From Lepidostoma basale (lineage: Eukaryota; Arthropoda; Insecta; Trichoptera; Lepidostomatidae): a stretch of 64,000 nt of DNA. Positions 1-64,000 of the stretch are shown piece by piece. The notes under the pieces were generated by a model, which saw only the letters and a list, made by a program, of their open reading frames with translations, was not told the DNA's origin and made no database searches. The translations under genes were made by a program, and so were the position numbers. Location of the stretch: the NCBI GenBank assembly GCA_022606425.2, contig JAHDVF020000136.1, positions 434,001 through 498,000 on the forward strand, in the 5' to 3' direction. Every line of letters begins with the position of its first letter. Position 1 is the first letter of the stretch.

Positions 1-258
1 GGTTTTTATTTTTTTGATTCCATAAAATTAATGTGGACCGCAAAGCCAAATTATTTTCACAATTTGGTTTTAATGTAGTGTGGAAGTAACGTTTTATATT
101 ATATTATGTGGGGTTCCAAAAAATCTATGTATTGTCTATGGAAATAAAGCATGTTTCCGATTTGACAGTTTTGTCAAAACATTAATCAGAAAAAGATAAC
201 CTATATGTATACTGCTTACATAGTTTATATTTAAATATAAACATATTTTTTAGCAACC
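1..258. other. DIMT1 upstream region, no motif recognised
   Basis: AT-rich DNA before the first DIMT1 ATG. It must hold the 5' UTR and probably the promoter, but I see no convincing TATA or initiator element. Confidence 0.4.
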
Positions 259-4084
<3,826 letters not shown>

Positions 4085-4131
4085 TAGTATTAGTGTATCT
4101 TTAGTAATATTGTGCATATATCATGTTATTT

Positions 4132-4137
4132 AATAAA
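4132..4137 (+). terminator. DIMT1: candidate polyadenylation signal of DIMT1
   Basis: AATAAA lies 48 bases after the stop codon, a normal distance. In AT-rich DNA the hexamer is common, so this is suggestive only. Confidence 0.5.
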
Positions 4138-4139
4138 TA

Positions 4140-6630
4140 AATCTTTTATAAACATTAATGCCTTTTATTTTTTTATCTAATACTTACATTTAAAAACAAA
4201 TTTCATCAACCCCAATCTACATTGCAGCCGTGGTCTTCCTGGTGTAGAACTTTATTGGAAAGAGAAATCAGAAGAGGTTTGTTTGATAGTATTTCTTTAT
4301 TGTAAAGTCAAATTTCATATGTATTTTAAATAATTATTTGAAACATAAAGAATGGTTAACTGGATAATATCAACAGGAATGTTCAACACGAATAATGATG
4401 ATAAAATTTATATTAAAAGAATATCTAAGTGAGCACGATAGTTCCCGAGGAGAGTTAATGTTTTTAAATATATTTGAGTACATCATGTATCCGCCCAGCC
4501 TTAAATTAATCTATCTAATGTAATTCTGCCGTCGCTTGCTTTAACGTTACTTGTTCTTTAAAGAGAAACAGAATTTACAAGAGTGATAACTTTCCTACAG
4601 TCAGGAATAAAAGTTGAATAAGAAATTACCCTAGATATGTAGCTATGATAATTATTATGGAATATGTATTCGATAAGTATCGTAGTATGTATAACTATTA
4701 TAGAAGATTGCTTACACTAACTAGCCTAGTTCATAACATTTCACTTAATGGAAGACTCTTTGCTTTATGCAAGCAGTCACAAGAGACAGGCCTCGTTCCC
4801 CTACCCCCTACCTACCTCCGCACCCTCCTCATTAATGGTAACACTCAACACGTACATATTAACAACAACCAATTGTAACATTTATTTTGTATAAAACATG
4901 AATGACGAGAGTATTATGCCCGAATATTAAGGAAATTGACTTAAGCAGTAATTGTTATAACACCGAGGACACCTCCGCACCCGCACAGGCGCGCGTATAA
5001 ATTAAATTGACTATCTGATAACAATAGAACTTTCCATATATCTTTAATTAACATTTGATCTAATATATAAACAAAATTAGGCTATTCAATTCACGACAGT
5101 TGTATATTTGAGATATGAAAGAAGGTATTGTCCCGCGAAGGATATGTGAGTGTACATTTCTACTAAAATAATACTAGAGGAATGGCTGAACGATTAGACG
5201 AAACCCTGGCAGCGAACCTTAGTACCTATCCGCCCCTTACTCGTATAGATAATTACAGAAACGTTTTATCAGTTTTAATTTCTGCAATAATTATTGTTCA
5301 TTCATCACTAACCGATCAACGCCTGCTAGACCCTCCCAATATTCTGATTCCCAATATTGCTGCACAGTTTCAATGTTTAATCTAAATATTTACTTGGTTG
5401 TACCATAATAATTAATGATCGAGAATATTTAGAATAAAATTGTCCAAAATATGTTTTTATTTACGTTATTAGGATACCTAACCTTAACAATATCTACGTA
5501 GAAAATTAATTAAACCAATCACTAACGAACTGAATGGAAACACATTGCGTGACGTGTTCATATTACCTACTTATTATTGTCGGAAGAGTATCAGCCGAGT
5601 GCTCCTGCCTCCCACGCCTGCGGCTAATTTCGGACTATTGGACAAATCGCAAGATTACTCATTATTGTCAGCGAGACATCGTAGCTATCCCTAATACTTG
5701 GCGCCCGGCTCGCGGCGAGGCGGCTTACTTACACATCTGCTTACAAAATGTATCTTTAACATTGGTAGACGTACGTACTAACTATAACATGTAGTGCGAA
5801 TCTTTAATATAATGTGCTCTTGGTGCATTCTTAATCCTAACCTTAGCATTACATTCCCTAGGAGAGTGTTGTCACTTAAGATACCTTATCCACACCTACG
5901 GCGAGGTGCCGGCAGCTGACACACGCTTACACGGGGTACGCTAGTATGTACATCATTACAAAATCTATTGATTATGTAATAAAATAAAAAAAGCACCGCA
6001 TATTTTTTACATTTTATGAACAGGTTTTAAAAAAATTATGCGAATAACATTTCTTAATTCTTATTCGTCTTCCTCGTCCCCTTTCTAGCGTATATCAAAC
6101 TGTTACCGATACTATACAACAATTATCGACGTCAGAGCAGTCCCGTGGTTCAGTGCCACGGGTCTAACTGCCGTAACGTAGTAACCGAGCCAGCCATACT
6201 GGCCGGAGTTGTTTCTAATTGGAGAGGAAAGGGAAGCTAACACGTAACACGCGCACATTAACACCCAACAAAAGTAAATTCGGCGTGGCGTAAGGAATGA
6301 TAACTGCGTCGCGAACAGAGCACAGAACAGTCAGGCCTGAGCTGCCGTACTCCGGGGCGCACGGGCTGAGGTAAATGCAGCTTCGTCAAATACAAAAGTA
6401 AGCTCAAAATGGAACTGAGAAATTAGGGCCTAGATATTAGATGAACCTTCACAAGTATATACAGTTATTACACAAGTACATTCGGAAAATATTTCATAAA
6501 ATACCAATGCTAATAATACATTTATAAGTTTTTAACAAATATATAATAAATTTCATATTCCATGACAGAATTTGTTTCCAGTCATTTGGTAATGCTTCAC
6601 TTTTCATAAATGTTCTTTTCTTTGTTACTC
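4140..6630. other. Intergenic DNA between convergent genes
   Basis: Only short open frames without recognisable domains. GC content rises around 5570-5760 and 6120-6370. A small hairpin (CCGTGG...CCACGG) lies near 6142. I found no gene and no known repeat; part may be the 3' UTR of alpha-2/delta. Confidence 0.5.
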
Positions 6631-6633
6631 CTC

Positions 6634-6639
6634 TTTATT
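6634..6639 (-). terminator. CACNA2D3-like: candidate polyadenylation signal of alpha-2/delta
   Basis: AATAAA on the - strand about 80 bases after the stop. The true end could be further downstream; other AATAAA hexamers follow. Confidence 0.4.
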
Positions 6640-6720
6640 CAATTTCGTTACAGAGATTCGATTACATCATATTTTGGCGATGGAGTTTTCCTTTCTCCCT
6701 CAGTAGTGTGCGCAAGGGGA

Positions 6721-6831
6721 TCACGTGTGTGGGGCCCAGCGGGCCAGTAAGGCCAGCAAAGCTGCCAGCATGAGGGCGGGCACAGAAGCCGCCAGTCCGC
6801 CAGCACCGCCGCACAGCTGTATTTCTATTTC
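6721..6831 (-). CDS. CACNA2D3-like: alpha-2/delta exon w22, GPI-signal C-terminus and stop
   Basis: EIEIQLCGGAGG, then LAASVPALMLAALLALLARW and a short tail before TGA. Small residues after Cys, a hydrophobic run and no cytoplasmic tail are the layout of a GPI-attachment signal, as in other alpha-2/delta proteins. Acceptor CTTTCAG. Confidence 0.92.
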   Translation of the reverse strand, partial: EIEIQLCGGAGGLAASVPALMLAALLALLARWAPHT

Positions 6832-9800
6832 CTGAAAGTTAAAACAAGTTTATTTGTTATCTATATCAGAAGTCAATATTTCAAAATCTGGTTGTTTTCG
6901 AGACGATAGAATTTCTTGTCCCTGATTGTCTGGCGGTGAAAGCTGGAGAATACGTCATAATAACGAGCTGTGCAGCTATGAAGTTCCCCAAATCTCCACA
7001 CGTGTGAGACTGTATAGACTAAGATCCGGTTACGTACAGAGAATGCTGTCATTGTGAACCCCAAAAAGGAAGCTGGAGGGCTTCTACCACCTAGGTGGTA
7101 GAAGATTGGGCAAGATGTGTTTACATATGTCGCATATGAATATTTTTTTTGCATTTACTACACCTTTTTAAGACTTTCAAGGTCAAAATTCTTTGGCATA
7201 TAGAATGGAATAATACTCCTAGCGGCTTCTAACAATATGTTGGTCAACAGCCTTCACATTGTGTTAATAAGGTAGTTTGCTAAATGCCGAAAATCATTCT
7301 CCATAGATGGCGTTAGTGGGTCGGTTGTATAGGTTAATTCTTGAAAAAATTCACTAGTGCAACCAAATCTACATAGATGGCTGACTGAAACTGCCACGTG
7401 AAGATAAATATGGATTTTGAAGTATATATACATCTTCCAAAAATTTGTCATGCATGATCACAAATAACAAAGGTGGAATGGGGAATGTTGTAATTACATA
7501 AAGCGTGCGCTTAACCCAACCAATGACAGGTCATAAGTCCTGTAAACACCTTGATCATCCATGTTCAGTTTCCAGTTTGCGTCTTCGTCTCTATTGAGAT
7601 ACAATTAAAACCTTTTTAAGACCTTTAATTTTTGGTTAAACTATTTTATAGCTAAATACAATACACTTAGGAAATTGAAAGTAACTTTGTTTATTATCCA
7701 CAAAATATTAAAAAAACACGACATGTTTTGGAGAATACCTCAATCTTCAGGTGTAAAAAACTAAAGGCTAATATAAAAAATGCATTTAAAATTCGATACA
7801 ATATAAAAAATGCATTTAAAATTCGATACAATAATACAAGATGGAGGTTTCCTCCGAAACATGTCGTGTTTTTTAATATTTTGTGGATAATTTCTTTCTG
7901 TGGAGGTGGAGTGTGGAGAGTAAGGTATAACCAGGAGCTGGAAGGACTTTACAACGAGCCCAACATAATGAAGTTTATAAAAATACAGCGGTTGGGACAC
8001 CTCCAGCGAATGGAAGATGATCGAATCCCAAGGAAGATTTTCAATACACGACTAGATGGAAAATGAAGTGTGGGAAGACCAAATCTGAGGTGCATGGATG
8101 GTATGGAGGGGTGTTACAAACTGGAGAATGCGGGCGATCGACCTGGGAAAGTGGCGAAGCATTCTGGAGGAGGCCAGGGCCTATAGTGGGCTGTAGCGCC
8201 ATTGTTGTTGCTATGTCCAGCAGTGGAGAGAACAAGACTGAAGAAGTAGAAGAAGGTATATACCTCTGGGTGATAGTTGATGCACTTGTGAGGGCGGCGG
8301 CGTGCATGCGCCCCGGGGCGGCAGGGTGCAGGGGGCAGCTCGCGTGCCCCCGTTCCCAGCTGCTTCACCCCACACGGGCACAGTGTATCCACCACCAGCA
8401 GAATCAGGTTACTATGCGGGATTTTCTGCACACTGAACGGCCTGCAACATACACACACTCTATGTGATCTTGCTACATACACACGCTAAGCTTCTGAGCT
8501 TTTTTTATACAATAGATCATTTGAATCCAATTACTGTATTATTGCGCACTGTACAATGTGTGCGCCATCTAAAAATAACATTTTGTGTTAAATTATTTTA
8601 ATTTTGTTATTTTATTTTATATCATTGTATTTTATATTTAGATTTATTTTGTGGGTGTCGGACGATCGAAGTGTGCGCGGGAGATGCCTATTGGTGGCGA
8701 TGAGGTTCGCAACCCATCACACCGCGTCTCCTGCGGGGCGAAAAGAGAAGGATGGAGTGCCGCAAATGTTAAAGTGTGACAGTCCATTCTTTCTGCCTAC
8801 CCTTTCAGGGAGACGGCGTGATGGTTAGTTAGTTAGTTACAATACTGCATACAATTTATTTTAGCTATTATATTGATTTTCATGACATGTGGTAGGTAGC
8901 CAATCTATCGCCATTTTATTGTCTCGTGAATTCAATGCCAGACCAAAGACCATCGCCGGGAATCGAATCCGTGGCGAATTGAACCTTCTGTATGGCAGTC
9001 ATATAACTCTTGCCACTTTGCCGCGAAGGTCGTCTTGAAAAAACTCTTCATCCCCAGCTTAGCTTCTTGATAAAACGATCATGGGTTGTTTGGAGCTTGA
9101 TCATCGATCATTGATGATTATGGTGACTGGTTTAGCAATATCATTCATAAATATAATTTTATCTTCTTCTTCTTCTTCTTCTTTTGATAGATCTGACGAT
9201 CTGTGACACAGAAATCATGTCTCGTCGGATGATGAGATCCAGCTGTCCCTCCATCTCTTAGGCGGTCTTCCAGGTGGGCGGTGTCCGGAAGGGATTTCAT
9301 AGGCGGCTGTATATGCGAAGTCTGTCACCATCCATTCGGCTACATGGTCCTCCGGTATCTTCTTCTGGATCTGCTCCACTGAACGATATCCTCTATTTCG
9401 CAGGTTTTTAATTTTATGATTAAATTTAATGCTTTACGTGATTCCTGAAGATCAACTGGAGATAGATGTCTTTTATATTAGTGAAAGTACATTCGTAATA
9501 CTAATACTCTTGACTTTAGAGAGTATCTTTTCTTTCTAAAGTTGCATCATCTCTCATGCATTCATGGTATTATATTTTTCCTGTTTTCAAGTGAGTACAT
9601 ACCTTGAACCTTTAAGTTTTTGTATCAAATTGATTATTTTTGATTTATAAACTACAAAATAATGTAATCAAATGATTTTGCTGAAATCTATTGATGGGAG
9701 TTCATTTTATTAAATGAAATGAACATTATTTTTAAAGAAATAATTCATTGGTATTGATAGACTGGTCAGACCCAGTCTGTCGATACTAGCGAACCTGGCG

Positions 9801-12800
9801 AAATCGGTCGCTGTCGAAATGATGACAAAAGTGGAAAAAGTTCTTAAAAAACATTGTTTTTTTTTTAATTATTATTATAAAATAATTGTGTAACAATTCT
9901 CGATTTTAACGATTTATGGGCAGAGTGGCAACAGCTGTGACTGCCACACTAAAGGTTCCGGATTCAATTCCCGGCGATGCTGTGTGAAAAAATTTCACTT
10001 TGTCTTTGGTCTGGTAAAATTCACTTGATAATAAAAATGATGATAGACAAGCTACCTATCACATGTCAAGAGAATCAATAGCTTAATAGTTGTATACATT
10101 AATTGGGTTCAATTTATCTGTTTTATACAAAAAAGTGAAAACAACGAGAAATTTTCACACTAAATAGACTCAAATGGCATCCTTAGAGCCAGCAAAAGCT
10201 TAGAAACAAAAAAAAATACAATAAAATTCTTGTTTCTTGTTTTTGTCTCTGATTTCTGTAATTCATACCTTTCGCATCCAGTGACGTGGCAGTTGGTGAG
10301 CTTGCCCTTGAGCGGCTGGCTCATGTTGAGTCGCTCGGCCTGCAGCACATACAGGTCTGTGCGCTTGTCACAGGCGCGCACGCCCGCCCCTCCCCCGGCC
10401 GGGGGCGCGGGGCCCGGCGGCGGGGGTGGAGGCTGCTGGGGAGGCAGCGCAGCCGGCGGCTGCTGCGGCGGGGGCGGCGGGGCTTCTGTTGGGACCGTGG
10501 CTGCGGGGGGCACTTCCTCTGGCGGGTAGTTCTCTTCTTCCTCGTAGTCCGCATACGTGGGGTCACCGTATGCTAAATTTTGTAAAAATGATTTAATATC
10601 ATTCCACGTTTTCTCTCCCATCCCACACTCTGTCCCACCCTAACCAATGTGTTCCTGGTATTATGTTGTATTTGTATTATTTTACCTGTACTCAATAGAT
10701 GCCTTAAACATGTATGTTGTTTGTAATGTCTGTTGAGTTAATAAACTGATTTGAATTGATATCTGTCTGAAATAAAAATTTTCTGTTTTGTGAGATTGGG
10801 GCGTAGAAGTGAATCGAAATTAAACTAGATTTGGAATGTTGTATTCCCCAGTTAAAGTAAGTCCTGCGTGGATGGGGGGCTGGCCTAGGGATTGTATGAC
10901 CAAAGCTGAAGAAAGGGCGTCGCTGCGTCTTATCACAGCTTCGTGTAAGCGGTGGGTTACCTTCTATGTCTTTATTTAACTATATGTTTATTCATTTGTA
11001 TATGTATTAACAATCACTATATGTTACCCTACAATAAATAAATGACTTAATATTGATGAAAACATCAGTTTTCTAAAAGTTTTATTATATTTTGAGAGAG
11101 TGACATGTTTCAGGGGTCCCTTAGAGATAGGAAACCCAACACTACAAAATTGATGTCATAATAAGATGGAGTAGGCATTGAAGAGGATGGCCGTCCGGCA
11201 CGCGTCCGATATCGCGTCGACGTAGTCACCCACCTGCCTGTTGAGCGCGCCGTGCAGCGAGTTCGATTCAATCTTCCCTGCGGTGAGGTGTTTGTTCGCG
11301 AGATTGGTTCGGAGCGTCCTTTCAAACTTTTTCCAGTTCGCTCTGCTCGTCTTGTACAGGAAGGTCGATTCGTCGTTCCCGGCGTCGGGACTCCCGGCCA
11401 GCGAGACCGTGAATCTGATACCGTTGTGATCGGACAGAGGGGAGATGTCTCTGTCCACCCTCCAGTGCTCTATTTTCTCTATGAGATTGTTCGAGCAGAC
11501 GGTGACATCTACGATGCTGCTGAGGAGATTACCACCCCGCATTATGGAGGGAGGATGGATTCCTAAGATTGTGATACACGAGACTCCAGAGATCCGTCAA
11601 CCACCAGATCTATCACCAAAGAGATGCAGAGAAAGCTGGACGTTTTCATCACTGAATCAAATTTGATATCCTATCTAAACAGATTGCAAGATCTACATAA
11701 AGAAGAAGAAGAAAATGAAGAAGACATGCTTTGGCAAAGACAAAAGTCAAAAACCTCCTTGACAGAATAAAACATAGAGAAATCCAAAGAATATGTCAGG
11801 CTGAAGGCATTGTCAGATGAATGAGCATGTCTCTAGTATGCCAGATAATAGGATCCCAAAGATATTCCGAAATAATCTACTACAGATGAGATCTACTACC
11901 CGATAGAACTAATCTACTACCCGATCACATCCCAAGAAGACAGAGGTGCAACCATCAACAGGTTATTTGACCTCTCAGAAGAAGAAGACATATTTGCCTT
12001 TTTAGAGCACTGGAGCAAGATGAAACGTGTCACTTCGTTAAAATATAATGAAACTTTAATAACACTAACGTTTTCAACAAATATCAGATATTTAATATGG
12101 AGATTTAAAATTCATCTTTGATAAAGAAACTATTACTAATATAAATAGATGTATAAGATTGTTGACGTAAATAGATTGTTGACAATAATTTTTTCTAATT
12201 TTCACAAATATTTTTAAGATTTTTAGTGTGTATCTTATTTTAATAAAAATACGTTTATGAGATAGAAAAATATATACCTTCGTATGAAGTATTAAATTTG
12301 TGGGGTGGCATTAAAGTTGTTAACACTTGTGTATTTTGTTTTATCGAACAAACCGATTTCACTCCAACCGGAGCTTCGTCAGGGTTACAAAAACAAATTG
12401 AAGTTCCGGCAAGAGTGAAACTCGTTGGTTCCATAAAACAAAATAAAGTAGTGTGTACACAAAGCACACAAGTGTTATTAATTATTGTGATCATATTATA
12501 TATCCAATAATATCAAATTTAATAATAATTAGATTGTCGTAATTATATTTACATAATTCAGCATAAGGAATTGTGGGGTGGTTCAAATTCATGTTTAATT
12601 TTTAGTATATCATATCAGCCACAAGGATAGAATAGTTATTGTAAAGGAAGCTCACATTCATCTTGTGGGTAGGACTGGGCACGGCCTTGGGCTTCGTCCC
12701 ACAAGGGGACCCACATTGCTGCCAGACGCCACAGCCACGTTACAAACCAGTAAATAGGTCTTGAACTCTGAAATACAACAAAAAAATATTATTACTCTTA

Positions 12801-15800
12801 GATTCCCAACGAAGGCAGTACTCGCAATTAGGCATTCCATAGAGGGGGTAGTTAAACTAGAGGTAAATGAGGGGCGACCGTGACGAATGTATTTTAACAA
12901 ATAAAGAAACATTAATTCTATAATATATTCATAATCACTATGTTGCAGATTCACTTTTGAGTAACTTTTTGTATCATATTTTCACAAGATTTTATTGCAC
13001 TTTTCACAAACATGTTTGGGACATAGACACCCTTCCTCAGTATAGAAATTTTAACGTTAAAATTTCTACATTGACGAAGGCCGTCTATTTCCCGAAACTT
13101 ATTTGGGAAAGCGCAAGTGAAAATACTATTTTCATGAATAAGCAATATACAAAACTATCTAAAAATAGACTTTTGTGATTCATTTGATAATCTTTACAGT
13201 TTCAACTTTGTGATACAGTATAGATTGTTCTATCTGTCAGCCGCAAGGACCAACCTGCCTCTAGTAATGCCAGTGGGAAGAGTCATCGGTCTGCTGAACA
13301 TGATCCCCTTGGAGATTAACATCTTTAAAATAATTTTCTCTATAACGATGACAAAGCTCAGCCCCTTGGATATCGTTATGAAGAGAGAATACTGTATAAG
13401 TTTAATTCCACTTAGATTTATGGCTTCTACCAGTTTCAGCAGATATCTACTCTACTACCAGAAGATGATAGTTAGCTGTCAAAACCAGTCGAAGCCATAA
13501 ACCTAATATGTTTTGTGTAATTTTGGGTAACAACATATGATTTATCCTTCTCGACTGACATTTCGGGGATCGTTGCAATCTCCATCTTCAGAGTAATGTG
13601 GTGGTGGTAACGTGAAACGTCAGTCGAGAAGGAAAAATCACACCTTGTTTCCCAAAATCACACAAAACATATTGCTGCCAATCGTGAAAATCTACGCAAT
13701 TACCATAAACCTAAGTTCATTGTTAAATTTTTCATATATTTTTTTAATTTCATTATGTCTTAAACTTCTTTTGAGAAAATAAACTGATTAGATTTGATTT
13801 AATTGAAGCACTATCCTATAAATATTCAATTTTTCTGATTTCAAACAAGTGTAAAGATTACACAACACAGATACGTACGGATTTTTTTAAACTCAGGTTT
13901 ATCAAGAGAAGCCCCCTACCGTGAGTGAAGTCCCTTTAGCGCTGTAGGGGTTCTTGCCGTTGGGGCACCTCCCCTGGTAGTCGAAGAGTGGCACCTTCCT
14001 GTAGATGCGGTCCTGCACCAGCGAGTCCATAATGGTACCATCGATCTGGCCGAAGAACTGGCCTGTGTGACTGTATTCCTCAGAGAGGATCACGAAGCCA
14101 TTGTCATCCAAAATGTAGCAATCTAGATCCATGGAGGCGCAGTTCTTCTTGCAGTTGCCCGACCCTGTGCACTGCAATACCGAATCACGGTTAATTTGAT
14201 TTAACAAAAATTTGGACAAGTGTATGAAAGAGCTGAAAGGGTTGGATGTAGGTGCCAAAATGAGCTGCGTGTCAGTAAGCTATCTATTGTATGCAGATAA
14301 TGCTGTCATACTTGCAGATAACAAGCATGAACTACAAGTCCCGGTGACTAGTATGTATGAGGTATGCATGCGAAATGATCTGATGATGAAAGTGAATAAG
14401 TCTAAAGAAATGATTTTCGAAAAAGAAGAAATGACAGTCTGCAACATTAGTATGAAGGTTGAAAATCTGGAACTAGTGGATGAATTTGTTTATTTAGGAA
14501 GTACGAGTATGTTTACATAGGATGGGAGAGTGGAGAAGGATATTGAAAGAAGGGTTGGGGCAGGCAACAGAATAAATGGTGCACTAAGTTGTCATCGCAA
14601 ACAAAATCCTATCCAAAAAAGCTAAGATGGATAATGGTGTAGATAATATAGTAAATATTTAGGAAGTATGTTTACAATAGATAAGTGAGTGGAGAGAAAT
14701 ATTGAATGAAGGGTTGGGGCAGGCAACAAAGTGAATGATGCAATTCAAATTGTTATCGTTAATAAAAGCCAAATGGCAGTGTACAATGGTGTACTTGTAC
14801 CAACCCTTGTATATGGAAGTGAAGCATGAAACTGGCATAAGAAGGATGAAAGGATGAAACCGGGTGGTGGTCTAGGGGATAGAACGCTTGGCTCCTGATC
14901 TAGGGGACTTGGGTTCGAGCCTGGACACGACCAGATTCCTTCTTCATAATAATGAGCTATTTTCTGCTCACATTGAAGATTGTAAAATAAATTCTAATAT
15001 CATTGATTTAAAATCTTTGATGTTAGTCTTTTTTTAAAAAAAAAAAAAAAAAAGCAGAATAAATGCAATAGATTCGATATCTCTTAGGCGAATATGTGGT
15101 AAATCTGCATATGATATGGCTAGGGCAAATACTCACGGCAGAGGTGATGTTGACAAAGTGCTTGACGAGCGTCTGCAGCTGGAAGTGCAGGCCCACGACC
15201 GCGGCGGGGGCGCGGTGGCCGCGGTGCTCCACGAAGACGGCGTGCGTGGCCCGCACTAGGGGCTCCCCACCGGCCCCACCGCCCTCGCTGAAGGGCACCG
15301 AGAACACAAAGCTCTCCGGCTCCACAGAGTGGTGGTCCACAGCGCGCTTGTACCAGGGCGCGTCAAATGCCTTGTGGTATATCTCGCTGAAATGACTGGA
15401 AAACAAATTAATTCATTTTATTTTACAGTAAATATATGTGGTATTTACCACAAATCGAACTCAGTGCTGGCTGAATAGAACAGCAATAAGACAAACAGCA
15501 AGCATTATTTGCATTCCAAGTAATCTTTTTATTTTGTTTATTACTTTATTGATCATAATTTTTTTTTTAATTCTTACAACTAATGTACAACAGTTTTAAT
15601 AGCACATAGTTTAAACATATTTAAATAAATACGAGGCATATCTAGAAAGTAAGTGTTCTGAGGCTCTCACGGCTGGATGGATTTTATTTTCGACATGTTG
15701 GCTACACTTCCGTATAGTCTGACCCTTCCCCTTTGCAACGAGACCGGTTCTAGGTCAGTATGTTGAGAAGTGTCGACGGGACAACACGTTTCGTGAAAAA

Positions 15801-18800
15801 TGTCAATTCAATCTCCCGCCAAGTGCGAAATACGCGGCGCCGGGCAAGAGTTTTTGAGGCGCTGCAAACTCCATGGAGATAAATTTCTCTGCTCCATCGT
15901 TACTGAAGATGAAACTTGGGTTGCACACGTGAAACCCAAAGGCAGTCTCGACAGTGGCGTCACACCTCTTCAACCTCAAATTCAAAACCACAATTTCAGC
16001 CAAGAAAATCATGGTATCTGTGTTTTGGGACTGTCAAGGCAATTGAATATATGCCTCAGGGGGAGACCATCAACTCTGCAAGATACTGTGAGACCCTAAA
16101 AAAATTGCGGAGGTCAATTCAGAACAAGAGGAGAGGCATGCTGACAAAGGGAGTCTGCCTGCTGTACAACAATGCCAGAATGAACTGCTCGCCTCGTTTA
16201 AATGGGATGTCCCGAACCATCCCGCGCATTCCCCTGACCTAGCACCTTCAGATTACTATCTCTTTACCTCCCTGAAGCTGCACATGGGTGGAAAAAGGTT
16301 TTCAACTGATGAGGAGGTAAAGAAGGAGGTGGAGAAGTGGATGAAGAGGCTACTTCGAGGAAGGCATCAAAAAGTTGATACCCTGCTTCACCACCTGCAT
16401 TGAGAGGAATGGCGACTATGTCAAAAAATAGCTTACATTTGTACTACGGTAACCAAATAATTTTTCTTTAAATAAAAAACATTGTAACCTACAAAAATTC
16501 AGTACACTTACTTTCTGGAGATGCCTCGTACATATAATAAATCCAAAAAGGTAGAAAACACACAAAGAAGAAACTTGAACTAAAACTAAAAATATGACTG
16601 GATATACACTGTACAATGGTTCTGAACTTATGAGTCCTGATGACAGGAGATTACATTAAGTTAATAACCCTTTGGTTAATAACTTGCTGTACTCGTCTGT
16701 TTCTAGAGGTTTTGTTATATTTTACAGGTTTTACATATTTCGCCTTTTCGGCATTATCAAATGAAAACAGACATTTTTTATTGATATCAATTAGTAACTG
16801 TTTAATTTGAAACACAGTTATATTATAATATCACAATTTATTGATTTAATTTCTATAAAATGATAATGATGCTAAAACACTTATTCTTTACTAGTTCCAC
16901 TTCAGAAACACTTATATGTTGTCAGATCGGAGAGGTCCAAAATTGATACTTTCGAAATGTGATGCTAACGGCGAATGCTGGGTATACCATGGATGGCAAG
17001 AAGAACAAACCAGTCAATCATTGACCTGGTGGGTATCAGGACAAGACTCTCAGGATGTGCTATCAGAGTGTTAAAATATTTTGAACACATAGCCTGGAGA
17101 GATCAGGACAACCTTGAAAAACTCATCATCAAGGGCAAAGTAGAGGGAAGGCGACCACAAGGACGACCACCGAGCCAGTGGTCCAGTCAAATCAGGGAGT
17201 TGACTGGTCTTTCATTAGCTGCAACCTGGAGACTGACTGGTGACAGTTTACAGGATGGACACGACCCTTAATCATGAGGAATACAACTGAGAAGAAAAAG
17301 ATATGTTTTTAAATAATATGTTAAAACTAGACTCACGGTTCAGTAGAGTCGGGGCTTCGGGGAACATGCTCAGTCCAGCGGAGGAGACCACTGCGAGTGG
17401 CCACGAAGGAGAAGGTCACGCCGAACATTTGGTATCCTTGTCTGCAAGTTTTTTCTCTCATTAACACATACAATTCATAATGTTGTCTTTTCAATTTGTT
17501 TGCTTAGTGAAAAACCAATAAAACACGTGTACTTCTTAAAATTGCCAATAAATTGTTGTGATATAATTTGAAAACATCAATTTATCAAAGGAACTAACTG
17601 GTTTGAAATTATATGGTAACATTTACCTATTTGGATAGGTTGATAACAAAAATATCAGTTTTGCTTATATAATAAATTGTTGAAAGAAAAAGTGTAGTAC
17701 ATTTACAATTCATATAGTGAAATTAACACATCGCACGCTTAATCGAACACTGGCTAACTCAAAAAAGCAAGTTTTGCTCAATCTGGCACGAGTCGGTGTT
17801 TTAACAAAAACACGTACGAATGGATAGCGTTAACATTGTGAAAAATAGATGGATAGCGTTAACAAAAGCCTCTGTCTAATGTTAACTCAATTATGATCTA
17901 AACCATAATTGGTCAGATTACTATTAAGCGTGCGACATTTAAATTATAATTATTCTTCTGACATCCACATTAAATGATATATAACTTTTTAATGAGTTTT
18001 GGTGTATTTGTGTATTTGAAAACCTCATGGTTTTTAATCTTATTTTATGCAGAATCTTGTTTACTACCCATGATATGTATGTACATAAAGGAGTAAGTAT
18101 ATAACAGTGTCGTCAGTCTGTCGATGGCAGCTAGCCTGGCGAATTAGATCACTGTTTAAACAAAGACAATAAGTGGAAGTAGTTAATAAAAAAAACATTG
18201 CTTTATTGTTTAAAAACAGACTAATTTTAGTTTTCTAGAATCATAAAATATAATACACTTTTCCTTGGGAATATTGTACGCCTCCTCACCCTTGAAACCT
18301 ATAAATAGAATAAAAATAAGAATATGTAAATACTTTGTCAATTCCTTTGGTAAATGATATAGCTTTTCATTGGGATTTCACAATAACGCAAACAACCTTC
18401 TGATATAGAATATTAATATTATATCCCAGGAATGTGAGTACTGAAATTCTATAAATATATTTATTAGTTCCTTGAGCAGCGTTTTGAATAATTTGGTTAT
18501 AAAAATACTTACATTTTCCACTGAGCTTGAATTATTGTTAAATAAGGTTTTTAAATATAATACACTTCGTAACACACTTTTATTTTTTTCAATTTTAGGT
18601 TTGCACTTTCAATTATGTTTATGTAACTTGTTAATTTCAAATATTTTAATATAATATTAACTAATGAATCTACCGCGGACATTTTTGGAAAACTGCAGGT
18701 GTTTATAAATAGGTGCCCTCGCTCAATATTCAAAATCTTTTGGCCCCAAACAGTGTCAAATGCTGTTCTCTGGGCTATGGCAGGAGAAAAGCCAACCAGG

Positions 18801-21800
18801 GAATAAGTCGTTAGACACAAATGGCTGTGGATCGGTCACACCCTGAGACGGAACTCAGCCTGGTCCGCTATGCCAGCCTGCATCGCACTAGACTGGTCCG
18901 CTATGGGTGAAAAGAAGAAGCAAGGCATACAGCCACTTGGAGTAAAAAAACCTGCAGGACGAGATTAAAGCAGCAAGTTTCACTTGGGGTGATGTTAGGC
19001 ATAAGGCGTGCGATAGAGTCGGGTGAAAAAGATTCCTTGAGGCCCATTGCACCACGGATGTGTGACAGGACAAAAAGAAGATTGAATTTTGCAATTACCT
19101 TTCATGGTGTGTCAGTAAGTTGATTGTGGATGTAGTTTAATTGTTTTTTTAACACTGACAGGTAGGATATTTTAAGATAATCATTTGTAATGTCAAATTT
19201 ACATGATATTTTGTGAAAAGGGATGATATTTTTGGATAAGAAAACTATATTATTGTGAAAAGAAAACATATACGTGAAATTATTATTTTTACTTGTAATG
19301 ACAATGGTAAACACAAATAAGCTTGGAATTATTTCTAAATATTATATATGCTTAGAAAAACTTCACACCATCCACAAAAGCTTACCTAAATTTTATATAC
19401 TTATATATTTATTTCCTAAAATACTAAATTGTTTTGATAAAAATAATTATTTTTAATAATTTATTATGTGTTGTCGTGATTTATGTCTGATTTATTTAAG
19501 TTTACTAATAATAATATTAAAATATAAAACCGTAATTTAACAAATTCATTGTGAACTAAATATATTTGAGATAAATGTTGTAATTTTAATTTATAAAGGA
19601 GAGTTAAGGTATGCTATATAGAAAGGGCAAACATTAATATTTTTCTGACAAACTGTAATTTATTTTCCGAAACATTGAATAACGACTTTGAATTTCAACG
19701 AAAACTTTGAATATAATGATTTATTTTTATTGGATAATGATGGTGATATCAAAGTTTTATTGAAGTTCAAGGCGTTAACACTGTGGAAATCCATTGTAAT
19801 AACCTTGGAAATGAATTAGTAATGCTGTTTTTATTCCACTTTAATTATTAAAGTGGAATAAAAACAGCATTGTTAATTCAAATCCAATGTTAATTTCAAA
19901 TGCATTGTTTTGTTAAAAGAATCACTAGAATTATTGCTTATTTCCCAATATACAATTTATCAGAATATTAGAGAACTTTTATATTCCTTAATCTTGTGAC
20001 AGAAATTCTGTTGCCGCTGATTATAAGAGTGTTGGTCAATACAAATTTCCTTTTTAAAATATAAAATTCAGGACAATTTGAGGACATATTATTGGATTAT
20101 AAATATACAGCTTAAAAAATATCATCTGCTAGCGATACAGGGTAATCTCCAGTTCACACATGTTACTTTACCTGCTTAGGAGAGCCATCAGTGTGGCTAT
20201 CGGGCTATTAGGAGTGCATAGACATATAGTGCGTTAGTAAACATCAAGTAAATACATAAAAGTAAATAGAATTGAAAATAAATTATACGTTCTGTTACAT
20301 ATATTGTAGAAATTAAAGATCTATGCATCATTTTATCGAGCAAAGATTCGTATAGTTAGCAATACCACCCTCACCCGAGTGCGCATTACATATGTAGGAA
20401 TAATATAATGCATCCATAAAAATATAGGGTTTTTCATTAAGAGCGCTCGAACTTTGAAATGAAATAAAACAACCTGCCTAAGTGATATTGCCACAATTTT
20501 TTTTTTAATTTTAAAGGACCTTATGTATGGAATATAATTTCATCCAAATGGCCGCCGTGGCTTTGCTGCAGGTGGTGTATCCTGGTGGTCAAACAGTTTT
20601 TCAATAGGAACATTCGAACTTTGACAGCTTACGGCGGCCATTTTGGTAAAGCGATAGCTGTCAAATTTGACAAGAATACTTATTTAGTCTTGACATTTTA
20701 CCATGGAACGTTACACGTTTCAACAACGCATTGAAATTGTTAATTTTTTTTATCAAAATCAGAGCTCTGATCGCGAATTTATGGCATTCATGGCCGTCCA
20801 GCAGAGTCCACAATATATTGTTTAATGCATAAATTTAAGACTTTTGTGGTTTAATTGGATGATATGGATACCGACAACATACGGTTCCAACAGAACGGCG
20901 CTACGTAGCACACAGCGGATGTCACAATGGATATTCTGCACGAGCCATTAAAAATGGAGCATCTCTATTGAAAGACCCTATACAAATAGATTATTTTGAA
21001 ATATCGATGTGGGGCAGCATGCATTACTAAATTTTGGAAGCTTTCCTATAGTGTGAAAATGATATGTGCATTTAATAAGCAATATCTCATTAAAAATTCA
21101 ATTAAAATAATAACTTGATATATTAAAATTAAAATCATTGAGGTAGTTCACTAAGTGAAATATAGCCAAATGCAGCAATCAGTAAGATAAAAAAAAAGAA
21201 TTTAAACCGTTGTGTGATTAGATTTGGATTTGCACATTCTAAACTGTTTTTTTTTTTATATCCCAAACGGCCAATTCTTGTCAAGAGAAAAAAATATACC
21301 TTAATATCAATATATTATTTTAGACATACGTATTAAAAAGTTTGATATGCATGTTACAATAACATTGTTGACTACCTATCTAAATATTGTGACAGTATAT
21401 AGATTATTTCTGTATTATATAAAAATACAATATATAAAATGCAGATGAATTTCAGGCAAGTTTTGATTTTGAAAAATACATTTTATTTATATTATGAACA
21501 ATCTAGGAAATGATTTTGTTTTTTAAATATTCATTTACCCATATTTAATTTTTTTTTTGAGTATTACTTTAAGTTGATTTGTTTATTTTCCAATTTTTAT
21601 TTAATTTTTGACATTTAATAGTGGTTTTATCAGACTGATAAATCTCTTGATAAACAGATATGCCTTCAGGTGATTAAAAATATTTTATTCTATAGGATGC
21701 CGGATGACTTTATGAATTTTATATTAATATTCCATATAGTGCTTATACCTTATACTAAATGTTAAAAGTTAATTAAACTTACTGGCTGCGTCCCGGGTGC

Positions 21801-24800
21801 ATCAACCTGGTCTCCAGTCCATCCATTACCATGGCATCTCGCACCAGGGATTGAAGAAGTGTCTTGTCACCTGAAATTTTCGGTTATTTAGAAATATTCC
21901 ATTTTGACTATTTCTGTATTGATTTTTATAACTTAGACCCCATTACATGTCATTACACTTTTTTTAAATCAATTAGTGACATCTAGTGCCAACTAGTGAC
22001 AGCTAGTGGCAACTAGTGGCAACTAGTAACTGCTAGTGACAGCTAGTGATATCAAATTTTTATAAAAATGGATGAAAAAAACTTTAATAACATTTCTTGT
22101 TCATTAAATTAAGAACAGATTTAAAAAATCATGTACAGAAAAATATTTTTGCTGGTTCCGACAGTCTTAATATAAACTGTATAAATACAGCGGGATGGCC
22201 CAAGACCGAGAAACCTAGTGATGTTCAATTATAGGAGCCGACCCCAAATAAATGGGAACTGACTAGGAGAGAAGAAGTGTTTTTTCAGTGTTATATTTTA
22301 TTTTGAAAGGGTACGGCAACACCGAGGTGCTAGGGTCGGAGGCTAGGTGGACACCTGGCGAACCAACATATGGCGTTGGTACTAAGGGGACCGGCCACAC
22401 TACAGGGTTCGCGCCATAGGGCGCGAAAAGTCGCGATATATATTTTTTTTGTAAATTTGACAGCTGTCAGATCAGATCGGCCCCACATTTATTTCAACAT
22501 TGCGGCCTGTTAAACAGTGATTTCGAGACAGCATTGGTAGATGTTGTTAATCAAATTGCAATAGTATTATTCTCTATATCTAATTACACATGTAGAATGT
22601 TCGTGTCTTATGATAGCACGGTTTAATCAAAGAGACTTACAGTAGTAAGAATCCTTTTCTTGTTTCTTGATGAAGTGGTGGTGTTCAGAGCGAGAAGGTG
22701 ACCGCGGGCGGAGCGACATCCATTTCCACCCCGGGCGGCCAGCGCGCGCCAAGAAGTGTATTAGTCTTTCTTCGGCTGTTTGGAAGTTCACCTCTGTGGC
22801 TGAGTTATATTCGCAGTAGACCCTGTAAAAATAAATAACGCAATCATTAGTATTTATTGTTTCTTGAACAATGACGTAAAATACAATGTGACTCAAAAGA
22901 AAGTTTATATCGTTGAGATATTAGACGACTTCTTGGTGCCTGAATTGCAAAGCTTTCCTGGCTATAACCAAAGAATATGGTTCTAGCAGGACGGAGTAAT
23001 GGACCTGGTCGCTAAGCAGAAATGGCAGTGAGCAGGTCATGTCGCCAGACAGGGAACAGAGCGATGGGCACCCAGAGTCCTCAAATGGAGACCATGGGAT
23101 AGAAAAACAGGAGTGGGCCGACCCCCAAAAAGATGGGCCGACGACATTATCCCTGTCGCGGGTAGAGTGTGTCAAAGAAAAGCCCAAGATAGAGTGGAGT
23201 GGAAGAAAATGGAGGAGGCCTATATCTGGCAGTGGAGAGATGGCTGAGGAAGAAGAAGAAGAAGGACGGAGCAGCATCACACACTTCCAATACGTCTCAG
23301 CCGCGAGATCGTGAAATTTTCCCTGGCAAATTGATCTCCAGGAGAGGTGACATAAATTGGCCTCCACGCGGTCCTGATTTAACCCCTATGGACTTTTCCT
23401 GTGGTGTTATCTCAAATATAAAGTTTAACATCACGGAGTCTACCTGCTGAGCAGTCATAAGAAATTTTACTGTTCGACTAATTGAGTGCCGCGAATGCGA
23501 GGGTTTACATTTGGACGATATTATTTCAAAGAAATAAATTCCTAAATTGTGTGCTAATTAATAAAGGTTTTTCGATAAATGGCTTACTTTTTTATTGATT
23601 CACTAAATATAAACTTTCTTTTGAGACACATTTTACTTTAATTATAATATTATAATAATTCATTTGAACCAGTTGCCCGTGAAATATTCACGAAAGTAAA
23701 CCAAATTCTACATTTTTGAAATACCGAATGGAGCAAGATCAGCTTGTAGTATAATACATAATATAACTAACTCACTAAACGTCACGCCGCCTCCCCGAAG
23801 GGGTAGGCAGAAAGAATGGACTGCCACACTTTTCTATGCTGACATATTTCTCTCGCTTCCTCAACATTCATACATCGTGTCATGCACGTCATACATTGTG
23901 TCATACATAATATATAACCCTCTAAAATCTCTTTGATACGATGACACAATGTTTTGTATATAAACATTACTGTTGTTCAATTCTAGTCGTTGATAAAGTT
24001 TTCATTGAAGACTTGTTATAGATACATTGACTTCCCGTTCATTGCACACTCGTAGTCCGCAATAAGTTTTAACTTTTAATGTAATTTTTTTTTATTCACA
24101 TTGTTGTTGCATTGCTAATAATCATGACTTTACAGCAATGCTATTAATCATGAAGTTGGAATTTTGATAATATTATACGTGTACATATTAATTATGACGT
24201 TACAAATGTATGTTTAAGTTACTCACCAATCAGGGTGCACTCTCCAGTTATCTCCCTTGAAGTATTCGGTTACTGTGAAATAGGAAAAACACGTTATTGT
24301 ATTTTGATAGATTCATTAATTCTTATAAAACAAGCAATGTTTTAAGTCATGTCACCCTAGACATATATTTGGTCTTTCCTACTATTGTCCTTAGCGTTTG
24401 CATCTCTGCCAGAAGCACTTAGCCTTCCTTCTTGTGGTATCCGCTCTGGTCTCAATGCCATATGTCATATGGGCCTTACGTAAGTTTTTTTATATTTTGA
24501 CCTTACTGTCAGTTCTCACATATTTATTCTTTCATATCATCTCCTTGAGTTAACCTGATACTGCCGAAACTTTGTTGATTGTTATTATTAATTTCTTAAA
24601 TAGGTACGCTACGGTTACCCATTTTGACAGATTTAACGCCCCTCAATTGTCTATGGACCCTGGTAGAAGGATCCAGCTCTCACTAGAAGGCGGGAAACTA
24701 TGTTCTACATGGTGCACTCAGTGCACCATTGAGTTGTACCAGTTAAAGGTTGTGATACCATGATTCACATAACCAGTGGTAAAGGTTTCAAAGAAAGATA

Positions 24801-27800
24801 TGCCAAGCACAATATAAATTCAAACTTACCATTGATGGGACTGTGTCTGAGTTCCTGCTCAGCGAGCAGTTCATACATGCCGTATCCGTCTGGGAGCACC
24901 ACAGCCAAGGAGAAAGGCGTACCCTCCACGGGACCATAGAAATAGCGTTGCCGGCGTGTGGCCACTCGCCTCATCTCCTCGTAGTGAACCTTCACAGCCA
25001 CTTCTGTATCACCCTCCTTCTGCTCTATCATCTCGTTTCGTAACTGTAATTGAAAAAATAATCCAATCAATAAATTTTGAAATAAATTTGTACAATAATC
25101 AAGATATTTTGCCCCCAAAAAGTTCAAATGCCGTTCTCTGGGCCAATCAGAGAACAAGTCGCTAGGTGCAAATGGCTATGCATTGCGTCACCTGAGGGTA
25201 AGAGGGTTCCAACTAACAAAATTTCACATTTGGCTTTTTTTCGTGAAAAGGGTTCTTACTAATCTTATCTATACATTTTGATGTTACGAAAATAATCAAG
25301 TTCCATATTATTATTCAAAACACACGATTCACTAAAAAAGAACTTTATTATTAGAACTTTATTATTCCAACTGTCGCCAGAGAAAATATACACGCTTCTC
25401 GGTGAAAAAATTTCCTCTGCTTCAGATGGAACCCTTTTATTCCAAGATACACACCTGAAACCAACAAAACTTGGACTTTTTCTCAGCTTTTTACTTTTGG
25501 CAGTTGACCTTCTTACTCTCAGGTTACGATTGGTCATACCTCATCGCTCAGAGGGCACTAGACTGGTCCCTTGTGGGTGAAAAGAGAAAGCAAGGCAGAC
25601 CTAGAACTTTTACTTCTTGTTATTGAGAAGTTTTTTAAATATCGAACTAGTATTAAATATTAGGTGCTTTATTTCTTACATCGAGCAGTAAGGAGTGATT
25701 TTCCCTCGGGGTGGCCTCTTGCTCCGAAAGCTCCATTTCTGTGATGTCCACACTGCTGTATAACGGACGTAATGTCTCCGTGTACTGCAAGTATCCAAAT
25801 TTTAAATAAAATTAATTATAAAATACACACGAGACCTTTCATTTCAGAAAATCAATAAATTAATTGATTTATAATCGTATTTTATTAGTTTTTTTATCAG
25901 TGACATCTAGCGAGTCGCATTGTAATTAAAGGATAAAACTTGAATATTCGTCAGAAATTATATGATTTTATAGTATCTATGTTTCTTTGTAATATACATT
26001 TTTAATGTAATGAAAAATTATTCATTTTAATGAATTAAAACAGCACATTTCCCAATTATTTTTATTAGATTATTTATTTCGACGTGTTTTGAAGGTAGGG
26101 TACTATAGCTTATACTGTTCTTCTGATGATTAATGCATACTATATTCTTGAAACGAAATAAATACACACTGAAAACAGTGCCTTGATTGATAGAAATTAA
26201 CGATTTTTTTACTAATGCTACAGATTTATTTATTTATTTATACATGATACACAAATGAGACATTACAAACGATAAAACATTTAGGCGACTCATTTGGACA
26301 CAAAACGGTGTTACAAAGATAAGATAAAACAACATGAGACCAAAAAATCATACATAGGTATCAGAAGGAACCCAAATATGTCGACGTCAGTGAGGTATTA
26401 CTCTTTCCAGAATTTGCAATTTTTTTTTATGAATACTGCCTCACTGACACTGAAAATGTCCAAATCCGAGATGATTAGATTCAACGTCCGAATTGCTCTT
26501 CCTACTGGCATTACCAAAGGCAGGTTGGTTCTGCGTGACGGAGTAAAGAACAATTGATTTCGGCGCTGTCGCAAAAATACCTATTTGCTCCAGAACATAG
26601 GGGTTCTCAATTGAGCCCCGAAACAGTTAAAAAAAAATGGGTTGACAGTAATCCTTCCCTCCTCAGTTCGAGGGAGTTATACCCCAGCATACCCAAGAGA
26701 AATGCAGATATAAAATACATATCAAATCTGATGTTTTCAAATTATTATTTTCAAATATTATGGTTTACTGTAAATGTTAGCGAATTTAAATATATTATAT
26801 CTTATTTTGATTTTGATATAACATTATTATCAATTACTCCAAGGGTGCATTATGAAAAGGCTGACCGAACAGTGCAGCCTTTAGAAGAAATTTAACATCA
26901 CTATCCTCATACTTAATGCTAACATGGAGGCTATTCCACTCCAACAGACGCGCAACGCTGAAAGCACGATCATAGACACTTGCTTTATTGGCATGCATAA
27001 ATACAGTTCTTTAAAAAAATTGTAACGATTTTACGTAAATGAAAAATTATTTTGATATTTTACAAAAATATTTTTGTTTCCCTTACCTCTTCGTTGTTAT
27101 ACTGTAAAGAAAAGAGAAAATATGATTAATAATGCATAATTTTAATAGAAAGTAAATGATGCAATAACAAGTAGAAGTTTTTTTATAATTAGATTATAAT
27201 ATATTAGAAAATTACCAAGGGACGCAAATCAGGATGGTAAAGAACGTGGCCATTGTTGTTGATTATAAATGAATAGCCGTTAGCTCCGAGCTAGAAGGAA
27301 TAAAAAAACATGTCAATAGTGTTACTAATCATAATATAAATAGGCAAAAATCGGTTGCAGTCAAGAGGAGAGAGGAATACTTCGATTCTCTCCTAAAGTA
27401 ATCTCAAAGCACTCAACCCATTAAAAGACTCTTGGGTGGTCTCAGTGCTTTGTGTTAAAAATCGACTAGCTCGTCCAATATATCATGAGCTCTGGAGATC
27501 GTCGTTACTGGTTTGGATTTCTCAATTTGACATTCACTGGCCATATCATCATCACTCTCATCATCTTTGTTAAACACAGCTTTCACATTTTCTGTAGGAA
27601 GCCCAGAAGTTGACATGTCCTGGTCAACACGCACAAAATTATCCATTTTATCATTCTTAATTTTATTATTATTTTGTAGAATCGCTCTTTACATCATGAC
27701 AGCATGAGCCAAATCGATGTAAAGGGTATTATAGCTATCATAGTGATTCTCGTGACATGTGATAGGTCATATAGATAGGTCATCTATCGCCATTTTATTG

Positions 27801-29034
27801 TCACGTGAATTCTACACCAGACCAAAGACAGTGTGACAATCACACTGCCCTCGCCGGGAATCAAACCCGGAACCTTCGGGGTAGCAGTCAATGCACTTAC
27901 CACTCGGCCACGAAGGTCGTCATTAAACAGCACTTACTATATTTTTTGTTCTGTATGCGCCAGTAGTAGCTCATTATAAAAGTGAATAAATATATGAAGA
28001 AAATCATAAACTAAAATGTCAACGAATGTTTTCTCGTTACATCCGAGATCTCGCTATTTCCGTTATCGCAATAACTGAGTTTAACTGTATGTTATTGTTT
28101 TAAAATGTTTAAAAATTACCTTATACGGAGGGACCAACTTCTTTATTTGATCGATAGGAACATCTGTACCAACTACGCCGAGTAGGTTTGCTTCTCTTTG
28201 CTGCAATACAATCATATACAATAATTAGAATTAATTTCTACTTACAGATATTTAAGGTAAAAACTTTTTATTATTTGTTTACCGTGTGGTTTCTTCTATC
28301 GAAGATCGGCGTGGTGACAGAGGTCATTAGCTGGCCTTGGCCATCATCGGCTAGACCCTCGCCCTAGAGAAGAAAAAAACGTGAAAATTAAAAAAAACAA
28401 AAAACGCCATTTCCGATTGCTTCTGGTATATAAAATTCTGAAATTATTTTCCGAGAATATGTTACTTCTAAAAATGACAATTAAAAATGGGGATCCAAAG
28501 GCCACTTGAAAGATGGGCTGGAACGACCTGGACGCGGAAGGGACAAATTAGGGACGAGTGGAAGAAAATGGAAGAGGCCTATATCCAGCAGTGGAGAACA
28601 GAAGGCTGAAGAATAAGAAGAAGAATTAAAAATAGTATTTATTGTTTCTTTAATCAAACCTTTCGTCTTGCTTATGCTAAGTGAATGGCATTTGATAATA
28701 CCTTAACAAGGCGAAACATTTTATTACTATAAAATATGGAAAACATTTAGAAAACGGACATTTCATTCGTATTCATTATTAAAAATATTGTTGGTTTTTT
28801 ACCACAATGTGTCGTACGTAATAATGTATAAACACAAAGATAAATGTAATAATATTAATAAATATACATTTGAATTACGTTTTTAAACTTTAAATAAATA
28901 TTTTATTTACTGCAATACAATTTTATTGTGTAAATTTAAATAGTAATATAACTAATAGAAAGATAAGATATAGAAATTAGAAATTGGGATGATTATCATA
29001 AATCATAACAATAATAATAATAATAAACAATAAT

Positions 29035-29095
<61 letters not shown>

Positions 29096-32000
29096 TGGAT
29101 AATTTATAGAGCGTCATTTTTATAAATTAATCATCTCAAGGACGCTGTAGAAAATGCATCAAAATGCATGCATTTTCTGTTCTTCTTCATGTTATAATAT
29201 ATGTATATTAAAACCTTTGCTTTATGAAATGTATGTACATTACAAAAAATGCTAATTTAATTTAAAATATAACATGGTTAAAAAAATCTTTCATAAGTAC
29301 CTACATATGAACAATATATAAGAGTTTTTTTTTCATATACTCGTACAGTAACTCTTACTAAAAAAAAAAATAAGGCATTTAATGTTGTGATATATATTTA
29401 CGAATTTGTAGTACCATGCAATGGAAAGTATCTTTTTATACTGATGCCTATCGTTTATATTTTCTGTTGCTGTTAAAAGGTTTTCATAATTTTGTGTTAT
29501 GTGAGATGAGAAGCATCAGACTCACTCTGCCGCCCACGTAAGCCGGGCTCCACTGGATGGGATGGTCGGCCTGGTACATCACCATGGGCCGGGCCATCAC
29601 GGAGACGAAGTTGAACACCTTGTCTCTTATCTCGTCGTGATTGTTGATGCGGGCGTAGAAACCTGTACAACAAATTTAAATTATGATTTTTTTTATATAA
29701 ATGCACACTTGCAGACAACGAGCATAAACTACAAGCCCTGGTGTCTAGTATGTATGTGATATGCAAGCGATACGATTTGATGATGAATGTGAATAAGTCC
29801 AAGGTAATGATTTTCGAAAAAGAAGGAAACATGACAGTCTGCAACATTAGTGTAAACGGTGAAAATCTGGAACAAGTGGATGAATTTGTTTATTTAGGAA
29901 GTATGTTTACAAAGGATGGGAGAGTGGAGAAGGATATTGAAAAAAGGGTTGGGGCAGGCAACAGAGTAAACGGTGCACTTAAAGTTGTCATCGCAAACAA
30001 AAGCTTATCCAAAAAAGCTAAGATGGATAATGGTGTTCATGTGCCGACCCTTATGTATGGAAGTGAAACATAGAACTGGCAAAAGAAGGATGAAAGTAGA
30101 ATAAATGTAGTAGAAATGAGATCTCTAAGACGAATGTGTGGTAAATCTGTATATGATAAAGTATCAAATGAAAGTAAAAGAGGTGGATGCGGTGCGAATG
30201 AAAGTGTTATGAACAAAATGTTGAAAGCATCATTAAGATGGTTTGAACACATGGAAAGAATAAGTGAAGACAGAATGGTGAAGAAGTTATATGAAAACGG
30301 CGTGAACGGAGCTAGAAATAGAGGAAGGCCGAGGAAAACGTGGCATGATCAAATCAATCAAATATTAAATGTCGGTCACGTGAGAAGTCGGAGAAATCGA
30401 CGTGCGTGCATGACAATATGTATGAATGTAGAGGAAGCGAGAGAATGTGTCGGGACAGAACAGTGTGGCGTTCCATTCTTTCTGCCTACCCCTCCGGGGA
30501 GACGGCGTGATGGTTAGTTAGTTTTAGTTATAAAATGTAAGCGACGGGGCCGATGGATATTCCAAATATTTTATTTTATTTTACATACAGTAGAAATAAC
30601 ACCACCATCAAGCCAGTGGTGACATATGGTTCTGAGTCGTGGGTAATGACTCTAAACTAGCAACCCCTTATAACGAGCACCGTGAGAGCTGGTCGCCTAT
30701 AATGGATTGCCGAGCTGGAAAGACCAGAGCAACCCAGACCCCGTAAGCGTCTAGACCAGTGGTCCGTACGGACCCTCAGCGGCCTCTGGGATCATTCCGG
30801 ATCCGTGGAAAATTAAAATTCATATGGGGTCCCTGAAAAACGACAGGGGTCCGCGCAAGGTTTTCGTTATTCGGGATAGCTGTTTTGAGGGAACACTTCC
30901 AAGAGCGCCTCATTTATTTTTCATTTCATTTATTTATTTATTTTAAACATATCTAAAGCATTAAAGAATTTTTTTCCAATGCACTAAAGATACAAGTTAG
31001 AGATACACAACAATAAGTAATACATAAAAGATTAATAAAAAGAGCGAGAAACATAAGATGCATGACAAATTAATAAAATAAATATCCCATACAATTATAA
31101 TAAAGATAGTACTTCCCTCAGATGAGCCAAACTATCACAAAATATGTCAAACTCCGAGGTGATACGATTAAGCAAAGATATTGCTCTACCTACCGGCATA
31201 ACCATTGGCAGGTTAGTTCTGCATCGTGGGAGATAAAACAATCTATGGCCCCTTTGTCGAAGATAATTATCAGGGACGAACAGACCTACATCACTCAGGA
31301 TTTCTGAGTTGTGTATACAACCGCCTATCAGTCGAAAGAAATGGACACCCAAGTGAATGTCTCGTCTCCTCTCGAGTGACTGGTAGCCTAGCATCCCTAG
31401 CAAGAAATCAGTTGGAAAGAGCCACGGGTAATATCCATACTCCCTGAGATAGAGGTATCGCAGAAATTTTTTCTGCACCCTCTCCACAATCAGGGAATAT
31501 CGAACCTCATGCGGCGCCCAGATAATGGAACTAAATTCCAACCGTCCTCTCACCAGAGAGTTATACAGCAGCTTCAGCACCTGAATATTACGAAAGATCT
31601 TGGCGTTTCTAATGAAAAAACCAAGCATTTTGAGGGAGCTATTACATAGTGAAGTTATGTGAAGACTAAACGACAAGCGAGCATCGAACAACACCCCTAG
31701 ATCCATGGACGTCGACGCTCTTTCGAGCTGGGCTCATCTCAATTAGGGGCGATTTGGAGTGGCCGGCCCGCTCTCCCGATTTGTTTCCTTGTGATTTTTT
31801 TCTATGGGGTTTTTTGAAATCCTGTGTTTATGTGAATCGTCCAGGGACCCTAAAAGATTTAAAGACCAACATCCAGGAAGAAATTGCCAAGAAAACGCCT
31901 GATATGCTGGCAAAAGTCATGACAAACGCCAGAAATCGGTTTACTCAGTGTATGGAGAATGGGGGAAAAACAAAACTTTAGGTATGTGCCTACATTATAA

Positions 32001-35000
32001 AAAACAAATAAACATTTTCGGATTCATACAATGGGTTTTATTATGTTTTGAAAAAAGGAAATTATGCTGCCGCACCCTTGAACATCCGTTAGAAAAGTAG
32101 GCCTCAACGTCAAACGCACGCTCCTCACTGTTCCAATGCACGATGCCAACTAAACTGCGTCGGGACAAAACTTTATAGTTTCGCCTCCCGAACGAAACCA
32201 CTAGTGCTCCGATACGACATCAACCGACTGAATGGCGTGCATTTTAAAAAATGAAGTTATGCTGCTGCTCCCTATCTGTAAAATAAATCAGCAGGGGGTC
32301 TATGGGACAAAAAATGTTTATGAACAACTGGTCAAGACCAACCGGAGTAAGACCTATTAGAAGGCCTACACAGCGCCTAGTGGATAATGTTCTGGCTGAT
32401 TTAACTAGGTTGGGCGAATCGGACTACTGGGAGCAAAAGACGCAGGATCGAAGAGCTTGGAGGAAAATCATCAAGGAGGCTAATACTCTTCAAGATGCTA
32501 TGCTTATTTATTCAATAAAGTACAGCGGAGCATAGAAGTAAGATGGGGTAGATTAAATGTGGTTTGGCACCCCCTTGTTGTTGCCGTCTTTAAATGTAAG
32601 TCACGGATGGACCGGGGACAGGCCCAGGGAGTGTACGAGCGAGGCTGACAAAAGGGCGCCGCTACGCCCTATAATAGCCTCGGATAGTTTAAAAAAAATA
32701 CTCTTCAAGAGTTGTATGGCCGTAGGAAGTAAACAAGTAAGTATTTCAATTCCATGTGTTACAGTCGGTACAAGAACACCAATGTTAGTATACTTAGAGG
32801 TTATGACGTCATGAAGCAGTAGTTATATTCACCCTTGTTGGAGCAGGCGATCCACTGCATGTGGGCGGCGCCGGGCGCATCCGCCCCCGCCAGGAAGGTG
32901 AAGACGCGGACGGGCATGTGCGGCCAGTTGTGGGCGCGGAAGACGTCTCGCGGCGCGCTGGACGCCCCGCCCGCCACCAGCATGGTCGCCTGGTTGCACT
33001 GGCACCCCTGCCCGGTGCGGTTATACTGGAAACATACCAATAACACATTAAAACTTTGATAAGAAGTCATTCCTTGGTGGTTTGACATATTTAAAATAAA
33101 ATTAAACAATTATGTCACAGTCCGTCCGTCCAGTGCGAACGGTGAGAAATTAGAGAAAGTTACCGAATTTTCCTGTTTCCTGCATGAGAGAGAGTAAAAC
33201 GTATGTGTGGTAGAACGATATACGACAGAATCTCAAATGCTGATATAAGAAAGGAATGTAGAGCGGAAGAAGGTATTATGAACAAAATTATGAAAGGATC
33301 GCTGCGATGGTTCGGACATATGGAACGCATGGATGGAGAAAGAATGGTTAAGAAACTATACGTTAATGATGTAAATGGGGTACAAAGTCGAGGCAGGCCG
33401 AGGAAAACATGGCATGACCAAATTAATCAAATTTTAAGGGTTGGTCATGTTAGAAGTCGGAGGAATCAACGTGCGTGTATGACTCGGTGTATGAATGTAG
33501 AGGAACCTAGAGAGGTTTGCCAGGATAGAGTAGTGTGGCGGTCCATTCTCTCTGCCTTCCCCTGCAGTGAAACGGCGTGATGGTTTGTTTGTTTGTTCGT
33601 TTGTCCTGCATGATGTTTTGGAGGGAATGGTCGAGGGATCGATTGGCGGAGACCCAGACCAGATTTGCCGAGATATGGGCTGCACCTCTTATGCGGAGTT
33701 GAAGAGAGTTGCCGAAGACCGAGCGGAGTGGAAGAGGAGATGCGTCGCCTTGCTGCAGACCAATCATTAGATTGAGACCGGAGAAGAGACTGAATTTGTT
33801 TATCTGGGAAGCATGTTTACAAGAGATGGAAGAATGGAGAAAGATATCGGAAGAAGGGTTGGAGCTGGAAACAAAATAAATAGTGCACTCAAAGTCATTA
33901 CCGCAAATGGAAATACGAGGTCTGTTCAAAAAGTATCGCGAATTTTGAATTTCCGCTGGCTACGTATATTTGATTTTTGATTTTTTTGTAGCGTTATGTT
34001 GGTACTCATGTCCCTTACTTATGCTGACAAGGTCGGCCATTTTGAATGTTTAGTTAATTTTTGACAGCTGTTTTGCTTGGATGTGTTTTGGCTCGTCTTC
34101 GATTTTTGCCTATTCCAAAAAATGGATCAAAGAATCTGTATCAAATTTTGTGTGAAAAACAAAATAAAGTGCGCGGACGCATTTCAAATGTTGACTGTGG
34201 CATATGGTGAAGCTACCTTGGACCAAAGCAACGTTTATCGGTGGTACAAAATGTTCTCAGAGGGCCGAGAAGATATGAACGACGAAGAGCGTGCCGGACG
34301 CCCGAGCACGTCAACAACAGACGAAAACATTGATAAAGTGAAGAAAATAGTATTAGCCAATCGTCGAATAACCGTTAGAGAAGTTGCTGAGGACCTAAAC
34401 ATATCGATTGGCTCGTGCCATTCGATTTTAACCAATGATTTGGGCATGAGTCGGGTCGCCGCGAAATTCGTGCCAAAATTGCTCAATTTCGACCAAAAAC
34501 AGCATCGCGTTAACATTGCTCAGGAGATGTTGGACTCGGTCCGTGACGACCCAAAATGTGCTCCAGAGGGTCATAACTGGTGACGAATCATGGGTTTATG
34601 GTTATGACGTGGAAACCAAAGCTCAATCATCCCAATGGAAGCTGCCGCATGAGCCAAGACCAAAAAAAGCGCGCCAAGTTCGGTCGAACGTGAAGGTTTT
34701 GCTCACAGTTTTCTTCGATTGCAGGGGCGTGGTGCATCATGAGTTCTTGCCACAGGGTAGTACGGTCAATAAGGAATATTACCTGCAAGTTATGCGCAAT
34801 TTGCGCGAAGCAATCCGCCAGAAACGCCCGGATTTGTGGAAGAACAAAAACTGGCTTTTGCACCATGATAACGCCCCTGCTCACACATCGTTGCTTGTGC
34901 GCGAATATTTGGCCAAAAACAACACAGTAATGGTGCCGCAGCCACCGTATTCCCCAGACCTGGCCCCCTGTGACTTTTTCCTGTTTCCAAAACTGAAGAG

Positions 35001-38000
35001 GCCCATGAAAGGACGACGCTACGCCACGATTGAGGAGATAAAGACGGCATCGAAGGAGGAGCTGAACAAGATCACAAAAAATGATTTTTTAAGTGCTTCG
35101 AGGATTGGAAAAAACGTTGGCATAAATGTATTATATCCGAGGGGAATTACTTTGAAGGGGACAAAATAGATATTCATGAATAAATAAATACTTTTTGAAA
35201 AAATATAAAATTCGCGATACTTTTTGAACAGACCTCGTATATCGACTGAAGCAAAGATGGCAGTGCACAATGGAGTTCTAGTCGCGACCCTTATGTATGG
35301 AAGTGAAGCTTGGAGTTGGCAGAAGAAGGATATAATAAATGCCGTAGAAATGAGGTCACTAAGAAGAATGTGCGGAAAAACAATGTTTGATAGAATATCT
35401 AATGATGAAGTAAGAAAGGAATGTAAGGCGGATGAATGCGTGATAAATAAAATTAAGAAAGGGTCACTAAGATGATTTGGACATATGAAACGAATGGATG
35501 AGAGAAGAATGGTTAAAAAGATATATACAAGTAGTGTGATTGGGAAAAGAAATCGAAGAAGGCCAAGGATGACATGGCAATTAATCAATTACTGAAAGGA
35601 GGCCATGTTTGAAGTAGGAACAATCGACGAGCGTGCATGTCACGATGTGTGAATGTAGAAGAGGCGCGAGAATTATGCCAGGATAGAACAGTGCGGCGAT
35701 CCATCCTCTCTGCCTACCCCTCCGGGGAAAGTTAGTTAGTTCAATTAACCACCCTACCACCCTCTAGTATTTTGAATTTCTATTATAATATACGAGTATA
35801 AGCAATGATGAAAACTTAGAAGGATTTTTTCTATAAAATGGCCAACCATTGCAGATTTCTTACTTCGACAATCGATGACTCTTAGGGAGTACTACAATCT
35901 TGCAAATTCCCATTCCAAAGTAAATTTCCTATGTCGTTTGTGTATAGCCCTGCGGAAGCTAGCTACAGAGTGAAATCGGTTTTCTACTTACTTACTTAAA
36001 TAAAGTGGTTTGATGAAGAACCAGATAAGAAGAAGAACCAAATGAAGTGATTTGAAGAAGAAGGAAAATCTGTGTCCCGAAACATGTTTGTGAAAGGCAG
36101 AAAAAAGTGTTTTCAAAAAGTTATTCAAATTAAAACCTCTCTGTCATATTAAAACATCTGTAAAAAAAAATCTATCGGAAGGTATATAAAAAAGTGGCTT
36201 CAGTAAAGAGCAATATAAATACTTGGCATAATTCGGGGTCGCGTTGCGTTAGTCAGGGGAAGTAACGAGGAACGGTTGCCATAAAAGAAAATTCTTTGTA
36301 TCTGCTAAAATAAAGGAATAAAATGTAAACCCGTAAACAAATTTCCTTATCCGAGATTCGTTTCCCATAATCACCGGATGGAATATTCGATAAATTTCAA
36401 ATAAACGTCCCCGCCTTTTGTGCTTCCCGCCGACAGCTACCCGCGCCCCTACCGTACCCACCCGCGCCCTTGGCCGCGTCCTTGGGCCGGCCGCCTCGGT
36501 AGGTACTGCCGCCTTACCTACCTACTAATGCACTCGAGACGTAGTTTCTGATGGCGAATTTTGTCCAAATAATGTTTTTATATTTTTTTTGTTATTTAGA
36601 AAAACTCTCCGAGATCGTGTCCGTAAGAGTAGGAGCTAAGACATAGATGGCTTGTGTTTACGCACTATGGCGCGAAGCATATAGTGTGGTCGGTCCCATA
36701 GTACGCCACACGTTGGTTAACCAGGTATTATAACCCTGACTCCTACCAGTGGCGGTACGCCTATAGAAGCCCAGAAGCCCGGCTTGCGTAAAACATTTTG
36801 AATCAAAACCCCCAAATCTAAGTAATCATGCCCCCGCATAAACCAACAACCCACCAAATCACCTTCCAACAATATTTCCACTAGATGTAAGAGGAATAGT
36901 CACAAGAGCTAAACCTCTGTAAGCCAGAAGAGGTTTTGATTCAAAATTTCTTACGCAAGCCGGGCTTCTGGGCTTCTATGGGAGTACCGCTACTGACTCC
37001 TACTCTGGCACTCCGGTGTGGCCGTAAACTAGCGCAGACATAAGAAAAACTTGCGAAATTGAAGATATCGCTCGGTGCAGTAGGTCCAGAAGAAGATACC
37101 GGAGGGACCATTTAGCCAGCATTGATAGTGACCTGGAAGACCACTTAATAGATGGAGGGACAGCCTTATCATCCCAGAAGACATGATTTCTGTACCACAC
37201 ATCGTTAGATCTATTAAAATAATTTTTATTTTATTTTCATCTTCTTATTCAGCCTATTTCCGTTCATTTCTGGACAAAGACATTCTATTTGCATCCACGC
37301 CACTCTGTCTTTTGCAGACTACATCCAGGATAAGACAATGTGTCAGTTCAGGTCATTCTTCCACCGTAGTTGCGATCGCCTTGCACTTCTCTTTGCGGTC
37401 CGTGGTCTCCAAGTCAGCATTCTCTTTGTCCATTTTTCGTCGAAAACTTTACGCTACATGACCTGCCTATTGCCATTTTAGAGTCGCTCCGCGCTGGAAT
37501 ATGTCAGTGACCTTTATTTTTTCTCTCATCGTATCATTTTTGACTCTGTCACTGAAGGTTTTTCCAAATATGGCTCTTTCCACGGCTTTTTGGGTCACTC
37601 GCAGTTTTTTGGCACTTGGTTTGGACAATGTGACAGTTTCAAGGCCAAAAGTGGTAACCGTTTTTATCATATTAATTAAAAATAGTTTTCAAACTCTTCA
37701 TGTAATTTGAAAATTAGGTTTTTTGTCATGATAGGTTCCCAACGAAGGCAGTACCGCACCCAGGGGGCGCTGGAGCCTTCCATGAAGGCGGTAGCAGGTG
37801 CAAAGGTAAATGCGGGCATTGAGGCAGTCAAGAAGTAACAGATTAAAAAATTATACGTTTATTAGAAATTTAAATATTTTCAACATATTCATTCGTTCAT
37901 TCATTCATTTTTCGGCGCTACATCCCGGTGTGGGACTTGGCCTCCACTGACTTCTGTCCCTGGCCATCTCTCCATAATCCAGCTCCTTCCATTTTATCCC

Positions 38001-41000
38001 AATCTTCTTCCACGCAATCCGCCCATCTTTTCCTCGGTCTGCCTCTTGGTCTCTTTTCGTGAGGCACTCATTTGGATATAATTTTTGGTGTTCTGCTCTC
38101 TGGCATTCTTTCTACATAGCCAGCCAACCATAGGCATTGAGACTTACAGAATCTCACTTCTTTTTCCTGGTTAATCAGTACTTCAAGTTCAAGGTTCCTT
38201 TTGATTATAAGTTCCATCCTCCAGCGTGGGTCAAAAAAATGTCCTCAGTATTATCCTCTCAAAAACTGCCAGCCTGCCTTCCTCCCTCTGCGTTAGAGAC
38301 CATATCTCACAGCCGTAGGTGACTGCTGGTTTTATGATAGTCTAATATATTAAAAGTTTGGTATTCCTGCTGAGTAACTTAGAGCCCAGAAGCTTCTTAC
38401 ACCCATGAAAAGATCGTTTTTTTTTAAAACATATAGAGTATAAATACATTTATTAAAAATTATTGACAACTGGGAAGATGAAAATAAGAAAATGATGTGG
38501 AAATGGCAAAACATGGATGATTGGAGAAAAATATTAAAAAGCCTATATACAACAGTGGATGGAAGAAGGCTGAAGGAAAGAAAGTGAATAAATTGACAAT
38601 AGTTTTCTAGAAGTGTTTGGTGGTTTTCTAGAAGTTTTACACCATTTTTTATGAAACAATAAATCAATAATTAATATCGTAATGTTTCGTTTTTCCGATG
38701 ATAAAAATATAACTTTAAATGTGCGTTGAGAAAATAAAATTGAACGTGAAAAAACCATGTTTTAATTTATAAATAATAAATAAATATTGTATAAATTACC
38801 TTGTGTAGGATCTCGAAGGCCACTGTGAGAGCCGCGGTGAAGTTAGCCTCGTTGCTGGTTTCAGGACTATTTTCCAGGGCGTACTTCAATTCCCTCACGT
38901 TCTCTTGTGTAGCCTGAAAAAATAAAAATATTAAAGAATGCACTGTCAGTGGCAAGGATGTATGAGGCATGCAAAAAGAGTGACTTGGTGATGAATGTGT
39001 CTAAATCTAAAGTGATAGTTTTCGAGAAAGAAGAATGTATGACGATTTGTGATATAAGTGCGATGGGCGAGAAATTGGAGCAAGTTACTGAATTTACGTA
39101 TCTGGGAAGCATGTTTACAAGAGACGGAAAAATGGAGAAAGACATAGAAAGGAGGGTTGGTGCTGGGAATAAAATAAATGGCGCACTCAAAGTCATTACT
39201 GCAAATAGAAATATATCCACAGAAGCAAAGATGGCAGTACACAATGGAGTTCTAGTGCCAACCCTCATGTGTGGAAGTGAAGCTTGGAGCTGGCAAAAGA
39301 AGGATGAAAGCAGGATAAACGCCGTAGAAATGAGATCACTAAGAAGAATGTGCGGGAAAACGTTGTATGATAGAATACCGAACGATGAAATAAGAAAGAA
39401 ATGTAAGACAGATGACTGCATCGTGAATAAAATTAAAAAAGGATCCCTGAGATGGTTCGGATATATGGAACGAATGGATGAGAGTAGAATGGTTAAAAAG
39501 TTGTACACAAGCAGTGTGAGTGGGAAAAGAAGCCGAGGACGACCGAGGAAAACATGGCATGACCAAATTAACCAATTACTAAAAGGCGGCCAAATTCGAA
39601 ATCGGAATAATCGACGTGCGTGCATGGTGCGATGTATGAATGTGGAGGAAGCCCGAGAGGTGTGCCAGGACAGGCCAGTGTGGCGATCCATCCTCTCTGC
39701 CTACCCCTCCGGGGAAATGGCGTAATGGTTAGTTAGTTAGTTAGTATTAAGTAGATTGATTATATAAACCATTGTTTTGGGGCAAACACAAAAATACTTC
39801 AACATTTTTAAGCGTTTAATTTGGAAGAATATTCCATATATCCTTCCTGGAATAAGGAATTACCTGCCAGTTGGTAATTAAGTGCCGAGAATCTAAGAGT
39901 GACCCTAAGAGCCATGGAAAGAGCCATGTTAGGAATAAACCTCAGAGACAGAGTTAGAAACAGAAACGATACGGTGAGAGAAAAAACAAAGGTCACTGAC
40001 ATCATCCACCGGATGGAGACTCTAAAATGGTAATGAGCAGGTCACGTAGCCAGAAGCTCAGATGAAAAATGGACTAGAAGACTGTTGACTTGGAGACCAT
40101 GCAGGGCGACCGCAACTACGGTGGAAGGATGATCTGAACAGACACGTCGGAATAACCTGGATGCAGTCTGCACAAGACAGAGTGACATGGAAGCGAATAG
40201 AGGAGGCCTTTGTCCAGGAGTGGACGGGAATTGGCTGAGGAAGAAGAATTTGGAACACTATTATGACAATCTGAAATATTTGTCAAAGAAGACTAAATGA
40301 CACTCATGTATCCAATTTTCCAGAGGTTAAAATTGTATGAAACATTTATAAACAGGTGCATATTTAATATTTATTTTACAATACAAGCAGATATTATTTT
40401 TTTTAACCTTACTATATTATATACCAAGTTTATGTTATGCTAATTTGGCAGAATATGTTATTTGATGATAATTTATATTATATTACCGAGTAAATGGGCT
40501 TCACAATAACACACTTTGGCTTTTATTTATATAGATAGAAACTACATTTAGAAATTAGTTATGTTGTTATCATAATGAAGCTACGGTGGCGGCGAAACCG
40601 CTTGTTATAAAAACAAATGAACTTATAGATATAAAATAATAAATCACTTTGTATTTAACCACGGTATGGTTATTATAATCGATGCCAACTAGTTTCGCTT
40701 GGACCCTTCCTCCATCAGGGCAGTATAATAACTTATTAATTTATTATATTGCCCTGATGAAGCTTGGGTCCAAGCGAAACTAATTGGCATCAATTATGCA
40801 TTAAAAATATAATTATCTATTTTTATTTTTGACAAACTAAACAGAATTCCATAATGACTTTTTTTTATGAATTAAATCACTCTTTTCTCCATTTTTTTGT
40901 TAATTTCTCTCGACATGTTTCGAAGGCTTTACACCTTCACCATCGGTAGAATGATATAAACGTTTATATCGTACTCCCGATGGTGAATTTGTAAAGCCTT

Positions 41001-44000
41001 CGAAACATGTCGAGAAAAATAAACGCAAAAGTGGAAAAAAAAACTGTTTTTATTTATAAAAAAACTTGAATGTTGCTTGAAGTTAATTTATACACTGTTA
41101 GGTGAGAAATTATCACGTAGAAAGTCGTCTTTTTTACCTTGACGATGCTCCGGTGGGAGTGAAACCGGTTAATTCTAAAAACAAATTACACGAGTCTTTT
41201 TTTTTTAATAATGTCGCACCACAAATTGAGTGCTTCAAAGAAAAACTATAAGGTGCTTTATTAAAAATAAAATAAAAGTTGTCTAAGTGGATAAAAAAAA
41301 TCAACGTCCCGCAGAATGACTCGATATGCGGCATAGATTTAAAACGTCTGACGTGAATAAAAGCACTTAAGAAACTATAAGAGCCGCGAAACAGTTTCTT
41401 GAAAGAAGGAGCACTCGATACGTTCTCGGGCGAACAGCGGCGGCGACGAAACTTTTATAAAAAGCTCAAAATGAAAAACGTAAAGCGTTCTCTAAGACTG
41501 CACGTAAAAGTATTGCGAGAAAAATTATTTTTGTGTTGATTTATTCAAGTGCTGCAGAAAAAATGCATGGAAAACATATTTCGCATCAAATAAGTTGAAA
41601 ATAATATAATTAATACCAATGAAAACGTATATTTTTTTGAAGTTTTATTATACTTTATGGTAATTACATTTGATCAAGATTTGATAATACATTAATGCAA
41701 ATTATGAAAGGATCATAAATACTGTCCACAAATTGAAATGCGCGCAACGATCCATGGAGCGGCAAATGTTGAGCATAAGTCTGAGTGATAGAATTACAAA
41801 TACAGAAATCAGACGCCGAACAAAAGTCGCCGATATCATGGATCGGATCGCAAAATTGAAATGGCAATGGGCAAGACACGTAGCCAGATAGCCAAGTTCA
41901 AGATGGACTACCAAAGTGGAGGCCATGGGAAAACAAAAGGGGTGTCGGTCGGCCACAGAAGAGATGGGCCGACGATATTGTTGTGGTCGCCGGGAAAAAA
42001 TGGATTGAAGCGGCACAGGATAGAGAAAAATGGAGACAGATGGAAGAGGCCTACATCTAGCAGTAGAGGGAAGGCTAGGAAGAAGATGAAAGGATCGCTG
42101 CAATGGTTCGGACATTTGGAGCGCATGGGTGTAGAAAAAATGGTTGAAAAAGTATACGTTAACGATGTAAATGGAGAACGGAGTCGAGGTAGACCGAGGA
42201 AAACATGGCATGACCAAATTCATCAAATTTTAAAGGTTGGTCATGTTAGAAGCCGGAAGAATCGACGTACGTGTATGACTCGTTATATGAATGTGGAGGA
42301 AGCTAGAATAGTATGTCAGGATAGAGTAGTGTGGCGGTACATTCTCTCTGCCTACCTCTGGGGGGAAACGGCGTGATGGTTTGTTACTGTTGATAACACA
42401 TTAGAAGAGCGAAAGATGTCATTGTCATAAAATATAACAATACTTCGAGAAAACAGTCGTTTTCTTTCATATTAATTATATAAAATTGAGTTTTACACCA
42501 TTGTTCAAGAAACAAATAATAAATTGATATGTTTTTTATAGTTAGAAATCAGTAATTAGACGAGTTATCTTCATAGTTTGTTTCAAATCCTAATATCCTT
42601 CGAATAAGTCTTCAAGACTTAATTAGAATATAAATTAGAGATATTTAAATTTATTATGCAATCTCCGAATTCAGTAGAAATACTCGTTATTATTAATATG
42701 CAAACGGGTTGTGTTCAAGCATGAATGTTCCCTGGATTAGGAGGGGAAACGTTTTGTCCATTAGACCACCACGCGAATTATTATACATTTGATTTGTCCC
42801 AAAATTTCAAAATAAAAAGATTTAATTGATTAAAATTGTTGTTCCGAGAAAGGATTCTTATTTTAAATGTTTTTCGTTATATTTAACAGAAATCAGTTTA
42901 TGAGTTTAGCATTACGTATAGGGTACTGTTAATTTTTCAGGTCTTGAATATATTGTCTTAGCTATTATACTTGAAAATAACACAATTTTATAATTTATGT
43001 ATATACCTATATTTTTTTATAAATCTAATCCATAAAATAAAAATTGTAAAATGTACCCCCCCCCCCCTCAGTGGGCATTCGAGCTTCCCGTGGGGGAGGT
43101 TATAATTCTAGAGGTAAAATGGATAGTTAAATAAATGGGGGCGTTAGGGGCATTAAGGGGGGTGGTCGTGGCGTTAGTATTTAAAAAATATAATAATTTA
43201 AAACTTTGTCACGTAAAAAACATTTTTATACATTGCGTTATCTTTTTAATTTCAACTTGATATTAAATAGATATAGATTTTGTGTAACAATAAATAAATA
43301 TTTAAATAATAATATAAGAAGTGAATGCGGTGCGAATGATGGTGTTATCATCAAAATAATGAAAGGATCATTAAGATGGTTTGGAAGAATGAATGAAGAA
43401 AGAATGGCAAAAAAATTATATGTTAACGATGTTAATAGAACCAGAAACAGAGGAAGACCGAGGAAAATGTGGCACGATCAAATAAATCAAATATTGAATG
43501 TCAGCCATGTGAGGTGTCAGAGAAATCGACGCGCGTGCATGACACGATGTATGAATGTTGAGGAAGCGAGAGAAATATGTCAGGAAAGAAAAGTGTGGCA
43601 GTCCATTCTTTCTGCCTACCCCTTCGGGGAGACGGCGTGATGGTTAGTTAGTTAGTTTTTAACACATAGTGATGGTATGCTTTTTATTTAATCTAGCTAT
43701 TTATTTAGGTGAATGTGTGTAAATTTTGGCTTTAAATTTTGTTTGAAACAATGTATAATATATTTGAATATTTCAGTCCTGCACATTCTCGGAGGAGTAA
43801 GGAGTAGGACCGCACCTGGTTGCCTTCGGTTCGGCAAGTCTGGGAAACTTTTTTCATAACAAGCCCCGGGCGCGAGCGGTGGAGAGGATGGATTTGCAAA
43901 GAATATGTTTATGAAGAAACTTTCATACAAGATCAATAAAACAGGCTTTATCAGTTTATTATAATATTATTATAAACGATTTTCTCGAGCGCAGACGGCC

Positions 44001-47000
44001 CATTCCAACACTACCCTTTTTGTCGCTAATACGAATTCGTGATTTTTTTTAACTATCTAACCATCACGCCGTCTCCCCGGAGAGGTAGGCAGAAAGAATG
44101 GACTGCCACACTTTTCTTTCCTGACATATTTCTCTCGCTTCCTCAACATACATCGTGTCATGCACGCGCGTCGATTTCTCTGACACCTCACATGGCTGAC
44201 ATTCAATATTTGATTTATTTGATCGTGCCACATTTTCCTCGGTCTTCCTCTGTTTCTGGTTCTATAACATCGTTAACATATAATTTTTTTGCCATTCTTT
44301 CTTCATTCATTCTTCCAAACCATCTTAATGATCCTTTCATTATTTTGATGATAACACCATCATTCGCACCGCATTCACTTCTTATATAATATTTTCATTC
44401 GACATTCTATCATACACAGAGTGTCTACACATTTGTCTAAGAGATCTCATTTCTACTGAATTTATTCTACTTTCATCCTTCTTTTGCCAGTTCCATGCTT
44501 CGCTTCCATACATAATGGTCGGTAGAAGAACACCATTTTGCACTGCCATTCTAGCTTTTTTGGATAGGTTTTTGTTTGCGATGACAACTTTAAGTGGACC
44601 ATTCACTTTGTTGCCTGCCCCAACCCTTATTTGAATATTCCTCTCCACTCGGCCATCTCTTGTAAACATACTACCTAAATACACAAACTCATCTACTTGC
44701 TCCAAATTTTCACAATTCACGCTAATGTTGCAGACTGTCATGATTTCTTCTTTTTCAAAAATCTCATTACCTTGGACTTATTAAGATTCATCATCAGATC
44801 ATTTCACATGCATACCTCATACATACTATTCACCAGGACTTGTAGTTCATGATTTTTTTTATAAATTGCTTAATATTGTGTATTTATGGGATGGATCGCC
44901 ATCTGTCCTGAAATACCTCTCAAGCCTTCTCTACCTTCATACATCGTAACATACAATCTCGTCGATTTTTCCGACTTCGAATGTCTCATTTTAGTATTTG
45001 ATTAATTTTGTCATGCCATGCTTTCCTTGTCGTCAACAAACCAAGGTGACTGAGGTGGCTCTGAGGATGGGCGGGCTGAAGTGGCTATGGGCTGGCCATA
45101 TCTGTCGAAGAACCGACGGTCGATGGGGGAGACGGGTTCTGGAGTGGAGACAGCGTACAGGATTCCGCAGATTTGGACGTCCGCCTGCCCGCTTGACCGA
45201 GGATCTGAAGAGGATTGCTGGACTTGGATGGATGGGAGCGGCAATTGTTAGGGGGTGGTGGCGAGCTTTGTGAGAGGCCTTCATTCAGCAGTGGATGACA
45301 GACGGCTGATGATGATGATGATGCTTTCCTTGGTAATCCATTGCATCTCCTTCCACACACACTGCTTGTATACAACATTTCAACTATCCTTTTCTCGTCC
45401 ATTCGTTCCATATATTTTACTTATGATGCAATCATCTGCCTTACATTTCTTCCTTATTTCGTCGTTCGGTATTCTATCATTTATCGTTTTCCCGCATATT
45501 CTTCTCAGTGATCTCATTTCTACGGCATTTATCATACTTTCATAATTTTTTAGCCAGCTCCAAGCTTCATTTCCATACATAAGGGTTGGCACTATGGCTG
45601 GCACTGGCACTGCCATCTTTGCTTAAGTGGATATATTATATTTGCAGCAATGACTTTGAGAGCGCCATCCTCTCTGCATACCCCTCCAGGGAAACGGCGT
45701 GATGGTAAGTTAATTATTGTATATTTATTATTATTATCGAACTTCGTGGCAGAGTGATAACAGCTTTGACTGTCACACCGAAGGTCCCAGGTTCAATTCC
45801 CGGCGATCTGATAGAATTCAAGTAAAAAAATTGGGACACACTAGTAGCTACCTGAATCAAATTACCTGACATTCTACAAACATGTGGAAAGCAACGTGAA
45901 ACTACCATAGACATTTAACAGCTAACAATTTTTTAATATTATTATTTTATTGGATACCTAGCTCTTAATATCATTTCAGTGTCACGTGAATTCTACACCA
46001 GACCAATGACAGTGTGAGAATCACACCGTCATTACTGGGAATCGAACTCGGGATTTTCGGCATGGCAGTTACATCTGTTGATGACATAGTTAATGTTGTC
46101 ACTGATGACAGTGTGATTCTCAGTTTCTTTGGTCTGGTGTAGAATTCACGTGACAATAAAATAGCTTTTTAAGGATAAATTGTATCTCAATAGAGACGAA
46201 GATGTAAATTGTTTTCCTGGAACAGAATATGGTGGTCGAGGCGCTTACAGGACTTATGACCTGTCATTGGTTGGGTTAAGCGATCGCTTTATGTTAACAA
46301 CATTCCCTATTCCGCCCTTCTTACGACCACCACGTCTGACAAATTTTTGGAAGATGTATATATGCTACAATGTTTAGAAACCCATTTTTTAGTTCAATCT
46401 ACATTAGCGCCATCTATTAAGATTCTTCGTCTCTATTAAGATACAATTAATCCTTAAAAATGATTTACCCGCAATGGGTAAAATCCAGTATTTGTCTACA
46501 AGTAATTGTATACATACAAAATGTTGAATAAAATAGCTACCTATCATATGTCATGAGAATCAATGGCTAAAAAGTTATATAGGGGAGCACGGGTAGGAGT
46601 GAACCACTTTTTTTTAAAACCGATGTTCTGGGAAAAGGAAACAAGATAAGCCAGCAGAGTAAGCTCCCTATGTTAGCTACGTTTATTGTTTATGTGATGG
46701 TAATAAAACAAATTTGATAATATGTTTAAATTCTTTATTATTTGAGTAAATACAGCAAGACACCTACTGGCTCACTTCTACCCGTGTACGGGTAGGATTG
46801 AACCAACTAGTGGCTTGAGTTGAACTGGTTGGTTGAGTTGTGGTATTATTAAAACAAAACCAGCTAAAAGTATAACAATGTTTAGCCTAAATATTTATTT
46901 CACTCAAGGTAATATAAAAATAATGTAATCAAAGTAAAAATGAAGAGAAATAAGTATTTAAATATTATAACAAATTAATGAAGGTAATAAAAAAAAGACA

Positions 47001-50000
47001 AAAAATCAACAACGTTAATACAATCAAATTGAACTGGAAATTTGTAATGGCAGTGTTGTCTTTTTGTTGTGTCTGAATACCTTGGCTGGGGAAGTGTCAA
47101 TCTAACATAATTTAGAGCTACCGTAGAAACATCAGGAATGTCTGGCATCATAAAAAAATACCCCTTTTACGCAGAAAACTAATGGTAATCTCTTGTCTTA
47201 CATTATCAAAACTTAATACCTTCCCAACATAGTATATATCAGACTTTTTAGCAATAGTAAATTTAACTAAGACGAAGCTCCCTTCACCAGGATCTCCATT
47301 GAAATCATTATGTAAATCGTCCTCTTGAATAATTAAGTCTTCAAATTCATAATCTGAATCTGATGAATCCTGTAATACTGGTTCTTCTTCTGATTCATTT
47401 TCGCTGATCATCAAGTCTTGATGAATATTTCTGGGGTTTTTAGCCAGCTTTTCATTGTTGTTCATAATTTTCTCCTTTTCAGGAGTATCCGTAGCAATCA
47501 TTGATCGACCTTTTTTTCTTCCCTTTCTTATGTCACTCCTTTTTCCTGCCATTGAAATTCTGAGGGCTAACAAATATACCAGATGATGACGAAATGATGT
47601 GATGCGGAAGAGGATTCTTCTATATGCATATCTCTGTCTGTAACAGTGCACAAGAAATCTACTTCTGTAAACTCTTTCCTGCCTTTATTAAATTCAGTGC
47701 ATTTTTCATTGCATTCAGTGCATTTCAGTTTCGGTAGTCCTTGCATTTTCTGTTTTTCTTTTATGTATTCGAGGCATTGTTGTTACCTGCACACAAAGGA
47801 GAAATAATAAAATAAATATTTTAGATTAAAGTGACTGCGGGCTAGGAATGAACCATGGTTCAATCCTCCCCAATCGAAGTTGGTTCAGTCCTCCCCAGCA
47901 CCCAAAATAAGTTAAATAATTTCCAAAAAAATATATATGTGTAATATGCACCACAAACACACAGTTCTAGGTACTATATAATTTAGTACTTACTTTTGAG
48001 TCACTTTCCGTTGTTTAGAACTAAACAGCAAGGTGTCAAACCCTTTATAAAAAGTTCGTAAATTTTACTTTAGAGCCGAAAAGCGCGAGCGATACTGTCA
48101 GCACGTGAACCCGTGACGAGATTCAGGCGGCAACTGGATGTGCTGGACGAGCACGAGTATGCGACACGTTGGTCAAGTTTGAACATGTTTCGAATCGTGT
48201 TTCACAGTAATATGGTAAATGGTTCACTCCTCCCCGTGGCTCACTTCTACCCGTGTTCCCCTACAGTAATAAGGTTCAATTAACCCGATGTACTCGTATA
48301 TAAATGTGCAAAGCAACGTGATACTACCACATTAAAGGCCCAAGGGCCATCCCTAGAACCAGCAAAAATGTTACACTTTGCTGCAAACTAATCCCTTGGA
48401 ATAAAATTTGCGAACAAGAAGAGTGTTGACCATACCTGAACCAGCATGTTTTTGAAGCAGGGTACCAGCTCTTCGGTGACGTCACTGAAGGTGTAGATGT
48501 TGACGAAGTCGTTGGGGCCCAGCGAGTCGAGGATGGCGGCGGCCGTGGCGCGCGCCAGGGCCCCGCGTCGCCCGCCTGCGGCCGAGGAAGCGTCCAGCAA
48601 GATCACCACGTCCTTGGGCGAGGTGGCGGCCTCCACGAACCAGGGCGAGGCGCGGAAGTCGTAGAAGTCGCGCGCATGGTGCGAGCGTCCGTCCTCGGGT
48701 GGCCACGAGATTGCTGCAATTCGAATAAATCGACATTTTTAATTCGAGTGTTGCACTACTGCCCTGAATAGTATTTTTTGGGATCTGATTATTTTTTAAG
48801 GAACATAGAGGTTCCCGCCACATACGCGAGGCTGTTATAGGGCGTAGCGGCGCGCTTTTGTCAGCCTCACTCGTACACTCCCTGGGCCTGTCCCCGGTCC
48901 ATCCGGGACTTACATTTATTGACGGCAACAACAAGGGAATACCAGACCACATTTAATCTACCCCATATTACTTCTATGCTTTGCTGTACTTTATTGAACG
49001 AATAAGCATAACATCTAATGCATGGGATCTGTTTTAGAGATCATTGCAGTTTCCAACTTCAGGGTAGTTAAGAGATGATAATATGGATACTGAAACTATC
49101 TCCGAATCGTCGATCGACAAGCTACTTGCTACGAACCGTGAAAATCTACGCAACCCTGAATAATTTGTTTTACCATTTCTTCTGTATTTACCTTCACTTT
49201 GTGTTGTGGATTCACATTTGAATATTTTTTAAGCATTGTCTTTTCACAACACTTTATTGCAATTTTCCAAAAACATGTTTCGGGTCGCAGGCGGCTTTCC
49301 TCATTGTAATAAAAAAGTGAGACAAAATTAACTAAATGAAATGGAGAAGAGGTAGGGGTAAGTCTAGAGGTAAGAATAATTTTTATTAAATAATAATTGT
49401 GGGATACTGGAAACAAATCCATGATTGGATCTTTATTGTAAATGGATTTTTAAATTTTTTAGAACATTTCCAGGCTATTTTTCTATCAATATACTTTGTT
49501 TTTTATTACGCGAATTCTCAAAGATCACGTGCATCGCGGGTTGATAGATGAAAACAATATTTTCTCAGTCGACAGTCACCCAAATCGCACGAAAACATAT
49601 ATGGGTTTTTGCATCTTATATTATATATTTTTTCTTCTTTTTCCCTCCAATCGGAGGTTGGATAACATCAAGGCTATTTTTTCTTTGAATATAGCCAGTG
49701 GCGGTACTCTCATAGAAGCCCAGAAGCCTTGCGTAAGAAATTTTGAATCAAAACCCGAAAATCTAAGTAATCATGCCCCCGCAAACCAACAACTCAACAA
49801 ATCACCTTCCAACAATTTTCCCATCAGACGTAAGAGGAATAGTCACAAGAGCTGAACCCGTGTAAGCCAGAAGAGCTTTTGATTCAAAATTTCTTACGCA
49901 AGCCGGGCTTCTATAAGAGTACCGCTACTGGATACAGCAGTTTTAAACATGGACATTGTGCTGCAGCTGCATCATTCTCGAAGGTTTTCTTACTAGAATT

Positions 50001-53000
50001 TTCATTTCCTTGCATTTAAAATCGTTTTTATTTCTGAATAATCAAGGTGAACTCAAAAATGACTCAATTATTGGAGGACCAGAATACATGTATATATATA
50101 TTAATATCATACGTTCTCAGAAAAGGGCGAAATGCCTACCTGGGAAGCGCCTCAAGAAGCCCGTGGAGCTGCCAAAGTATTGCCAAGATAGTGCCGGATC
50201 GCTTTCGTAGTTATTGGCAAACAGCGGGTCCAGGTGCTCGGACCAAGCTATCTGATTCTGTACTTCAGGATCTGAAATGAAATTGTGACATGTTACTAAC
50301 GAGAATTATATTATATATACCATAGGTTCCCAGCGGGGCGTATCACCCCCCATTGGGCGCTGGAGTCGTCCAGGGGGTAGTAGCGAGTTCAGAAGCAAAT
50401 GGGGTGTGTTAAGGCAATCAATGGGGGTGGTGTATTTATTTAAGAAATCTATACAAATAAAAATGTTAATGTTTGTTTATTCAAAGTTTTTCATCGATTA
50501 CTGTGAAATTTTGACACAATAATGCTTTTGAATACGCGCGTGTTTTTACGCGTATATTTACTCCTGTCACAGGAACAACAACAAAATTTGGATACCCAAA
50601 GGCATTGTGAAATTACATATGTTAGATATATGGACTTTCTCTTTTCTTCCTTTTTTATTTAGCCAGACTGAGCCACAGCAGCGCGTGGCCGGGTCCAGCT
50701 AATATGTAAAATACTTCGTGAATAACTCCCTAATGGATGTAAAAATGAATGATAAACTTTATAAACATGTATCAAAAAAAATTATATACACGTAAACACT
50801 GTAGAATTGTGGTTATAAAAGGATTAAAATACTGATTTTATCCATTTTTTACTATATTTTCTAAGCATGTTTAAAGATATCATGCTTACTTGATCGTCAC
50901 GAGAGAACGATAAAAAGAGTTTATATCGTTCCCGCAATGATGGAACTATAATATCTCCGAAACAGATTGAGAAATATAAACTCTAAATTTTAAGATACAT
51001 TGTTTTCATTCATAAATAAAGTTATTAAAATAATTTTATTAACATAAACAAAATAATGATATTTTTTCTGACTTATTAAAGATGACATAAAGGCAAAATT
51101 ACCGTACAAGTTTTAAATACATTTATTTGGGTTTTGGTTTATAATGTATCTAAAATATTTAACAGTAAAGTTTTAGGACTGATATTTCAATATAATATTA
51201 ACTAGCTTACTACTGCGCCGTTTTTTTTTATAAATTAAACAAAGAAAAAGGGCTTGACATATAACCAGACAGAGCAGTACCAAATTGACATCCAGAATAA
51301 TCCAAAATGGAGGCCTTGGACAAAGAAAGAAAGGAGTAGCATGCGGCCACCAAAAAGATGGACTGACGACATTGCCCGAATAGCTAGAACGACCTGGATA
51401 CGTAAGCGACAAGAAAGGAAAGAGTGATATAATTATGTATAATGCTTTTCTATACTCGTCTACACTTTATTTGTTACATAGCGTTCTAAATGACACAACA
51501 AAAACAACGAACAATCACGCCGTTTCCCCGTAGGAGTAGGCAGAGAGAATGGACCGCCACACTACTCTATCCTGGCACACCTCTCTAGCTTCCTCCACAT
51601 TCATACAGCGAGTCATACACGCACGTCGATTCTTCCGACTTCTAACATGACTAACCTTTAAAATTAGATTAATTTGGTCATGCCATGTTTTCCTCGATCT
51701 TCCTCGACTCCATACTCCATTTAGATCATTAACGTATACTTTCTTAACCATTCATTCTTAATCCATGCGCTCCACATGTCCGAACCAACGAAGCCATCCT
51801 TTCACGATTTTGTTCATAATACCTTCTTCCTTTCTACATTCCTTTCTTATATCAGAATTTGAGATTCTGTCGTACATCGTTCTATCACACATACGTCTTA
51901 GGGACCTCATCTATACTGCATTTATTCTGCTCTCATCCATATTCTGCCGGTTCCACGCTTCGCTTCCATACATTAGATTTGGGACCAAAACTCCATTGTG
52001 AACTTATTGTGATAAATTATTGTTTCCAATAACTATTTTTAAAACGCCATTCACTTTGTTACCCGCACCAACCATTCTTTCGACGTCACTATCCGTTCGG
52101 CCATCGCTGTGAACATGCTACCTAAATACACAAATTCACTCACCTGCTCCAAGTTCTTTTCGTTCACACTTATGTTACAAACTGTCATTTGCCCTTTTAA
52201 AAACTGACACATTTGACTTTTATAATGTGTCATTTAGACATTGATGTAGTATCTAAATGACACATTATTTAAAAAAAATACATATCAAAAACAAGAAACG
52301 GTTTTGGTTTATAAAAAGTCTTTTATATAATCTTTTACAATTCCTTTAGTTGGTGAGCAAATAGACAAAAAATAAAGATGTCGGAAGTTCACAAATCGGT
52401 CGGCACCTCTATTACGGTAGTCCCTCGGCTGTAGCTCGTAATGTTGCCATTACAATCGATTTTCATTAGATTAATGGCCCAGAATGGATCGGGAATAGGT
52501 TCGATTGATTTTTAAATGGAGCACACGGCGAGAAGTAATTTTCTCGATCTAGCAACACTGTTTGTTATAGCGGCCCAGCACTTGTGGGCCTGGATTGCGC
52601 CATAATACTGTAATTACTATTTTTCGTGTACTACTCTGCAAATTAATATTATAACATCTATTTCTTTTTGCATCAGGTATTCTCTAATTCTATTATTATA
52701 TTTAAAGTCACTGTAGACGTAGGAATACTGTAACCAGTAAATAATTTCGTTAATATCTCTGAACTCGATAAAATAAAGGTATGTTATTTTTTACTTATTA
52801 ATTTCACTCGCAAACCAAAGACACATAATATCATATTGCATTTCAATTTGAAATATATATTTTTATTTTATATATGACTTAAAAAAATATTGAAGTCTAA
52901 TTTGACATAACGAATATCATGGATATTGTAAAATGTAAACATGGTAGTCATAGAAGTACAGCTTTTTCTAATATATATAAATAAAATATAACAGTGACAC

Positions 53001-54495: not shown

Positions 54496-54699
54496 CTGGA
54501 ACAACGGACGGACGTTTTATTCATATCGTAAGTACATATATGAAAATTCAAAATTAACGCTCTTGTAAAAACTATTTGACTAAAAATGCTATTTCTTCTT
54601 ATGGTACTGAAGTCGGTGAACCAGTGGATTACGGCAAATAGTCAATCTAAAGATATCGGACGACGTATCCATCCGTGTAACATAAACGGCTAGACGTTT

Positions 54700-54780
54700 G
54701 ATTCCCACACATTTGATAATACCCTAATGAGGCGAAACATGTCAAAATAATTAAACTTCTATGATAGAAAACACACGATA
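54700..54780 (+). repeat. GGCGAAACATGTC module copy
   Basis: TTTGATAATACCCTAATGAG GCGAAACATGTCAAAA; relatives at 28691, 55952, 59993 and 430. Confidence 0.55.
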
Positions 54781-54805
54781 TCCACCAATATTAAATATTT
54801 TATAT

Positions 54806-55178
54806 GGAATACGTTGTATGATAGAATACCGAACGATGAAATAAGATAGAAATGTAAGGCAGATGACTGCATCGTGGATAAAATTAAAAAAGGATCCCTC
54901 AGATGGTTTGCACATATGGAACGAATGGATGAGAGTAAGTAAGCAGCGTGAGTGGAAAAAGAAGCCGAGGACGACCGAGGAAAACATGGCATGACCAAAT
55001 TAATCAATTACTAAAATGTGGCCACATTCGATGTCGGAATAATCGACGTGGGTGCATGGAACGATGTATGAATGTAGAGGAATCCCGAGAGGTATGCCAG
55101 GACAGAACATTGTGGCGATCCATCCTCTCTGCCTACCCCTCCGGGGAAATGGCGTGATAGTTAGTTAGTTAGCTAGTT
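54806..55178 (+). mobile_element. LINE-A copy, GTTA tail
   Basis: Broken start, then RGRPRKTWHDQINQLLKCGH and NVEESREVCQDRTLWRSIL, tail GTGATAGTTAGTTAG. Confidence 0.88.
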
Positions 55179-55264
55179 GAAATGGAGTATTATTTCATTG
55201 AACAATGTCAATTTTTTATTATTTTGTACAAAACACCAACTTTATTAAAAAAATTAAAATTAAA

Positions 55265-55420
55265 AAACAAACTTGTTTTGGACACTGAAGCCCTTCATCA
55301 GTGATATTAATATTATAAACATATTTCTTTTTTACATACTTTGTATATACAACACATATATTTAAAAAAATAAAATTACATAGACATGTTTCGGACAAAC
55401 AATCCTTTTTCAGTGATACA
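55265..55420 (-). repeat. Two hammerhead-like modules in tandem
   Basis: Reverse reads CACTGATGAAGGGCTTCAGT GTCCAAAAC at 55303-55271 and CACTGAAAAAGG...GTCCGAAACATGTCT at 55415-55382. Confidence 0.6.
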
Positions 55421-55944
55421 TATTATAAAGATAATTTTTTTTTAAATATTATGAAATTGTTTACTTGGTGATGTTATAAAGATTTATTTTGGAACGTGGT
55501 GATGTTATAAAGATTGCTTTTGTTATAACAAATATTATGATTCAATTTAAAATTTAAAATAATAATTTTAAGTTCTTATTGGGGTTCAGGTAATTATTAT
55601 ACTTACAACAAAGGAAATAAATCAAAGATTGGACTTGACGTTAAATTTATTTGATTATTTAGAAAAATTATCTTTATTTTTAATTGTTATTTTAATTTCT
55701 AAAATTTCGAGATTGCTCAAATTTATATTTTTACTATTAACATGCAAAATTTCAACGCCAATATCTTTATTAAATTAATGATCTTTTTCTATGAGGTGGT
55801 TAGCAAATTCAGAAAAAAATATTATTAAAATTATTATCAGAATAGAAGAAATTATAAATATGTTTTAAAAATCAAGAATGTGGTCAGTTTTGACAGATAT
55901 TAAAATATTATTTCATTCATGGAACAATAAATACGTGGATTAAC

Positions 55945-56040
55945 TAAGACATTTAATAATGCCTTATCAAGGCGAAACACGTCATTCCATAAAATGTAAT
56001 AAACCTTCTAGAAAACATAATTTTTCATTCGTAGTAATTA
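55945..56040 (+). repeat. GGCGAAACACGTC module copy
   Basis: TTTAATAAT, GCCTT-ATC-AAGGC, GAAACACGTCAT. Confidence 0.6.
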
Positions 56041-56229
56041 TCAAAAAAAAATATTTTTATTATAGTATGACAGTGTTATGTATCGATTAAAACAGTAAAA
56101 AAATCATATGAATTTGTTGTTATCGTGATGAAGCTACGCCTGGACCTAAGCTTCATCTGGACAGTATAACAACTCCATATATACGTATATACAGGTATAT
56201 AATATTAAATAAGTAGTCATGAAAGAATT

Positions 56230-56750
56230 TAGGTGACGACGTCGAAAACAGCCCAAGGAGCGATAGCAGGATATTGTTTAAAAAAGCACGTGACCTAGGA
56301 GGTGTTAGAATATTTTATTCTTAGAAGCTGAAGCAGCGGATTCTGCAGGCGATGTGGGAGGTGCGAATATCGAACATATTGTAGCGAATGGTATTTGAGC
56401 ATCGATTTTTCAATTTCGCATCGGAATGGGAGTTATTTCGATTGAGTAGGTTGATCCCCGAGAGACAGAGCCCTCGATAGTGGGAGACTCCAGATTGCTA
56501 TTTAGAATTTTATTTGTCTTTTGAAATATTGCGTCCGACGGGGAGCAGTTGGATGTTTCGTAATCGTCTTGTTTCGAGCGCCGCCCGTAAAACAGAATAT
56601 TAAATTTTATGAGTCGTAAAACAATGATCATGGAGTTCCGTACTCTTGGCGGCTAGCGGCAGCAGCTACGTAGGACGATCCAAGCGTTTCTGGACATCGC
56701 CTTATTGGATTATCGAGGGATTTAGCAATCATCGTACGAGGAAAAGTGTT
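56230..56750. other. Unique-looking intronic segment
   Basis: About 500 bases free of recognised repeats; a 73-residue reverse open frame has no recognisable domain. I see no exon fitting the alpha-2/delta N-terminus. Confidence 0.35.
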
Positions 56751-56754
56751 GAAA

Positions 56755-57300
56755 ACTAACTAACTAACCATCACGCCGTCTTCCCGGAAGCGTGGGCAGA
56801 AAGAATGGAACGCCACACTGTTTTGTCCTGACATACTTCTCTCGCTTCCTCTACATTCATACATCTTGTCATGCATGCACGTCGATTTTTCCGACTCCTC
56901 AGGTGACCGACATTCAATATTCGATTTGATCATACCACGTTTTCCTCGGCTTTCCTCTATTTCTAGCTCCGTTCACGCCGTTTACATATACCTTCTTTAC
57001 CATTCTGTCTTCACTCATTCTTTCCATGTGTCCAAACCATCTTAATGACCCTTCCCTAATTTGGTTCATAACACTTTCATTCGCGCCGCATTTACTTCTT
57101 ATATTTGCATTTGTCACTCTTTCATATACAGATTTGCCACACATTCGTATTACAGGTCTCATTTCTACTGCATTTATTCTACTTTCATCCTTGTTTTGCC
57201 AGTTCCATGCTTCACTTCCATAAATAAGGGTCGGCATAAGAACACCATTATGAACGGCCATTTTCGCTTTCATTGATAAATTATTGTTTTCAGTAACTAT
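56755..57300 (-). mobile_element. LINE-A copy
   Basis: Reverse SMKAKMAVHNGVLMPTLIYG, WNWQNKDESRINAVEMRPVI, GSLRWFGHMERMSEDRM, NRGKPRKTWYDQI. Confidence 0.9.
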
Positions 57301-57507
57301 TTTTACTATTTTTATTGATATCAAACCAGGCTGTAAGATCCCCATTTTCTCTGACACTAGCAGTGCTTTCCGTGTACAGTGATGTAAAAGTGTTGAAGGT
57401 GTATAAAATAATAAAAACACTAAAAAAAATCCCAGAAAAATAATAAAATAGCCTTGTTTCGTAGTGAAAGATTTTTTTTTCTTCTAATACTTCAATTTTG
57501 TATGATG

Positions 57508-58222
57508 GATGAGGTATGCAAGTCGAACGATTAATAATGAATGTCGGCAAGTCAAAGGTGTTAGTTTTTGAAAGGGAAGAGCAAATGACAGCTTGTAATA
57601 TAAGTGTGAATGAAGAACTTGGAACAGGTGAGGGACAGTGATGTTGAAAGAAGGGTTTGTGCGGGTAACAAAGTGAATGGAGCTTTAAAAATAGTTATTG
57701 GAAACAAAAAAATATCAATGAAAGCGAAAATGCCCGTTTACAATGGAGTTTTGGTCACAACCCTTATGTATGGAAGCGAAGCATGGAACTGGCAGAAGAA
57801 AGATGAGAGCAGAATAAATGCGATAGAGATGAGGTCCCTCAGACGTATGTGTGGTAGAACCATGTACGACAGAATCTCAAATGCTGATATTACGAGTAGA
57901 AAGGAATGTAGAGCGAAATAAGGTATTATGAACAAAATTATGAAAGGATCGCTGCGTTAGTTCAGACATATGGAGCGCATGGGTGAAGAAAGAATGGTTA
58001 AAAAAGGATATGTTAACGATGTAAATGGGGTACGGAGTCGAGGTAGACCGAGGAAAACATGGCATGACCAAATTAATGTCAGAAGCCGGAAGAATCGACG
58101 TGTGTGTATGACTCGCTGTATGAATGTGGAGGAAACTAGAGAGGTATGTTAGGATAGAGTAATGTGGTGGTCCATTCTCTCTGCCTACCCCTGCGGGGAA
58201 ACGGTGTGATGGTTTGTTATGC
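57508..58222 (+). mobile_element. LINE-A copy, GTTT-tail subfamily
   Basis: RRVCAGNKVNGALKIVIGNK, TTLMYGSEAWNWQKKDESR, MERMGEERMVKKGYVNDVNG, tail GTGTGATGGTTTGTTA. Contains stops. Confidence 0.88.
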
Positions 58223-58275
58223 TTGTTGTTGGTGTACTTCAATTTTGTAAAGGTAATAGCTTTTACTTTAAAAAT

Positions 58276-58568
58276 AACTAACTAACTAACTAACCATCAC
58301 GCCGTCTCCCCGAAAGGGTAGGCAGAAAGAATGGACTGTCACACTTTAACCGATGCGGCACTCCATCCTTCTCTTTTCGCCCCGCGGGAGACGCGGTGTG
58401 ATGGGTTGCGAACATCATCGCCACCAATAGGCATCTCCCGCGCACACTTCGATCGTCCAACATCCACAAAATAAATCTAAAACAAATAATATAAAATACA
58501 ATGATATAAAATAAAATAACAAAATAAAAATAATTTAATACAAAATGTTATTTTTAGATGGTGCACAT
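58276..58568 (-). mobile_element. SINE-like element with LINE-A tail (copy 2)
   Basis: Reverse of 8554-8838 with small differences: GCATCTCCCGCGCACACTTC, CACTCCATCCTTCTCTTTTC, starting at a (CTAA)n tail. Confidence 0.78.
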
Positions 58569-59410
58569 TTGTCTATTTAATTTATGTTCCACGAATCCAC
58601 CGTTTTTTTAAATTTAGCACATAATGTTTTTCCGATGTTGCACATGTTGACATGGACGATCCGGACTTTTGTGTTTATTTAATTTATGTTACACGTATCC
58701 ACCGTTTTTTAAATTAGCTGTTATATGATTTAATTATTGTTCCACGTATCCACTTTTTTATTTGGCAGTAATTAGGCACTTAAAACCAACCAACACCAGC
58801 AAGAACTTTAAAAGAATATTGAAGAAATTATTCAAATTGTCATTGGAACAAATGAAAATTTTATTTTTACACCTGTCAAAGTTCTTTATATAAACGAAAA
58901 AACTTGTATAATTTTGACATCAAAACAGTACAAACGTATTACGTCTCACAATTAACTATTATAAATTGCGGCAACAATCAAATTGACTAAAACAATTCAC
59001 TTATACACGTAATTTCGCCAAATTCACGGGAGCACCACATGAACCAAACCAAATTTTAATTAACGGAGTATGTTAATTAATTATGTTAAGCAAAATTGTA
59101 AATTTTTAAGATGTTTTAATGATAATTTTAAATAAACTTTATCACCCTTAGGCCAGTAACTTTTGTACCTCACTACGTAGCAAGCTGGTAGCGTGCAGGG
59201 GGCGACATTAAAGGACTTATCAAAATACCTAGAAATGTGTCAATGGGTTTGGATATTTATGCTAACTGATGTTTTTATAACCCAATGAACATTCCTTACT
59301 TATACGAATTCCTATTAAATGATACTATTTATTGCTCTGATACGTATGAAATACGTATTATATTTTATGATTAAATGATATTAATAAAACAAAATATTAA
59401 CTGAATAATA

Positions 59411-59608
59411 ATTAAATAAAACGATGTTTTTTAACAACTTCCACTTTTGTCTTTATTTCGACAGCGACCGGTTTCGCCAGGCTCGCCGGGTCTACTACGA
59501 CTGGTCTAAACCAGTCTATCGATGCCAGCGAGCCTGGCGAAACCTGTCGCTGTCGAAATAAAGACAACAGTGGAAGTAGTTTAAAAAACATCGTTTTATT
59601 TATTTATT
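59411..59608. repeat. Hairpin repeat with two opposed modules (unit e)
   Basis: Arms of ~90 bases around ACTGGTCTAAACCAGT. + arm: ATCGAT, GCCAG-CGAGC-CTGGC, GAAACCTGTCGC; - arm has GAAACCGGTCGC. Partial copies at 3040, 9770 and 18110. Confidence 0.85.
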
Positions 59609-60045
59609 ATTTAAAATGAACTTTCCATCCAGAGGTTTCAGTAAAATGATTTGATTATTAACTGAATATTTTTTATATTTTTAAAGTAAAACCATTTTGT
59701 ATTAAACCTCTTTTATTTATGATGGTACTGAGACATTTCATTGGTTATCTTTTTTTATTAAAAAATACGAACACCAGGAATTTTACATCGATTTTATTAG
59801 AATTATATATACTATCTCCAATATGAGCAGAAAAAATAGCATACTGTTTTGATGAAGGAATCGGGTCGCGTTCAGGATTGAACCCACGTCACATGAATTT
59901 AGGATCTAAGCATTTCCTTTCCTTTCTAGGGACCTAGAGAGAATTTGGATTGACTGTCCCATTCTTCCCAGAACGCTTGGATCATGTCCCATTTGATATT
60001 GCTTTAGCAAGGTGAAACATGTCATTCCCATAAAACATTGGTTTC

Positions 60046-60312
60046 CAATCTTTTCTGGGTCACCGCCCCCTTTACAAGAAAAACAAACGTTCAACGCCCC
60101 CTTCCCGTAAAAGTTAGTCCAAAAAAGGGAAATTGATTACAATAACAAAATACAACAATATTTAAGTTTAATTAGCTTTATTAGTACCTACGTGATTAGC
60201 GTTTTTTTTTGTATTTTTAGTCTCTCTATTTTTTCTGGGTCTTCTACTGCCCCCCCGAAAGTCTCCAACGCCCACAAGGGGGCGTTATCGCCCACTTTGA
60301 GAACCTAGGCCA
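60046..60312. repeat. MITE-like repeat with GGTTTCCAA / GAGAACC ends
   Basis: TTGGTTTCCAATCTTTTCTG at the left and CACTTTGAGAACCTAGG at the right, with CGCCCCC and GGGGGCG opposed. Looks like a hAT-type non-autonomous element. Confidence 0.5.
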
Positions 60313-60366
60313 TAAAATATAACTAAACTTTTAAAAAGAAAATATTTTAATTCGAATTATTTGCAT

Positions 60367-60561
60367 ACAGTCTAACTCGGTTATTACGATCACGGAAAAG
60401 GCGAGATCTCGGATGTAACGAAAAAACATACACTTCATGTCTTCGTATAATGAGTATTATTGTTACCATTTAAAAACACCTATTCTCTGATATAACGAGT
60501 AATGTTTATAACAAGCAAAGAAAGTCGGTCGCTTCTTCCTCGCAATGACAAAGTTCGACTG
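60367..60561. repeat. Pogo/Tigger-like MITE
   Basis: Left end CAGTCTAACTCGGTTATTAC preceded by TA; right end in reverse CAGTCGAACTTTGTCATTGC. Contains ATAATGAGTATTATTG and ATAACGAG motifs. Partial relative at 28029. Confidence 0.65.
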
Positions 60562-60599
60562 TGGGATGATAATTTATATTATAAGTTGCTTTAAATCTT

Positions 60600-60800
60600 C
60601 ACAGAATCTCAGAAATGAAGACTCTTGTTCTGCCACAACCCCGTGGTGCATAGGGCCTCAAGGAACCTTCTCCACCCGGCTATATCGCACGCCTGATGCC
60701 TAACATCATTCCAAGTGAGACCTGCTGCTTTAACCTCGTCCTGCAGGGTTCTTCTCCAGATGGCTATAGGTCTCTCTTCATTGCAAGAAAACATTCAATG
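60600..60800 (-). mobile_element. LINE RT C-terminal scrap
   Basis: CNEERPIAIWRRTLQDEVKA AGLTWNDVRHQACDIAGWRR; same family as 18675. Confidence 0.75.
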
Positions 60801-61308
60801 GCAGACTAGGAATACAAAAATAAGCGTCATTTTTATGAATTAATTGTCTCAAGGGGCACTGTAGAAAATGCTCCATATTATGAACTAGCAAAAATAAACT
60901 GTTAAATTAAAAAATCTTTTTCTATAAACAATCTAGTAAACAAAAATAAAATCGTATTTTGATTTATATACTCTATACAATCTAGCAAAAAAAAAAAAAA
61001 AATCTATCTTCAACTTTTGTCACCTTTCTTATTAATGTAATCTACTTCCTTTTATTGTTTATCGTATTTAAATTATTATGTTTAATCTTTTTTGACTCTA
61101 TATTATGTGTAATTGTTCCTTCTAATTACTGTTTTTATTAGTATTATGATTATTATTGGTATATTTTCCACCTTTAATATTTTCTCCTATTAATAGTTAC
61201 TAACCGTTCTTTTAATTAGAATAATTAGGTACCTAACTCAACTCCAGCAAGAACTTCAAAATTATATCAAATAAATTATTTAAATTGACATAGGAACAAA
61301 TATATAAG

Positions 61309-61815
61309 GCGTTTTTTTAGAGGTTTGGTTTTTAAACTGGCAACATTGTTTATAAAAACTATCAATTTCACAGTTGACAGTTGATTTGTAGTCGGTATGT
61401 TTTGCCATTTTACCATGAATAGACTGACGTCAGAATAGGGCTTGCAAATTGAGCAAATTTATTTTGAAAATCATGGTTCGGTTCGCCAAACTTATCGTGC
61501 ACTACGTCCATTTTACGGTCGACATAATCGTCCATCCGAGCAAGTTATTCGGAAGACCATGGATTGTTTTCGCACCATGTACACTCTAGTGGATAATACG
61601 CATCCACAAAGACGACAATTGGCGAAAATTGGACTTCACGATTGCGCTTCATTCGAGCTAACCGTGCTTATATGCTCGAAATCATATTTTAACAACAATG
61701 GCATAAAATAATATATTAAATATAGACAATACCATAAACATTAACATTATTTTAATGTGTGTTTTTTTTTTCATTTTTTATATGTACGAGTATTGTATAC
61801 CTCTAAAAAATACAC
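61309..61815 (+). mobile_element. Internally deleted Tc1/mariner-like transposon
   Basis: Left end GGCGTTTTTTTAGAGGT and right end in reverse GGGTGTATTTTTTAGAGGT. Contains the N-terminal HTH region SVRQTYRALRPFYGRHNRPS, followed by ENTHPQRRQ-like sequence, then nothing of the catalytic core. Confidence 0.8.
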
Positions 61816-61867
61816 CCTTTACATAAAGGTAAGAAAAATCAAGAAAATTTGACATTTAATATATTTT

Positions 61868-61990
61868 TGGAACACCTGATGATGTCAACATAGGTTGGCG
61901 AAACAGCTGTCGCGTAAAAAAAATTCGCGTTAATTGTAAATACAATTGTGATACATAAAACAAAGTTTTTTAATTTAACAGTTTATAATG
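61868..61990 (+). repeat. One arm of hairpin unit c
   Basis: CTGATGA, T, GTCAAC-ATAG-GTTGGC, GAAACAGCTGTC at 61876-61911, then the same AAAGTTTTTTAATTTAACAG end as 53712-53926. Confidence 0.8.
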
Positions 61991-62496
61991 TTAAAGTATC
62001 ATAGTCTTTCGGCCAAAACAATGGACTAGTAAAAATATACATATTTAGAACGGGTACTGCACCGAATGGTGTTGGTAAACATTTAAACCAGGATAGGATC
62101 ATTTATAAAGGTGCTTTTTGAGTCAGACATTTCATATTTTTGTGTCTGTTGAATTGAATTTATTAAATTATCCATATTACGCTTTTAAACGCCTTTCATA
62201 ATTATACTGTATATCGGAGACCAATGCGTTGCCATGAAGGTATTAGGAAGTAAACAAAATATTGTCTTCTGGCATTCAAATATGTCACGACTGCGGAACT
62301 CGTCTGTAGTCTATAGCGAGTCTGGAACTGTGGGAACTAAATTTGTTAGGGATGTCACACGTTTCCGAAAGATCGATATTGTGTCTTGTCTCCAATAAGG
62401 AAGACACATTAGCCTTGCTCCACTAGCCCTAAATAACGTAAAACGTCAAAGTATTTATTTACTCCCTCAGAACCTGTATAAACAGCCCTAAAAACT

Positions 62497-63002
62497 AAAC
62501 TAACTAACTAACCATCACGCCGTCTCTCCGAAGGGGTTAGCAGAAAGAATGAACTGTCACAATTTTCTTTCATGACATATTTCTCTCGCTTCCTCAACAT
62601 TCATTACATCGTTAACATATACTAATTTTACCATTATTTTTTCATTCACCCTTTCCATGTCTCCTAACCATTTTAATGATCCTTTCATTATTTTGTTCAT
62701 AACACCATCATTCGCACCGCATTCATTTCTTATATATTTATTCGGCACTCAATCATACACAGAGTATTCACCAATGGGTCTAAGAGATCTCATTTCTACT
62801 GCATTTATTCTACTTTCATTCTTCATTTGCCAGTTTCATGCTTCGCTTGCATACATAAGGGTCGGCACAAGTACACCATTGTGCACTGCCATTTTAGCTT
62901 TTTTGGATATAGTATGTTTACAAAAGTGGAGAGGGATGTTGAAAAAAGGGTTGGGGCAGGCAACAAAGTGAATGGTCCACTTAAAGTTGTCATCGCAAAC
63001 AA
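62497..63002 (-). mobile_element. LINE-A copy with 5' inversion
   Basis: 62497-62909 is - strand LINE-A ending at AAAGCTAAAATGGCAG-type sequence. 62917-63002 is the adjoining upstream part on the + strand (VERDVEKRVGAGNKVNGPLK). Confidence 0.88.
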
Positions 63003-63074
63003 TTGCATAGTTTCAGCCCTAAAATTATTTCATATTTGTATTTAAATAATGAAATGTATAATTTGAATAAATAC

Positions 63075-63370
63075 TAACTAACTGACTTAATAACAACCAA
63101 GGCGTCTCCCCTGAAGGGGTACGCAGTACGAATGGATCAACATAATTTATTTTCTGACATTCTTCTCGAGATTGTCATGCATAGTCTAGAGTCACGAGAT
63201 TGCCAATTTCCCCGGCTCCTCACGTGAAGGATATTTAATATTTGATTGATTTGATCATGTCACGTTTTCCTCGCTCTTCCTCTTTATCTCGTTCCATTTA
63301 CATCGTTAACTTATACTTTATTTATCGTTTTTCCTTCACTCGTACTTTCCACGTGTTCAAACCATATAAT
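63075..63370 (-). mobile_element. Strongly decayed LINE-A copy
   Basis: CCAAGGCGTCTCCCCTGAAG, CATGTCACGTTTTCCTCGCT in reverse match the tail and RGRPRKTWHD region. Confidence 0.65.
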
Positions 63371-63470
63371 AATTTGCCAGCACAAGATTATCTTTTAACG
63401 TCACCTATTATGCAGCTAATAAATAATTATTTGTGTAAACAAACAAACAATTGTGTAAAATCTTTAATAA

Positions 63471-63940
63471 TTGTATAAAACAATCATCCGAACAATGGTG
63501 ACCTATGAGTGTGAGGCGTGGACAATGACAGCGAAATCCGCAGAGCGACTGGATACTTTTGAGAGAAGGGTGCTGTGCAGAATTCTGGGACCTGTGAATG
63601 ACGGTCAAGGCTGGAGAGTGCGGCATAATGACGAGCTGTACTATATTTACAAAGCTCCCAGTCTCTTCATACAGGTCACACTGAATAGACTGAGATGGGC
63701 CGGTCACGTGCAGAGGATGCCGTCATCGTGAACCGCAAAAAAATTGCTGGAGTGGCACCCAGGTGGTAGAAGACCAATTGGACGACCAAAGCTGCGATAG
63801 GAGGATGAAGTTGGGAGAGATGGGGCGAATTTGTTACGAGTGTCAGATTGGAGGGTCGAAGCGGAGGACAGGAGGAGTTGGAGGCGAAGAAAATTGGAGG
63901 CTAAGGCTCGATATGGGCTGTAGGGCCATCGAAGAAGAAG
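63471..63940 (+). mobile_element. LINE RT C-terminus
   Basis: TIIRTMVTYECEAWTMTAKS, RLDTFERRVLCRILGP, LNRLRWAGHVQRMPSS, then decayed GRPKLR; ends at a GAAGAAGAAG tract. Confidence 0.8.
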
Positions 63941-63956
63941 AAGTAAACAAACAACG

Positions 63957-64000
63957 TTTTTTCGCACGTGCATGACACGATGTATGAATTTTGAAGAAGC
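63957..64000 (+). mobile_element. LINE-A scrap cut by the window end
   Basis: CGCACGTGCATGACACGATG TATGAATTTTGAAGAAGC matches the ACMTRCMNVEEA segment. Confidence 0.7.

Follow-up and report, generated by a model that had tools for sequence, protein, structure and literature searches.

The analysed window, 64,000 nucleotides of contig JAHDVF020000136.1 from Lepidostoma basale, contains 11 families of short repeats that carry a hammerhead-like module, and a twelfth was found in a 190-kb sample of the same assembly taken from outside the window. The repeat unit spans approximately 80-150 nt; its 5′ edge has the outline of a minimal type I hammerhead, and its 3′ part is AT-rich. The layout common to the families runs from stem I through CUGANGA, one A or U, stem II and GAA to a palindrome of the form AC..GU, followed by C or U; stem III consists of this short palindrome only (ACGU, ACAUGU, ACUAGU, ACCGGU or ACAGCUGU). 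A preliminary description had proposed that at least eight families share one layout; the module sequences that it listed were recovered within a few bases of where it placed them, and the 11 families include additional ones at 13591 (-), 13040 (-)/36055 (+) and 13452 (+). The copies are collected in Table 1.

Table 1. Copies of the repeat families in the window, with their modules, tails and direct repeats
Feature	Position	Modules (strand)	Remarks
F1 insertion	53654-53929	53815-53767 (-), 53822-53870 (+)	head-to-head arms 53712-53925
F1 tail	53654-53711		58 nt, left side only
F1 direct repeat	53639-53653 (left), 53930-53944 (partner)		15 bp, length uncertain
F1 solo module	61869-61917	(+)	perfect core
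F2 inverted pair	40675-40797	40747-40791 (+), 40725-40681 (-)	arms 40675-40735, 40737-40797; stem I GCC/GGC
F3 inverted pair	40860-41064	40953-40906 (-), 40970-41017 (+)	both cores CCGATGG
F4 insertion	59408-59655	59509-59554 (+), 59496-59460 (-, weak)	arms 59404-59611
F4 tail	59612-59655		44 nt, right side only
F4 direct repeat	59395-59407 (left), 59656-59668 (partner)		TATTAACTGAATA, 13 bp
F4 solo modules	9770-9815, 18111-18156	(+), (+)
F5 inverted pair	12318-12459	12389-12345 (-)	core CTGACGA
F5 solo module	41132-41176	(+)	core TTGACGA, palindrome ACCGGT
F6	55264-55420	55420-55377 (-), 55308-55264 (-)	two modules in the same direction
F7 inverted pair	7691-7892	7757-7714 (-), 7831-7871 (+)	stem I ACAC/GTGT
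F8 insertion	13507-13702	13598-13551 (-)	arms 13505-13673
F8 tail	13674-13702		29 nt, right side only
F8 direct repeat	13495-13506 (left), 13703-13714 (partner)		CCATAAACCTAA, 12 bp
F9 inverted pair	12995-13116	13047-13003 (-), 13064-13109 (+, weak)
F9 solo module	36048-36094	(+)
F10 modules	55946-55989 (+), 59986-60029, 54706-54749		E < 0.01 for 59986-60029 and 54706-54749
F10 weaker modules	28685, 16767 (-), 405
F11 inverted repeat	13412-13506	13452-13496 (+)	core CAGAAGA

Detection of the module

The shared module is real and well above chance. A strict scan of the window, in which GAAAC was required and at most one core mismatch accepted, returned 10 sites as compared to 0-5 per shuffle in 20 shuffles; a perfect CTGANGA was present at four of the ten (40754+, 53829+, 53808- and 61876+), and 3 of the 20 shuffles contained one perfect core. 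A scored descriptor, the kind of check proposed earlier, found 11 window sites with a score of ≥18, where 10 shuffles averaged 0.9; at ≥20 there were 7 window sites and an average of 0.1 in the shuffles. Exactly one extra base was present in all 11 sites scoring ≥18, although the descriptor allowed 0, 1 or 2. At scores below 16 the window was not clearly above the shuffles (32 versus 19.6 at ≥15). A covariance model built from the window families identified 49 modules with E < 0.01 in the 190-kb sample, and it also picked up the F11 module, which was absent from its training rows. A match at 58866 (+, E 0.016) was discarded as chance, and two stretches returned by a pattern scan of IMG/VR, one of them apparently coding, were likewise judged to be chance. 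As a separate observation, Rfam miRNA models match module pairs with scores under their cut-offs.

A chance likeness, in which hairpins with GAAAC would share neither origin nor function, could draw on the shortness of the core, on the several damaged copies and on the weak descriptor matches, which are equally frequent in shuffles. Conversely, the high-score counts exceed those of the shuffles, the families covary, and the 49 matches with E < 0.01 lie outside the window; as far as sequence allows, this reading is already refuted, and we hold it to be exceedingly improbable.

Covariation, core and predicted fold

All three hammerhead helices are backed by covariation and follow one another in hammerhead order, with stem I open and stem III merely a palindrome. 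Over the three helices, 10 family rows gave 38 double-changed cells (shuffles 13.8, slid registers no more than 11), and the 67 model matches gave 195 (shuffles 71.3, slid registers no more than 73). Counted instead as pairs with a double change, the signal was not clearly above shuffles (86/500 for the 10 rows, 218/500 for the 67 matches). With one copy per family, picked for preservation, permutation yielded P = 1e-4 for stem I and P < 1e-5 for stem II, the helix whose covariation had been proposed as a check. Stem I, which the preliminary description had considered not evident, is present in several families with covariation to back it. Between families, stems I and II and the palindrome that stands for stem III thus change in concert, which supports the earlier suggestion of descent from hammerhead-bearing elements. 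The Rfam search gave the opposite outcome, one named beforehand as counting against that suggestion: no hammerhead in the window reached the gathering score, and none was obtained in 40300-62000 or 61850-61950 even when E values up to 10 were admitted. Of these two tests, covariation is judged the stronger.

The CUGANGA and GAA core is intact in copies of F1, F2, F5, F7, F8 and F9; the putative cleavage triplet in intact copies is GUC or GUU, and 15.1-16.1 is A-U in 63 of 67 rows and G-U in two. The core, given earlier as CTGANGA or a variant, fits several of the listed families, but is changed in F3 (CCGATGG), in F4 (CTATCGA and CTGTCGA in the window) and at 55952, which belongs to F10. The usual F10 core is UUGAUAA, with U3 accompanied by A8 in 16 of 21 F10 rows, and U3-A8 is described as a covariation of active hammerheads in PMC3088659. 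Damaged cores, noted previously for several copies, occur in F4, where all 8 rows have U at position 6 (a count that leaves out five F1 rows; core CTGATGA, ACAGCTGTC), and in F11 (CAGAAGA or CAAAAGA). The extra base before stem II, described earlier as non-canonical, is indeed there but is not random, being U or A in 46 of the 49 sample modules and completing an AUG in 33 of them, and insertions of one or two bases beside CUGAnGA occur in the hammerhead alignments of PMC10085705.

With stem III reduced to a short palindrome, cleavage would be expected mainly as a dimer, and the modules are probably minimal type I hammerheads acting in this form. An energy model without tertiary contacts lent no support to the dimer: the dimeric fold was near the best cofold in one of the nine copies evaluated and 11-18 kcal/mol above it in the other eight.

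Pair arrangement and flanking repeats

Same-family neighbours at most 45 nt apart form 31 inverted pairs as compared to one same-strand pair, while 10 same-strand pairs, mostly F10, are spaced 46-260 nt apart; solo units are common. A retrozyme-like origin, in which units in direct tandem order give rise to circular RNAs that spread, would fit type I hammerheads within AT-rich non-coding repeats, and both the F6 modules, which lie 112 nt apart in the same direction, and the more widely spaced same-strand pairs are in keeping with it. The 31 to 1 ratio argues against such spread, as do the minimal stem III, which resembles that of Penelope-like elements (PLEs), and a tandem-repeat search of the window that listed no sizeable array of module units, making this origin quite unlikely. 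The metazoan non-LTR retrozymes described in PMC7229834 are likewise non-coding and AT-rich with a type I hammerhead, but form direct tandem units of approximately 170-400 nt with a stem III that is usually fuller in invertebrates, whereas close neighbours among the present units are inverted and stem III is minimal.

Direct repeats sought close to the arms gave nothing clear, and the tails emerged on widening the search to 80 nt. In the window, F1, F4 and F8 are flanked by direct repeats of 12-15 bp and carry a tail of 29-58 nt on a single side; the F1 repeat sits inside a 10-bp tandem array and its length is therefore uncertain. The F1 tail sequence was found again 3′ of the solo F1 module. 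For F2, F3, F5, F7, F9 and F11 no clear flanking repeat was found in the window, and allowing one mismatch gained nothing firm. Within the exact geometry ranges spanned by the window copies of F1, F4 and F8 alone, 8 of 27 sample pairs had a flanking repeat of at least 9 bp and 19 had none, as compared to 28 of 702 swapped flanks (4.0%) and 2.9% of random places. With wider ranges, chosen after an unrestricted repeat search had shown the same pairs, 16 of 27 were without a repeat. The unrestricted search itself gave 12 of 33 pairs with at least 10 bp against a background of 8.6%, some of these repeats lying within arms. Flanking repeat length varies from 9 to 15 bp.

Relatives of a DNA transposon, either MITEs or foldback elements, would also display an inverted-repeat shape with direct flanking repeats; the hammerhead likeness would then be a hairpin or a motif for protein binding at one end of the transposon. 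Mariner-type transposases are present in the same genome: a Pfam scan of 40 ORFs (20 of the 94 window ORFs with ≥90 aa and 20 of the 44 sample ORFs with ≥140 aa) returned mariner-type transposase fragments, one DDE_1, one HLH and weak HTH matches, and no PLE protein (RT + GIY-YIG). Still, cut-and-paste does not explain a one-sided tail or repeats of variable length, solo units are common, and a protein-binding site needs no three covarying helices of unrelated sequence; we regard a MITE or foldback origin as improbable.

Probable Penelope-like origin and proposed mechanism

The head-to-head pairs, the one-sided tail and the flanking direct repeat point to a PLE setting, in agreement with one of the sources named in the preliminary description. 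The families are accordingly read as short, ORF-less, non-autonomous retroelements derived from PLEs and equipped with minimal type I hammerheads, at a probability of roughly 80%. As described in PMC7761336 and PMC6155905, minimal type I PLE hammerheads comprise CUGANGA, stems I and II and a reduced stem III, with proposed dimer action, and are dispersed by the thousands in animal genomes, also in PLE pLTRs. The present modules match that description in core, stems I and II and reduced stem III, but differ from it in that no PLE ORF was found near them among the ORFs scanned; a possible further difference is the one extra A or U that nearly all copies carry between A9 and stem II. Similarly, Penelope with inverted pLTRs is described in PMC3846280 as having head-to-head repeats, junction palindromes, an optional one-sided tail of 31 bp and TSDs of 8-10 bp. 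Head-to-head order, junction palindrome, one-sided tail and short flanking repeats recur here, whereas the Penelope pLTRs flank an ORF or captured DNA and the present units meet directly without one. In PAc, a Poseidon element of Anolis (PMC11167929), the hammerhead lies at the ORF start so that its C3 and G8 precede the start codon, reverse transcription starts internally, the tail measures 30-40 bp and the target is AT-rich. The tail is shared, and an AT-rich target and an internal start would apply here as well; PAc is autonomous and encodes its protein, whereas the AUG that many of the present modules complete at A9-U-G10.1 mostly runs into a stop early on, as seen in several families.

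The anatomy of the units, the covariation, the bias towards head-to-head order, the tail and the flanking repeats are seen in the sequence itself, whereas a PLE enzyme and catalysis by the modules are inferred. A PLE protein supplied in trans would nick an AT-rich target on both strands, and reverse transcription would begin at one or the other of two internal sites of the unit RNA; the farther site would lie 29-58 nt past the nearer, and this stretch would account for the tail. The two cDNAs could then join via their quasi-palindromic 5′ ends, giving a head-to-head pair that has a tail on one side and is flanked by a short target-site duplication. The hammerhead would cleave after NUC or NUU, the dimer being formed by two transcripts or by two units within the same transcript, and may trim multimeric transcripts; alternatively, it may be partly dispensable, because some families have multiplied with damaged cores.

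Implications

Both minimal hammerheads and inverted repeats have been described before in PLEs; what is newer here is the swarm of mini-units arranged in pairs. A broader and rather doubtful generalization is that palindromic mini-retroelements might be the counterpart of MITEs among retroelements, arising when a borrowed PLE protein carries out target-primed reverse transcription from two sides and having a ribozyme that overlaps a (former) AUG via a fixed inserted U, with paired units of many families filling the genome, about one locus for every 1.8 kb of sequence examined. Annotation may class such pairs as MITEs or miRNA precursors. The geometry of tail and flanking repeat records past insertions in the genome and allows a comparison to the in vitro mechanism (PMC11167929). 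PMC7761336 calls it a mystery what minimal hammerheads do in PLEs, and the many small insertions, whose cores are intact, U3-A8 or damaged, could be used to test whether the state of the ribozyme predicts spread.

The hammerhead-like module and its chance level

All sequences listed in the preliminary description were found in the window. The module is laid out as stem I, CUGANGA, one A/U, stem II, GAA, a palindrome AC...GU, then C or U. A strict scan returned 10 sites, and in 4 of them the CTGANGA core is perfect; each of 20 shuffles yielded 0-5 sites, with one perfect core in 3 of the 20. With a scored descriptor, 11 sites reached a score of at least 18, where 10 shuffles averaged 0.9 such sites, and the window lies much closer to the shuffles once the score is low. 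The covariance model R1 matched 23 places in the window at E<0.01; the training families are among them, and so is F11 (E 5e-4), which is not a training family and likewise sits in an inverted repeat. Eleven repeat families, separated by eye and BLAST, carry the module in the window. One more, F12 (L004:420), came from a sample of nineteen 10-kb stretches (L numbers) of the same assembly outside the window, where the model matched 49 times at E<0.01 and 67 times at E<1.

Positions of the module-bearing families in the window
Family	Positions	Remark
F1	53712-53925, 61869	
F2	40675-40797	
F3	40860-41064	
F4	59404-59611, 9770, 18111	
F5	12318-12459, 41132; perhaps 40565 and 35943	weak scores for 40565 and 35943
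F6	55264-55420	
F7	7691-7892	
F8	13505-13673	
F9	12995-13116, 36048	
F10	54706, 55946, 59986	plus weaker copies
F11	13412-13506	

Helices and covariation

Stem I, which had previously escaped notice, is present, with pairing above chance (sum of runs 26, permuted copies 9.1, P=1e-4; with Watson-Crick pairs alone, 19 vs 5.7, P=4e-4). Stem II, for which a check of covariation had been proposed, also pairs above chance, in 38 of 40 cells against 22 (P<1e-5). How well copies were preserved played a part in selecting them for both tests. Stem II opens with a G-C pair in 9 rows and with G-U in one, and five variants of a short AC...GU palindrome make up stem III. A set of typed, mostly composite rows, one for each family, held 38 double-changed cells across the helices; shuffles had 13.8, and no slid register had more than 11. 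The number of doubly changed pairs, simply counted, did not clearly surpass the shuffles in these rows (9 vs 7.5). The sample alignment, which was fitted to the model and contains related copies, gave 195 double-changed cells against 71.3 shuffled, and slid registers reached 73 at most. A compensated change of one stem I pair separates two F9 copies, CACA/UGUG (L019:3306) vs UACA/UGUA (L014:6084), and one F5 copy (L003:8074) has stem I AACC/GGUU, the F5 window copies being without stem I. Secondary-structure energies did not favour a dimeric fold: in 8 of the 9 copies compared (F2 was left out) the best cofold was more stable by 11-18 kcal/mol, and for F5 at 41139 by 2.4 kcal/mol.

The extra base and the cores

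The extra base before stem II had been called non-canonical. The insertion itself stands, as exactly one base separates A9 from stem II in all 11 descriptor sites (0, 1 or 2 being permitted), but it has precedent, because known hammerhead alignments contain insertions beside CUGAnGA, never exceeding one or two bases (PMC10085705). Among the 49 sample modules the base is U in 34, A in 12, G in 2 and a gap in 1, and A9-U-G10.1 spells AUG in 33. The predicted cut falls 25-29 nt downstream of this AUG (hand count; F4, F7, F8, F10). In the Penelope-like element (PLE) of PMC11167929, the hammerhead lies across the beginning of the ORF: C3 and G8 precede the start codon, and cleavage occurs 26 nt downstream. 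We infer that the extra U once stood at the centre of a start codon. Read from the AUG, F1 reaches a stop after 3 codons and most F10 copies meet one early; the frame is open for 20-43 codons in some F4, F8 and F10 copies.

Copies with intact CUGANGA and GAA are known in F1, F2, F5, F7, F8 and F9. One F3 copy has CTGATGA, but its GAA is altered, and each F6 copy seen has one core place altered. In 16 of 21 F10 rows U3 is combined with A8, a covariation found in natural hammerheads and active in vitro according to PMC3088659. U occupies position 6 in 8/8 F4 rows, and the F11 core reads CAGAAGA or CAAAAGA. A stretch within the stem II region is duplicated in an F10 module (L013:5311-5364) and an F1 module (L012:9835-9895).

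Genomic arrangement and flanks

BLAST with the 12 family units placed 141 loci in 254 kb of window and fragments, about one per 1.8 kb, 60 of them F10; for hits short of the core, its position was extrapolated. Same-family neighbours at most 45 nt apart were inverted in 31 cases and on the same strand in 1, the latter resembling one copy split by an insertion. Of the inverted pairs, 22 are plainly head-to-head and 9, labelled tail-to-tail by the script, have overlapping 5' ends. Clusters also exist, since 10 same-strand same-family pairs lie 46-260 nt apart; an F10 cluster (L007:3462-3957) has two successive head-to-head pairs ~160 nt apart, with more F10 arms ahead. The F7 pair spacer holds a perfect 30-nt tandem repeat (7770-7833, 2.1 copies).

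Direct repeats flank F8 (12 bp), F4 (13 bp) and F1 (15 bp, in a tandem array), against a background of 0.5% for at least 12 bp. One copy lies within 4 nt of an arm and the other past a tail found on a single side (29, 44 and 58 nt, respectively); the solo copy at 61869 has the F1 tail as well. In the sample, the F1/F4/F8 ranges alone gave repeats of at least 9 bp in 8/27 pairs vs 28/702 swapped flanks (P 7e-6) and 2.9% of random places, and of at least 10 bp in 4/27 vs 12/702 (P 1e-3). Wider ranges (78-105 nt on one side, 110-160 on the other), chosen after an earlier repeat-search result had been seen, gave at least 9 bp in 11/27 pairs vs 59/702 swapped flanks and 4.8% of random places. Many repeats are AT-rich, and the majority of pairs have no flanking repeat.

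Other features of the window include a mariner-type transposase fragment (34450-35166, +; Transposase_1, DDE_3), an Rfam tRNA match (27846-27917, -; 31.8 bits, gathering 29; none by ARAGORN) that is perhaps a tRNA-derived repeat, and 96% complementary inverted repeats in which the model search found no module (43551-43654/44050-44153 and 1355-1427/1488-1560). Mariner-type transposases and the base composition might point to an insect genome. The hairpins at 40673-40799 and 40862-41062 match Rfam miRNA precursor models far under gathering scores; such matches are likely to mislead annotation into calling false miRNAs.

Probable relation to Penelope-like elements

Minimal type I hammerheads are dispersed by the thousand in animal genomes and in the terminal repeats (pLTRs) of PLEs, with role unknown, according to PMC7761336; modules of this kind are thus already known. 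Penelope inserts, as described in PMC3846280, have inverted pLTRs, junction palindromes, an optional one-sided 31-bp tail and target-site duplications of 8-10 bp, and self-priming was suggested for them there. A PLE protein studied in PMC11167929 cuts and extends both strands and initiates reverse transcription internally, at 111-118 bp of the ORF; the tail corresponds to the segment that separates two initiation points, and the hammerhead of that element cleaves only with the protein. No PLE protein was found among 40 ORFs scanned, and our literature search met no ORF-less head-to-head mini-units, which key papers on PLE hammerheads may nevertheless describe. Given this anatomy and mechanism and the position of the AUG, the families are read, from their sequences, as ORF-less PLE derivatives, which would have arisen by two-sided target-primed reverse transcription. 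The core changes in F4 and F11 suggest that some of these families multiplied despite a ribozyme that was probably poor.
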